From: Prorocentrum cordatum
Taxonomy: Eukaryota; Sar; Dinophyceae; Prorocentrales; Prorocentraceae
DNA: 64,000 nucleotides
Assembly: GCA_963575745.1 (NCBI GenBank)
Contig: CAUYUJ010015947.1
Coordinates: 89,501 to 153,500 of the forward strand
Direction of reading: 5' to 3'
Part shown: positions 1 through 64,000 of the stretch, one piece after another
Layout of the letters: each line of letters begins with the position of its first letter
Numbering within the stretch: the stretch's first letter is position 1
Notes under the pieces: model-generated
What the model was told of the DNA's origin: nothing
Seen by the model: the letters and a program-made list of their open reading frames with translations, nothing else
Database searches by the model: none
Program-made: the position numbers and the translations under genes

Positions 1-71
1 CCGATACAAGTCGGAAATCTCTGAGAATCGGTGGGTTTGAGGATGTATCGGGCGCCGCGGTCGTTCCAGCG

Positions 72-114
72 CGTTCCGGAGCGCTCTGAGAGCGTTACAG
101 AACGCTCTGGAACG
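72..114. repeat. Short imperfect inverted repeat
   Basis: Arms at 72-87 and 99-114 are reverse complements at about 13 of 16 positions, separated by 11 bases. The arms consist of GCGCTCT/GTTCC words. It may fold back; no function is evident and no gene is adjacent. Confidence 0.5.
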
Positions 115-227
115 GCTAGGCCTGTCCGATTTCACCACCCTCCACCCGTCCCTCCCTCCCTCCCTCCACGTACCATTATCACAATGCACATCTCAGGATC
201 ACCATCACCAGTAACCATCATTACCAC

Positions 228-307
228 CAGTATCATCATCAACTTCATCAGCATCATCATGTCATCATCATCATCATCATCATCATCCTCATCAGCATCG
301 TCACCAC

Positions 308-389
<82 letters not shown>

Positions 390-492
390 GTCATCGTCAT
401 CGTCATCGTCATCATCGTCATCATCGTCACCATCAGCATCATCATCATTTTCATTATCATCATCAGCAGCATCATCATCAGCATCATCATCC
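228..492. repeat. TCA/CAT trinucleotide microsatellite
   Basis: A long run of TCA triplets with CTC, GTC and ACC interruptions. It produces long poly-Ser, poly-Asp and poly-Met reading frames on both strands, which are repeat artefacts and not genes. Confidence 0.95.
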
Positions 493-1330
493 TCTTCTCT
501 GCCTCCCTCCACCTTCCGCCCTCCTCGCGCCCGCCTCCTAGAACGCAGTTCCCAGGAGCCTGAGCTGAGTGGTAGGGTTTGACTTTGCACTCTGGAGTCC
601 CACCCGGATGAATTCTGTGAGTTCCTCTCCGCCTCACCCTCCCTCCTCCCCTCCGCCGCCGAGATGGCGCACCCAGCGCGGAGCGTCGCGCGCGAGGGCG
701 CCCAAAGGAGTTCGTCGTCGTCGCTCACGCCAGACGAGCAGTTGGGAGAAGGAAGGAGCGAGGGAAAGGATGACGGAAGAGCGACGAAAGGAGAGGAGGG
801 TGGAGGGGGTGGCGTGAGGGGGTCAGGGGGAGGAAGATGAAGAAGTTATAGCGCGGAGGAGTGAGAAGGAACAGAGGGGGGTCCAGGGGGAGTGAATAGA
901 ACTTAGCGCGGAGAAGGACGACGACGGACGTGTTGGTCGAGGTTTCAAATGGATGGCCAGAATTGACCCCAAACAGCGCATTGTTGCACTCTGGATGTGA
1001 AATACATCGGGTGTAATTCACCAAGCCGTCAATGAGTTGACAACTCCATCACTCGCGCAAGCATCCCACCCTCCCACCCGCCACGTGCTTGGCAAAACCC
1101 ATTCGGCCACGATTGCTGTTGCCGATTGGAATTTGCTAGCGCATCTCTGCTGTCGCGCTGGCGCGCGCGCGCGCTCTCACGCACAGGGGCCAGCTGGTTT
1201 GGCACACATTCTGCGGTCGCGATAGCGCTTGCCGGTGGGAAGTCCCTAGCGCGTCTCCAAGGCCGTGTTGTCGTGAGAGCGTTTGAATGCCGCTCGGTTT
1301 CTCAGCAGGCTCGATATCAAATTGAGATCG
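493..1330. other. No gene recognised
   Basis: Mixed GC-rich sequence with a purine-rich block (about 740-930). The short open frames show no recognisable domain, relict spliced leader or conserved motif. Confidence 0.5.
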
Positions 1331-1340
1331 GGAGCGGCTG

Positions 1341-1497
1341 CAACGATGATGATAGTAGTGAAGGTGATAGCGATGGTAACGATGACGACGGCCAGTCCAA
1401 TGACGGCGCCGATGCTGGTGATGACGATGACGATGCTGATACCCATGTGTCGGTGATGCAGGTGATGGTGCTGATGATGGCGGCAATGGCGACTGGT
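1341..1497. repeat. Imperfect GATGAT/GACGAT repeat
   Basis: Degenerate trinucleotide-type sequence dominated by GATGATG and GACGATG words. The open frame through it is acidic low complexity and is not called as a gene. Confidence 0.7.
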
Positions 1498-1647
1498 TAA
1501 CGATGGCAACAGCGGCGACGCGATGGCGCTGATGAGGGTGATGAGGAAGTGCGCGAGCGCAGAAATCAAATACATCTGACAGAAGCTTCGATGGCACCCA
1601 CTTGTTTGTCAAGCGTTCTCAACACGCGCGCTTGGCGGCTCGCGCGT

Positions 1648-1922
1648 GTGGCCCGCATGGTATTGTTTGATACGGGTGGTGGACGAGAATGCTCCATGGG
1701 TTTCAGCAAGTTCGAGCGGGCAGAACATCTGCAAGACTTTCGACGGGACCCCACGGGTTTAACATGTTTTGTATGTTGATGTGTTTGCAGAATTGTTGTG
1801 TGTGGCATGATTTCGACATCTGCGCGTGTGGATTGTAATGCCTTTTTCTTGCAGCGGGTTCTTGCCACAGGATAGTCTGATATCAACCAGTTTGCGCGCA
1901 TGGTGCTATTGGATAGGGACGC
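1648..1922 (+). repeat. Two copies of a dispersed CGCATGGTATTGTTTGATA motif
   Basis: A word close to CGCATGGTATTGTTTGATA occurs near 1652-1674 and, more diverged, near 1896-1920. A third copy lies at 47676-47706. On the plus strand all three read as an A/S-R-M-V-L-F/L-D peptide, the last two continuing RD. The flanks are only weakly similar. This may be a fragment of an interspersed element or a decayed coding exon. Confidence 0.4.
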
Positions 1923-2196
1923 GGGGGTCAATACCGGCTGGGCTGGCATGGTAATCTGCGGTATCCAGTTGCTTGCGGCGTACCCCGCCACCGCTTTTGT
2001 GCAACAGCGCCGCAAGAGGGAGGTTGAGTGTAGGAACAGCGCAATTCCGACGAGTGGTTCGAATCGGTACGGGTTATGAACTCAACCTCGTTTTCGACCC
2101 CGCGTAAGAAGGAGTTCGAGTTCACGCCCCGCTGCAGTTCAGCGATCCGTCAGAATTGTTGATGCTTCGCGTATCCCCACCAGGTTGGAGGTCCCC

Positions 2197-4978
2197 ATGA
2201 GGGTCCTCGAAGCAATCGTCAAGCCAGCCGACATCAAGTCCCTGAGCGAGGGAAGTTGCTCCATCTGCACACTACACAAGGAGCTCAGCGGGACCAAGGA
2301 TGGGCTCAGCCGTCCTGACACAATGGCAGACCTGGAGTACATCGGCGGGGGAATCGCCATGTCCAACAAGCGCCTCGACGAAGACTCCCCGGCATCCCCG
2401 GCCCCCGGTACAGCACTCAACCCACCCAAGGTAAGTGACGACAGGTTCCTTACCAGGCAGCAGGTCGGCAGCTTCGACTGCGACGGATGCCCGAATACCG
2501 GGTTACAAGGCTCGGCAGGCACCTGGGAGGACGACGACACAAGGGAGCTACCGGCGAAGAACCGCGCCCAAGCGTACCTGCAAGGCCGAAGCTGCAGGTG
2601 ACTGTGCGATCTGTGCTGGATCAAGTCGCTGGAAGGCAGAGGCATCGAGGTCCCCCTGGTCGAAAACAAGGACCTAACCACCAAAAAGTCGCTTCAGCAG
2701 CGCCTACTGACGTACAAGCGCACATTGGATGAGGCCCGCTACCGAAAGAGAGCCCGCGCTCTCACCCCCTGGATCGGCTCCCAATCGGGCACGGGCAACC
2801 GGACACTACGCAGTTCCCCTCCTGCCTGCGTGACCTGGTCATGAACACCCCGCCCGTCTACAGGCCACGGGCAGTCGGCACCACCCTCTCAGCCCACAAG
2901 CTCTCCGACGGCAGATTTGGGCCCGACTCACACCATACGAGCACCTACTCCGCCATGTGCGACACCTGCCCCGCGGGGTCGCCACTGCTTCTGCGGTCAA
3001 CGAACAGCCCTGCGCTCGGCTGCGTCATGTGGAGCCCTGAGCCAGGTGCGCCGCGCAATGATGAGACAGGGCTTCCGCCTTGGGATACCATGCCAACGCT
3101 CTGGACCCAGCAGCAGTGGAACGCAGGTTGGGCCTGTAGGCGATGCCTCATCCACATCTGGAACGTAGCGCCTGGCACGCTCGACCGCATCCTGGACCAG
3201 CACTCCTCCAAAGTATATCCCATCACCCCCACCAAGCGCGCAGCGACAGCAGAAGTGCAGGAGGACAGCTACGACATCAGCGCCCACCTCTCCCCAGCAG
3301 GCGTCGACGCAGCTGCAAAGGACACATGCTCAAGGCAATCGGCCCCAAGGGACGAGCTCACCCCCAACGACAGGGAGCACAACAGCGCGGCAGGAGAAAG
3401 CAGTGAACCTGTGGTCGGACGCGACAGCAATTCCGCGTTCCCCGACGTGGGCCCGCCAGAGTGCCCCGTCCTACCAACCCAATCCACCCTCAGGCTCTCC
3501 GGGGTGGAATCTGACGGCCCCGTTCACTCCTTGGTGAAGTACCTGCTGGAATGGAATCATTCCGTCTACAAATGTTGGGGCGACTTCGTACAGCGGTACG
3601 GCGACGGCATCCCAGTGGACAGAGCAGATGAGGGATCGTGGCCCACAGACAGCCTGCTCCCTTTCCTGGTAATGATATACGGGGAGTCGATCCCAAACAA
3701 CGGCCACCCCCCCCCCCCGACATCCCACGGGATGGGCAACCTCTTGCAGTGGCCAGAGTGGTACACCACCTAATGAGATCCAACGGGAAGTACCAAGGCA
3801 AATGGGACAGTTACGCGGCCAACCTGACAGCAGAGAGGCTAGTGCCCCTTCCGACAGCGGATCGGCACACTGTTACATTCCTTATGAGAATTGACCAGGC
3901 CGCTTTGGCTTATGGCACTACCACCGTCCTGACCAAGCGAGACCCGCGCGAGGCTGTCGTAGGCTCATCAGCGGCGGGTGATTCACCAGCAGCAACCTGG
4001 CTGAACAGAGCAGTCGTCACCGAGGACCCCCCCCCCCCCCCCCCCGGCAGTCAGCATTGGACCTGCGCGAGAGGACATCTCTGCTCATGCCCCCAGAGCG
4101 AACCCCCCCGCCTCAGGCACAGATGGGGGGCGCGCCCCTCAGGCAGAGGGGAGGGCCCCAACCGGCCAGGCAAGCAAGATCGAAGGCGAACTTGACGGGA
4201 TCGACTAGGGAGAGGAAGGGGGCAAGGAAAGCGAATCCGACTGCGCCAAGGACCCGGGCCCGGAGCTCAGCCCAACCCCGGTGGCAGACGAGGCAGAAGT
4301 GGACCCCCTCAAACTCTTCCTGGAGCCACCCGACAGGCCCGGCGCCTGGCCCCCATGCGACCGGATCGTTGTCAGGAACGCCGTCCGTGTAATCAAGAGC
4401 GCGAAAGGCAGCCCACGAAGAGCAGACAGCGCAGCCTGGAGCATCGACGACGTCAGGGATGACCGTGCCCTCAGCCGCGCGAGCGGTGACAAGGGCCGCC
4501 GGCGACCCGTGTGGGATGACGCCAAGGTAGGGGGCGGCCGTGCCGCCAAATCCCCAAGAGGCGACCCGGCGCGGGCGCGCATTTCCGATGCGCCCTGGAA
4601 GGATCCAAGGGCCACACAGCCTCCCCGAGGCAACCCAAGCGACCCCATGGGGGGCATCCCCGTGCACATGTGCCCTGTTGCCGATGCGGACGTCACAGAG
4701 GATGAACCCGTGCAGGAGAAGATAATACGCCTGCAAAAGACGCTGGGAGGAGCGTTCGACGGCGTTTGGGCCGCATGGGTGAAGAAGGCTGCCATGAGAC
4801 AAGGGACCAGCGGAAGCGAAAAGCACGACCCTAAACGGAACACGGTCCAGTCGTGCAACGATTTCATCCAGGCGTGGGACAGCGCAGGGTACGACGCCTA
4901 CAAGATGGACAGCGACCTAGGGCTGGGCTCAGCGTCCACTGGCCGTCTGTCAAGGACAAGCACATGAAGCTCCTCTAA
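2197..4978 (+). pseudogene. Frame-broken gene-like region with CxxC motifs, unknown function
   Basis: Coding-like sequence runs along the plus strand but changes frame several times. One frame covers 2197-2760 with an in-frame TGA at 2599. A second covers about 2775-3706, a third about 3719-4026, then the second frame again from 4046 with a TAG near 4206, and a final switch near 4930 before TAA at 4976-4978. Three switches sit at C runs: a short one near 2765, 12 Cs at 3707-3718 and 19 Cs at 4027-4045. Cysteine pairs recur (CSIC, CDGC, CDLC, CDTC, CRRC), suggesting zinc-binding knuckles, and the C-terminal part is rich in W, K and D. I do not recognise the family. It is either a decayed gene or an intact one with homopolymer errors in the assembly. 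The ATG at 2197 is the first in the opening frame; the true start is unknown. Confidence 0.45.
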
Positions 4979-7120
4979 CGCGAACCCAAGACCCACGCTC
5001 AGCGCGGACCTGCCAGCAGCAGTGGATCCGCCCCGTGGACAGCAGAAGGCAGAGCAGCCGCGGCGGCGCCCGCGCATGACCGCTGGGCAGGCGCCATCGG
5101 CTCCGCCACCCCCACCCGCTGGCAGGAATGGTAGGAAGGGGACCCCTGGGACCACCAGAAAGCACCGTGGACGGAAACAGATTGGAAAGGGAAAGGCAAA
5201 CGCAACTCCCCCAGGGGAGACGATCGATACACAGACAAGCGTGCACGATGGTGGGACAGGGAGGACTAGCACGCCCAGGGGTAGCAGGCTCGGGCTGGCC
5301 TGGCAGCGTGCCCACCGGCACTCCCGGCCCCGTCGCCCGCGACCCCCCCCCCCTCGTCGCCCGCGCCTCACCTCGCTGGGGACGGTTTCGCCTCGCAGCG
5401 CCTGGCCTCGGCCATAATGCCCTGGGGCAACTCCCGCTGGGGCGGGGGTCTCCCCGCATCTCACCCCCTGGCGCAGCGCAGCTAGACAGCCCACACTGGA
5501 TACGTGGACCTTGCCTGGGCCTCTCATCCCCCCCTCGGCAGATGGGGGCCAGCCCGCAGGCCTTGCCAGCCCCGGGACCGCCTCCTTTGCTGTCCCTCAG
5601 CGACAGCCACTCTTTCTCGGTGACAAGGGGGCGGCCGCAGATGCACCCCCCCAGCGCACCTTCCTTGGCTGTCCACTTGACAGCCGCCCGCCTTGGGTGG
5701 CAGGGGCTAGTCGCCTGAAGTAGTCGCCCCCCTGCGCGCCGCTCAGCCGGTACCTCGGCAGTTTGCAGCTCCAGCTATGTTGCGCAAGGCTGCTGCGCAT
5801 GTACCCCCCATGTGGCGCGCCCGACGCCGGCGCACTCCAGCTCGGACTGCGTCGGCGTAGTCCTGCCACCCCCCATCTTTCTAAGTGTCTTCTGCGGCGG
5901 TTAGCTGCACCCCCCACATGTGTAGACGTTCTCGGCGTGCAGCTGCTATCGAGTTACGCGTATATTGCGGCGGTGAGCTGCGCCCCCCTTCTCCATGGCA
6001 AGGTGCACTCTGAGGGTTGCAACCTAACCGGACAACCAGGGTACAAAGGGCGCCTCGGCGCGGCCGCAGGCCGGCCACGGTGTGGGACGGCGCCGAACGC
6101 GCGGCCCGGTGGGCGCCCTCCACTGTGCCCCCGGGTTTCGCCCGCGGCGGCCGCAGTAGCCAGAGCGGGTGGCCAGACGGGCAGGCTGCTCGGAGGTCTC
6201 CCTCCCCCACGGGTCGAACCATGCGTCGTCCGCGGCTGGCGTTGGTGGGCCTCTTCGCAGCAGGTTGACACCGTGGTGCTCGGAGTGTCGATGGTGTCCA
6301 CCGACATTGAGGGTTACTGTGCCTGAATGCCTCGCCTTGAGTGTTGCCGCCTGGTACAGCCCGCGTTTTTCGCATCGTCGCACCTCCCCGGGCCTTCCCC
6401 GCAGGCGCCGGACTCGATGCGTCGGTTGCCACCGGCCCCCCCAACTCTGCGGTGGAGTTTGATGGCTGCGCTGCTGCCTTCCGCGCCTTCGGCCCTTGTT
6501 TTCCACCGCCAGCAGCTTGTTACCCGGGCTCGTGCATCGTTGTTAGCCTGGGCGGCTGCTCGGAGCTTGGCGCCGCAAGGGCGACTCATTCCGTTGCACT
6601 CGCAGTCGCGGCCGCTTGTACACTTTGGTTTATTGGGCGGCGCCTAGGTGCGACTGCTGGTGAATGTGGAGCATTTTGCTCCGTGCACGTGCACCGCACG
6701 CTCTGTGTGCAATTAGATTTGTGCCGCCGTCCCGGACCTCGCCTGTTGCCGCCAGACCGTTGTCGAGCGGCCGCCGAGCAAAAAAAAGTACCCCCACCAC
6801 GTCACGACTCGCCGCTTGCGCTCTCGCCTGCGGCCGCGACCAAAAAAAGTATCCCCACCAGCTGCGCTATTTTGGCCGCGCCCCAATCTCGGTTGGCCAA
6901 TTTGCGCCCTGCCTTGGTCCAGCCCCTGGCAGCCGCAGCTTGCACCCCCACCCGCCGGCCCTGCCCGCCGTGGTGTTGCCTGAGGCCCCGCCGCTTTGAG
7001 GTAATTCGTCTTTGCGCGGCCCGCTCTGACTCGACTCGCCGTTTGCGCTTTCGCTTGCGGCTGCTGACTAAAAGGTATCCCCGCCAGCCCGTCCAGAAAC
7101 GATGCGCAGGGGAGTTGAAG
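4979..7120. other. GC-rich stretch, no recognisable gene
   Basis: Pro/Arg/Ala-rich open frames occur in several overlapping frames, as expected from high GC. The longest, about 6341-7123 on plus, shows no domain I recognise. One internal repeat is visible: a module near 6802-6862 recurs at about 7025-7087, both ending in an A-rich AAAGTATCCCC-like word. A third copy of that tail lies at about 6779-6800. Confidence 0.5.
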
Positions 7121-7468
7121 TGATCAGGGCAGCGGGGGAGCGCGCAGAAGAACAAAGGGCGGGGGACACCGGCATATGTCCCAAGAGGAGGATGGAAGGG
7201 GAATCGTCGTCGTTGGAGGAGGAGGAGGAGTAGGAGTAAGAGGAGGAGGATGAGGAGGATAATGAGGAGGAGGAGATGGAGTAGGGCGAAGTAAGATAAG
7301 ATAAGATCGATCGCGAAGTGAATTGAACATACCGAAGCCCTTGCCGCCGCGGTACCACGAAGTCCGAACACGCTGAACTTCTCGCCCCAGGGCACGAACG
7401 AGCCGAAGAGGAGTAGCACCACCTACTGCATACAGTTCACTTCAATGATTGGACACAGCACGTAGTTA

Positions 7469-8137
7469 TCATTGTTGCTTGCACTGATGGTCGGAAGTTG
7501 GGACGGCAGCTACCGATTTCGATAAGGCAGACGGTCCGAAAATGGACGTAGGTGCAGGTTGCGGCTCGAGCGCGGAGATGGCGGCACAGGCGGCACCATC
7601 AGCCTCCGCATAGTTCGCCTCCTTCGCCGCCTTAGGAATGATCCCCCTCGGCACGACGCAATACCCAGGCCAATCTCTGCGCACTGGGCCGCTTGCCCTG
7701 CCCACGGCATCACGCGCCTCCGCAGTCCGAGCCTCGCGCATGTTTCGTTTACCCTTACATTGAAGCCTGTTGAGCTCCTTCTGCGAGGCGACCTCGATGG
7801 TCTCCACGGGGATGTCGAATGCGTGCGAAGCCAAGCTGCGCTTGGCTCTGGTAGCACCAGGGACCCGCACTCCTGCGAGGCCAGCAGCCAGCGTGGGCAC
7901 GATGAGCCGAAGACGACGCCGCAGCTCGTCACGTCGGCCTCCGTGCCCCCCCAGGAAGAACGCCTCGACATCCTCCTCCGGCGCCGAGACGAGGCCGTGC
8001 GCCTCATCGAGTTTGGCCTGGAGATTGGTGATGGCTGCATCGGCCGCCTCCCGGGTCCGCCAAGCCGCAGCTGAGCGTGCCGCCCGGGTCTGCCGTCCAC
8101 ATCAAGGATCGTTGTCCAGCGACCCCGCCCGTGCCAT
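7469..8137 (-). pseudogene. Coding relic of unknown function with an early stop
   Basis: Read on the minus strand from ATG at 8137, the frame meets TGA at 8104-8102 after 11 codons. It then stays open for about 210 codons to a stop at 7471-7469. The post-stop translation has protein-like composition: an Ala/Arg/Glu-rich probable helix (AADAAITNLQAKLDEAHG), an EEDVEAFFLGGH segment, then a basic RRDELRRRLRLIVPTL stretch. Continuity across the TGA suggests a single nonsense mutation in an otherwise open reading frame. No family is recognised. A frame on the opposite strand is also open here, but its composition is less protein-like. Confidence 0.35.
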
Positions 8138-8275
8138 CCTTCCTCCGTGAGCCAAAAGCTCCCCTCCCCCCCCCGTCCCTCATGCCCGCCACGTTGCCTC
8201 GTGAATCTGGGGTCGCAGGGCACGGGGGGGCCTAATTACGGAAAGGCATGAGCCAGAAATGGTTACGGAGACGGA

Positions 8276-8345
8276 GTAGGGCGAGGAAGAGGTCGACGAG
8301 AAGGAGGAGGAGGAGGAGGAGGAGGAGGAGGAGGAAGACGAAGGG
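8276..8345. repeat. GGA microsatellite
   Basis: A purine-rich GGA/GAG run with few interruptions, next to the CTTGGGGGC-type minisatellite. Confidence 0.85.
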
Positions 8346-8417
8346 GAGGGGGAGGGGCAGGAGGGGGGAGAGGACCCTCCTCGGATGTTGCTGGGAAGCT
8401 TATTGGATGCTTCTTGA

Positions 8418-9130
8418 AACGTCTGGGTAAGCTCTTTACGGGCCCAGGGCCGGCTTTGATCGTCGTGGGTACCTCGGGGATCATCTTGAGGCCTTTTGGG
8501 GGTCTCTTGGGAGCCTCTTGGAGGCCTCTTGAAGCCGTATGGGCGCCTCTCGGGGCCCTCTTGGGGCAGTCTTGGGAGCTTTCGGGGCGCTCTTCGCTTC
8601 GGGCCATCTTGGAGGCCATCGATGATACAAGTGGGGAGCTCCAATTAGCGCCCCCCCTCGGGAGCCCCAAACAACGTCTCCTGGGGCCTTCGTAGGGCGC
8701 TCTTGGTAGCTTTAGGGGCGCTCTTCGGGCCATTTTGGAGGCTATCGATCAAACAGAAGGGGAGCTCCAATCAGCGCCCCCCCTCGGGAGCCCCACATAT
8801 CGCCACTTGGGGCGCTCTTGTAACGCTCTTGGGCGCTCTTGAATCCGTCTTGGGGCTGTCGTGGGCCTCTCTTGGGGCCTTGTTGGCCCATCTTGGAGCC
8901 ATCTTGAAGCCTCGGATGGCCATCAGAAGCGAACACGCAACACACACATTGGTCATTCACAGGTTTCGGAGGGATTCTGGCCTCTTCGGGGCTTCCTTTG
9001 GGAGCTCTGTGGCCCCTTGGAGCCGTCTAGGAACTTCCTTGGGGCATCTCGGAGCATGTTGGAAGCCATCTTGAGGCATCGTGCGCTGTCTTGATCCAGC
9101 TTGGAGGCCCTCCTGGGCTCTTGGAGGCCC
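8418..9130. repeat. Degenerate CTTGGGGGC-type minisatellite (reverse orientation)
   Basis: Words such as CTCTTGGGGGC, CTTGGAGGC and TCTTGGGGC recur every 9-20 bases. This is the reverse complement of the CCAAGAGGGCC-type arrays elsewhere in the window. Within it a block of about 85 bp is duplicated: 8602-8690 and 8725-8810 both contain GGGAGCTCCAAT and CCCCCCCTCGGGAGCCCC. No gene is seen. Confidence 0.8.
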
Positions 9131-9277
9131 TCGTGGAGCCGTCCTGGGCCATGTTGGACGCCCCGACCGCTCGCGAACCCCCTCGTCCAGTTCCAGGGGA
9201 GCTGGTCGGGAGAGGGGTCAAGACTCCCTCCCCGGCCGCAAGCCGTCTCGCTCACTCCCACCCGCCCTCCCAACACA

Positions 9278-9365
9278 TATGTAGCAGCATATGCAGCAGT
9301 CGTCTTTGAAGCATGCATAGGCAGCATATGCAGCAAACACAATGCAGCATATGCAGCGTATGCAG
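9278..9365. repeat. GCAGCATATGCA short tandem repeat
   Basis: At least five spaced copies of GCATATGCAGC-like words in under 90 bases. It is followed by two copies of ACAAGGGATGGTGG near 9378 and 9421. Confidence 0.75.
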
Positions 9366-9589
9366 CATTGTTTTTTACAAGGGATGGTGGGGGCAGAGTG
9401 TGGTTTGTATTGTTACTGTTACAAGGGATGGTGGTGGGGGGGGGCCGCATTGACCTGGGTTGGCTCCCAGTCGCCTGGGGGAGGGGGTGTATATTAATAG
9501 GGAACAGTGATAAACCCCTCCCCGAAGAGGAAGAGGGGGGGTGGAAAAGGAAACGCCCTAGACCACCTGCGCCCAGAGAGCTTGTGGGA

Positions 9590-9860
9590 TTTGGACAGGT
9601 CGCGAATTCGAGCCCGGCTTCGTCCGCGCGGTAGGAAGGAGGTCGTTGTCATGCCCCGTTGCATCTCAGTGGCGTGTCTGGTCTGCGGAGGGTCGTAAAC
9701 TCGACCTCGACCTGGTCCATGCGGTTAGGGGGGGAGGTCGAATTCACGCTCCGCGTTAGTTCAGCGAGTGAGTTGAATTTAGGTGGATCGTGATCTCGAC
9801 CTGGCGTTCGCCCGCGCGGTATGGAGGGGTAAGGAGGAGGAAGAGGAGGAGGAGGAGGAG
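9590..9860. repeat. Short dispersed repeat with CGAATTCACGC words and GGA tract
   Basis: CGCGCGGTA-G-AAGG and TCGAATTCACGC-like words occur twice here and again near 2100-2135 (GTTCGAGTTCACGCCCC). The segment ends in a GGA microsatellite at about 9833-9875. No gene is visible between 9130 and 10030. Confidence 0.4.
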
Positions 9861-10867
9861 GAGGCGGAGGAGGCCTCTTTGTACCCTGGATTGTGCCGAT
9901 GTTATGTGGGCGAGCTTGGGGCCTGAGATTTCCTCCAGGCTGTACCCGCTGGGCGCGTCCCTTGACATCTAGTGGGGTCCCCCAGCCTACGCCCATGAGC
10001 GCTGGCTGCAATCAGTGGGCCCAGTCCTTCAGTCCGACAGCCCTAACCGCCAGTCTACGCCTGAAGCCCTTGAGCCCTGGCGGCGGAGCCCATCGCCGAC
10101 ACCGCGCCGCCGTCGCGCGCGAGTTCTGGGCCCCAGCGCGCCCTCCATCTGCCCCCCGCCCCAACGAAAACCGCCGAGTCCCAGGCGCTGACTTGGGGCG
10201 TGGCCGAATCGGTATTGCCTGGACCCGCAGCGTGGGGCCAATCCTTGGCCCCCCGTCCTTGGCCATGGACCCTGTAACCCCAGCTGCGATTGCCTCCCTG
10301 AGCGCGCGGCCGCGTGCGTCATCGTGGCTCCGCCGTCCCACCGGATCCCTATGCCCTTAGCCCATCGGCGCTAAGCTCCAGGCCGTGGGTTTGGGGTTCG
10401 ATGGGCACACGTTCGGCCGTCGCCAGTCCCATCGAATATTCGGTCGCGCGTGGTCGAAGGCTCAATGGTATTCTAGCCGAACCGACGCGCAGTGATTTTC
10501 GGAAAGTGTCGTTTCCGCTGTTGCGCGGCCACTGCTTCTCTCCTGTGCGATTTTGGAGGGGTGTCTTGCCTCAGGAGTCCCGGAATTTGTTGGGGGCCTC
10601 CGAGGGACTCTTTCGGCCTCAGGTGGCTTCCATGCTGTTTCAGGTGGCTGCCCAGAGGCTTCCACGACGGCCGAGGATGTCCCAAAACGGTCCGAGATGC
10701 TTCTAAGACGGCCACGGTCGTCCGCGAGGTACCTCGAGACAGGCTACCAGAGATTGCTTAAGTACAGGTCTCAGGCATCCCCAGACTCTCAATCAACTGG
10801 TTCCGATTTCAAATATTTTTTAGGGCGTTCCGGCTGTGCTCCTTCATACACCTTCGTGGGCGACTCA

Positions 10868-11180
10868 GCGAGCCCCAAGACGGCACATGACGCCCGAAGG
10901 ACGCCCACAGAGGGCCTCGCACCGCCCCAGAAGGCTAGAAGGACTCGAAGAAGGCCCAAGAGAGGCCCCAGAAGAGCCCCAGAGACAGAGATCCCCAAGA
11001 CGGCCAAAGAGGGACCGACCCCACTGAGGCGCGAGACGCGCCAAAACGACCCAAGAGGTCCTGAGAACCCCCTGATGGCTTCCCAAAGCCCTGAGGATGC
11101 CCGCAAGAGCCCCCCAGACAACCTCAGACGCCCACATAGGAAGCCCCAGCGTGGGGCCCTGACACTCCGGCAAGAGGCCC
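10868..11180. repeat. CCAAGA-type minisatellite upstream of gene 1
   Basis: Degenerate words CCAAGACGG, CCAAGAGGC and CCCCAGAAG recur every 9-20 bases, ending about 350 bp before the gene. The same family lies upstream of genes 2-5 and downstream of genes 2-5. Confidence 0.8.
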
Positions 11181-11430
11181 AAGGGAATCCCGCATCCCAA
11201 CCACGCCAGCCCAGTTCAGATGCAATATCCACCCACACCATGCCTGGACAGTTCGAGGGTCTCCTGTGATGGCTCCCCCGCACCCCAATGGAGCCCCCAC
11301 GGGTCCGTGGGACTTGCCTCGTCGCCGTCGCTCCTTCCACCTCAGGAGATCTACTAGTTCTTGAGAGATGGATGCGATGCTGCTCGTGCTTCTCCCCTTC
11401 TTGTTCCAGCGTCTCCTCCTCCTCCTCCCT

Positions 11431-11456
11431 CCGCAGTAATATTTTGGCCAAATCAG
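11431..11456 (+). other. Possible degenerate relict spliced leader, gene 1
   Basis: CCGCAG...ATTTTGGC...TCAG resembles the dinoflagellate leader CCGTAG-CC-ATTTTGGC-TCAAG if small insertions are allowed. It sits about 100 bp before the start codon, close to the distance of the clear relict leaders of genes 3-5. It follows a CCT tract, so chance similarity is possible. Confidence 0.3.
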
Positions 11457-11533
11457 GTTCGAGCTTGCTGCGGCGGCTATTCTGACACCGTATTTGTCCG
11501 AGTGATCCCTCATTTTACTTCGGTTCAGAGGTA

Positions 11534-12622
11534 ATGGCGGCGGTGCTCGTCAAGGGTTTCGTGGCCGCTGTCCTGGCCTCCTTGTTTGGAGTGGGCCACG
11601 GATGGGGGTTCCGCGGACCGGCGGGGTGCCAGGCGATCAGCACGCCTGGCATGGACGGCGCCCTCGGGATCGATGCCCAGCTGATCCAGGTCACAGCAGA
11701 CGCGGACGAAAACTCGAGCAGGGCCTTGCTCAGCAGACGCGTCGCGTTCACGATCGAGCTCGAGATCCGGAAGAAGTTTGGCACAAGCATTCTGTTCCCT
11801 GCCCAGCTGTCGATTGCGAACGGCTTGATGTCTGATCTGGAGGCAGAGGCACAGGCCCACATACGAGCTTGGGACAACTCGTTCAGCTCGGCAACGGTGT
11901 CTGGCGGCGCCGCCACGGTGATGGCGTCTCCCGAGAATGGCATTAACCGGGTCTTCGCATTGCTCCCAGTCACCGGAATGGCGTACATTGCCATGAACGC
12001 CAGGTCTGACTTGCAAGCCGACCTCCTGAATGCCTTCGAGGGCTTGTCGTGGGGCGACGCTAAGCCTCACCAGTTGTTCATCGGGCAGGGTAACACGCAA
12101 GACACGGCAATCAACAGCGATCAGGCAGTCACTGGCAAGGGAGACCCCCACTTGGTCAACATGCGCGGGCAGCACTTCGACCTCTACCAGCCGGGCATCC
12201 ACGTGCTCCTCCAGGTCCCCCGGCGCGCGAAGCCGCAGGACAGCCTGCTGCGGGTGGAGGCCGACGCGCGGCGCATGGGCGCGGCGTGCGCAGACCTGTA
12301 CTTCCGGGTCTTGAACATCACGGGCAGCTGGTCCAACCAGACCGCGGGCCTCCAGTACTTCGCGGACAAGGAGCTCGACAGCCGAGATTGGAGGAAGTTC
12401 GGCGCCGTGGACCTCAAGGTGGTTCGCGGCAGCACCTTGTCAGGCATAGCGTACCTCAACGTGTTCGCGAGGCACCTCGGCAGCTTGGCGTACCCCGTCG
12501 GCGGCCTGCTGGGGGAGGACGACCACACCGCGGCGGCAACTGCTGGCCCCGAGTGCAGCACAGGTCTGGATCTCCACTCCCGGCGGCCCGCGGTGGCCTC
12601 GTTCGCCATCATCCAGGGCTGA
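11534..12622 (+). CDS. Secreted vWD-like GDPH-motif protein, gene 1 (type A)
   Basis: An uninterrupted 362-residue frame starting at the first ATG (11534). Residues 1-23 look like a signal peptide: K7, a hydrophobic core at about 8-20, then GHG before the mature start. The N-terminal half (about 45-200) is unassigned. Residues 203-206 are GDPH, followed by LVNM and FDLYQPG; GLLGEDDH lies near 324-331. This pair resembles the beginning and the GLCG-like end of a von Willebrand factor D-type domain, a family I associate with dinoflagellate secreted proteins. Cysteines are sparse (32, 252, 341), so a classical disulfide-rich vWD is unlikely. Sequons are NSS at 60, NIT at 261 and NQT at 268. A pyrimidine-rich tract ending in CAG lies just upstream and could accept trans-splicing. 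The stop is TGA after IIQG. It is the first of five tandem paralogues; the function is inferred only as extracellular or surface. Confidence 0.85.
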   Translation: MAAVLVKGFVAAVLASLFGVGHGWGFRGPAGCQAISTPGMDGALGIDAQLIQVTADADENSSRALLSRRVAFTIELEIRKKFGTSILFPAQLSIANGLMSDLEAEAQAHIRAWDNSFSSATVSGGAATVMASPENGINRVFALLPVTGMAYIAMNARSDLQADLLNAFEGLSWGDAKPHQLFIGQGNTQDTAINSDQAVTGKGDPHLVNMRGQHFDLYQPGIHVLLQVPRRAKPQDSLLRVEADARRMGAACADLYFRVLNITGSWSNQTAGLQYFADKELDSRDWRKFGAVDLKVVRGSTLSGIAYLNVFARHLGSLAYPVGGLLGEDDHTAAATAGPECSTGLDLHSRRPAVASFAIIQG

Positions 12623-12970
12623 GGGGGCCCGGGCTGCCCTCGGCCGCCGCGGAGGTGGAAGCCACCCCTTGCGGCCCGGGAGAGGCTCGGGGGGGGGGGC
12701 GGCCGAGCTGCGGGGGCGCCCATTCATGAGGGGTGTGAGGATTACCAGGATTACCGCCTTGACAATTGCCAATGGAGGGGGGTGAGGACCAGGAAGAGGG
12801 AAGGAGGAGCGGAGGGCGGGAGGCAGGCAAGGCTCAGTTCAACGGGAGTCCAGGCCGCGGCCCACCTCCTGAGCGCCAGCCAGCCAGGGCCTCTTCGAGG
12901 CTTCTTGGGGCGATCTTCGGGGCTACTTGGGCTGCATGGAGCGTCGGGAAGCCGAAAAAGTGTCCTTTGG
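12623..12970 (+). other. Gene 1 3' flank, joining the second duplicate
   Basis: The GC-rich 3' flank is homologous to that of genes 2-5 (CCCGGGCTGCCCTCGGCCGC, then a G run). It carries a short private insertion near 12725-12775. Near 12890 it leaves the common 3' flank, and at 12972 it joins the start of the second 2.9-kb duplicate. Confidence 0.7.
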
Positions 12971-13809
12971 CCCGACAGCCCTAACCGCCAGTCTACGCCT
13001 GAAGCCCTTGAGCCCTGGCGGCGGAGCCCATCGCCGACACCGCGCCGCCGTCGCGCGCGAGTTCTGGGCCCCAGCGCGCCCTCCATCTGCCCCCCGCCCC
13101 AACGAAAACCGCCGAGTCCCAGGCGCTGACTTGGGGCGTGGCCGAATCGGTATTGCCTGGACCCGCAGCGTGGGGCCAATCCTTGGCCCCCCGTCCTTGG
13201 CCATCCTGTAACCCCAGCTGCGATTGCCTCCCTGAGCGCGCGGCCGCGTGCGTCATCGTGGCTCCGCCGTCCCACCGGATCCCTATGCCCTTAGCCCATC
13301 GGCGATAAGCTCCAGGCCGTGGGTTTGGGGTTCGATGGGCACACGTTCGGCCGTCGCCAGTCCCATCGAATATTCGGTCGCGCGTGGTCGAAGGCTCAAT
13401 GGTATTCTAGCCGAACCGACGCGCAGTGATTTTCGGAAAGTGTCGTTTCCGCTGTTGCGCGGCCACTGCTTCTCTCCTGTGCGATTTTGGAGGGGTGTCT
13501 TGCCTCAGGAGTCCCCAAATTTGTTGGGGGCCTCCGAGGGACTCTTTCGGCCTCAGGTGGCTCCATGCTGTTTCAGGTGGCTGCCCAGAGGCTTCCACGA
13601 CGGCCGAGGATGTCCCAAAACGGTCCGAGATGCTTCTAAGACGGCCACGGTCGTCCGCGAGGTACCTCGAGACAGGCTACCAGAGATTGCTTAAGTACAG
13701 GTCTCAGGCATCCCCAGACTCTCAATCAACTGGTTCCGATTTCAAATATTTGTTTGGGCGTTCCGGCTGTGCTCCTTCGTACACCTTCGTGGGCGACTCA
13801 GCGAGCCCC

Positions 13810-14110
13810 AAGACGGCACATGACACCCGAAGGACGCCCACAGAGGGCCTCGCACCGCCCCAGAAGGCTAGAAGGACTCGAAGAAGGCCCAAGAGAGGCC
13901 CCAGAAGAGCCCCAGAGACAGATCCCCAAGACGGCCAAAGAGGGACCGACCCCACTGAGGCGCGAGACGCGCCAAAACGACCCAAGAGGTCCTGAGAACC
14001 CCCCGATGGCTTCCCAAAGCCCTGAGGATGCCCGCAAGAGCCCCCCAGACACCCTCAGACGCCCACATAGGAAGCCCCAGCGTGGGGCCCTGACACTTCG
14101 TCAAGAGGCC
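13810..14110. repeat. CCAAGA-type minisatellite upstream of gene 2
   Basis: A near-identical copy of the array at 10868-11180, carried by the tandem duplication. Confidence 0.8.
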
Positions 14111-14376
14111 CAAGGGAATCCCGCATCCCAACCACGCCAGCCCAGTTCAGATGCAATATCCACCCACACCATGCCTGGACAGTTCGAGGGTCTCCTGTGA
14201 TGGCTCCCCCGCACTCCAATGGAGCCCCCACGGGTCCGTGGGACTTGCCTCGTCGCCGTCACTCCTTCCACCTCAGGAGAAATGCTAGTTCTTGAGAGAT
14301 GGATGCGATGCTGCTCGTGCTTCTCCCCTTCTTGTTCCAGCTTCTCCTCCTCCTCCTCCTCCTCCTCCTCCTCCCT

Positions 14377-14402
14377 CCGCAGTAATATTTTGGCCAAATC
14401 AG
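14377..14402 (+). other. Possible degenerate relict spliced leader, gene 2
   Basis: The same CCGCAG...ATTTTGGC...TCAG arrangement as before gene 1, about 78 bp before the ATG at 14480. The match is weak and shared only because the region is duplicated. Confidence 0.3.
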
Positions 14403-14479
14403 GTTCGAGCTTGCTGCGGCGGCTATTCTGACACCGTATTTGTCCGAGTGATCCCTCATTTTACTTCGGTTCCGAGGTA

Positions 14480-15568
14480 ATGGCGGCGGTGCTCGTCAAG
14501 GGTTTCGTGGCCGCTGTCCTGGCCTCCTTGTTTGGAGTGGGCCACGGATGGGGGTTCCGCGGGCCGGCGGGGTGCCAGGCGATCAGCACGCCTGGCATGG
14601 ACGGCGCCCTCGGGATCGATGCCCAGCTGATCCAGGTCACAGCAGACGCGGACGAAAACTCGAGCAGGGCCTTGCTCAGCAGACGCGTCGCGTTCACGAT
14701 CGAGCTCGAGATCCGGAAGAAGTTTGGCACAAGCATTCTGTTCCCTGCCCAGCTGTCGATTGCGAACGGCTTGATGTCTGATCTGGAGGCAGAGGCACAG
14801 GCCCACATACGAGCTTGGGACAACTCGTTCAGCTCGGCAACGGTGTCTGGCGGCGCCGCCACGGTGATGGCGTCTCCCGAGAATGGCATTAACCGGGTCT
14901 TCGCATTGCTCCCAGTCACCGGAATGGCGTACATTGCCATGAACGCCAGGTCTGACTTGCAAGCCGACCTCCTGAATGCCTTCGAGGGCTTGTCGTGGGG
15001 CGACGCTAAGCCTCACCAGTTGTTCATCGGGCAGGGTAACACGCAAGACACGGCAATCAACAGCGATCAGGCAGTCACTGGCAAGGGAGACCCCCACTTG
15101 GTCAACATGCGCGGGCAGCACTTCGACCTCTACCAGCCGGGCATCCACGTGCTCCTCCAGGTCCCCCGGCGCGCGAAGCCGCAGGACAGCCTGCTGCGGG
15201 TGGAGGCCGACGCGCGGCGCATGGGCGCGGCGTGCGCAGACCTGTACTTCCGGGTCTTGAACATCACGGGCAGCTGGTCCAACCAGACCGCGGGCCTCCA
15301 GTACTTCGCGGACAAGGAGCTCGACAGCCGAGATTGGAGGAAGTTCGGCGCCGTGGACCTCAAGGTGGTTCGCGGCAGCACCCTGTCAGGCATAGCGTAC
15401 CTCAACGTGTTCGCGAGGCACCTCGGCAGCTTGGCGTACCCCGTCGGTGGCCTGTTGGGGGAGGACGATCACACCGCGGCGGCAACTGCTGGCCCCGAGT
15501 GCAGCACAGGTCTGGAGCTCCACTCCCGGCGGCCCGCGGTGGCCTCGTTCGCCATCACCCAGGACTGA
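14480..15568 (+). CDS. Secreted vWD-like GDPH-motif protein, gene 2 (type A, type B tail)
   Basis: A 362-residue frame that matches gene 1 almost exactly until the last codons, where it reads ELHSRR...AITQD as genes 3 and 4 do, instead of DLHSRR...AIIQG. The start ATG (14480), signal peptide (about 1-23), GDPH at 203-206, GLLGEDDH near 324-331 and the three sequons are as in gene 1. The 3' flank is identical to the type B unit, so the gene is a natural join between the type A duplication on its left and the 7.5-kb type B spacer on its right. Its exact role is unknown; an extracellular or cell-surface protein is inferred. Confidence 0.85.
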   Translation: MAAVLVKGFVAAVLASLFGVGHGWGFRGPAGCQAISTPGMDGALGIDAQLIQVTADADENSSRALLSRRVAFTIELEIRKKFGTSILFPAQLSIANGLMSDLEAEAQAHIRAWDNSFSSATVSGGAATVMASPENGINRVFALLPVTGMAYIAMNARSDLQADLLNAFEGLSWGDAKPHQLFIGQGNTQDTAINSDQAVTGKGDPHLVNMRGQHFDLYQPGIHVLLQVPRRAKPQDSLLRVEADARRMGAACADLYFRVLNITGSWSNQTAGLQYFADKELDSRDWRKFGAVDLKVVRGSTLSGIAYLNVFARHLGSLAYPVGGLLGEDDHTAAATAGPECSTGLELHSRRPAVASFAITQD

Positions 15569-16011
15569 GGGGGCCCGGGCTGCCCTCGGCCGCCGCGGAG
15601 GTGGGCGCCACGCCCCGCGGCCCGGGAGAGGCTCGGGGGGGGGGCGGCCGAGCTGCGGGGGCGCCCATCCGAGAGGGGGGTGAGGACCTGGAGGAGGGGA
15701 GGAGGCGCGGAGGGCGGGCGGCAGGCGCGGCTCAGTTCAACGGGAGGCCATGCCACGGCCCACCTCCTGGGCGCCTGCTGGCCAGGGCCACCTCCACTTC
15801 TGGAGGAGGAACCTCCCGTCTCCCTTATCGGGCTTGGGCTGAACCTGGCCGGACGACCGCCGTGGCCAGGGCGGCGGGACGCTTGGCGTGTGCCACAGCG
15901 CTGCGTCGAGCTCGCGCCCTGTGGTACGTTCGCCTCTGTTTTAAGGGTCACGATTTATAATGGCGATGGTGACATCTATTTTGAAGGGTCACAAGTCTGG
16001 CAAACAACGAC

Positions 16012-16097
16012 TTCTGACACGTTTTCAATCGCTTACAAGCGTTGAGGAGCTTGTGTGACACGTTTTCAATCGCTTCAATAGTGCGCAACGCACTATA
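16012..16097 (+). repeat. Direct repeat plus 8-bp hairpin after gene 2
   Basis: GACACGTTTTCAATCGCTT occurs twice, near 16016 and 16057. The second copy runs straight into ATAGTGCG-CAA-CGCACTAT (16078-16096), a perfect 8-bp stem with a 3-base loop. It recurs in every spacer unit (about 23545-23630, 31143-31228 and, damaged, 38606-38688). It lies about 450-530 bp after the stop codon and may mark a transcript 3' region, which is unproven. Confidence 0.7.
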
Positions 16098-16168
16098 TGG
16101 CTCATGGTCGGTCTCGCGGTGCAGTTCAGTTATCTGCTGCCGCGGCCCAGCTTGCTCACTGCAAGGCT

Positions 16169-16560
16169 TCAGCCCCCCCCCCCCCCAGAAAAAAAAGGCA
16201 GTCCCAAGACGGCCCAAGAGGTCCCCAAGAGGGCCACAAGACGGTCCAAGAGGGCCCCAAGACGGCCCACGAGGCGTCCAGACCCGCACAAGACGGCCCC
16301 CACGAGGGCTTCAAGGCCCAAGGCCGCCCAAGAGGCGCCCCAGCCGGCCCAAAAGCGCTTCAAGAGGGCCCCAAGAGACCCAAAAGAGGTCCCCCAAGCG
16401 CCCCCCGAGCGGTCCTCCGATCGCCATCGGTGCCAAGGTGGCCCCTGGAGCATCCTGGCGGTCCCTAAGAAGCCCCCCAAAGTCCCCCAGGACGCTTCCA
16501 ACCCCCAATGGACACCCAAGTGGTTCTCAAGAGTCCCCCGAGCTGCCCCAGTAGAGACTA
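16169..16560. repeat. Poly-C/poly-A tract and CCAAGA-type minisatellite, U1
   Basis: A C run followed by eight As (about 16172-16197) leads into CCAAGACGG/CCAAGAGGTCC words every 9-20 bases. Sister copies lie at about 23703-24090, 31302-31695 and 38757-39145. Confidence 0.85.
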
Positions 16561-16610
16561 CAAGATGATTTCTTGCACGCCTGAAATCGAAGACACCTCC
16601 ATTCCAGAAG

Positions 16611-16619
16611 GTATATAAA
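16611..16619 (+). promoter_or_regulatory. TATATAAA word, not a confirmed promoter
   Basis: GTATATAAA precedes a long CT-rich tract. It is kept in U2 (24142-24150) but damaged in U3 (GTAATAAAC, near 31748) and U4 (GTATTAAAC, near 39196). Dinoflagellate genes usually lack a TATA box, no start codon of a real gene follows, and decay in half the copies argues against an essential role. Confidence 0.2.
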
Positions 16620-16627
16620 CACTCTCT

Positions 16628-17630
16628 CGTCGTCCTCCTCCTCCGCCTCCTCCTCCACCTCCCCTCTCCTCCTCCTCCTCCGCCTCCCCCTTCCCTCCTC
16701 CTCCTCCTCCTCCTCCGTCCTCCTCCTCCTCCCCTCCTCCTCCCCCTCCTCCTCCTTTCCCCTCCTGCTCCTCCTCCTCCTCCTCCTCCTCCTCTCCGCC
16801 TCCGCCCCCTCCTCCTTCGCCCTCCTCCTCCTCCTTCTCCCCTCCTCCTCGTCCTCCTTCTCTTCTTTCACCCTTGCGCATCTCACCCCTCAACACTTTT
16901 TTTCTCTCCCAATTCGAATCCCCTCTCTCTCTTTCCTGCGCCCTCCTCCTCCACGTCCATATTGCCTCCGCCCTTTTCCTCATCCAACCCTATTCCATAC
17001 TCACTCCTCGTGTATACCTTCCTCCGTTCCCTCCTTTCTCCAATTTTCTCATCTTGCCTCCTTGCGGGTTGCACTCGGCAAAGGTCAGGTCCTATAATAA
17101 TATGTAATAATCTCGTCTGCAACACTTCATTTTGCTCACCCGTCGCTGGCACTTGGCCAGGTCGGGTTCTGCCGCCTCGTTGCAGACCCAGCCTGGCGTT
17201 GGCCGGCTGGGTATGGTTGGTCGCGACACGAACCCCATGGCATCTTACCGTGCGCGTTCTTTCCGAAACAAAAAAACTTTCTCATCTTGCCTCCTGCCCT
17301 CGACCTCGTACATTCGCCCTCCTGCCCCCTCCCTGCTCCTCCCCGCATCGGCAATTGCCCCTTCATCCCTTCTTCCTCCGCCCTGCCCTTTCCTTCCCTC
17401 TCCTTTTCACTTTGCGTCCTTCTGTCCTCCCTCTACCTCCTCCTCCTCCTCCTGCCCATCCATCTTTCTTTCTGCGTCCGCCTCCTCCCTCCACCGTTCC
17501 TCTTCCCCACTCCCCCCTCCACATTTGGCTTCAGCCTTCTTTTCCCGCCTTCCTCCACTCTTCCTCGTCCTGCCACCTCCTTCCCTTATCTTGCCTCCTG
17601 GAACCACCATCATCTTCCATCCAGGGGTGG
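16628..17630. repeat. CCT/CT-rich tract, U1
   Basis: Pyrimidine-rich sequence, with strict CCT runs at about 16628-16860 and looser CT-rich sequence to 17620. It is interrupted by a conserved less repetitive segment (about 17040-17270). The CCT part is the most variable block between units. Sister tracts lie at about 24155-25180, 31760-32775 and 39205-40215. Confidence 0.85.
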
Positions 17631-17696
17631 ACCTAAACGGTGTTTTGGCGATTTCGTGGGCCGTTTTCGTTTCGACGTCGTTCTGCAGCGGAGGCG

Positions 17697-17752
17697 AATT
17701 CAAGACAAAAAGAGGGAAAACGAAAACAAAACGAAAACAAAAAGCACTGTTT
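17697..17752. repeat. A-rich GAAAACAAAA repeat
   Basis: Short A-rich repeats (GGGAAAACG, AAAACAAAACG) interrupt otherwise GC-rich DNA and are identical in all four units. Confidence 0.7.
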
Positions 17753-17954
17753 GGGTCCAGCCCTGCTTCCAGCCGTGCACCAGAAAGCCCGACCCCAAGG
17801 GGCCCCAGGCCGCAGCACACGCGCGGGGCACCTGGGGTCCCACCTCTGTGGGTGCCTCCCCTCCGGGGGGGCCTCCGCAGGGCCTCCCCCGGAGCTGTTC
17901 CCCGGGAGGCTGCCCGGAGCTGCGTGCAGGAGTTCCAAGAGAGCCTCCTCAGAC

Positions 17955-18130
17955 CTCCTCGCGCTGTGGAAAAAATCACGACGGGAGGTTTCTCTCTACT
18001 TTTGGCCCTTGGGGGCCCTCGCCGGGACTGTCAAAAAACGACTCAGGATGGAAAACGGGTCCCGAGGAAGGGGTCCAGACCTTTGGGGGTCGACGTCGCG
18101 AAAAAATCACGACGTCGGGGGTCTGGGTCA
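17955..18130. mobile_element. Copy of dispersed element R (GTCGACGTCG core), U1
   Basis: This contains GACCTCCTCGCGCTG, an ACGACGGGAGG box, TCAAAAAACGA-TCAGGAT, GGAAGGGGTCCAGACCT and GGGGGTCGACGTCGCGA, in the same order as at 46965-47157 and 51405-51570. The CGACGTCG words at 18091-18098 and 18109-18116 are self-complementary and flank an A-rich loop. It is part of every spacer unit. Confidence 0.6.
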
Positions 18131-18894
18131 CCACAGTCCCCCAGGAGCCCCCCAGGCTGCCCCGGGAGGTCTCCAGTAGCACAACGAGGCCCCAAGAAGC
18201 CGCCAGAGTGCTAACACGGGACGTCCAAGAGGGCCCGTGTCCAAAGTGTTTGGGCTCCAAGGGTTTGGGACGCGTGCCTGGGCAATAATTGTCACGGGTA
18301 GCGCTTGCCTGTCCCGGCCGCGTGGCCGATGCAGTCTCGCGGTGTCTCTTGCGTGCTGACATTACGGGGAGTAGTTTGCACCAGTAATTTGCTCAGTGCT
18401 TAGGAAGTAGAATCCGCTCAGTGCTTTCGCGGCGTTACGACGGCGGTTGTTGAAGCATGCAGTCCGCTCCCATCCTCTCCCTCCCCCATGTTTTCGCCCC
18501 GAGGAAGGGGTCCAGACCTTTGGGGGTCGACGTCGCGAAAAAATCACGACGTCGGGGGTCTGGGTCACCACAGTCCCCCAGGAGCCCCCCAGGCTGCCCC
18601 GGGAGGTCTCCAGTAGCACAACGAGGCCCCAAGAAGCCGCCAGAGTGCTAACACGGGACGTCCAAGAGGGCCCGTGTCCAAAGTGTTTGGGCTCCAAGGG
18701 TTTGGGACGCGTGCCTGGGCAGTAATTGTCACGGGTAGCGCTTGCCTGTCCCGGCCGCGTGGCCGATGCAGTCTCGCGGTGTCTCTTGCGTGCTGACATT
18801 ACGGGGAGTAGTTTGCACCAGTAATTTGCTCAGTGCTTAGGAAGTAGAATCCGCTCAGTGCTTTCGCGGCGTTACGACGGCGGTTGTTGAAGCA
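18061..18894. repeat. 437-bp direct tandem duplication, U1
   Basis: Copy 1 is 18061-18497 and copy 2 starts at 18498. They are nearly identical until TTGAAGCAT, after which copy 2 runs into the CCCGACC satellite. Equivalent pairs occur in U2 (25610 and 26208) and U3 (33205 and 33642). U4 has only one copy (40644-41079). Confidence 0.92.
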
Positions 18895-18902
18895 TCAGTG
18901 CT

Positions 18903-20010
18903 CCAGCCCGCCCGACCCGAACCGACGCGCCCGTGAGGGCCCGCCCGCCCGACCCGACCCGCGCCACCCGTTATGGCCTGCCCGACCGTTCGACCCGCCC
19001 CGCTGGTTAGCGCAGTCGCGTGCCAATTCGATGATGCAACATACTTTCATGCCCCTCCCGCCCGATCCGACGCGACCCGCCCGTTAGGGTCCGCCTGCCC
19101 GAACCGACCCGCCCCGCCCGTCAGGGTCCGCCCGACCCGTCCCGCCCCTTTAGGGTATTCGCGTGCCAAGTCGATGATGCATTATGTTTTAATGCCCCGC
19201 CCGCCCGACCCGACCCGACCCGCCTGTTCGACCCGCCCACCCGGCCCGATCCGACCCGCCCGTGAGGGTCCGCGCGCCCGACCGACCCGACCCGCCCGTT
19301 AGGATACCCGCGTCCCACTTCGAATCTGCGCCACAATTCAATGTCCCGCCCGCCCGACCCGACCCGACCCGCCCTCTAGGGTCCGCCCGCCCGACTCGAC
19401 CCGTCCCGTCCATTAGGGTCCGCCCGCCCGACCCGACCCATCCCGCCCGTTAGGGTCCGCTCGCCCACCCGACCCGTCCCGCCCGTCAGTCCATTCGGTT
19501 GCCAAGTCGGTGATGCATCTTGATGCATCCTGTTTTAATGTCCCGCCCGCCCGACCCGACCCGAGAACCTCCAGCCAGGGTCCGCCCGCCTGACTCGATC
19601 CCCGTCCCGCCCGTTGGGGGCTTGCCCGCCCGAACCCGACCCGACCACCCGCCCGATTAGATAACCCCGTCCCACTTCGAATCTGCGCCACACTTCAATG
19701 TCTCGCCCGCCCGACCCGACCCGACCCGCCCTCTAGGGTCCGCCCGCCCGCCCCGCCCCGCCCCGCCCGTTAGGGTCCGCCCGCCGGGCCCGACCCGACC
19801 TGTCCGTTAGGATTTTCGCGTTCGACATCGATGATGCGCCATACATTAAGGTCCCGCCCGTCCAACCCGACCCGCCTGCTAGGGCACTCGCGTACCAGCT
19901 CGATAATGAGCAATTTGTTCATGTCCCGCCCGCCCGACCCGACCCGCCCGTCAGGGTCCCGCCCGACCGACCCGAGCCTCCCGGTAGGGACCGCCCGAAC
20001 GGTCCCTCAT
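18903..20010. repeat. CCCGACC satellite with higher-order spacers, U1
   Basis: Degenerate CCCGCCCGACCCGAC repeats with GTTAGGGTCCG links. Seven AT-richer spacers of about 35 bases interrupt it near 19017, 19160, 19308, 19490, 19665, 19815 and 19888. Most share GATGATGCA or TTCGAATCTGCG words and end in AATGTCCCGCCCG or a variant. Sister arrays: 26611-27635 (with an internal deletion near 27275) and 34045-35145. Confidence 0.88.
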
Positions 20011-20307
20011 CCCTCTTTCCATTTCTCATCACTCATCTATGCTACTTCTTCCCATCGCTCATCCCTCCCTCCTTCATCCCTCCAACTCTGGGCTCAGAGA
20101 TGTCCGCACTTGAGGTGATCCGATTTGGTTTGGCCCGTTTTCCCGAGACATCCCTTGTGTTCAGTAGCATTTGCACGGCGTGTGGCAAGTACAAAGATTT
20201 TTTTCTGGGCCGCTTCAGCTGACGATTCTGCATCCTTCTCCTCCTCCCACGTGTTTTCCTTTGTTGTTTCATAGGTAGAAGGAGAAGGTGCACTCGCGCA
20301 CACACAC

Positions 20308-20655
20308 GTATGTATGTATGTATGTATGTATGTATGTATGTATGTATGTATGTATGTATGTTTGTATGTATGTACGTATGTATGTATGTATGTATGTATG
20401 TATGTATGTATGTATGTATGTATGTATGTATGTATGTATGTGTGTGTGTATGTATGTATGCAGGCATGCGTGTATGCATGCATGCATGCATGCATGTATG
20501 TATGCATGCATGTATGTATGTATGTATGTATGTGTGTATGGCTGTTTGTATGTATGTATGTATGTATGTATGTATGTATGTATGTATGTATGTATGTGTG
20601 TATGTATGCATGCATGCATGCATGCATGTATGCATGTATGTATGTAGGTAGGCAG
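20308..20655. repeat. TATG microsatellite, left arm, U1
   Basis: TATG repeats with islands of GCATGCAT. Its complement follows 150 bp later in opposite orientation. Sister copies: 27934-28282 and 35447-35795. The cysteine/methionine-rich frames through it are artefacts. Confidence 0.95.
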
Positions 20656-20812
20656 GTATTTACACACATTTATATATACACGTATACATACACATATACG
20701 TTTGTACATCCATGTACATCTACGAACCATATCTATATATAAAAACTCATACACACAAACATGCAGGCATGCATACATGCATTCAGTCAGATATAGGACA
20801 CACCTTTCTAAA

Positions 20813-21115
20813 TACATACATACATCCATACATCCATACATCCGTTCATACATTCATACATGCATGCATACATACATGCAACCATGCATATACGCATACG
20901 CACGTGTATGCATATATGCATACAAACATACATGCATGTATGCATGCATGCGCATACATACACACATACATAAACATACATACATACATACATACATACA
21001 TACATACATACATACATACGTATGTACGTACGTACGTACGTACGTACATACGTACGTACGTACGTACGTACATACATACATACATACATACAATACACTA
21101 ATACATACATTCATA
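20813..21115. repeat. CATA microsatellite, right arm, U1
   Basis: CATA repeats with a TACG-rich core, reverse complementary to the TATG arm. Sister copies: 28438-28800 and 35951-36320. A CAGA tract follows (21192-21335; 28808-28960; 36322-36460). Confidence 0.95.
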
Positions 21116-21220
21116 AGAGCATACACACGCACATGACATACACATACATACAACCAAATAGATATATAATATAAACAATGCATAACATACATACAGACGC
21201 AGACAGACATAACAGACAGA

Positions 21221-21251
<31 letters not shown>

Positions 21252-21739
21252 TACACCCATACGCACAGACATACAGACTTACAGACACACAACATACAGA
21301 CATACAGACTACCAGACATACATACCGACATCGGATAAAGATATCATATTACAAACCCTGCCCTGGAGGTCCCGGCCGAAGACCAACCATGGGCACTGAA
21401 ATACACTAAGTACCCCCCCCGGGCAACCGGGGCTTTCCCAGAGCCTCTCCGGAGCTTCCCCGGCCCCCCTCTGAAGCTTGCGGGTAGGGTCCAAATCACA
21501 GACGGGACAAGAATGGTTTCCGGACAGCCCCAGAATGGCGTCAAGGCGGCCCAAGAGACAATACTATAAACAGACCACCGGCAACCCAACACGAAGGTCC
21601 CCATACCTAGACATCTTTGCGGGGTTTGGGGGCGTACAGGGTTCCATTATGTTTTGCTGAATGGTCCAGAGAGCGCCCCCGCTGGGATTGCAGGGCCCAA
21701 TGGGCGACTCGTGTGGGTTGGGGGGCTCGGCGGGGTAGT

Positions 21740-21920
21740 CGAGAAGGCCCCCGAGACGCTCCAAGGTCGTACCCCAAGAGGAGCCCCGAGAGGGCCCGAA
21801 AGCGGCAAACTCGTCCATTCCCTGTTGGGGAAACGCACCTTCAGGCACATTCGCTTTTTGTTCATCTTCGCAGCGTCCAAGACGGGAGCCACGAGAGGCC
21901 CAAGACACAGTCCCAAGACG
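21740..21920. repeat. CCAAGA-type minisatellite before gene 3
   Basis: Degenerate CCAAGAGG/CCAAGACGG words ending immediately at the relict spliced leader. Sister copies: 29340-29521 and 36850-37031. Confidence 0.7.
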
Positions 21921-21948
21921 GCCTAGCCATTTTGGCTCAAGGCTCAAG
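21921..21948 (+). other. Relict spliced leader with one deleted base, gene 3
   Basis: GCC-TAGCCATTTTGGCTCAAG matches the dinoflagellate leader except for one missing G. It is followed directly by a second GCTCAAG. It is 72 bases upstream of the ATG and is not followed by a GT donor, so it is not an SL RNA gene. Confidence 0.85.
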
Positions 21949-22019
21949 CAGCCTCGTGGCCCTGACATCGCACTTTTTGTCTTTGTGTTCCCTGCAACTT
22001 CCACTTCGCTCGAGTGGCC

Positions 22020-23099
22020 ATGGCGGTCTTCGTCGTCCGATGTCTCGTGGCCGCTGTCCTGGCCTCCTCGTTTGGAGCGGGCCACGGGCGGGGGTGTCGC
22101 GGGCCGGCGGGCTGCCAGGCGATCAGCACGACTGGCATGCAGGGCGCCCTCGGGATCGATGCCCAGTTGCTCCAGATTGCCGCAGACGCAGAGGAAAATC
22201 CGAGCAGGGCCTTGCTGAGCAGGCGCGTCGCGTTCACGATCGAGCTCGAGATCCGGGGGACCAACAATGGGTTCCCTGGCCAGCTGTCGATTGCGAACGG
22301 CCTGATGTCTGATCTGGAGGCGGAGGCGCAGGCCCACATACGAGCTTGGGACAATACGTTCAGCTCGGCAACGGTGTCTGGCGGCGCCGCTACGGTGATG
22401 GCGTCTCCCGAGAATGGCATTAACCGGGTCTTCGCATTGCTCCCAGTCACCGGAATGCCGTATTTTGCCATGATTTCCAGGTCTGATTTGCAAGCCGACC
22501 TCTTGAATGCCTTCGAGGGCTTGTGGAGGGGCGAGGCAAGGCCTCACCAGTTGTTCATCAGGCAGGGTAACACGCAAGACACGGCAATCAACAGCGATCA
22601 GGCAGTGACTGGCAAAGGAGACCCCCACTTGGTCAACATGCTCGGGCAGCGCTTCGACCTCTACCAGCCGGGCATCCACGTGCTCCTCCAGGTCCCCCGG
22701 CGCGCGAAGCCGCAGGACAGCCTGCTGCGGGTGGAGGCCGACGCGCGGCGCATGGGCGCGGCGTGCGCAGACCTGTACTTTCGGGTCTTGAACATCACGG
22801 GCAGCTTGTCCAACCAGACCGCGGGATTCCAGTACTTCGCGGACAAGGAGCTCGGCAGCCGAGATTGGAGGAAGTTCGGCGCCGTGGACCTCAAGGTGGT
22901 TCGCGGCAGCACCCTGTCAGGCATAGCGTACCTCAACGTGTTCGCGAGGCACCTCGGCAGCTTGGCGTACCCCGTCGGTGGCCTGTTGGGGGAGGACGAT
23001 CACACCGCGGCGGCAACTGCTGGCCCCGAGTGCAGCACAGGTCTGGAGCTCCACTCCCGGCGGCCCGCGGTGGCCTCGTTCGCCATCACCCAGGACTGA
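22020..23099 (+). CDS. Secreted vWD-like GDPH-motif protein, gene 3 (type B)
   Basis: A 359-residue uninterrupted frame from ATG 22020; the two codons before it are GTG GCC. The signal peptide (about 1-23) starts MAVFVVRC. It differs from type A mainly in residues 1-90: an extra cysteine at 26, loss of the NSS sequon (ENPS) and a three-residue deletion near 80-87. GDPH falls at 200-203 and GLLGEDDH near 321-328, both as in genes 1 and 2. NIT and NQT sequons remain at about 258 and 265. A pyrimidine-rich stretch ending CGAG sits 7 bases before the ATG and could be the current trans-splice acceptor. The gene is intronless, with a relict leader in its 5' flank. Confidence 0.87.
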   Translation: MAVFVVRCLVAAVLASSFGAGHGRGCRGPAGCQAISTTGMQGALGIDAQLLQIAADAEENPSRALLSRRVAFTIELEIRGTNNGFPGQLSIANGLMSDLEAEAQAHIRAWDNTFSSATVSGGAATVMASPENGINRVFALLPVTGMPYFAMISRSDLQADLLNAFEGLWRGEARPHQLFIRQGNTQDTAINSDQAVTGKGDPHLVNMLGQRFDLYQPGIHVLLQVPRRAKPQDSLLRVEADARRMGAACADLYFRVLNITGSLSNQTAGFQYFADKELGSRDWRKFGAVDLKVVRGSTLSGIAYLNVFARHLGSLAYPVGGLLGEDDHTAAATAGPECSTGLELHSRRPAVASFAITQD

Positions 23100-25609
23100 G
23101 GGGGCCCGGGCTGCCCTCGGCCGCCGCGGAGGTGGGCGCCACGCCCCGCGGCCCGGGAGAGGCTCGGGGGGGGGGCGGCCGAGCTGCGGGGGCGCCCATC
23201 CGAGAGGGGGGTGAGGACCTGGAGGAGGGGAGGAGGCGCGGAGGGCGGGCGGCAGGCGCGGCTCAGTTCAACGGGAGGCCATGCCACGGCCCACCTCCTG
23301 GGCGCCTGCTGGCCAGGGCCACCTCCACTTCTGGAGGAGGAACCTCCCGTCTCCCTTATCGGGCTTGGGCTGAACCTGGCCGGACGACCGCCGTGGCCAG
23401 GGCGGCGGGACGCTTGGCGTGTGCCACAGCGCTGCGTCGAGCTCGCGCCCTGTGGTACGTTCGCCTCTGTTTTAAGGGTCACGATTTATAATGGCGATGG
23501 TGACATCTATTTTGAAGGGTCACAAGTCTGGCAAACAACGACTTCTGACACGTTTTCAATCGCTTACAAGCGTTGAGGAGCTTGTGTGACACGTTTTCAA
23601 TCGCTTCAATAGTGCGCAACGCACTATATGGCTCATGGTCGGTCTCGCGGTGCAGTTCAGTTATCTGCTGCCGCGGCCCAGCTTGCTCACTGCAAGGCTT
23701 CAGCCCCCCCCCCCCCCAGAAAAAAAAGGCAGTCCCAAGACGGCCCAAGAGGTCCCCAAGAGGGCCACAAGACGGTCCAAGAGGGCCCCAAGACGGCCCA
23801 CGAGGCGTCCAGACCCGCACAAGACGGCCCCCACGAGGGCTTCAAGGCCCAAGGCCGCCCAAGAGGCGCCCCAGCCGGCCCAAAAGCGCTTCAAGAGGGC
23901 CCCAAGAGACCCAAAAGAGGTCCCCCAAGCGCCCCCCGAGCGGTCCTCCGATCGCCATCGGTGCCAAGGTGGCCCCCGGAGCATCCTGGCGGTCTCTAAG
24001 AAGCCCCCCAAAGTCCCCCAGGACGCTTCCAACCCCCAATGGACACCCAAGTGGTTCTCAAGAGTCCCCCGAGCTGCCCCAGTAGAGACTACAAGATGAT
24101 TTCTTGCACGCCTGAAATCGAAGACACCTCCATTCCAGAAGGTATATAAACACTCTCTCGTCGTCCTCCTCCTCCTCTCACTCTCTCCTCCTCCTCCTCC
24201 CTCCTCCTTTCCTCTCTACTCCTTCCTTCCCCCCCTTACCCTCCTCCCTCCTCCTCCTCCTCTCCTCCTCCTTCCATCCTCCTCCTCCTCCCCCCCTTCC
24301 TCCCTTCCCCTCCTTTCTCCTCCTCATCCTCTCCTCCTTCCTCCTCTCATCCCACCTCCTCTTCTCCCTCCTCCTCCTCCTCCTTCTCCCCTCCTCCTCG
24401 TCCTCCTTCTCTTCTTTCACCCTTGCGCATCTCACCCCTCAACACTTTTTTTCTCTCCCAATTCGAATCCCCTCTCTCTCTTTCCTGCGCCCTCCTCCTC
24501 CACGTCCATATTGCCTCCGCCCTCTTCCTCATCCAACCCTATTCCATACTCACTCCTCGTGTATACCTTCCTCCGTTCCCTCCTTTCTCCAATTTTCTCA
24601 TCTTGCCTCCTTGCGGGTTGCACTCGGCAAAGGTCAGGTCCTATAATAATATGTAATAATCTCGTCTGCAACACTTCATTTTGCTCACCCGTCGCTGGCA
24701 CTTGGCCAGGTCGGGTTCTGCCGCCTCGTTGCAGACCCAGCCTGGCGTTGGCCGGCTGGGTATGGTTGGTCGCGACACGAACCCCATGGCATCTTACCGT
24801 GCGCGTTCTTTCCGAAACAAAAAAACTTTCTCATCTTGCCTCCTGCCCTCGACCTCGTACATTCGCCCTCCTGCCCCCTCCCTGCTCCTCCCCGCATCGG
24901 CAATTGCCCCTTCATCCCTTCTTCCTCCGCCCTGCCCTTTCCTTCCCTCTCCTTTTCACTTTGCGTCCTTCTGTCCTCCCTCTACCTCCTCCTCCTCCTC
25001 CTGCCCATCCATCTTTCTTTCTGCGTCCGCCTCCTCCCTCCACCGTTCCTCTTCCCCACTCCCCCCTCCACATTTGGCTTCAGCCTTCTTTTCCCGCCTT
25101 CCTCCACTCTTCCTCGTCCTGCCACCTCCTTCCCTTATCTTGCCTCCTGGAACCACCATCATCTTCCATCCAGGGGTGGACCTAAACGGTGTTTTGGCGA
25201 TTTCGTGGGCCGTTTTCGTTTCGACGTCGTTCTGCAGCGGAGGCGAATTCAAGACAAAAAGAGGGAAAACGAAAACAAAACGAAAACAAAAAGCACTGTT
25301 TGGGTCCAGCCCTGCTTCCAGCCGTGCACCAGAAAGCCCGACCCCAAGGGGCCCCAGGCCGCAGCACACGCGCGGGGCACCTGGGGTCCCACCTCTGTGG
25401 GTGCCTCCCCTCCGGGGGGGCCTCCGCAGGGCCTCCCCCGGAGCTGTTCCCCGGGAGGCTGCCCGGAGCTGCGTGCAGGAGTTCCAAGAGAGCCTCCTCA
25501 GACCTCCTCGCGCTGTGGAAAAAATCGCGACGGGAGGTTTCTCTCTACTTTTGGCCCTTGGGGGCCCTCGCCGGGACTGTCAAAAAACGACTCAGGATGG
25601 AAAACGGGT

Positions 25610-26036
25610 CCCGAGGAAGGGGTCCAGACCTAATTTTTGTTTTCTTTTTCTTCTTTATTTTTTTTTTTTTGGTTTACTTTTTTTGGGGGTCGACGTCGCG
25701 AAAAAATCACGTTTTCGGGGTTTCCGTGTGGGGGGGGGTACAATAATAATACCCCCCCCCTTCCACCCTGTCACCCAGGAGCACCACTGGCTGCCCCTGG
25801 GAGGTCTCCAGTTGCACAATCCGTGGCCCCTAGAAGCCGCCAGAGGCCCAATCACGGGACGTCAATGAGGGCAAGGGTCCTAGGTTATTCTGGTTGGGCG
25901 CATGGGGTGGGGACGCGGCCGGGGCAATTAATTGTCCACGGTAGCGCTTGCGTCCCGGCGCGTGCGCCGATGCTGTCTCGCGGTGTCTCTTGCGTGCTGA
26001 CATTACGGGGAGTAGTTTGCACCAGTAATTTGCTTT

Positions 26037-26094
<58 letters not shown>

Positions 26095-26207
26095 CTTTAT
26101 TTTCAGTGCTTAGGAAGTAGAATCCGCTCAGTGCTTTCGCGGCGTTACGACGGCGGTTGTTGAAGCATGCAGTCCGCTCCCATCCTCTCCCTCCCCCATG
26201 TTTTCGC
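25610..26207. repeat. Altered first 437-bp copy with T-rich insertions, U2
   Basis: Two T-rich insertions (about 25632-25684 and 26035-26104, the second mostly an unbroken T run) flank a stretch that matches sister copies only roughly, with many small indels. All other 437-bp copies are nearly identical. Either an error-prone consensus or real local decay around inserted poly-T explains this. Confidence 0.7.
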
Positions 26208-26604
26208 CCCGAGGAAGGGGTCCAGACCTTTGGGGGTCGACGTCGCGAAAAAATCACGACGTCGGGGGTCTGGGTCACCACAGTCCCCCAGGAGCCCCCC
26301 AGGCTGCCCCGGGAGGTCTCCAGTAGCACAACGAGGCCCCAAGAAGCCGCCAGAGTGCTAACACGGGACGTCCAAGAGGGCCCGTGTCCAAAGTGTTTGG
26401 GCTCCAAGGGTTTGGGACGCGTGCCTGGGCAGTAATTGTCACGGGTAGCGCTTGCCTGTCCCGGCCGCGTGGCCGATGCAGTCTCGCGGTGTCTCTTGCG
26501 TGCTGACATTACGGGGAGTAGTTTGCACCAGTAATTTGCTCAGTGCTTAGGAAGTAGAATCCGCTCAGTGCTTTCGCGGCGTTACGACGGCGGTTGTTGA
26601 AGCA
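26208..26604. repeat. Second 437-bp copy, U2
   Basis: Nearly identical to 18498-18894. It ends at TTGAAGCAT, where the CCCGACC satellite begins. Confidence 0.9.
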
Positions 26605-26610
26605 TCAGTG

Positions 26611-27635
26611 CTCCAGCCCGCCCGACCCGAACCGACGCGCCCGTGAGGGCCCGCCCGCCCGACCCGACCCGCGCCACCCGTTATGGCCTGCCCGACCGTT
26701 CGACCCGCCCCGCTGGTTAGCGCAGTCGCGTGCCAATTCGATGATGCAACATACTTTCATGCCCCTCCCGCCCGATCCGACGCGACCCGCCCGTTAGGGT
26801 CCGCCTGCCCGAACCGACCCGCCCCGCCCGTCAGGGTCCGCCCGACCCGTCCCGCCCCTTTAGGGTATTCGCGTGCCAAGTCGATGATGCATTATGTTTT
26901 AATGCCCCGCCCGCCCGACCCGACCCGACCCGCCTGTTCGACCCGCCCACCCGGCCCGATCCGACCCGCCCGTGAGGGTCCGCGCGCCCGACCGACCCGA
27001 CCCGCCCGTTAGGATACCCGCGTCCCACTTCGAATCTGCGCCACAATTCAATGTCCCGCCCGCCCGACCCGACCCGACCCGCCCTCTAGGGTCCGCCCGC
27101 CCGACTCGACCCGTCCCGTCCATTAGGGTCCGCCCGCCCGACCCGACCCATCCCGCCCGTTAGGGTCCGCTCGCCCACCCGACCCGTCCCGCCCGTCAGT
27201 CCATTCGGTTGCCAAGTCGGTGATGCATCTTGATGCATCCTGTTTTAATGTCCCGCCCGCCCGACCCGACCCGAACCCGCCCGTTAGGAGACCGCGTCCA
27301 CTTCGAATCTGCGCCACACTTCAATGTCTCGCCCGCCCGACCCGACCCGACCCGCCCTCTAGGGTCCGCCCGCCCGCCCCGCCCCGCCCCGCCCGTTAGG
27401 GTCCGCCCGCCGGGCCCGACCCGACCTGTCCGTTAGGATTTTCGCGTTCGACATCGATGATGCGCCATACATTAAGGTCCCGCCCGTCCAACCCGACCCG
27501 CCTGCTAGGGCACTCGCGTACCAGCTCGATAATGAGCAATTTGTTCATGTCCCGCCCGCCCGACCCGACCCGCCCGTCAGGGTCCCGCCCGACCGACCCG
27601 AGCCTCCCGGTAGGGACCGCCCGAACGGTCCCTCA
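26611..27635. repeat. CCCGACC satellite, U2
   Basis: Same higher-order structure as in U1, but about 90 bases shorter between the fourth and fifth AT-rich spacers. Confidence 0.88.
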
Positions 27636-27933
27636 TCCCTCTTTCCATTTCTCATCACTCATCTATGCTACTTCTTCCCATCGCTCATCCCTCCCTCCTT
27701 CATCCCTCCAACTCTGGGCTCAGAGATGTCCGCACTTGAGGTGATCCGATTTGGTTTGGCCCGTTTTCCCGAGACATCCCTTGTGTTCAGTAGCATTTGC
27801 ACGGCGTGTGGCAAGTACAAAGATTTTTTTCTGGGCCGCTTCAGCTGACGATTCTGCATCCTTCTCCTCCTCCCACGTGTTTTCCTTTGTTGTTTCATAG
27901 GTAGAAGGAGAAGGTGCACTCGCGCACACACAC

Positions 27934-28807
27934 GTATGTATGTATGTATGTATGTATGTATGTATGTATGTATGTATGTATGTATGTTTGTATGTATGTA
28001 CGTATGTATGTATGTATGTATGTATGTATGTATGTATGTATGTATGTATGTATGTATGTATGTATGTGTGTGTGTATGTATGTATGCAGGCATGCGTGTA
28101 TGCATGCATGCATGCATGCATGTATGTATGCATGCATGTATGTATGTATGTATGTATGTGTGTATGGCTGTTTGTATGTATGTATGTATGTATGTATGTA
28201 TGTATGTATGTATGTATGTATGTGTGTATGTATGCATGCATGCATGCATGCATGTATGCATGTATGTATGTAGGTAGGCAGGTATTTACACACATTTATA
28301 TATACACGTATACATACACATATACGTTTGTACATCCATGTACATCTACGAACCATATCTATATATAAAAACTCATACACACAAACATGCAGGCATGCAT
28401 ACATGCATTCAGTCAGATATAGGACACACCTTTCTAAATACATACATACATCCATACATCCATACATCCGTTCATACATTCATACATGCATGCATACATA
28501 CATGCAACCATGCATATACGCATACGCACGTGTATGCATATATGCATACAAACATACATGCATGTATGCATGCATGCGCATACATACACACATACATAAA
28601 CATACATACATACATACATACATACATACATACATACATACATACGTATGTACGTACGTACGTACGTACGTACATACGTACGTACGTACGTACGTACATA
28701 CATACATACATACATACATACACACAAATACATACATTCATACATACATACATACACATACATACATCCATATATATACATATATATATATACATGCATA
28801 CATACAT

Positions 28808-28862
<55 letters not shown>

Positions 28863-28960
28863 TACACACATACACACAGACATACAGACATACAGACACA
28901 CAGACATACAGACATACAGACATACAGACATACATACAGACATCGATAAAGATATCATAT
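27934..28960. repeat. Opposed TATG/CATA microsatellites and CAGA tract, U2
   Basis: TATG arm 27934-28282, CATA arm 28438-28800, CAGA 28808-28960. The CATA/CAGA part is cleaner than in U1. Confidence 0.95.
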
Positions 28961-29521
28961 ACCAGGAACCCTGCCCTGGAGGGTCCCGGGCCGAAGACCA
29001 CCATGGGGCACTTGAAATACACTAAGTACCCCCCCCGGGGCACCGGGGCTTCCCAGAGCCTCTCCGGAGCTTCCCCGGCCCCCCTCTGAAGCTTGCGGGT
29101 AGGGTCCAATCACAGACGGGACAAGATGGTTTCCGGACAGCCCCAGATGGCGTCAAGGCGGCCCAAGAGACACTACTTACCAGACCACCGCAACCCAACA
29201 CGAAGGTCCCAGACCCCCCCATCTTTCGGGTTTGGGGGCGTACAGGTTCCATTATGTTTTCTGGATGGTCCAGAGCGCCCCCCGCTGGAAGTTGGCAGGC
29301 CCAATGGCGACTTCGGGTTGGGTTGGGGTGGCTCGGTGGGTAGTCGAGAAGGCCCCCGAGACGCTCCAAGGCGACCCCAAGAGGATCCCCGAGAGGGCCC
29401 GAAGCGGCAAAACTCGTCCCATTCCTTTTGGGGGAAACGCACATTTCCAGCACATTCGCTTTTTGTTCATCTTCGCAGCGTCCAAGACGGACCACGAGGC
29501 CCCCAAGACAGTCCCAAGACG

Positions 29522-29550
29522 GCCGTAGCCATTTTGGCTCAAGGCTCAAG
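29522..29550 (+). other. Perfect relict dinoflagellate spliced leader, gene 4
   Basis: Positions 29522-29543 match all 22 bases of the leader (core CCGTAGCCATTTTGGCTCAAG without its first base D, which is G here). A second GCTCAAG follows at 29544-29550. It lies 75 bases before the ATG. No GT donor follows, so it is a fossil of a reintegrated trans-spliced transcript, not an SL RNA gene. Confidence 0.95.
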
Positions 29551-29617
29551 CCTGCTTGGACCCTGACATCGCATTTTGTATTTGTGTTCCCTGCACTTCC
29601 ACTTCGTTCGAGTGGCC

Positions 29618-30697
29618 ATGGCGGTCTTCGTCGTCCGATGTCTCTTGGCCGCTGTCCTGGCCTCCTCGTTTGGAGCGGGCCACGGGCGGGGGTGTCGCGG
29701 GCCGGCGGGCTGCCAGGCGATCAGCACGACTGGCATGCAGGGCGCCCTCGGGATCGATGCCCAGTTGCTCCAGATTGCCGCAGACGCAGAGGAAAATCCG
29801 AGCAGGGCCTTGCTGAGCAGGCGCGTCGCGTTCACGATCGAGCTCGAGATCCGGGGGACCAACAATGGGTTCCCTGGCCAGCTGTCGATTGCGAACGGCC
29901 TGATGTCTGATCTGGAGGCGGAGGCGCAGGCCCACATACGAGCTTGGGACAATACGTTCAGCTCGGCAACGGTGTCTGGCGGCGCCGCTACGGTGATGGC
30001 GTCTCCCGAGAATGGCATTAACCGGGTCTTCGCATTGCTCCCAGTCACCGGAATGCCGTATTTTGCCATGATTTCCAGGTCTGATTTGCAAGCCGACCTC
30101 TTGAATGCCTTCGAGGGCTTGTGGAGGGGCGAGGCAAGGCCTCACCAGTTGTTCATCAGGCAGGGTAACACGCAAGACACGGCAATCAACAGCGATCAGG
30201 CAGTGACTGGCAAAGGAGACCCCCACTTGGTCAACATGCTCGGGCAGCGCTTCGACCTCTACCAGCCGGGCATCCACGTGCTCCTCCAGGTCCCCCGGCG
30301 CGCGAAGCCGCAGGACAGCCTGCTGCGGGTGGAGGCCGACGCGCGGCGCATGGGCGCGGCGTGCGCAGACCTGTACTTTCGGGTCTTGAACATCACGGGC
30401 AGCTTGTCCAACCAGACCGCGGGATTCCAGTACTTCGCGGACAAGGAGCTCGGCAGCCGAGATTGGAGGAAGTTCGGCGCCGTGGACCTCAAGGTGGTTC
30501 GCGGCAGCACCCTGTCAGGCATAGCGTACCTCAACGTGTTCGCGAGGCACCTCGGCAGCTTGGCGTACCCCGTCGGTGGCCTGTTGGGGGAGGACGATCA
30601 CACCGCGGCGGCAACTGCTGGCCCCGAGTGCAGCACAGGTCTGGAGCTCCACTCCCGGCGGCCCGCGGTGGCCTCGTTCGCCATCACCCAGGACTGA
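29618..30697 (+). CDS. Secreted vWD-like GDPH-motif protein, gene 4 (type B)
   Basis: A 359-residue frame from ATG 29618. The frame stays open upstream to about 29576 but without an earlier ATG. The protein equals gene 3 except for V10L in the signal peptide. GDPH is at 200-203, GLLGEDDH near 321-328, and the C-terminus is LELHSRR...AITQD. Its third-position and coding changes relative to gene 3 are very few, which points to recent duplication or gene conversion. Secretion is inferred from the signal peptide; the molecular role is unknown. Confidence 0.87.
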   Translation: MAVFVVRCLLAAVLASSFGAGHGRGCRGPAGCQAISTTGMQGALGIDAQLLQIAADAEENPSRALLSRRVAFTIELEIRGTNNGFPGQLSIANGLMSDLEAEAQAHIRAWDNTFSSATVSGGAATVMASPENGINRVFALLPVTGMPYFAMISRSDLQADLLNAFEGLWRGEARPHQLFIRQGNTQDTAINSDQAVTGKGDPHLVNMLGQRFDLYQPGIHVLLQVPRRAKPQDSLLRVEADARRMGAACADLYFRVLNITGSLSNQTAGFQYFADKELGSRDWRKFGAVDLKVVRGSTLSGIAYLNVFARHLGSLAYPVGGLLGEDDHTAAATAGPECSTGLELHSRRPAVASFAITQD

Positions 30698-33204
30698 GGG
30701 GGCCCGGGCTGCCCTCGGCCGCCGCGGAGGTGGGCGCCACGCCCCGCGGCCCGGGAGAGGCTCGGGGGGGGGGCGGCCGAGCTGCGGGGGCGCCCATCCG
30801 AGAGGGGGGTGAGGACCTGGAGGAGGGGAGGAGGCGCGGAGGGCGGGCGGCAGGCGCGGCTCAGTTCAACGGGAGGCCATGCCACGGCCCACCTCCTGGG
30901 CGCCTGCTGGCCAGGGCCACCTCCACTTCTGGAGGAGGAACCTCCCGTCTCCCTTATCGGGCTTGGGCTGAACCTGGCCGGACGACCGCCGTGGCCAGGG
31001 CGGCGGGACGCTTGGCGTGTGCCACAGCGCTGCGTCGAGCTCGCGCCCTGTGGTACGTTCGCCTCTGTTTTAAGGGTCACGATTTATAATGGCGATGGTG
31101 ACATCTATTTTGAAGGGTCACAAGTCTGGCAAACAACGACTTCTGACACGTTTTCAATCGCTTACAAGCGTTGAGGAGCTTGTGTGACACGTTTTCAATC
31201 GCTTCAATAGTGCGCAACGCACTATATGGCTCATGGTCGGTCTCGCGGTGCAGTTCAGTTATCTGCTGCCGCGGCCCAGCTTGCTCACTGCAAGGCTTCA
31301 GCCCCCCCCCCCCCCAGAAAAAAAAGGCAGTCCCAAGACGGCCCAAGAGGTCCCCAAGAGGGCCACAAGACGGTCCAAGAGGGCCCCAAGACGGCCCACG
31401 AGGCGTCCAGACCCGCACAAGACGGCCCCCACGAGGGCGTCAAGACCCGCTTGCCGCCCACACACAAGAGGCGCCCCCAAGCCGGACCCAAAGCGCTTTA
31501 AAGAGGCCACAAGGAGCCCAAATAGAGGTCCCCAAACGGCCCCCCGAGCGGTTCCCCCGATCGCCATCGGTGACAAGGTGGCCCCTGGAGAATCTGGCGT
31601 TCCTCACCAGAGATCGCGCATACCACCAGACGTTCCAACCACCACAATTGGACACCCAAGTGGGTCTCAAGAGTCCCCGAGCTGCCCCAGGAGAGACTAA
31701 TAAGATTATTTCGCACGCCTCAGGCTGAAGACCCCTCCATTCCAGAAGGTAATAAACACTCTCATCGTCGTCCGCCTCCTCTCCTCCTGGCCTCCTCTCC
31801 TCTCCTCCTGCCTCTCCTCCTCCCCTCCTCCCTTTCCCCTCCTCCTCCGCCCTCCTCCTCTTCCTCATCAGCTCCTCCTCCTACTCCCCCCCTCCTCCTT
31901 GTTCCCATCCTTCTCCTCCTCCTCCTCCTCCTCCTCCCCCCTCCTTCCCCCTCCCCTTTAGCCTCCTCCTCCTCCTCCTTCTCCCCTCCTCCTCGTCCTC
32001 CTTCTCTTCTTTCACCCTTGCGCATCTCACCCCTCAACACTTTTTTTCTCTCCCAATTCGAATCCCCTCTCTCTCTTTCCTGCGCCCTCCTCCTCCACGT
32101 CCATATTGCCTCCGCCCTTTTCCTCATCCAACCCTATTCCATACTCACTCCTCGTGTATACCTTCCTCCGTTCCCTCCTTTCTCCAATTTTCTCATCTTG
32201 CCTCCTTGCGGGTTGCACTCGGCAAAGGTCAGGTCCTATAATAATATGTAATAATCTCGTCTGCAACACTTCATTTTGCTCACCCGTCGCTGGCACTTGG
32301 CCAGGTCGGGTTCTGCCGCCTCGTTGCAGACCCAGCCTGGCGTTGGCCGGCTGGGTATGGTTGGTCGCGACACGAACCCCATGGCATCTTACCGTGCGCG
32401 TTCTTTCCGAAACAAAAAAACTTTCTCATCTTGCCTCCTGCCCTCGACCTCGTACATTCGCCCTCCTGCCCCCTCCCTGCTCCTCCCCGCATCGGCAATT
32501 GCCCCTTCATCCCTTCTTCCTCCGCCCTGCCCTTTCCTTCCCTCTCCTTTTCACTTTGCGTCCTTCTGTCCTCCCTCTACCTCCTCCTCCTCCTCCTGCC
32601 CATCCATCTTTCTTTCTGCGTCCGCCTCCTCCCTCCACCGTTCCTCTTCCCCACTCCCCCCTCCACATTTGGCTTCAGCCTTCTTTTCCCGCCTTCCTCC
32701 ACTCTTCCTCGTCCTGCCACCTCCTTCCCTTATCTTGCCTCCTGGAACCACCATCATCTTCCATCCAGGGGTGGACCTAAACGGTGTTTTGGCGATTTCG
32801 TGGGCCGTTTTCGTTTCGACGTCGTTCTGCAGCGGAGGCGAATTCAAGACAAAAAGAGGGAAAACGAAAACAAAACGAAAACAAAAAGCACTGTTTGGGT
32901 CCAGCCCTGCTTCCAGCCGTGCACCAGAAAGCCCGACCCCAAGGGGCCCCAGGCCGCAGCACACGCGCGGGGCACCTGGGGTCCCACCTCTGTGGGTGCC
33001 TCCCCTCCGGGGGGGCCTCCGCAGGGCCTCCCCCGGAGCTGTTCCCCGGGAGGCTGCCCGGAGCTGCGTGCAGGAGTTCCAAGAGAGCCTCCTCAGACCT
33101 CCTCGCGCTGTGGAAAAAATCACGACGGGAGGTTTCTCTCTACTTTTGGCCCTTGGGGGCCCTCGCCGGGACTGTCAAAAAACGACTCAGGATGGAAAAC
33201 GGGT

Positions 33205-34038
33205 CCCGAGGAAGGGGTCCAGACCTTTGGGGGTCGACGTCGCGAAAAAATCACGACGTCGGGGGTCTGGGTCACCACAGTCCCCCAGGAGCCCCCCAGG
33301 CTGCCCCGGGAGGTCTCCAGTAGCACAACGAGGCCCCAAGAAGCCGCCAGAGTGCTAACACGGGACGTCCAAGAGGGCCCGTGTCCAAAGTGTTTGGGCT
33401 CCAAGGGTTTGGGACGCGTGCCTGGGCAATAATTGTCACGGGTAGCGCTTGCCTGTCCCGGCCGCGTGGCCGATGCAGTCTCGCGGTGTCTCTTGCGTGC
33501 TGACATTACGGGGAGTAGTTTGCACCAGTAATTTGCTCAGTGCTTAGGAAGTAGAATCCGCTCAGTGCTTTCGCGGCGTTACGACGGCGGTTGTTGAAGC
33601 ATGCAGTCCGCTCCCATCCTCTCCCTCCCCCATGTTTTCGCCCCGAGGAAGGGGTCCAGACCTTTGGGGGTCGACGTCGCGAAAAAATCACGACGTCGGG
33701 GGTCTGGGTCACCACAGTCCCCCAGGAGCCCCCCAGGCTGCCCCGGGAGGTCTCCAGTAGCACAACGAGGCCCCAAGAAGCCGCCAGAGTGCTAACACGG
33801 GACGTCCAAGAGGGCCCGTGTCCAAAGTGTTTGGGCTCCAAGGGTTTGGGACGCGTGCCTGGGCAGTAATTGTCACGGGTAGCGCTTGCCTGTCCCGGCC
33901 GCGTGGCCGATGCAGTCTCGCGGTGTCTCTTGCGTGCTGACATTACGGGGAGTAGTTTGCACCAGTAATTTGCTCAGTGCTTAGGAAGTAGAATCCGCTC
34001 AGTGCTTTCGCGGCGTTACGACGGCGGTTGTTGAAGCA
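33205..34038. repeat. 437-bp tandem pair, U3
   Basis: Copies at 33205-33641 and 33642-34038, essentially identical to the U1 pair. The second ends at the satellite boundary. Confidence 0.92.
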
Positions 34039-34044
34039 TCAGTG

Positions 34045-35145
34045 CTCCAGCCCGCCCGACCCGAACCGACGCGCCCGTGAGGGCCCGCCCGCCCGACCCG
34101 ACCCGCGCCACCCGTTATGGCCTGCCCGACCGTTCGACCCGCCCCGCTGGTTAGCGCAGTCGCGTGCCAATTCGATGATGCAACATACTTTCATGCCCCT
34201 CCCGCCCGATCCGACGCGACCCGCCCGTTAGGGTCCGCCTGCCCGAACCGACCCGCCCCGCCCGTCAGGGTCCGCCCGACCCGTCCCGCCCCTTTAGGGT
34301 ATTCGCGTGCCAAGTCGATGATGCATTATGTTTTAATGCCCCGCCCGCCCGACCCGACCCGACCCGCCTGTTCGACCCGCCCACCCGGCCCGATCCGACC
34401 CGCCCGTGAGGGTCCGCGCGCCCGACCGACCCGACCCGCCCGTTAGGATACCCGCGTCCCACTTCGAATCTGCGCCACAATTCAATGTCCCGCCCGCCCG
34501 ACCCGACCCGACCCGCCCTCTAGGGTCCGCCCGCCCGACTCGACCCGTCCCGTCCATTAGGGTCCGCCCGCCCGACCCGACCCATCCCGCCCGTTAGGGT
34601 CCGCTCGCCCACCCGACCCGTCCCGCCCGTCAGTCCATTCGGTTGCCAAGTCGGTGATGCATCTTGATGCATCCTGTTTTAATGTCCCGCCCGCCCGACC
34701 CGACCGACCCTCCATCCAGGGTCCGCCCGCCTGACTCGACCTCCGTTCCCGCCCCGTTGGGGGCTTGCCCCGCCCGACCGACCCGACCGCCCGTTAGGGA
34801 TACCCGCGTCCCACTTCGAATCTGCGCCACACTTCAATGTCTCGCCCGCCCGACCCGACCCGACCCGCCCTCTAGGGTCCGCCCGCCCGCCCCGCCCCGC
34901 CCCGCCCGTTAGGGTCCGCCCGCCGGGCCCGACCCGACCTGTCCGTTAGGATTTTCGCGTTCGACATCGATGATGCGCCATACATTAAGGTCCCGCCCGT
35001 CCAACCCGACCCGCCTGCTAGGGCACTCGCGTACCAGCTCGATAATGAGCAATTTGTTCATGTCCCGCCCGCCCGACCCGACCCGCCCGTCAGGGTCCCG
35101 CCCGACCGACCCGAGCCTCCCGGTAGGGACCGCCCGAACGGTCCC
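34045..35145. repeat. CCCGACC satellite, U3
   Basis: Same degenerate satellite with the AT-rich spacers. Between the fourth and fifth spacers it resembles U1 rather than U2. Confidence 0.88.
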
Positions 35146-35446
35146 TCATCCCTCTTTCCATTTCTCATCACTCATCTATGCTACTTCTTCCCATCGCTCA
35201 TCCCTCCCTCCTTCATCCCTCCAACTCTGGGCTCAGAGATGTCCGCACTTGAGGTGATCCGATTTGGTTTGGCCCGTTTTCCCGAGACATCCCTTGTGTT
35301 CAGTAGCATTTGCACGGCGTGTGGCAAGTACAAAGATTTTTTTCTGGGCCGCTTCAGCTGACGATTCTGCATCCTTCTCCTCCTCCCACGTGTTTTCCTT
35401 TGTTGTTTCATAGGTAGAAGGAGAAGGTGCACTCGCGCACACACAC

Positions 35447-36460
35447 GTATGTATGTATGTATGTATGTATGTATGTATGTATGTATGTATGTATGTATGT
35501 TTGTATGTATGTACGTATGTATGTATGTATGTATGTATGTATGTATGTATGTATGTATGTATGTATGTATGTATGTATGTGTGTGTGTATGTATGTATGC
35601 AGGCATGCGTGTATGCATGCATGCATGCATGCATGTATGTATGCATGCATGTATGTATGTATGTATGTATGTGTGTATGGCTGTTTGTATGTATGTATGT
35701 ATGTATGTATGTATGTATGTATGTATGTATGTATGTGTGTATGTATGCATGCATGCATGCATGCATGTATGCATGTATGTATGTAGGTAGGCAGGTATTT
35801 ACACACATTTATATATACACGTATACATACACATATACGTTTGTACATCCATGTACATCTACGAACCATATCTATATATAAAAACTCATACACACAAACA
35901 TGCAGGCATGCATACATGCATTCAGTCAGATATAGGACACACCTTTCTAAATACATACATACATCCATACATCCATACATCCGTTCATACATTCATACAT
36001 GCATGCATACATACATGCAACCATGCATATACGCATACGCACGTGTATGCATATATGCATACAAACATACATGCATGTATGCATGCATGCGCATACATAC
36101 ACACATACATAAACATACATACATACATACATACATACATACATACATACATACATACGTATGTACGTACGTACGTACGTACGTACATACGTACGTACGT
36201 ACGTACGTACATACTATACATCATACATACATACATACACACAATACTACATTCATACATACATACATACACATACATACATCCATAATAACATATATAT
36301 ATATACATTGCATACATACATACAGACAGACAGACAGACAGGCAGGACAGACAGACAGACAGACAGACAGACATACAGACACACATCACACAGACATACA
36401 GACATACAACAGACAGACATAAGACATACAGACATACAGACATACACCGACATCGATAAA
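35447..36460. repeat. Opposed TATG/CATA microsatellites and CAGA tract, U3
   Basis: TATG arm 35447-35795, CATA arm 35951-36320, CAGA 36322-36460. The right part carries single-base deletions relative to U2. Confidence 0.93.
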
Positions 36461-37031
36461 GATATCATATACCAGGAACCCTGCCCTGGAGGGTCCCGGG
36501 CCGAAGACCACCATGGGGCACTTGAAATACACTAAGTACCCCCCCCGGGGCACCGGGGCTTCCCAGAGCCTCTCCGGAGCTTCCCCGGCCCCCCTCTGAA
36601 GCTTGCGGGTAGGGTCCAATCACAGACGGGACAAGATGGTTTCCGGACAGCCCCAGATGGCGTCAAGGCGGCCCAAGAGACACTACTTACCAGACCACCG
36701 CAACCCAACACGAAGGTCCCAGACCCCCCCATCTTTCGGGTTTGGGGGCGTACAGGTTCCATTATGTTTTCTGGATGGTCCAGAGCGCCCCCCGCTGGAA
36801 GTTGGCAGGCCCAATGGCGACTTCGGGTTGGGTTGGGGTGGCTCGGTGGGTAGTCGAGAAGGCCCCCGAGACGCTCCAAGGCGACCCCAAGAGGATCCCC
36901 GAGAGGGCCCGAAGCGGCAAAACTCGTCCCATTCCTTTTGGGGGAAACGCACATTTCCAGCACATTCGCTTTTTGTTCATCTTCGCAGCGTCCAAGACGG
37001 ACCACGAGGCCCCCAAGACAGTCCCAAGACG

Positions 37032-37060
37032 GCCGTAGCCATTTTGGCTCAAGGCTCAAG
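37032..37060 (+). other. Perfect relict dinoflagellate spliced leader, gene 5
   Basis: Positions 37032-37053 match the full 22-base leader and GCTCAAG repeats at 37054-37060, exactly as before gene 4. The distance to ATG is 75 bases. Confidence 0.95.
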
Positions 37061-37127
37061 CCTGCTTGGACCCTGACATCGCATTTTGTATTTGTGTTCC
37101 CTGCACTTCCACTTCGTTCGAGTGGCC

Positions 37128-38207
37128 ATGGCGGTCTTCGTCGTCCGATGTCTCTTGGCCGCTGTCCTGGCCTCCTCGTTTGGAGCGGGCCACGGGCGGG
37201 GGTGTCGCGGGCCGGCGGGCTGCCAGGCGATCAGCACGACTGGCATGCAGGGCGCCCTCGGGATCGATGCCCAGTTGCTCCAGATTGCCGCAGACGCAGA
37301 GGAAAATCCGAGCAGGGCCTTGCTGAGCAGGCGCGTTGCGTTCACGATCGAGCTCGAGATCCGGGGGACCAACAATGGGTTCCCTGGCCAGCTGTCGATT
37401 GCGAACGGCCTGATGTCTGATCTGGAGGCGGAGGCGCAGGCCCACATACGAGCTTGGGACAATACGTTCAGCTCGGCAACGGTGTCTGGCGGCGCCGCTA
37501 CGGTGATGGCGTCTCCCGAGAATGGCATTAACCGGGTCTTCGCATTGCTCCCAGTCACCGGAATGCCGTATTTTGCCATGATTTCCAGGTATGATTTGCA
37601 AGCCGACCTCTTGAATGCCTTCGAGGGCTTGTGGAGGGGCGAGGCAAGGCCTCACCAGTTGTTCATCAGGCAGGGTAACACGCAAGACACGGCAATCAAC
37701 AGCGATCAGGCAGTGACTGGCAAAGGAGACCCCCACTTGGTCAACATGCTCGGGCAGCGCTTCGACCTCTACCAGCCGGGCATCCACGTGCTCCTCCAGG
37801 TCCCCCGGCGCGCGAAGCCGCAGGACAGCCTGCTGCGGGTGGAGGCCGACGCGCGGCGCATGGGCGCGGCGTGCGCAGACCTGTACTTTCGGGTCTTGAA
37901 CTTCACGGGCAGCTTGTCCAACCAGACCGCGGGATTCCAGTACTTCGCGGACAAGGAGCTCGGCAGCCGAGATTGGAGGAAGTTCGGCGCCGTGGACCTC
38001 AAGGTGGTTCGCGGCAGCACCCTGTCAGGCATAGCGTACCTCAACGTGTTCGCGAGGCACCTCGGCAGCTTGGCGTACCCCGTCGGCGGCCTGTTGGGGG
38101 AGGACGACCACACCGCGGCGGCAACTGCTGGCCCCGAGTGCAGCACAGGTCTGGATCTCCACTCCCGGCGGCCCGCGGTGGCCTCGTTCGCCATCACACA
38201 GGACTGA
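37128..38207 (+). CDS. Secreted vWD-like GDPH-motif protein, gene 5 (type B, type A-like tail)
   Basis: A 359-residue frame from ATG 37128. The N-terminus equals gene 4. Two private substitutions are visible: S to Y in SRSDLQ (about residue 156) and I to F in the NIT sequon (about 259), which keeps the sequon. The last 120 bases resemble gene 1 (GGCGGCCTG, GACGACCAC, LDLHSRR) more than genes 3 and 4, while the stop context (ITQD, TGA) is type B. The 3' flank has lost about 80 bases that follow the other stops. It is the last gene of the array. Confidence 0.87.
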   Translation: MAVFVVRCLLAAVLASSFGAGHGRGCRGPAGCQAISTTGMQGALGIDAQLLQIAADAEENPSRALLSRRVAFTIELEIRGTNNGFPGQLSIANGLMSDLEAEAQAHIRAWDNTFSSATVSGGAATVMASPENGINRVFALLPVTGMPYFAMISRYDLQADLLNAFEGLWRGEARPHQLFIRQGNTQDTAINSDQAVTGKGDPHLVNMLGQRFDLYQPGIHVLLQVPRRAKPQDSLLRVEADARRMGAACADLYFRVLNFTGSLSNQTAGFQYFADKELGSRDWRKFGAVDLKVVRGSTLSGIAYLNVFARHLGSLAYPVGGLLGEDDHTAAATAGPECSTGLDLHSRRPAVASFAITQD

Positions 38208-41079
38208 GAGGGACCGGGCGAGGCTCGGGGGGGGGGCGGCCGAGCTGCGGGGGCGCCCATCCAAGAGGGGGGTGAGGACCAGGAGGAGGGGAGGAGGAGC
38301 GGAGGGCGGGCGGCAGGCGCGGCTCAGTTCAACGGGAGGCCAGGCCACGGCCCACCTCCTGGGCGCCGGCTGGCCAGGGCCACCTCCACTTCTGGAGGAG
38401 GAACCTCCCGTTTCCCTTATCGGGTCGGGCTGAACCTGGCCGGACGACCGCCGTGGCCAGGGCGGCGGGACGCTTTGCGTGCGCCACAGGGCTGCGTCGA
38501 GCTCGCGCCCTGTGGTACGTTTCGCCTCTGTTTTAAGGGTCACGATTTATAATGGCGATGGTGACATCTATTTGAAGGTAACAAGTCTGGCAAACAACGA
38601 CTTCTGACACGTTTAATGCTTAACTAGCGTTGGAGCTTGTGTGACACGTTTTCAATCGCTTCAATAGTGCGCAACGCACTATATGGTCATGGTCGGTCTC
38701 GCGGTGCAGTTCAGTTATCTGCTGCGCGGCCCAGCTTGCTCACTGCAAGGCTTCAGCCCCCCCCCCCCCCCAGAAAAAAAAGGCAGTCCCAAGACGGCCC
38801 AAGAGGTCCCCAAGAGGGCCACAAGACGGTCCAAGAGGGCCCCAAGACGGCCCACGAGGCGTCCAGACCCGCACAAGACGGCCCCCACGAGGGCTTCAAG
38901 GCCCAAGGCCGCCCAAGAGGCGCCCCAGCCGGCCCAAAAGCGCTTCAAGAGGGCCCCAAGAGACCCAAAAGAGGTCCCCCAAGCGCCCCCCGAGCGGTCC
39001 TCCGATCGCCATCGGTGCCAAGGTGGCCCCCGGAGCATCCTGGCGGTCTCTAAGAAGCCCCCCAAAGTCCCCCAGGACGCTTCCAACCCCCAATGGACAC
39101 CCAAGTGGTTCTCAAGAGTCCCCCGAGCTGCCCCAGTAGAGACTACAAGATGATTTCTTGCACGCCTGAAATCGAAGACACCTCCATTCCAGAAGGTATT
39201 AAACACTCTTCGTCGTCCTCCTCCTCCCTCTCCTCTCCTCCTCCTCCTCCTCCTCCTCCTCTCCTCCTCCTCCTCATCCTCCTCCTCTTCTCCTTCCTCC
39301 TCCCTCCTCCTCCTCTTCCCCTCCTCCTCCTTCCCCTCCTTCCTTCCTCCTCCTCCTCCTCCTCCTCCTCCCTCCTCCTCCTCCCCCTCCTCCTCCTTCT
39401 CCTCCTCCTCCTCCTCCTTCTCCCCTCCTCCTCGTCCTCCTTCTCTTCTTTCACCCTTGCGCATCTCACCCCTCAACACTTTTTTTCTCTCCCAATTCGA
39501 ATCCCCTCTCTCTCTTTCCTGCGCCCTCCTCCTCCACGTCCATATTGCCTCCGCCCTCTTCCTCATCCAACCCTATTCCATACTCACTCCTCGTGTATAC
39601 CTTCCTCCGTTCCCTCCTTTCTCCAATTTTCTCATCTTGCCTCCTTGCGGGTTGCACTCGGCAAAGGTCAGGTCCTATAATAATATGTAATAATCTCGTC
39701 TGCAACACTTCATTTTGCTCACCCGTCGCTGGCACTTGGCCAGGTCGGGTTCTGCCGCCTCGTTGCAGACCCAGCCTGGCGTTGGCCGGCTGGGTATGGT
39801 TGGTCGCGACACGAACCCCATGGCATCTTACCGTGCGCGTTCTTTCCGAAACAAAAAAACTTTCTCATCTTGCCTCCTGCCCTCGACCTCGTACATTCGC
39901 CCTCCTGCCCCCTCCCTGCTCCTCCCCGCATCGGCAATTGCCCCTTCATCCCTTCTTCCTCCGCCCTGCCCTTTCCTTCCCTCTCCTTTTCACTTTGCGT
40001 CCTTCTGTCCTCCCTCTACCTCCTCCTCCTCCTCCTGCCCATCCATCTTTCTTTCTGCGTCCGCCTCCTCCCTCCACCGTTCCTCTTCCCCACTCCCCCC
40101 TCCACATTTGGCTTCAGCCTTCTTTTCCCGCCTTCCTCCACTCTTCCTCGTCCTGCCACCTCCTTCCCTTATCTTGCCTCCTGGAACCACCATCATCTTC
40201 CATCCAGGGGTGGACCTAAACGGTGTTTTGGCGATTTCGTGGGCCGTTTTCGTTTCGACGTCGTTCTGCAGCGGAGGCGAATTCAAGACAAAAAGAGGGA
40301 AAACGAAAACAAAACGAAAACAAAAAGCACTGTTTGGGTCCAGCCCTGCTTCCAGCCGTGCACCAGAAAGCCCGACCCCAAGGGGCCCCAGGCCGCAGCA
40401 CACGCGCGGGGCACCTGGGGTCCCACCTCTGTGGGTGCCTCCCCTCCGGGGGGGCCTCCGCAGGGCCTCCCCCGGAGCTGTTCCCCGGGAGGCTGCCCGG
40501 AGCTGCGTGCAGGAGTTCCAAGAGAGCCTCCTCAGACCTCCTCGCGCTGTGGAAAAAATCGCGACGGGAGGTTTCTCTCTACTTTTGGCCCTTGGGGGCC
40601 CTCGCCGGGACTGTCAAAAAACGACTCAGGATGGAAAACGGGTCCCGAGGAAGGGGTCCAGACCTTTGGGGGTCGACGTCGCGAAAAAATCACGACGTCG
40701 GGGGTCTGGGTCACCACAGTCCCCCAGGAGCCCCCCAGGCTGCCCCGGGAGGTCTCCAGTAGCACAACGAGGCCCCAAGAAGCCGCCAGAGTGCTAACAC
40801 GGGACGTCCAAGAGGGCCCGTGTCCAAAGTGTTTGGGCTCCAAGGGTTTGGGACGCGTGCCTGGGCAATAATTGTCACGGGTAGCGCTTGCCTGTCCCGG
40901 CCGCGTGGCCGATGCAGTCTCGCGGTGTCTCTTGCGTGCTGACATTACGGGGAGTAGTTTGCACCAGTAATTTGCTCAGCGCTTAGGAAGTAGAATCCGC
41001 TCAGTGCTTTCGCGGCGTTACGACGGCGGTTGTTGAAGCATGCAGTCCGCTCCCATCCTCTCCCTCCCCCATGTTTTCG
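38208..41079. repeat. Truncated spacer unit U4
   Basis: The 3' flank, damaged hairpin, CCAAGA array, CT tract (39205-39430), element R and one 437-bp copy (40644-41079) match U1-U3. Identity stops at ATGTTTTCG, the point where the second 437-bp copy begins in the other units. Confidence 0.92.
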
Positions 41080-41400
41080 AAGAGGGCCAAAGCAGTCAAA
41101 ACCAAAAGAGATCCTAACGTGTTTGCCGTTATGTTTCTGGAGTTCCCATGTGTTGCGAACATGTGGCTCCAAGATGGTCTCGCAGGCCCAAATGGTCCAG
41201 AAGAGAGTTGCAAGATTTCCCAAGGATGGCCCAGGACTGCCGCGAATGCCAATCCTCAATGCGACTTCAGACACCAGGGCGTGCGCTTCCAAGCCAAGGA
41301 TCCCATCATCCAGACCCGGCTCCTCCGACGCGCTATGCGCTTGGTCTTATGGCAAGTAGATCTTGAGCTCGCGCGCAGCGAGAGCGATGGCTTTAGTCTT
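41080..41400. other. Unique sequence beyond the array
   Basis: Non-repetitive DNA with a few CCAAGA-like words. No gene, leader or domain is recognised. Confidence 0.5.
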
Positions 41401-41920
41401 ATGTATGTATATATGCATGTATGTATGTATGTATGTATGTATGTATGCATGCATGCATGCATGCATGCATGCATGTATGCATGCATGCATGCATATATGT
41501 ATATGTATGCATGCATGGCTGTATAGTTGTAAGGATAGTTGCATGTAGGTATGCATGCATGCATGCATGCATGCATGTACGTATGGATGTGTGCATGTAT
41601 GTATGTATGCATGTATGTATGCTTGTATGCAATGTGTAAGTGGCTATGTGCTTATGTGTGTATGCGTACGCATGTACATATCGGTGTATGTATGTGTATG
41701 TCGGTGTATGTACGTATGTGTGTTTGCATGTATGTATATAATTGTGTGTATGCGTGTATGCATGCATTTATGTATGTGTTTATGTATGTATGTATGTACA
41801 CGTGCATGTATGTATGTATGGATGCGTATGTATGTATGCATTGCCGTGGCCATGCATGTATGTATGCCTGCACGTATGTACGTATACATGTATGTACACG
41901 TTACCATGTTTGTGTCCATG
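41401..41920. repeat. TATG/GCAT microsatellite
   Basis: Degenerate TATG and GCATGCAT repeats, related to but more diverged than those in the spacer units. Confidence 0.9.
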
Positions 41921-41967
41921 CATTACGTTTGCACATCAGTACAGATACTGCATCGCATCGTTGTGTT

Positions 41968-42180
41968 GCCACACAGCTTGCACTACCTAGCTTGCACCAC
42001 ATAACTTTCACCACACAGTTTTCACCGCACAGCTTACACCACATGTCTTGCACCGCGAAGCCTACATCACGTAGCTTGCGCCAGCATAGTCTACACCAGA
42101 CAGCTTGCACCACGCAGCTTGCATCGCAGAGCTTACAACACATAGACTGCACCACGTAGCTTACACCAAATACCTTTCTC
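41968..42180. repeat. 15-bp minisatellite AGCTTGCACCACATA
   Basis: About 14 degenerate copies in register, so a low-complexity reading frame (LHH/TT/CTT repeats) stays open. It is not considered a gene. Confidence 0.85.
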
Positions 42181-42257
42181 CACATACGTCCACAGTGCAA
42201 TAACTTGTTGTTTGGGGCCCACGCTGGCAAACACAGTTTTGATTTGCCGATTGCAAC

Positions 42258-42470
42258 ATGATTCGCACCTCGACGTGTCAGTTTAGATGCATGCCCATGT
42301 ACAATTCGATTGCAATCGGATTTGCATGCCGACGTGCGTTTACACCAACATGTCGATGTGCCTTTCGATTTGCACTTCGGTGTGCAGTTCGATGCGCATG
42401 TCGATTTGCAAGTTCAACTCGCATCTTGGTTCGCGTGCATTTTGGATTTGCACGTCGGTCTGCATTTCCC
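42258..42470. repeat. 12-bp minisatellite CGATTTGCACGT
   Basis: Degenerate 12-base units (CGATTTGCACTT, CGATGCGCATGT, CGATTTGCAAGT and similar) run for about 200 bases up to the next coding-like island. Confidence 0.8.
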
Positions 42471-42599
42471 ACGGGACAACCCGCGGGACACCCCACGGCA
42501 CGAGCCACGGCGCGACGCGGGGGCGCGAGGGCGCGAAGACAGCCGCGCACCGCTGGGACGCCAGAGCGCGAAGCTGGGTGGCCTGGGTGGCCCTGGGGA

Positions 42600-43260
42600 G
42601 TCTCCCAGGCCGCAGCACCGACAGCATCCAGCTGCACATCGCCAACGCCAAGGGCGAGAGGTTCAAGAAGTACCTCCAGCAGCACGGCCTCGCGCCCGGT
42701 GTCCGCGTGAAGTTCGTGGTGGACTTCGAGGAGAGCTTGGGGCGGGGGGGTGCCCGACTCTGGTTCCGCCGTGCGTTGGTTGACTCGCCGACTCAGAGTT
42801 GTGTCATAAGAAATCCACGCGCCCCCAAGCGATGCGAACAAGAGTTGGACGGCACCCTGATCTGCCTCGGGAGAGGAGGGCAGACATGTCCGCCATATGT
42901 TTGCGGAAGGCTCCACAGGTTTGTGGAACCTTTCTACGAGACTGTCCACAGAGTGGGGTGGGCATCCATTAAGCCAGGGCGGGAACACCGACGGCAAAGT
43001 AGGGCGGAAATCGGCATCAAAGAAGTTTGAAACGTAGGGCGGAAATTTCCGCCCTACTTGTGCGAAGTCGGCCAAAGTGGGGCGGATCCGGAGTCAGGGG
43101 AGAGCGAGCGCGGCCCCAGCGACTCGAGGCTCGAGGTTCTCTTGGAGGCGCTTCCTGCCGCCTCGGGGTACTCCCTCGCGCAGCCGCGCCTCGCCGAGAG
43201 CGTTCCGGGGGTGCCCGAGTCGTCCCGAACGGCCGCCGGAGGCCCGATTCACGACACGAA
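42600..43260 (+). other. Two coding-like islands of unknown identity
   Basis: About 42614-42745 on plus reads as a balanced, protein-like stretch (TDSIQLHIANAKGERFKKYL, then GVRVKFVVDFEE). A second island at about 43080-43240 reads ESGESERGPSDSRLEVLLEA and further. They could be exons of one gene with an intron between, or relics. No family is recognised, and no start, stop or leader defines a gene. Confidence 0.3.
43034..43057. repeat. Perfect 24-bp palindrome
   Basis: GTAGGGCGGAAA is followed directly by its reverse complement. A partial direct copy (AGTAGGGCGGAAAT) lies near 42998. It can form a cruciform or a dimeric binding site; no function is assigned. Confidence 0.85.
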
Positions 43261-43467
43261 AGCATACGAAATCCATACGGTCGGACGGAGGCATCAGATA
43301 GAGGTCGGTTCAGGAGGGTGCCCTCACGTTTTTCGTGTTTGTTGGATGTTCTTGTGCATCCTGGGGGAGGGCACCCTCGAATGTTCTTCAGCTTGGCCAG
43401 CGGAGGGTCTCATGTTATTGGAGGGTGCTCTTCTGGCCCAATTAGGGCCGGCCGAGCCTCGTCGCGA

Positions 43468-45155
43468 ATTACCCTGTGACGTACCCAACCCATTTGTATC
43501 AATGGAAACGAGGAGTTGGCCGAAACTTGCATGGACAATCAACTTGATGTGTAAGCTACTTGGGACACGCGCCTGTGGCATGATGCGCAGGAGAACCATA
43601 CAAGAACGAGGGGCGACAGCTACAGGCTCGAAGAGGACATGGGGAGTCGGGAACGCAGAGCAGGAGAAAAACGTGCGGGAAGCCGAACCATCAGCACGGC
43701 AGCAGCAGAGGGAAGGTGACTGCAGGAGGAGAACAAGGACGAAAGCGGCGTCTAATTTGAGTCTGCGGTGGGTACCCACTGTGCTGTGCCCCTCAGCAGC
43801 CCTCGAAAGTGGCGACAGTTTCACAGATCGCAGCCCCCCAGGGATGGCGAGGTCTAATTTGAGTCTGCGGTGGGTCACTGTGCTGGGCCCCCCAGCAGGC
43901 CTCGAAAGTGGCGACAGTTTCACAGATCGCAGCCCCCCAGGGATGGCGAGGTCTAATTTGAGTCTGCGTGGGTACACTGTGCTGGGCCCCCCAGCAGGCC
44001 TCGAAAGTGGCGACAGTTTCACATATCGCAGCCCCCCAGGGATGGCGAGGTCTAATTTGAGTCTGCGTGGGTACCCACTGTGCTGGGCCCCTCAGCAGCC
44101 CTCGAAAGTGGCGACAGTTTCACAGATCGCAGCCCCCCAGGGATGGCGAGGTCTAATTTGAGTCTGCGGTGGGTACCCACTGTGCTGTGCCCCTCAGCAG
44201 CCTCGAAAGTGGCGACAGTTTCACAGAATCGCCAGCCCCCCAGGGACGGCGAGGTCTAATTTGAGTCTGCGGTGGGTACCCACTGTGCTGGGCCCCTCAG
44301 CAGCCCTCGAAAGTGGCGACAGTTTCACAGATCGCAGCCCCCCAGGGATGGCGAGGTCTAATTTGAGTCTGCGGTGGGTACCCACTGTGCTGGGCCCCCC
44401 AGCAGCCCTCGAAAGTGGCGACAGTTTCACAGATCGCAGCCCCCCAGGGATGGCGAGGTCTAATTTGAGTCTGCGGGGGTACCCACTGTGCTGGCCCCCA
44501 GCAGCCCTCGAAAGTGGCGACAGTTTCACAGATCGCAGCCCCCCAGGGATGGCGAGGTCTAATTTGAGTCTGCGGTGGGTACCACTGTGCTGGCCCCCCA
44601 GCAGCCTTCGAAAGTGGCGACAGTTTCACAGATCGCAGCCCCCCAGGGATGGTGAGGTCAATTTGGTCTGCGGTGGGTACCCACTGTGCTGGCCCCTCAG
44701 CAGCCCTCGAAAGTGGCGACAGTTTCACAGATCGCAGCCCCCCAGGGATGGCGAGGTCTAATTTGAGTCTGCGGTGGGTACCCACTGCGCTGTGCCCCTC
44801 AGCAGCCCTCGAAAGTGGCGACAGTTTCACAGATCGCAGCCCCCCAGGGATGGCGAGGTCTAATTTGAGTCTGCGGTGGGTACCCACTGTGCTGTGCCCC
44901 CCAGCAGCCCTCGAAAGTGGCGACAGTTTCACATATCGCAGCCCCCCAGGGATGGCGAGGTCTAATTTGAGTCTGCGGTGGGTACCCACTGTGCTGTGCC
45001 CCTCAGCAGCCCTCGAAAGTGGCACAGGGATGACCAGGTAGGGGGCAGGCTGGCACGCAGCGACGAGCGAGGTAAAAGGGAAGAAGGGAAGGAAGGAGAC
45101 GCGCGAGCAATGCTTTATTCAAAACGAGAACCCAACGCATGAGGGTTGGGAAAAA
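43468..45155 (+). mobile_element. Composite VNTR-core element, copy 1
   Basis: A unique head (43468-43750, starting ATTACCCTGTGACG), about 12 tandem 102-bp units (about 43751-45025, each with TAATTTGAGTCTGCGG and CGACAGTTTCACA), and a tail (about 45025-45155, ending GAGGGTTGGGAAAAA). All three parts recur in the same order at 49409-51408, and similarity ends sharply at both edges, so this is a discrete duplicated element. The head has an open frame from ATG 43502 that continues into the units as 34-residue repeats (SNLSLRW...GMAR), until indels break it near 44160. The minus strand is open across units too. No recognisable transposase or terminal repeat was found. Confidence 0.75.
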
Positions 45156-45185
45156 GACAATACGGAGGGCTTGTTGCCATGAATG

Positions 45186-45865
45186 GGCATCGCCTCCTCC
45201 TCCTCCTCCTCCTCCTCCTCCTCCCCTCCTCCTCCTCCTCCTCCTTCCTCCTCTTCTCCTCCTCCTCATCCTCCTCTTCCTCCTCCTCCTCCTCCCCCAT
45301 CCTCCTCTCTGCTCGTCCTCCTCTTCCTCCTCCTCCTCCTCCTCCTCCTCCTCCTCCACCTCCTCCTCCATTGCACGGCAGCTTCGCGCCGCGTCGACGC
45401 GGCAGCGACGCCAGCGCGGACGTTCCAGGTTGAGCGACGCTGGCGTCCTTCGGCGGCGCGCCCAGCGGGGAAGGCAGAGGGGGTCTTCTTCCTCCTCCTC
45501 CTCCTCCTCCTCCTCCTCCTCCTCCTCCTGCCCGCCTCCTCCTCCCTCGTCGCTCCTCCTCCTCGCCTCCTCCTTTTCCTCCTCCTCCTTCTCTCCTCCC
45601 CATCATCCTTCCCCTCCTCCTCCTTCCTCCTCCTCCTCCCTCTTCCCCTCCTCCTACTCCTCCTCTTCCTCCTCCCTCCTCCTCCTCTCCTCCTCCTCCT
45701 CCTCCTCCTCCTCCTCCTCCTCCTCCTCCCTCTCCTCCTCGGCCTCCTCCTCCTCCTCCTCCTCCTCCTCCTCCTCCTCCTCCTCCGTTCTTCCTCCTCC
45801 TCCTCCCTCCTCATTCCTCCTCCTCCTTCTCCTCCTCCTCCTCCTCCTCGTTCTCCTCCTGCTCC
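45186..45865. repeat. CCT microsatellite with internal GC-rich island
   Basis: CCT runs at 45186-45370 and 45487-45865 enclose an island (45372-45486) in which ACGCCAGCG and its reverse complement occur. The long Ser/Leu frames are artefacts. Confidence 0.92.
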
Positions 45866-45909
45866 TCCCTGTCCTACCTATGGTAGTGGTGGTGGAAAGT
45901 CGGCCCATC

Positions 45910-46030
45910 AGGCCTTCTCAGAAGGCTCTTCTCAGAAGCTGCATGCGCCTTGTCCGAAGCCGTGCAGAGGATGGCTTCTCACAAGGCTGGGGGGCTTCTG
46001 AGAAGCCCCGCCGCCTTCTGAGGAGACCTG
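45910..46030. repeat. Clustered CTTCTCAGAAG near-palindromes
   Basis: CCTTCTCAGAAGG, CTTCTCAGAAGC, CTTCTGAGAAGC and CCTTCTGAGGAG occur within 110 bases in both orientations, so several alternative small foldbacks are possible. Confidence 0.6.
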
Positions 46031-46045
46031 ACCTCGACTGCACGT

Positions 46046-46205
46046 AAGAGTGACCTCTCGCCGGAGTGACCTTTGGTGCGAGCTCATCGGGGTTCTCCCG
46101 ATCGCTGAGCGCGATGCGATAGCGGCTGCTTGCGCGCTCGGATTTGGCCACCTTGGGCCCCCTCAGTCCGCCTACTGAAGGTCACTCTTGCCTGGGGTCA
46201 CTCCT
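46046..46205. mobile_element. Short foldback element with paired AGAGTGACC arms
   Basis: The left arm at 46046-46074 contains two AGTGACC words; the right arm at 46178-46205 is roughly its reverse complement, with two GGTCACTC words. The span is about 160 bases. It could be a miniature inverted-repeat element; no target duplication is clear. Confidence 0.45.
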
Positions 46206-46429
46206 GCGTGTCGCCAATGGGCCCTCCCCCCCCCCCCCGGCGCCGCCGAGCCCCGGAATGGGCCGATGTCGGACGCTCCTGCGCCGTCGGAGAGCCGCGA
46301 GGCTCGACGAGCTGTGCTGCCGGCCACCCCCAGGGGGGTCGGCACTGCGCGTGCGTGCTCCCGTGGGAGCCTCGTCGGGCGCGCGGGCGATCGGGCCGCC
46401 AGCGGCCGCTGTTGCGGCCGCGGGCGCCG

Positions 46430-46430
46430 C

Positions 46431-46474
<44 letters not shown>

Positions 46475-46610
46475 CCGACGCCGACGCCGACGCCGTCGAC
46501 GCTGACGCCGACGCCGACGCCGACGACGGCGCCGACGACGCCGACGACGACGACGATGACGACGACGGCGGCGACGACGACGACGATGACGACGGCGGCG
46601 GCGATCGGAG
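46430..46610. repeat. GAC/GCC trinucleotide repeat
   Basis: GAC repeats with GCC interruptions. An open plus frame (about 46144-46629) enters it and would end in poly-Asp. Its non-repetitive N-terminal part shows no known domain, so no gene is called. Confidence 0.9.
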
Positions 46611-46751
46611 CCCCTGGCTGATTCTATGAAGCGCCCACCCCCTCGGCTATCCGCCCCTGCTGCAGCTCCCTCGGGAGCGCCCGAACCTGCGCGAGCCGTG
46701 CGCGTGCAGAATCCCCCGGCGGGGCCCGTGTTTTGGGCCCAGGAGCGGTGA

Positions 46752-46835
46752 TTGACCCCCTCTTCGTCCTCCTCCTCCTCCTCCTCGTCCTCCTCCTCCT
46801 CCTCCTCCTCCTCCTCCTCCTCCTCCTCCTCCTCC
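46752..46835. repeat. CCT microsatellite
   Basis: An unbroken CCT run after TTCGTCCTCC. Confidence 0.9.
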
Positions 46836-46964
46836 CCCGCCCCCCTTGGCCAGAGTGTGTCTATGCGGCGACCCTGGGCCCAGGACGGGCGAGGCCAGGA
46901 CGGGTGCGATGCGCACCGCCCCCAGGCATCATCCGAGGAGTCTCGGATTTCCCTACCCAGACCT

Positions 46965-47157
46965 CCTCGCGCTGCGACAAAATCACGACGGCAGGTTTTT
47001 CGCGATTCTCGGCCTCAGGGGGGCCCTCGCTGGGCCTCGGGGCCGTCAAAAAACGATTCAGACGACTCAGGACTAGAAACCGGTCCCGGGGAAGGGGCCC
47101 AGACCTCTGGGGGTCGAAGTCGTGAAACAAATTACGCGTCGGGGGTCTGGGAGGCGG
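46965..47157 (+). mobile_element. Dispersed element R, copy near 47 kb
   Basis: Same box order as in the spacer units: GACCTCCTCGCGCTG, ATCACGACGG, GTCAAAAAACGATTCAG, GGGGAAGGGGCCCAGACCT, GGGGGTCGAAGTCG and GTCGGGGGTCTGGGA. A GCGGCCTCCCGTG-rich segment follows to about 47320. The fragment AGTCGGGCATGTCCCTCTAC at about 47340-47359 is the single end of another short element. Confidence 0.65.
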
Positions 47158-47369
47158 GCCACAGGATCCGGAGTCGGTGGGGCCCTCGTGGCCTCCCGTG
47201 GGGGAGCCCGTAGGGCGGCGCCTGGTCTCCCGCGGCCTCCCGTGCAGTATCCCGCGTGATGCGCCGCAGGATCCGGAAGCGGTCGGGCGACGCGGCCTCC
47301 CGTGGCCTCCCATGGCCGCCCCCATCCCTATACCCTGAAGTCGGGCATGTCCCTCTACACCCAGACCTC

Positions 47370-47430
47370 CTCGCGTGGTAAAGCAACAACAACAAAAACA
47401 GCAACAACAACAACAACAACAACAATTACT
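47370..47430. repeat. ACA/AAC microsatellite
   Basis: A short run of AAC triplets. Confidence 0.8.
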
Positions 47431-47759
47431 AGCACGTGGGGACACTCCGTTCTCACCAGTGCCAGGGTTTTCATAGGAGGCGGGCAATACCCCCACTTTG
47501 TGGGGGGGCCGGTTCAAGCTCTACCAGATTTCCAAACGACTCTTCGCCACCACCCACACCCAGCTTCCCGCCCTATGACGTTCGGACACTTCACTTCGTG
47601 GCATGCGGACGACCGTGGCTACTATTCAGGGCCCCGCGGCCGACGACGACGGCGTGCGCGCGCGAAGAAAAAACGAATGTGTCCCGCATGGTATTATTTG
47701 ACAGGGATGATGGCCCTGGCAGGTGCGCAACCGTTGTCGCAGAAGTTCGAAAAAGTTGC

Positions 47760-48075
47760 TCGCAAAAGCCCGTTTGACAGAAATGTTTAAAAAGTGTTGG
47801 GTTTCCTACGAATCCGCAAGAGCGCGCGGGATGAGATTTTGACATTTTTTTGTTGAAAAACCATTGGTTTTTTGATGTTTTTATGTTAAAATCGCTCCGA
47901 ACACTAAGCTTTTGGAAGGATTTCGTCTTGCGCGCGCGAATGTCCACTTTACCTTATTTTTTGCAAGGGATTCTTGAAATTTGATTATATTAGAACAAGA
48001 AATGTCATTTTCTATTGTTTTTTGCAAGGGAAAGCGGATTACAACAAAACAACCGGATCCTGTACACACCCTCTT
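47760..48075. other. AT-rich island without a recognised gene
   Basis: Markedly AT-richer than its surroundings. TTTTTTGCAAGGGA occurs twice (near 47957 and 48018). No long open frame or domain is seen. It may be a remnant of inserted DNA or an intron-like segment. Confidence 0.4.
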
Positions 48076-48184
48076 TTCTGAGGCTTCCTCACGAAAATGA
48101 TGAAAATGTAGCTGCGGCCTAGGCGGCGCAGGGGGGGCGCGCACCAGGGGGCCCAACAATAATTATTCTTTAGAATAAATAATG

Positions 48185-48187
48185 TTC

Positions 48188-48246
<59 letters not shown>
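48185..48246. repeat. CAA microsatellite
   Basis: About 20 CAA triplets. A long ACG run follows at 48492-48585. Confidence 0.92.
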
Positions 48247-48247
<1 letters not shown>

Positions 48248-48491
48248 TTAAGACTGTTCGCCCTTATATGCTCGAGTGTCCAATAACGCGTATTTCCCAA
48301 ACCCTCGATACCCGCCCTCTTCGTCTTCGATCGAACCCCTTTTGGGGGGTATACCTTTCTTCCCTGCAGGCCAGGCCCCGGCAAGCGGCGGGGCGGCCGC
48401 GGACCGTCGGCCTGGCCAGCGGCAGCGCTGATCGGCGGGGCGGCCGCGGACCGTCGACCCGACCCCAAGAGGGACGGACAGGGGACCGACT

Positions 48492-48545
<54 letters not shown>

Positions 48546-48585
48546 TCGAAGACGACGGCGACGACGACGACGGCGACGACGAGCG
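48492..48585. repeat. ACG trinucleotide repeat
   Basis: ACG/GAC run with few interruptions. After it, GGCCACGAAGGGC-like words recur every 20-30 bases to about 48860 as a loose minisatellite. No gene is seen. Confidence 0.85.
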
Positions 48586-48929
48586 AAAGCAGCGAGAGCG
48601 AGAGAGAACGACAGCAGGGCCACGAAGGGCACGAAGTAGGCCACGAAGGGCGACAGCGGGGACACGAAAGGAATGCGTATGGGGCCACGAAGAGCGCGAC
48701 CGAGCGGGGGCCACGAATTGCAGATAATGCGGGGCCACAGAAGGCAATTATGGGGCCACTGAGGGTAGCAACTGGGCCACGTAGGACAGTGAGGGGGACA
48801 CAAATGGAGACAGCGGGGACACGAAGGGCATGCACATGGGGCCACAACGGGCGCGACTCCTGGGTGCCTGGGTGTCGGGAGCGCGGCGCTTGGGAAAATG
48901 CAGGAAATTCCAACGCAAGGCTATTCTTC

Positions 48930-49090
48930 AGTAAGTTGCAAGCACAGATCGCCGGGAGAGCGATTCCTGCATAAATTGTAAGGAAGTCCCAAGCGAGAGC
49001 GCGATTCCTGAATAAAATGCGAGGAAGTCTCGGGCGGGAGCGGGGGTCCTGGCTAAATTATAAGGAAGTCTCCGGCGGGAGCCGTTGTTG
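48930..49090. repeat. Tandem 50-55 bp repeat (TAAGGAAGTC words)
   Basis: Three degenerate copies of CGATTCCTG-ATAAA-TGTAAGGAAGTC followed by a GCGAGAGCG or GGCGGGAGC word, near 48955-49080, ending in a GTT repeat. Confidence 0.6.
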
Positions 49091-49252
49091 TTGTTGTTAT
49101 TGTTGTAACCCGGGGGCCAGGGGCCCAGTTTGAGCGGGAAGACTTTCCCTGTCCAAAAACAGGGTGCAAGGGTCGAGGGGCACACTTTGATTCAGAAAAA
49201 GCAGTATGCACTGGTGGGGGGGATCAACAATAATTATTCTTCAGAAATGAGA

Positions 49253-49270
49253 ACTCAACAACAACAACAA

Positions 49271-49332
<62 letters not shown>

Positions 49333-49400
49333 GCACTAACAACAACAACAACAAAAACATAAACAAAAACAAAAACAAAAGCAACAGCAACAACACAAAC
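49253..49400. repeat. CAA/AAC microsatellite
   Basis: About 30 CAA triplets followed by AAAAC variants. It abuts the left edge of the second composite VNTR element at 49409. Confidence 0.92.
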
Positions 49401-49408
49401 AACGACAT

Positions 49409-51408
49409 ATTACCCTGTGACGTACCCAACCCATTTGTACAAATGGAAACGAGGAGTTGGCCGAAACTTGCATGGACAATCAACTTGATGTGTAAACTAT
49501 TTGGGACACGCGCCAATGGCATGATGCGCAGGAGAACCATACAAAAACGAGGGGCGACAGCTACAGGCTCGAAAAGGACATGGGAAGTCGGGAACGCAGA
49601 GCAGGAGAAAAACGTGCGGGAAGCCGAACCATCAGCACGGCAGCAGCAGGGGGAAGGTGACTGCAGGAGGAGAACAAGGACGAAAGCGGCGTCTAATTTG
49701 AGTCTGCGGTGGGTACCCACTGTGCTGTGCCCCTCAGCAGCCCTCGAAAGTGGCGACAGTTTCACAGATCGCAGCCCCCCAGGGATGGCGAGGTCTAGTT
49801 TGAGTCTGCGGTGGGTACCCACTGTGCTGTGCCCCTCAGCAGCTTTCGAAAGTGGCGACAGTTTCACAGATCGCAGCCCCCCAGGGATGGCGAGGTCTAA
49901 TTTGAGTCTGCGGTGGGTACCCACTGTGCTGTGCCCCATCAGCAGCCCTCGAAAGTGGCGACAGTTTCACAGATCGCAGCCCCCCAGGGATGGCGAGGTC
50001 TAATTTGAGTCTGCGGTGGGTACCCACTGTGCTGTGCCCCTCAGCAGCCCTCGAATGTGGCGACAGTTTCACAGATCGCAGCCCCCCAGGGATGGCGAGG
50101 TCTAATTTGAATCTGCGGTGGGTACCCACTGTGCTAGCATCCCTCGAACGTGGCGACAGTTTCACATATCGCAGCCCCCCAGGGATGGCGAGGTCTAATT
50201 TGAGTCTGCGGTGGGTACCCTCTGTGCTGTGCCCCTCAGCAGCCCTCGAAAGTGGCGTTAGTTTCACAGATCGCAGCCCCCAAGGGATGGCGAGGTCTAA
50301 TTTGAGTCTGCGGTGGGTGCCCACTGTGCTGTGCCCCATCAGCAGCCTTCGAAAGTGGTGACAGTTTCACAGATCGCAGCCCCCCAGGGATGGCGAGGTC
50401 TAATTTGAGTCTGCGGTGGGTACCCACTGTGCTGTGCCCCTCAGCAGCCTTCGAAAGTGGCGACAGTTTCACAGATCGCAGCCCCCCAGGGATGGCGAGG
50501 TCTAGTTTGAATCTGCGGTGGGTACCCACTGTGCTGTGCCCTTCAGCAGCCCTCGAAAGTGGCGACAGTTTCACAGATCGCAGCCCCCCTAGGGATGGCG
50601 AGGTCTAATTTGAGTCTGCGGTGGGTACCCACTGTGCTAGTAATTTGAGTGTGCGGTGGGTACCCACTGTGCCGTGCCCGTCAGGTGCCCTCGAAAGTGG
50701 CGACAGTTTCACAGATCGCAGCCCCCCACGGATGGCGAGGTCTAGTTTGAGTCTGCGGTGGGTGCCCACTGTGCTGTGCCCCTCAGCAGCCCTCGGAAGT
50801 GGCGACAGTTTCACAGATCGCAGCCCCCCAGGGATGGCGAGGTCTAATTTGAGTCTGCGGTGGGTACCCACTGTGCCGTGCCCGTCAGCAGCTTTCGAAA
50901 GTGGCGACAGTTTCACAGATCGCAGCCCCCCAGGGATGGCGAGGTCTAATTTGAGTCTGCGGTGGGTACCCACTGTGCTGTGCCCCATCAGCAGCCGTCG
51001 AAAGTGGCGACAGTTTCACAGATCGCAGCCCCCCATGGATGGCGAGGTCTAATTTGAGTCTGCGGTGGGTACCCACTGTGCTGTGCCCCTCAGCAGCCCT
51101 CGAATGTGGCGACAGTTTCGCAGATCGCAGCCCCCCAGGGATGGCGAGGTCTAATTTGAATCTGCGGTGGGTACCCACTGTGCTGTGCCCCCCAGCAGCC
51201 CTCGAAAGTGGCGACAGTTTCACAGATCGCAGCCCCCAGCAACCCTCGAAAGTGGCACAGGGATGACCAGGTAGGAGGCAGGCTGGCACGCAGCGACGAG
51301 CGAGGTAGGAAGGAGGGAAGGAAGGAGGGAAGGAAGAAGGGAAGGAAGGAGACGCGCGAGCAGTGCTCTATTCAAAACGAGAACCCAACGCAGGAGGGTT
51401 GGGAAAAA
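49409..51408 (+). mobile_element. Composite VNTR-core element, copy 2
   Basis: Head 49409-49691, about 15 units of 102 bp (49692-51235), tail to 51408. The head is nearly identical to copy 1 and its ATG-initiated frame (49443) also runs into 34-residue repeats. Unit variants (CCCATCAGC, TTCGAAAGTGG, CGAATGTGG) are shared in blocks, suggesting internal duplication of groups of units; for example, a CCCATCAGC variant followed by a CGAATGTGG variant occurs twice (49934-50060 and 50983-51105). The tail has an expanded GGAAGGAGG tract. It abuts a copy of element R. Confidence 0.75.
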
Positions 51409-51570
51409 ACACGACGGGCGGTTTTTCGTTATTTTCGGCCTCCGGGGGACCTTCCCGGGCCTCGGGACCGTCAAAAAACGATTCAGGATGAAAAGCCGGT
51501 CCTGGGGAATGGGTCCAGACCTCTGGGGGTCGACGTTGTGAAAAAATCACGACGTCGGGGGTCTGGGTAA
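51409..51570 (+). mobile_element. Dispersed element R, copy near 51.5 kb
   Basis: ACGACGGGCGG, CCGTCAAAAAACGATTCAGG, TGGGTCCAGACCT, GGGGGTCGACGTTGTG and GACGTCGGGGGTCTGGG occur in order. It is followed directly by a single end of the TAAGTCGGGC-type short element (51568-51590). Confidence 0.7.
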
Positions 51571-51674
51571 GTCGGGCATGTCCCTCTACAGGAGGAATGT
51601 TCAGGATGGCCGTCCCCATCCCTATCCACATCCCCATTTTGATCTCAGGCATCTGGCCGCTCCAACTTTTCCGA

Positions 51675-51770
51675 GGCGTGGGCCCCGGAGGTCCGGACCC
51701 CTTCCCCGGGGCCGGCTTTCGTCCCGAGTCATTTTTTGGAGGTCCCGAGGCCCGGTCAGGGCCCCCAGAT
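51675..51770 (-). mobile_element. Partial element R, reverse orientation
   Basis: The reverse complement reads GGGCCTCGGGACCTCC, AAAAAATGACTCGGGACG and CCCCGGGGAAGGGGTCCGGAC, matching the middle of element R. Another reverse fragment lies at 62333-62392. Confidence 0.6.
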
Positions 51771-52460
51771 GGCCGAAAGCTGCCCCCGTCCCGCCGCTCC
51801 CATGTTTATGGAGCGTCGGGCCTCTGGGCATGGCCGTCCCCATCTCTAGCCCCCCTGATATTCGACGCTGCAAGAACTTGCAACATCGCAAAGGACAGGC
51901 CTCGTAAAAAAATAGCGAACACTCATGCCACATTCATCTGTCAACGCCTCCCCCTCCCCCCAATGTTCAAAGTTGGCGGTGGGTCTGATGAGTCGCACCT
52001 CGTCCGCAGTTTCCCCCGCGCGTGCCAACTTTGAGTTTGGGGGGCACGGGGGGTGTTCACTAATTGTTTCCCTCTACCGGATCACGCCCAGGCCCCCTGA
52101 CCCCATCTTTCTGCATCATTTATTCGAGCCGGATCGACTTGTGAGGGTCCCGGGGCCCGAAAGCGAGCTAACGCGCCCGTTGTGAACGAGCGGCAGCGCC
52201 AGGACCCTGCAGGGTCGAGCGAGACGACGGCGCCGGGCCCCAAGACCTGTGCTGGGGCGCTCTCTGGCCGGGATCTCGGGGCGCCCCAGGGGCCTCGGGA
52301 GACCCAGTGAGGGACGAAGGCGTCCAGAATGTTCCAAAAAAAGACGACGACGACGTACCCCGATCCGTAACTACCCCCATCCCCTCTGCCTCCCATCCCT
52401 GAGCCCGACTTTGCCCCCGTCGTGGGCCTCCCACCGTGCCCCTCCCCCCCGTCGCGTGTC
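51771..52460. other. No gene recognised; small inverted repeat inside
   Basis: GC-rich DNA without a convincing frame. A perfect 11-base inverted pair, TCAAAGTTGGC at 51967-51977 and its complement at 52024-52034, is the only structure noted. Confidence 0.5.
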
Positions 52461-52726
52461 TACAACCCTCGTCAAAATTAACTTCCAAAATGTCTTACGT
52501 GGCTGAACTGTTTGTGGGGAGATACTGGACAGAGTGGCGGTGACTGCGTGGTACTTGTATGCGCCGCCCCTCCAATGTCGGTCATCATCAAACTTCCGAG
52601 TCGTTCCAGTCAGACCACTTTTGCCCTGGCCCCGACATTGGAGGGTCGTCTATCGACATTGAAGGGCGCGCCGACATCGCAGGGGCGTGGTCGCCATTTT
52701 TGAGGTTCATTTTGACGAGGGTAGTA
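52461..52726. mobile_element. Short element with 32-bp terminal inverted repeats
   Basis: The left arm TACAACCCTCGTCAAAAT... (52461-52492) matches the reverse complement of the right arm (52695-52726) at about 28 of 32 positions. Inside, CCCTCCAATGTCGG (52568-52581) pairs perfectly with 52632-52645, and two variants of that word follow. The span is about 266 bases and no coding frame is present. It resembles a miniature inverted-repeat element; the target duplication is unclear. Confidence 0.6.
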
Positions 52727-52845
52727 GTTACCCTGCCGTCTCCCCCCCCAGCGTGACCCTCCGTCGTGGCCGCGTGAAGACGTCTCGGACCTTCTGCCGC
52801 AAGGCAGGCTCCTTTTTTTCAAATGCGAGCTCCACAGAAGTCTCT

Positions 52846-53175
52846 CTCTCTCTCTCTCACTCTGCCTCCGAAGGAGAAGAAGTAAGAATAATATGAAGAA
52901 GAAGAAGAGGAGGAATAACAATAATACAATAACACAAACAGAAGCACTGGGGTTGAACAAGAGGAAACCCCAAGCAGTGGATTTTAGAATTTGTCGCAGG
53001 TGCCTGAATCGGCCTTCCTCCCGCCGTAGTCGAATTCAAATATACGTCTTAGTCCAGTCTGGTTGTTATATGGTCTTCTCTTTCTCTTTCTTTCTTTCTC
53101 GCTCTCTCTCTCTCTCTCTGTATGTGTGTGTGTGTCTCTCTCTCTCTCTCTCTCGCTCTCTCTCTCTCTATTCCT
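52846..53175. repeat. TC/CT microsatellites
   Basis: TC runs at 52843-52860 and 53080-53175 enclose sequence without a recognised gene; GAAGAAG and AATAATA words lie between. Confidence 0.85.
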
Positions 53176-53359
53176 CTTCCTATATTTTCACAAGCTGGGG
53201 GGGGGGAACCCCCCCACCCCTCCCTCCAAAACCGGACCCCCAGGATCCAGGGTTTCCGGGCCCCCCGGACACCGCTGCCGAAGGTCCCCCGGCTTGTCCT
53301 GGACCTCCCAGGGCATTTAGCCGGGTTTTGCCAGCAGACCCCGAGCGATCAGAGCGGTG

Positions 53360-53770
53360 ATCAGAGAGGCCGAAGAGATACCCAAGACAGCACAGGAGCG
53401 CCCCAAGAAGGACCCAGATGGCCTCTGGAGGCCCCCAGGACGGCCCAGGATGCCCTCAACAGGACTCCCAGAACGCAGAAATCGCTTCATCCCCTTAGAA
53501 ACGAACATTTTCAGCAGATTCGCTGTTCGGGTCTTAGCAGCGTCCTAAACAGCCAAAAAGGCTTCCAGTATCACCCCAAGACGGTCCAAGAGACCCCCTG
53601 GAGAGCCTCTTGACGGCCTGGATGGCCCCAAGGCTGTCCAAAGATGCCCCAAATTTGCCAAGGGAGGCCACCAGGAGGGCCACGTAGCCCCCGTAAGCTC
53701 CCTAGAGGGCCCAAGCTCCCCAGCACGGCCCAAGATGGCCCCAGGACGGCTCGAGATGGCCCCTAGTTGT
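53360..53770. repeat. CCAAGA-type minisatellite
   Basis: Words such as CCCAAGACGG and CCCAGGACGGCC recur every 12-25 bases. Same family as the spacer arrays, here outside the gene array. Confidence 0.75.
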
Positions 53771-53916
53771 CCCACCTGGGCTCCAACACTAGGCCCGCAC
53801 GGCGTGTTTCACCAAACTGACCCGAATCCCGCGTTCGCAAACACATTTCCCAGAAGGGGCCAAATTTCCAAGGCCACTATGGATGGCCCGAACGACAAAC
53901 ATATGCAAAACCTCAA

Positions 53917-54175
53917 GGACCAAGGTTCATGGCGCGAAGTGCCAATCCAGTCTTGTATGCATGTATGTATGCATGCATGTCTGTATGTGTATGTGTATGT
54001 GTATGTGATAAGATATACAGAGAGAGTAATCCCTGTAGACTCGGGGGCATATATATATATATGTATATATATGTGTGTGTAGATATACGTATATAAACAA
54101 TACATAGAAGTGTATATACATATATATACACATACACACGACTGCATTGGCGCTTCGCGCCATGCGCCTTGTTCC
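53917..54175. mobile_element. Foldback element with 36-bp arms enclosing TATG/TA repeats
   Basis: Arms 53917-53952 and 54140-54175 are reverse complements at about 31 of 36 positions (core CATGGCGCGAAG / CTTCGCGCCATG). The interior is TATG and ATATAT microsatellite. It looks like an inverted-repeat element whose interior is almost only simple repeat. Confidence 0.6.
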
Positions 54176-54599
54176 GGACGCTTCCCCGGCAAAGCAAGCA
54201 ATCATCGTTTGCTTCAGCACCGTTCCTCATGGGAGGAGGTAGGGAGAAAAGTTTCGTCTGGCTTTTCATCTGCCACCTCCAAACCAAGGTTTATCCCTAC
54301 CCATCCCTTCCTCCTCCTTTCCTCCTCTTCCGCCTCCTTCGGTGGTTGAATCCATCATTTGAGCAAGTAAGGAGCGGTACCATGATACGCCGAAGAAGTC
54401 GCAGTAGCTCTGAACGAATCGATGTTTGGTCGCTTCTTGAATGCCCGGAGGGCTCCAGGCACTCAGGAAATCTTCGATCGTCGAACTTCGAATCTAGATT
54501 CATTGCCTGTCTCTCCCGATCGAGGAATTCAAATTTCGAGCCTCCAGCGTGGAACCAAGATCGTCGGGTCAGCTCGATGTACTTCGTAGGAGAACGCCG

Positions 54600-55070
54600 T
54601 CTGGGCTTTTTGGCTCTTTTGGGCCGTCCTGGGGCTTTCTTGGGCCGTCTTGGGGAGCTGTGGCCCTCCAGAGGTCTTCTGAAGCTATCTAGGGCCCTCT
54701 TGGGGGCCTCCAGAGGCCTTCTTGGGAGTCCCCCATGGCTTTCGTGGGTCTCTCTTGGGAGCCTTCTGGGGGCATCTTGGGCTTCTTGTGGGCAGTCTCG
54801 GGGCTCTCTCGGGCAGTCTTGGGGCCTTCTTAGGCCGTCTTCGAACCCTCTGGGGGGCCTCTTGGGCCGTCTTGGGGCGATATCGGGGGCCCGTCGGGCC
54901 GTCTTGAAAGCTACGAAGATTCAAAAGCGGATCTGCTAAAATTTTACATTTTCTAAAGGGAATAGGGCGATTTGTGCTTCTTCGGGGCTCTCTTGACGGC
55001 CTCTTGGTGCGTCTTGGGGGCCTCTTGGGCCATCTTCGGGCCATCGGGGTTCCTCTTGGAGCGCTCTTGT
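54600..55070. repeat. CTTGGGGGC-type minisatellite (reverse orientation)
   Basis: CTTTTGGGCCGTCCTGGGG-like words every 12-25 bases, with one AT-richer interruption near 54910-54970. No gene is seen in 54180-55790. Confidence 0.75.
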
Positions 55071-55339
55071 GTTATCTCAAATGATTCTTGCGCCTCTCCG
55101 ATGACACCTCTGATCGCCTTGAGTCTGCTCGCAAGGCCCGGCCTGGCGCCCGGAAGGGCCAGCGGACCCTTTCCAACGGCGTCCAGGGGGCCGCCGAGAC
55201 GTCCGAGGGCGTCCGGGGCGTCCGTGGGGGAGTGTCCGGTTTATGGGGAGGGTCTGGGTAATTGAAGTACAAGAATAGGATGATATGTGTATACATACAC
55301 ATACACATATGTACGTACCTAGACGCACTTGTGTTCCCT

Positions 55340-55500
55340 CTCTCTCTCTCTCTCTCTTTCTATATATATATATAGCTCTCTCTCTCTCTACTCCTCCTCT
55401 CTCATTATTTCGTTACCATCGTTGTTTGGTTATTTCTCTTTTTTCCAATCTCTCTCTCTCTTTTTTTTTTTTTCTCTCTCTCTCTCTCTCCTTCTCTCTG
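55340..55500. repeat. CT microsatellite with T run
   Basis: CT runs broken by TATATATA (55362-55373) and a 15-T run (about 55459-55473). Confidence 0.85.
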
Positions 55501-55794
55501 TACATATCGGAGGTTGGGGTGACATCGCAGTGGCATGGAGACCCCCCCACTGGGATATTGGTTTAGGATTCACGTTCGTGTCGCGCGTGCGGGCGAGGCG
55601 AAGCTGCGCGGGTGGGCGAGAGGAATGAACTCGTCGTTGCCAGGGCGAAGCCGAATCAAACGTTGCGGTCCACCGTGTTGGCCAGCAGTAGCCCTGTGGT
55701 GTCCCGCTTGTGTTCGGAAAGTGTCCCGATGGTGTCCCGTGGTGTCCGCGGGTGTCCCGTGCTATGATATTTGCGACGCAACGTCATGCTAGCG

Positions 55795-56360
55795 ATAGTG
55801 AAATGTGCGGTCGATACTGGGATCTATTGAATGAAATCGAAAGTGAAATCGATTGTGAGGACGATCGTGAAATCGATAGTGAGATTGGTAGTGAAGTCGA
55901 TTGAATGAGATCGATCGTGAGATCGATACCAGGATCGATAGTGAGATCGATAGTGAGATGGATAGTGGTATCAATTGAGTGGGATCGATGGTGAGATCGA
56001 TCGATAGATCGATCGTGTGTTCGATAGTGATATCGATGATGATATCGATTGAATGAGATCGATCGTGAGGACGATAGGAAGATTAATTGTGATATCGATA
56101 GTGGCATCGATGATGACATCGGTAGTGAGACCGATAGTGAGAGCGATCGTGAAATCGATCGTGCGATCGCTCGTGAGATCGATCGTGAGATCGATGGTGA
56201 GATCGATGCTGCTATGAATAGTGTGATCGGCAGTAAGATCGATAGTGGGATCGATAGTGATATCGAGAGTGAGGTCGGTAGTGAGATCGACTATGATATC
56301 GGTTGGATGAGATGGATGGTGAGATCGATAATGACATCGATAGTGAGATCGACCGGGAAC
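55795..56360. repeat. 12-bp minisatellite GATCGATAGTGA
   Basis: About 45 degenerate units, in register, giving an open frame of S-E-I-D repeats. The self-complementary word ATCGAT recurs in most units. It is not considered a protein gene. Confidence 0.9.
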
Positions 56361-56389
56361 CCGGGACCCAAACATAGAAACCTTGGGAA

Positions 56390-56450
56390 CCCCGCCCCCC
56401 CGCCGCCCACCGAACCCCGCCGCCCACCGAACCCCGCCGCCCACCGAAAT
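56390..56450. repeat. 18-bp tandem repeat CCGCCGCCCACCGAACCC
   Basis: Three head-to-tail copies, followed by GGAACCCGGGAAC-like words to 56515. Confidence 0.85.
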
Positions 56451-56591
56451 CGGCCCCGAACCAGAAACCGGGAACTGGGGAACTCGGAACCAGGAACCCG
56501 GGAACCCGGCCAACCGCCGACTTTCGCCGAATCTTCCAATATCCGCTAGGACTCCTTTAGTGAAAGTGCTGATTGGGGAATAAACTTTGGG

Positions 56592-56717
56592 CGCTCCGCG
56601 CGGACCTCTTGGATCTGCGCTGGGCCCGCCCCGGCGGCGCCTCCGGCGCCGCCCCTGGCGCGCTCTGCGCGCCAGGGAGGAGGGTTCAGCGCAGATCCAA
56701 GAGATCCGCGCGGAGCG
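56592..56717. repeat. Three-way-junction foldback
   Basis: Outer arms of 31 bases (56592-56622 and 56687-56717) pair with one mismatch. Inside are two perfect 9-bp hairpins: GGCGGCGCC-TCC-GGCGCCGCC (56633-56653) and CCTGGCGCG-CTCTG-CGCGCCAGG (56654-56676). A related but diverged arrangement lies at about 56980-57105 with the same hairpin types in swapped order, and a one-armed relative at about 57381-57412. This may be a mobile foldback or a structured RNA. Confidence 0.7.
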
Positions 56718-57745
56718 TCGTAAGTTTATACTTATGCCGTTGTCTCGTCCTCTGAGGGAGTCCTGTTTTTCGAATACGAGACCCACAGACGTCCCGGCCC
56801 TTTCTCGTCGGCGTGTCTCACAGCTCTCATCCTTATTTGACGCCCCCAGGGCCTGGTCAGGGCCCCCGCAGGCCGACTACGGGTAGGACAAATCCGCTAT
56901 GATGTTTCATGACGCGAGGGGTGTTGGCAGTTGAAGTTCTAGCTCTTCGTCGTGCAGCAGAAGTGGTGCGCATCTACATATTTTCAGAGGTCCGCGTGGG
57001 TCTCTCGGGTCGGCGCTAGACCACCTCGCCTGGCGCGCGAAGCGCGCAAGGAGCGGCGCTGGAGGCGCCGCCATAGAGGTCAGCGCTGTCCCGCTATATC
57101 TTCGCAGACCTCCAACAGTCGATGTGTCTGCAACTTCTTTGATTTCTAGCTCTGCCACGAGCTGACCCCCCCGCACTGACTGCGAAGAATACGTGAACCT
57201 GCCTCCGTCACCTCCCGAAGCGCTTCACGTTCTGAGGGTTTTCGCCGTGTGTTGTGATTCGCTGTGCCTGTGTCCCAGCGTGGCTTGTCCGCAACTCGGA
57301 TCCGAGACGCCGCCGACCACCACGAGCGGCAAGAAGACGTACTCGAAGAAGAAAAAGCCTCATGAACAGAAGCTTTCGACGGTCCCCGCGGATTTCTTGC
57401 ATCTGCGCTGGACCCCTCTTCCCTGGCTCTCCCCAATCCCTGTCCGCTGACGTCGACGCTTCTTCCTGTGCCGATCGGCATCAGCGTCTTCCCTGGCTGC
57501 CCCCGCCGCGGCTCCTCCTCCTCATCCTCTTCCTTTCCGTGTTTCCTCCTACTCTACCTCCTGCTCCTGCTCCTCCTCCTCCTTCCTCCATCCCTCCCCC
57601 TAGTCCTCCTCCTCCTCCTCTTCCTCCTCCGTTCCTTGTCCTTATAGATAGCTCCTTCCTGTCGCACCCCGAGGGTGGTCGAAAAGGCGGGCCGGGCGTT
57701 TCGCTTAAGATTGCCCCACAATGCATGATCCTGAAGTCGCACATG

Positions 57746-58092
57746 TACAACAGTTTCACTGATGGAGGGCGGCCCGCTTTCAAAATGTGGTTCTCGCCAT
57801 AGCGCCGAGCACATTCGTTTTGTAAAGTTTGCAAGAGTTTCACGGATGGAGAGCGGTCCGTTTTCAACACGTGGTTTTCGTTGTAGATCGCTGTAGCGCC
57901 GCGCACACTCGTTTTGATAGTTTGCAAGCATTTCGCGGGTGGAAGGCGATTCCTTTTCAAACTGTGGCTCTCGTTTAGCGCCGCGTACATTCGTCTTGGG
58001 AGTTTGCAGCAGCTTCCAGGATGGAGGGCGGTTCCTTTTCAAAATGTGCTCTTGCCTTCGCGCCGCGCACATTCGTCTTCACATTCTGCGGA
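57746..58092. repeat. 80-90 bp minisatellite
   Basis: Four degenerate units, each with TTTCACGGATGGAGGGCGG or a variant, TTTTCAAAATGTG, GCGCCGCGCACATTCGT and GTTTGCAAG. The period is 80-90 bases. The minus-strand frames are open across units and encode about 28-residue repeats, but frame changes between units argue against one protein. Confidence 0.85.
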
Positions 58093-58285
58093 GGTTCAAG
58101 AGTTCTCATGGGCAACGTCCCAGGAATGGTGTGTTGGCACGATGTCGGAGTGTCAGGGCGCAACAGTCACGTTGATTCGCGGTGTTGTAGTCCCGGGAAC
58201 GGTGTATCAATGTAGGAGCTTATGAAAAGGGAACTTGGAGGGAGGGCTTCTTGCAATACCGTTGATGAGTCTTGTGCTTACACTG

Positions 58286-58500
58286 GTCCTCCTCCTCCTC
58301 CTCCTCCTCCTCCTCCTCCTCCTCCTCCTCCTCCTCCTCATACCTCTTCCTTCTCATACCCCTTCCTCCCTCCTCATCCTCCTCCTCCTCCACTCCTTTC
58401 CTCCTTCTCCTCCTCCTCCTTTCCTCCTCCTCCTCCTCCTCCTCCTCCTCCTCCTCCTTTCCTCCTCCTCCTCCTCCTCCTCCTCCTCCTCCGCCTCCTT
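58286..58500. repeat. CCT microsatellite
   Basis: Long CCT run. A GGA run of opposite sense follows at 58665-58770, so the two could pair and enclose a 160-bp GC-rich island. Confidence 0.92.
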
Positions 58501-58664
58501 CGCCTTCCTCCTTCGGCGCCGGGCGCGCCGCCGATCACCAGGAGAACCGGGGGAGGCCGTACGCGGCCGAGTGGGAGATGTGCGAGCCCCCGAAGTTCAG
58601 CGACAGCAGCGCGAGCCGCAGCCGCGGGCGCGGCGGCGGACGCAGGCCAGAGGGAGGGGGGGAG

Positions 58665-58770
58665 GGAGGGAGGGAGGAGGAGGAGGAGGAGGAGGAAGTA
58701 GGAGGAGGAGGAGGAGGAAGTGGGAGGAGGAGGAGGAGGAGGAGGAGGAGGGGAGGAGGAGGAGGAAACC
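58665..58770. repeat. GGA microsatellite
   Basis: GGA run with few interruptions, reverse complementary in type to the CCT run upstream. Confidence 0.9.
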
Positions 58771-58844
58771 GCCTCCAAGCTGGAATTTCGGCACCACCAT
58801 GTCGGCTCGATCCTTGCTCAACTTGGGAAAGGCTCCAGGGGTAC

Positions 58845-59640
58845 ATGAGCGTGCTAATGCAAGTCCTCCGCCAGGACATCTTGAAACGACATTGTCGTCT
58901 GTGGCATTTAGTTTTGACTTTCGCTGACGGGGCGGAGCACAAAGTGGAACAGCTGCTATCTTTAACGTGCCTGCTCCAAAGAGCGACTGAGTGGAGCGGG
59001 GAGGTGGAGGTGCGTCTTTTTACTGCTCACGTGCCTTCGGCATTTGACAGCTTGACCGTCCAGGCTGTGGAGGAGAGCTTCGGGTTTTGGGGCGTGCACC
59101 CAGCAATTGGCGCAGCGGTACTCCAGGAGCTTTTGGCGATGGAGGCTTGGCCCATTTTCGATGGAAAGCGTGCTGGATCTTCGTTCTGTTATAACAAGTC
59201 CATGAAGCAGGGTGGGTCTGACGCACCGTTTCTGTGCAATTGCGTCATTCGGAACAGATTAAGCCCATTGGTGCAATCTTGGGAGAGTCGAGGGCTTGGC
59301 GTTTCCTTAGGAAGCTGCTCTTATATCACGCACGCCATCTGTTCGGACACCTTGTACATTTTTGGCACAATAATTGCTGAAACGCACCTAATGTCACAGG
59401 AGTGCACGCGTGCCTTGAACGGAAGCGGCCTGCGCTGGACGCCAAGCAGGCAGCAACGGGCCAGTCGGTGCATTCGCTTTTTCTATCTTCCAGGACGGCG
59501 TCGAGATTGCGGTGCTGGTTGTCGACCGTATCGGCATGCTCGGTGGAAAGGTGTGCAGGGATGGGACGACAGACATGATGGTCCAAAACCGACTCCGCAA
59601 AGCGACGGGCCCCGTCGCTTTGCGGAGTCGGTTTGGCCCA
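58845..59640 (+). pseudogene. Degenerate non-LTR (LINE-type) reverse transcriptase fragment
   Basis: From ATG 58845 (in frame with open sequence upstream) the plus frame resembles the RT of non-LTR retrotransposons. Motif A is TAHVPSAFDSL, where the catalytic Asp expected before the AFD is His. Next come HPAIGAAVLQELL, a motif B-like MKQGGSDAPFL, LSPLVQSWESRGLGVSLGS, and motif C as AICSDTLYIFG in place of xADD or xADN. GLRWTPS follows. Near 59452 the frame shifts, and a second frame continues RT-like (FSIFQDGVEIAVLVVDRIG, then a LGGKV...NRLRKAT motif). Loss of catalytic residues plus the frameshift mean it is inactive. The 5' part with an endonuclease is missing. It ends in a palindrome that duplicates its last codons in reverse. 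Confidence 0.7.
59586..59634. repeat. Perfect 24-bp inverted repeat with 1-base loop
   Basis: AAACCGACTCCGCAAAGCGA-CGGG (59586-59609), one C, then its exact reverse complement (59611-59634). The left arm is the part of the RT relic that encodes NRLRKAT, so the right arm is an inverted duplication of RT sequence at its 3' edge. Confidence 0.92.
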
Positions 59641-59814
59641 ATCTGATTTTTGTTGAACCCTAGTTGACTCCAAGATTGTGTCAATATGGTTCGAATCTGA
59701 CTCCGATGCGTTTCTTCCTTCTCCCCTTGCTCTTGGCTTGGGCCAGTGGGACGGATGGGGGTGCTGTCCCTCCACCCCCTCGTCGTCGACTTCTTCCTCC
59801 TCCCCCTCGTCCTC

Positions 59815-59820
59815 GTCGCC

Positions 59821-59852
<32 letters not shown>

Positions 59853-59862
59853 TGTCCGCCTG
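59815..59862. repeat. GTC trinucleotide repeat
   Basis: A short TCG/GTC run. No gene is recognised between 59640 and 60040. Confidence 0.85.
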
Positions 59863-60043
59863 GCCCCGTTGGCCCCATACATAGCAGAAAACCGAATCCC
59901 GAACACAACCGAACCCATCCATTCTCTGATGGGGATGACGGCATACGTACACAAGGTCAGTGGGTTGCACTGTTCACTGCAGGCTGCTGGACATGCACCA
60001 AGAGCATGCTCCTCCAGACGAAATCATGGGATAATATGTTTAT

Positions 60044-61132
60044 ATGAAGGATATTGTGTCGAGGGCGGAGGCCAGGCGAGACGTTTGTAGCGCACCAGCG
60101 GCGTTCCACCCGCATCGCCCAGCAAGCCTTGCTGAACACCTCGCCAGACACGTTACCAACAGCGGTGTTGCCGAGCCAGTGGCGCATGGTTGGGGAGATG
60201 CAGCATCACCAGTCGTTCAAACTGACACTTCGGCTGCTGCCCCAGATACTACAATGGAGGAGCACAGTCCGGTGGCAGGGGTGTCAGGCGGTGAACCTGA
60301 GAGGCCCGACACGCATGCAGCAGACTGCAGTGTGCCACGCCCGGTTAGGGTACCCATCGGCTCGATGGGGAAATGAATGTGTGAAGCATGTGGGAGTGGA
60401 CTGGTGGATGGAGGCCGGCGAGCCGACGTGGCCAGGCGATTACGACGCATGCAGGAACTCCGTATACCAGAGCTACAACATGCATGTGCCAGAGAGCTAC
60501 AAGCGCCTCTCACCAGAAGCCGACCCACCGACCAAGTGCAAGAGGGTCGCCACCTTGCCAGATATACCGGCCGAGATGGTGACTGCTCTACGCAGTGATG
60601 CAGGAGGACCCCAGACCATTTTCATAGGCGATTCCATGCTCGTCTGAAATTACATCAGTAGCTTATGGGATACAGCATGCGTGCAGTATCTGGAGCTGAT
60701 GAAGATTTTGCAGGGCACTTACCATACATTGATTTCTCTAGATGTGTGCCTTTCGACATCTCTTGTTCATAACCTCAGTCCGCGTGTTTACCTTTACCGC
60801 GAGCATCAACCGGCGGCGGACAAAGCAGCGAATCGCCATGAGCATTTCTTCAGGCTGCACGGGGCGATCCAGGGACGTTCCCAGGGTGCACCTGCGCAGG
60901 TATAGTATTGTACGGCACGCGCACGGGAGAGACGGCATACGATCTCATGTGCGAGGCGACGCTGCCCTTGTCGTTGGCGAGTGCTTGCCAGGCAGAGTTA
61001 GCAACGCTGGTTGTTGGAGTACTCCTAATTAAGCACCTGCTGACCCCAGTGACCCACTATGATGGCATCTGTAATGCGGTCCAGTCTTCCGTGGGGGCAG
61101 GTCTCCACAACTTGCAAATGGTGGCCGAGTAG
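60044..61132 (+). pseudogene. Broken gene with GDSM motif, possibly PC-esterase/TBL-like
   Basis: Frame 60054-60905 is open except for TGA at 60645-60647. Just before the stop it reads TIFIGDSMLV, just after it NYISSLWDT. The arrangement GDSM-x-x-[stop]-N-x-x-x-S-L fits the block I GDSM-x-RN-x-x-SL motif of plant-like PC-esterases (trichome-birefringence-like acyltransferases/esterases acting on wall polysaccharides), with the stop where Arg is expected; CGA to TGA would do this. Upstream, WWMEAGEPTWPGDYDAC and CKRVATLPDIP are loosely compatible with the family N-terminus. The alternative frame 60044-60376 is also protein-like, implying an upstream frame change. Frame 60908-61132 is another protein-like piece with a hydrophobic LATLVVGVLLIKHLL. 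No C-terminal DxxH motif was found. It is probably a relic; the identification is tentative. Confidence 0.38.
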
Positions 61133-61164
61133 CCGTTGCCAAGCGGGAAGGCGTGACGCGGATG

Positions 61165-61170
61165 TGCCGG

Positions 61171-61215
<45 letters not shown>
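61165..61215. repeat. GA microsatellite
   Basis: About 20 GA dinucleotides. Confidence 0.92.
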
Positions 61216-61216
<1 letters not shown>

Positions 61217-61284
61217 GGAAACACATAAACAAGAAAGAGAGATGGAGAGACAGATAATGCAGGGGCGCGAAAAGGAAACATGAA

Positions 61285-61930
61285 AGGAGGAGGAGGGTGA
61301 GGAGGAGGATCGCGGAGGAGGAGGAGGAGGAGGAGCAGGAGGAGGAGGAAGAGGAGGATGAGGAGGATCGAGGAGGATCGAGGAGGATCGAGGAGGAGGA
61401 GGAGGAGGAGAAGCAGGAGGAGGAGGCGGAGGAGGAGGGGGAGGAGGAGGAGAGGGAGCAGGAGGGGAGGAGGAGGAGGGGACTTCGGAGGGCAGGTCGC
61501 CCAGCCGCAGGAGGAGGTCGCCCAGCCGCAGAGGGCGCTCGGCTGGCCGTCGGCGCTCGCCGTCCCCCGCGGGTCGCCGCGCTTCGCCGAGCCCGCAGAG
61601 GAGACGATCCCTGATCCCTTTCCTCCTCTATCATCGATCATCGATCCTCATCTTCTTCCTCCTCCTCCTCCTCCTCCCCTCCTCCTCCTCTTCCTATTCC
61701 ACTTCCTCTTTCTTCTCCCGCCCTCCTTCCTCCTCCTCCTCCTCCTCCTCGCTCGCTCCTCCCCCTCCTCCCTCCCTCATCCCCCTCCTCCTCCTCTCTT
61801 CTCCTCCTCCTCCTCCTCCTCCTGCTGCTCCTCCTTCTCCTCCCCCTCTCCTCCTCCTCCTCCTCCTCCTCCTCCTCCTCCTCCTCCTCCTCCTCCTCCT
61901 CCTCCTCCTCCTCTTCTCCCTCCTCCAAGT
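61285..61930. repeat. GGA then CCT microsatellites of opposite sense
   Basis: A GGA tract (61285-61480), a GC-rich island with two CAGGTCGCCCAGCCGCA-like copies (61490-61545), then CCT tracts (61650-61925). The two tracts are reverse complementary and could form a long foldback. The acidic and Ser/Pro frames are artefacts. Confidence 0.9.
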
Positions 61931-62870
61931 CGCTGTTGGATTGCCCCAGGGCCTGGGAAGGGCCCACAGCCGCCGAAACTGTAGGAGGCACACGTTTCAT
62001 GTGTGTTCACCACTGGGAGGTCTGCCAGGAACCTGTTCTTCCATGTCCGAGCCACAAATTTGCACCCCGGATCTGTCCTGGGGAGCGTTCTGGCCAGAAG
62101 TTCGAGCAGGGAATCCCACCTTGGCGACGGAACGCCTCCAGGAGGCCCCAAGAGCGCCGAAAACGATCGAGCACCTCTATCCTCGAGCGAAGGAGCGAAC
62201 GAAACTCTCGATCGAGCGAACGAACGAGCGAGCGAACGAACGGCCGAACGAACGAACGCACAAACACCTCGGTCCTCGAACGAACACGGACGAGAAAGCC
62301 TCGCTGTGAGGTTTGCAGATGCCCTGACCCTTTCCGTGGGGCCGGCTTCTCATCCCGAGTCGTTCTTCAGATGTGCCCGGGCCCAGAAGCGGCGCCCGGG
62401 CGCCGACCGCTGCGAGCAGCCGCCGTCTTGGCTTCTCCAAGTCGTCAGATGTCTGGCCATCCTGGCACGTCCTCCCCAGGAGGAGGCGGTGCCCCCCCCG
62501 TGACTGGTCCGCCCATTCTGCTCTGCAGATCGGTCGTGGCGTGCCTCGCGGCCCGTTGTCGGGAGTAGCCCTCTCGAAGGGCAGCGAACTTCATCGCCTC
62601 GGTTGCTGCTTCTTCTCTGGCGAACGCTCCTAGGAGCCGCCTCGGCACCAAAACGCTGCCAGGGGATACAGTCAACCATGATAGTAAGGATGGGGCAACT
62701 TGGCAAGGGTACCCTTGCATCCTTGCCCCTTCGGCGCATCCTTGCCAACTTTCGCTGGCCAACGTTCGGCAAGCATGGCGGCACGTCAGGGTACCCTTGC
62801 ATCTTTCGGAATTCGGCCGCGCTCCGCGCGGAAAGCCTCAACATGGCATTCCAAGGCCCTTGCTTTCTTA
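61931..62870. other. No gene recognised; GAAC tetranucleotide tract inside
   Basis: A GAACGAGC/GAACGAAC repeat lies at 62183-62278, a reverse fragment of element R at 62333-62392, and two copies of GGGTACCCTTGCATC at about 62708 and 62800. The open frames have no recognisable domain. Confidence 0.5.
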
Positions 62871-62881
62871 CCGCGCATCCG

Positions 62882-62953
62882 TATTATCCTGGTTGAGCCA
62901 ACCAGGATAATAAGGAGAGGACAGAGTACAGTCAACCAGGTCGACTGTACTCT
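62882..62953. repeat. Two adjacent hairpins
   Basis: TATTATCCTGGTTG-AGC-CAACCAGGATAATA has a perfect 14-bp stem (62882-62912). AGAGTACAGTC, a 9-base loop and its complement follow at 62923-62953 with an 11-bp stem. CAACCAGG is shared by the first stem and the second loop. Confidence 0.85.
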
Positions 62954-63118
62954 CCTCTGGCTATATCTTCTCTCTGACCTTCTCTTCCGGATCCTCCTCA
63001 TTCCCCATAACCCGCCCCTCTCGCTTGCTGGCCAGCGTCGCCCCCCCCATCCCTCCCGGGAGGAGCTGGCGACCCCCCCCCCGAAAAAGTGGTGGCCCGG
63101 TGGAGGGAAGCCAAAGAG

Positions 63119-63470
63119 AAGCAGCACCTCCCCCCCTTACCCCCCAACTCAAAGCTGGCTGGCATCGCTCGGACGTGTGGCCTTTTTTCTAGGCGGGAAC
63201 TCAGTATCCTTTATCCGATCCCCATCTCCATCCCCATCCCCTTCGAGACCCCCACCAAATTACCGCCCCAGTTGGGGATACACCCCTCGAAACCCGAAGG
63301 GAACGACCTATATCCCCATCTAGGGGGTAAATCGGCCAGTGGGGCCTAGGCCACGCCGCTGGGGATGGGGATCAGATAAACGATACTCAGAGTAGCAGCA
63401 CTTCCCCCCCCCCCCGCAACTCAAAGCTGGCATCGCTCGGACGTGTGCTTTTTTTTTTCTGGGCGAGGAC
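63119..63470. mobile_element. Inverted-repeat element between 75-bp direct repeats
   Basis: Direct copies at about 63119-63186 and 63391-63465 (AACTCAAAGCTGGC, CATCGCTCGGACGTGTG, then a T run) flank a segment of about 205 bp. The ends of that segment, ACTCAGTATC-TTTATC-GATCCCCATC (63188-63215) and its complement (63363-63394), form imperfect terminal inverted repeats. The layout suggests an inserted element with an unusually long flanking duplication, or a nested insertion. Confidence 0.55.
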
Positions 63471-63489
63471 CATCGAGGAGCATATTGGA

Positions 63490-63653
63490 TTAAGTCGGGC
63501 CTGTCCCTCTACAGGGGGAATATTCAAAAATAGCCCTAAAATAGTCGGGGGACGATTTGTTTTAACAATTTTGATTCTTTTTGTTGAGCATTTGGTGGTA
63601 TTTGTTTATTTCTTCGTCCCAGATCCGCCTGTAGGGGGACAGGCCCGACCTAA
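63490..63653. mobile_element. 164-bp MITE-like element with 30-bp terminal inverted repeats
   Basis: The left end TTAAGTCGGGCCTGTCCCTC (to about 63519) and the right end (63624-63653) are reverse complements at about 27 of 30 positions. The interior is AT-rich, unlike its surroundings, and noncoding. Single ends of the same type lie at about 47337-47360 and 51568-51590, so the family is dispersed. The outermost TTA/TAA may be part of the target. Confidence 0.7.
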
Positions 63654-63656
63654 ATC

Positions 63657-63860
63657 TTGGAGCATCTGGCGACAAAAGAGTGCACGCGCGAGATCGACAA
63701 GCACACGGGGAATGGCCGTCCGAGCGATGGCGAGAAGTTGCCACGGTTGCGCATCACCGCTCGGACACTCAAGCTCGGAAGGCCCGAGGCCAATGCTGCA
63801 TTCGAAGGGGGGGGAGTTCACACCAGATGCTGCGCGTGGGTGTGGCTGACTTGTGTCCAG
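63657..63860 (+). other. Coding-like fragment after the MITE-like element
   Basis: Frame from 63657 reads LEHLATKECTREIDKHTGNG, then PRLRITARTLKLGRPEANAA, which is protein-like and differs from the longer frame that spans the element. It could be an exon; no family is recognised. Confidence 0.25.
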
Positions 63861-63869
63861 CGCCTGCTC

Positions 63870-64000
63870 CCCCCTCCTCCTCCTCCTCCTCCTCCTCCTC
63901 CTCCTCCTCCTCCTGCTTCTCCTCCTCCTCCTCCTCCTCCTCCTCCTCCCTCCTCCTCCTCCTCCTCTCCTCCTCCTCCTCCTCCTCCCCTCCTCCTCCT
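63870..64000. repeat. CCT microsatellite at the window edge
   Basis: A CCT run continuing beyond the window. Confidence 0.92.

Follow-up and report, generated by a model that had tools for sequence, protein, structure and literature searches.

The three type B genes of a tandem gene family in the 64-kb window (the whole stretch of Prorocentrum cordatum DNA analysed here) very probably descend from an mRNA that was reverse transcribed, reinserted into the genome, and then amplified in tandem. All type B units have the same layout: a spliced leader, a 5′UTR, an uninterrupted ORF, a 3′UTR (620 nt; 566 nt in gene 5) and a tract of eight A residues (A8). The original prediction was that a trans-spliced mRNA had been reverse transcribed and returned to the genome, and this is supported by the leader, the A8 tract, and a 16-nt direct repeat at both ends.

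Gene family organization and predicted products

The window contains five tandem genes of one family, each a single ORF, and tblastn reveals no sixth copy in the window. Genes 1 and 2 are type A, with products of 362 aa, and genes 3, 4, and 5 are type B, with products of 359 aa; the first coordinate of each gene is that of its ATG.

11534–12622, + strand: gene 1, type A paralogue, 362 aa, without a clear leader
14480–15568, + strand: gene 2, putative recombinant with a type A 5′ part and 5′ flank and a type B 3′ end and 3′ spacer
22020–23099, + strand: gene 3, type B
29618–30697, + strand: gene 4, type B, 359 aa, single ORF, N-terminus hydrophobic by eye
37128–38207, + strand: gene 5, type B

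The family product is probably a secreted vWD-like protein. Two family proteins scanned against Pfam have no match up to E = 1, and a profile of 11 family members (of 46) matches Fc-gamma-binding protein over 28 residues (E = 9.7e-6 for the whole chain), with no single stretch significant alone and a short match in the GDPH region of gene 4. We take the matched region of Fc-gamma-binding protein to be vWD-type. Among 7994 candidates scored, 44 homologues were found. Two close ones are MMETSP transcript clusters, P0003 (89%; 4 members) and P0004 (86%; 19 members), P0033, the third MMETSP homologue, is distant; about 40% of the query is shared by four annotated Prorocentrum cordatum proteins, and most others come from short contigs of sequence collections. 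No family relatives were confirmed in viral contigs. The P0004 representative agrees with the gene 1 product to residue 332 and differs from it in residues 333–362; this divergent C-terminus has no full match in the window by tblastn, and the transcript may be chimeric, come from a further gene copy, or have an alternative 3′ end.

Spliced leader sequences upstream of the type B genes

The 22-nt dinoflagellate spliced leader (DinoSL; DCCGTAGCCATTTTGGCTCAAG) is present as an exact match upstream of both gene 4 and gene 5. Gene 3 has the corresponding site at 21920–21941 with two substitutions when aligned ungapped, equivalent to the deletion of a single base (GCC-TAG; 21921–21941).

21921–21941, + strand: relict leader minus one base, gene 3; the missing base may be a consensus error
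29522–29543, + strand: relict spliced leader, exact 22-mer, gene 4
29544–29550, + strand: GCTCAAG adjoining the gene 4 leader; may derive from the tail of an earlier relict
37032–37053, + strand: relict spliced leader, exact, gene 5

On both strands of the window there are no DinoSL matches with up to three mismatches beyond the three type B sites, and a 15-nt core (CCATTTTGGCTCAAG) with up to two mismatches is limited to the same sites. The mean number of DinoSL matches expected by chance is 0.00 per shuffle (100 dinucleotide shuffles). The genomic leader is therefore genuine and above chance, and it lies 5′ of protein-coding genes as in relict-SL retrogenes; the exact leaders predicted before genes 4 and 5 and the one-base-deleted copy before gene 3 are confirmed. 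Together with the family's homologues, the leader indicates that the window is dinoflagellate nuclear DNA. The leader-to-ATG spacing in genes 4 and 5 is 74 nt, within one of the predicted 75 bases, and GCTCAAG lies directly 3′ of the leader in genes 3, 4, and 5, also as predicted.

An exact match to the SL exon could in principle mark SL RNA genes or pseudogenes, an identity named from the outset as incompatible with a relict leader, but this is vanishingly improbable. An SL RNA gene has the SL exon followed by a GT donor, and all three type B leaders instead read AAG followed by GCTCAAG and never GT, which excludes that identity by sequence; moreover, the leaders of genes 4 and 5 sit at their 74-nt distance 5′ of intact ORFs. 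An Rfam scan of the window at the gathering threshold also reports nothing, although the dinoflagellate SL family is possibly absent from Rfam. In contrast, contig L003, one of two metagenome-assembled genome (MAG) contigs with the 21-mer in a scan of genome contigs, reads leader followed by GTACGCAACC (GTACGC).

L003 is a contig of a Dehalococcoidia MAG, and its leader (4354–4334) likely belongs to a mis-binned dinoflagellate SL RNA gene. In L002, also a contig of a Dehalococcoidia MAG, DinoSL (32–52) is near the contig edge and beside long bacterial-looking ORFs.

A single base separates the coding regions of genes 3 and 4, whereas over 21340–22039 the two units show 27 mismatches and 43 gap events, plus one at the alignment edge. 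Small indels in the gene 3 unit are abundant at 21340–22040 and 23850–24350, and the unit is nearly identical to that of gene 4 throughout the coding region and for 750 nt beyond. The indels may be local consensus error, or the pattern may reflect real divergence with a converted coding region; with so many small indels around gene 3, the deleted leader base is not firm evidence.

Ends of the putative insertion

The sequence 3′ of the gene 4 stop codon contains a C-rich tract ending in AG, followed by AAAAAAAA, GG, and the 16-mer CAGTCCCAAGACGGCC, which starts 2 nt past A8. The same 16-mer is present to the left of the gene, where its last three bases double as the start of the leader. Genes 4 and 5 retain an intact leader, and genes 3, 4, and 5 retain both 16-nt repeats unaltered.

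16189–16214, + strand: type B A8 (16189–16196) and right direct repeat (16199–16214), 3′ of leaderless gene 2
21908–21923, + strand: left direct repeat, gene 3
23720–23727, + strand: A8 tract, gene 3
23730–23745, + strand: right direct repeat, gene 3
29509–29524, + strand: left 16-nt direct repeat (putative target-site duplication), gene 4; last 3 bases overlap the leader
30698–31317, + strand: putative 3′UTR of the retrocopy, gene 4, 620 nt, from the A8 position
31318–31325, + strand: A8 tract, putative poly(A) remnant, gene 4
31328–31343, + strand: right 16-nt direct repeat, gene 4
37019–37034, + strand: left direct repeat, gene 5
38774–38781, + strand: A8 tract, gene 5, 566 nt past the stop
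38784–38799, + strand: right direct repeat, gene 5

These 16 nt are the longest exact match between 28980–29600 and 30698–32200, the next independent match being 11 nt, and with 29490–29524 as the query none of 500 shuffles of the downstream stretch reaches 16 nt (maximum 13). Apart from the gene 4 A8, no run of six or more A residues occurs in 30698–32200, and four of the five plus-strand runs of at least eight in the window are at the homologous place after genes 2, 3, 4, and 5. Matches of at least 13 nt to the leader-ending stretch are limited to the three units themselves and the four post-A8 sites (63,959 plus-strand starts). The window contains 54 runs of at least six A residues on both strands, and 13 have an upstream direct repeat of at least 14 nt; these correspond to the type B insertion (three), a SINE-like insert (four), larger duplications (four), an inverted-repeat element (one), and low-complexity sequence (one). 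In the remaining 41, including the A8 of leaderless gene 2, the repeat is no longer than 10 nt.

Both ends are as expected of a LINE-type retrocopy. Target-site duplications of LINE-type retrocopies are roughly 7–20 nt, and the exact 16-nt repeat falls in this range, although its motif is also a member of a repeat family. The A8 of gene 4 and its homologues would be the remnant of a poly(A) tail, although the tract is short and is also readable as a polyadenylation signal. Similarity between gene 1 and type B stops ~270 nt past the stop codon, some 400 nt short of A8, and type A thus provides no check on the 3′ end of the mRNA.

The repeat has a local background. The sequence CCAAGACGG is a member of a local repeat family. 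Elsewhere in this family the agreement with the leader-ending stretch is 12 nt, units of the adjoining array share up to 14 nt with the right repeat copy, and the repeat motif has 14 matches in the window at up to three mismatches, seven of them the copies in question. Sixteen nt exceed the 12-nt background only modestly, and the position of the two copies matters more: one meets the leader and the other the A-tract. When the insert is removed and the flanks are joined, Tandem Repeats Finder (TRF) detects an array with a 32-nt period (3.0 copies, 83% match, 0% indels) that spans the junction. At a score of 30 there is no array in the left flank by itself, and the right flank by itself yields shorter ones; because the right flank is already an array, the restored periodicity is partly its own property.

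The dispersal of the repeat motif in the window and its 12-nt family background would also suit gain of the leader without insertion of a whole gene, if gene conversion or recombination with an SL-bearing cDNA swapped the 5′ flank and both A8 and the repeat were ordinary spacer. Conversion in the family is suggested by the A/B synonymous distance, which falls along the gene from 0.32 to 0.05–0.09, and dinoflagellate polyadenylation sites normally carry a mini poly(A) followed by G or C, which is also proposed as their signal (PMC2488372). A swap of the 5′ flank nonetheless fails to predict a repeat that meets both the leader and the sole run of at least six A residues in 1.5 kb, or a periodic array across the junction of the joined flanks, and we regard it as quite unlikely.

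Target duplications made by an integrase are about 5 nt, and the ends of Ty1/copia retrocopies carry LTR-derived sequence. The observed 16-nt repeat and 3′ A-tract speak against insertion of the reverse-transcribed mRNA by a Ty1/copia-like LTR retrotransposon, with the 16-nt repeat a coincidence of array units. In its favour, the target is a minisatellite with repeats nearby, and PMC6050394 prefers Ty1/copia on expression grounds. This too is unlikely; it is a variant of the preferred retroposition reading, and its probability is not to be added to the others. LINE-type machinery most likely made the insertion, to judge from the ends.

Divergence of types A and B and the order of events

The distance per synonymous site between genes 1 and 4 is 0.32 in codons 1–60 and 0.05–0.09 in codons 181–360, and that between genes 2 and 4 is 0.29 in the first 60 codons; the drop toward the 3′ end is expected if the 3′ parts were homogenised later. 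Below the leader the 5′UTRs of the two types align with 52 matches and 18 mismatches (70 ungapped columns) and 11 gap columns, with a score of 14.0 compared to a maximum of 10.5 in 1000 shuffles, and the local score for 120 nt of the 5′ region is 26.5 (best of 500 shuffles, 20.5). The flanks 5′ of the leader are repeat-rich and not clearly related: the score is reached by 14 of 200 shuffles in one comparison and by 1 of 200 in another, and in a 400-nt comparison that includes the UTR by 1 of 500. Changes in the first 60 residues polarised with two outgroup proteins assign 8 to A and 4 to B (4 of 12 on B), and a comparison with two outgroups gives 9 A-derived, 11 B-derived, and 23 undecided, such that these amino-acid changes do not point to an ancestral type and neither A nor B appears clearly ancestral.

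The insertion probably postdates the A/B split, because the leader and repeats are unchanged despite the A/B divergence and the B branch did change. Type A is probably not the direct parent. Descent of type B from gene 1 or gene 2 by this insertion is unlikely, with an unchanged leader and repeats set against a synonymous difference of 0.32. Genes 3, 4, and 5 share the leader, A8, and repeat arrangement, which supports insertion prior to amplification of the 7.5-kb unit and agrees with the prediction that reintegration preceded tandem amplification. Gene 2 has a type A 5′ part and flank and a type B 3′ end, A8, and repeat, and is best read as a recombinant between the type A and type B arrays. 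Neither a parent gene of type B nor an intron-containing relative was found.

At the place homologous to the leader, type A reads CCGCAGTAATATTTTGGCCAAATCAGGTTCGAG, which is near a leader with an insertion.

11431–11463, + strand: possible eroded older relict leader of type A (CCGCAGTAATATTTTGGCCAAATCAGGTTCGAG); suggestive only

Its likeness to the leader is reached by 54 of 2000 shuffles and by 55 of 7996 overlapping pieces of the window (true leaders included) and is too weak as standalone evidence; it is retained as a candidate on account of its homologous position.

The homology of the A and B 5′UTRs down from the leader position (26.5 versus 20.5), and the retention of ATTTTGGC by type A at that position, would also be expected from one ancient retroposition before the split, with the leader having decayed in A and been kept in B (e.g. 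with the TTTTG box as a promoter). In PMC6050394 it is argued that relicts 50–100 nt 5′ of the start codon and the TTT(G) motif are conserved, and there is weak upstream similarity between A and B in two comparisons (1 of 200 and, including the UTR, 1 of 500 shuffles). However, this similarity is in repeat-rich DNA and the other upstream comparison is reached by 14 of 200 shuffles, the type A leader likeness is weak taken alone (54 of 2000; 55 of 7996), and both the leader (genes 4 and 5) and the target repeats are unchanged in spite of deep A/B divergence. A single ancient event is accordingly considered unlikely, and insertion of type B after the split is preferred.

Introns and expression

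The lack of introns was originally attributed to reintegration. This is not supported, as genes 1 and 2, without a clear leader, are equally single-ORF. The countercase raised with it, that loci lacking the leader are both equally intronless and ancestral, holds in part: genes 1 and 2 are equally intronless, and neither type is clearly ancestral. The transcript-derived protein P0003 aligns with the gene 1 product over 362 residues with no gap and 8 differences. Type A being as intronless as type B, intronlessness is at least as old as the A/B split as judged from these paralogues, and it could derive from an earlier round of recycling. In a tandem array, intronlessness and a leader need not share one event.

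None of the 44 homologues is a type B protein, and the two close MMETSP clusters are type A-like. With the transcript collection clustered at 90% and an identity of 89% between type B and one of these clusters, this absence is no proof of silence. Candidate acceptors of gene 4, following stretches with at least 60% pyrimidine, are AG dinucleotides 139, 131, and 5 nt 5′ of the ATG.

Other elements in the window and a leader-bearing virus-like contig

A SINE-like 215-nt insert (17045–17295) recurs at 24594, 32189, and 39628, and has an A7 tail and 18-nt direct repeats (TTTCTCATCTTGCCTCCT); ARAGORN finds no tRNA in it. The insert gives a hint of LINE-type insertion in this genome. A minus-strand element at 63115–63447 has inverted ends (31 nt, 87%) together with 22-nt direct repeats that lie inside a longer duplicated flank, and it looks like a small DNA transposon or an introner. 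The segment 63189–63425 was considered as a further retro-insertion and rejected, the inverted ends and longer duplicated flank favouring a DNA-transposon-like element.

Contig L001 (IMGVR_UViG_3300045993_001077; 7157 bp) is mostly 7–26% GC with a ~48% GC island on the minus strand (2766–1783) that begins exactly at a 21-nt DinoSL and ends in GGGAAAAAA. The island contains a 254-aa ORF whose sole homologue found is itself, with a Pfam RcsC match below the cut-off, and just upstream (2960–2893) are a second exact leader, a degenerate leader, and duplicated AT-rich flank. The island resembles the cDNA of an SL-tagged host mRNA taken up by a virus-like genome, with chimeric assembly the alternative. 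No second contig of this kind was found.

A model for the origin of the type B array

The type B lineage would have begun with a mature family mRNA composed of spliced leader, 74-nt 5′UTR, coding region, 620-nt 3′UTR, and poly(A). Reverse transcription and insertion of this mRNA in a CCAAGACGG-rich minisatellite would have produced a 16-nt target-site duplication of the kind made by LINE-type target-primed reverse transcription, and microhomology between the target and the first bases of the leader (GCC) may have joined the 5′ end. The retrocopy and its surroundings would then have been amplified as a 7.5-kb tandem unit to give genes 3, 4, and 5. Gene 2 would be the product of unequal exchange between this array and the older type A one.

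GCTCAAG may derive from the tail of an earlier relict leader, with the parent transcript cut between TTTTG and GCTCAAG; the type B insertion would then be a second round of recycling. If the eroded type A leader is real, GCTCAAG would be the tail of that older leader, and with the homologous type A 5′UTR holding this possible leader, two rounds are plausible; the earlier round is the least certain part of the model.

The Rfam and Pfam scans give no decisive match. An RVT_1 match in the window (ORF 58272–59663; E = 0.0085) is sub-threshold at 16.3 bits compared to 29.6, and this ORF has no homologues at E ≤ 0.001 among 7984 candidates.

We see an even chance that the locus is a readable insertion showing all of LINE-type target-primed recycling, at least two rounds of it, and a retrocopy seeding an array that invades an older one. 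If so, LINE-type target-primed reverse transcription would drive recycling of host mRNAs in dinoflagellates, one family would have been recycled at least twice (as marked by the GCTCAAG scar and the eroded type A leader), and a retrocopy could seed a tandem array and then invade an older array by unequal exchange. Retrogenes with relict leaders account for ~20–25% of dinoflagellate genes (PMC6050394), yet published views on the reverse transcriptase differ, PMC6050394 favouring LTR elements, PMC12014239 leaving the matter open and PMC10235124 preferring LINEs for viral insertions tagged with the SL. A locus with both ends provides a genome-wide search rule, with a leader at one end and an A-tract and 10–20-nt repeat at the other, and such a search of whole genomes could settle which reverse transcriptase makes dinoflagellate retrogenes.

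Comparison with known systems

Relict-SL retrogenes, or recycled cDNAs, were reportedly described in dinoflagellates by Slamovits and Keeling in 2008. They are now well known (PMC6050394, PMC12014239, PMC7245778, PMC11453091, PMC10235124, PMC3229502, PMC10666404, PMC7789003), and include relicts truncated to CTCAAG, with TG proposed as a non-canonical acceptor (PMC12014239). The type B genes are like those of PMC6050394 and PMC3229502 in having a genomic DinoSL just 5′ of an intact ORF; they differ in that the full 22-nt leader is kept, that A8 and the 16-nt repeat make both ends readable, and that the insertion can be ordered against the paralogue split and the tandem amplification.

Tandem genes of Amphidinium carterae, which are highly expressed, are similar in having few introns, a genomic SL-like motif 5′ of the start codon, and a short 3′ A-tract (mini poly(A)), and amplification by reverse transcription was suggested for them (PMC2488372). 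Type B differs in its 7.5-kb units, long repeat-rich spacers, and flanking direct repeat; the available text of PMC2488372 mentions no flanking repeat for the Amphidinium carterae gene copies. Endogenous dinoRNAV elements of Symbiodiniaceae are likewise RNA returned to the genome, with relict dinoSL near 6 of 26 RdRp ORFs (PMC10235124). LINEs are proposed for these SL-tagged viral insertions from nearby LINE sequences, and the term 'target site' is absent from the main text of that paper; the RNA there is viral, whereas type B is a host gene with repeat and A-tract ends.

LINE-1 processed retrocopies of mammals (PMC7692494, PMC4151081) are also intronless, with 3′ poly(A) and a flanking target-site duplication. 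Type B differs in having a trans-spliced leader as its 5′ end and in that its LINE-type route is read from the ends. The titles and abstract openings of the matches listed report no target-site duplications of dinoflagellate retrogenes, and PMC7789003 mentions such duplications once, for MITE-like introners; no claim to a first report is made. Retrogene recycling is a known dinoflagellate habit, to which the type B array adds readable ends and a comparison with paralogues.
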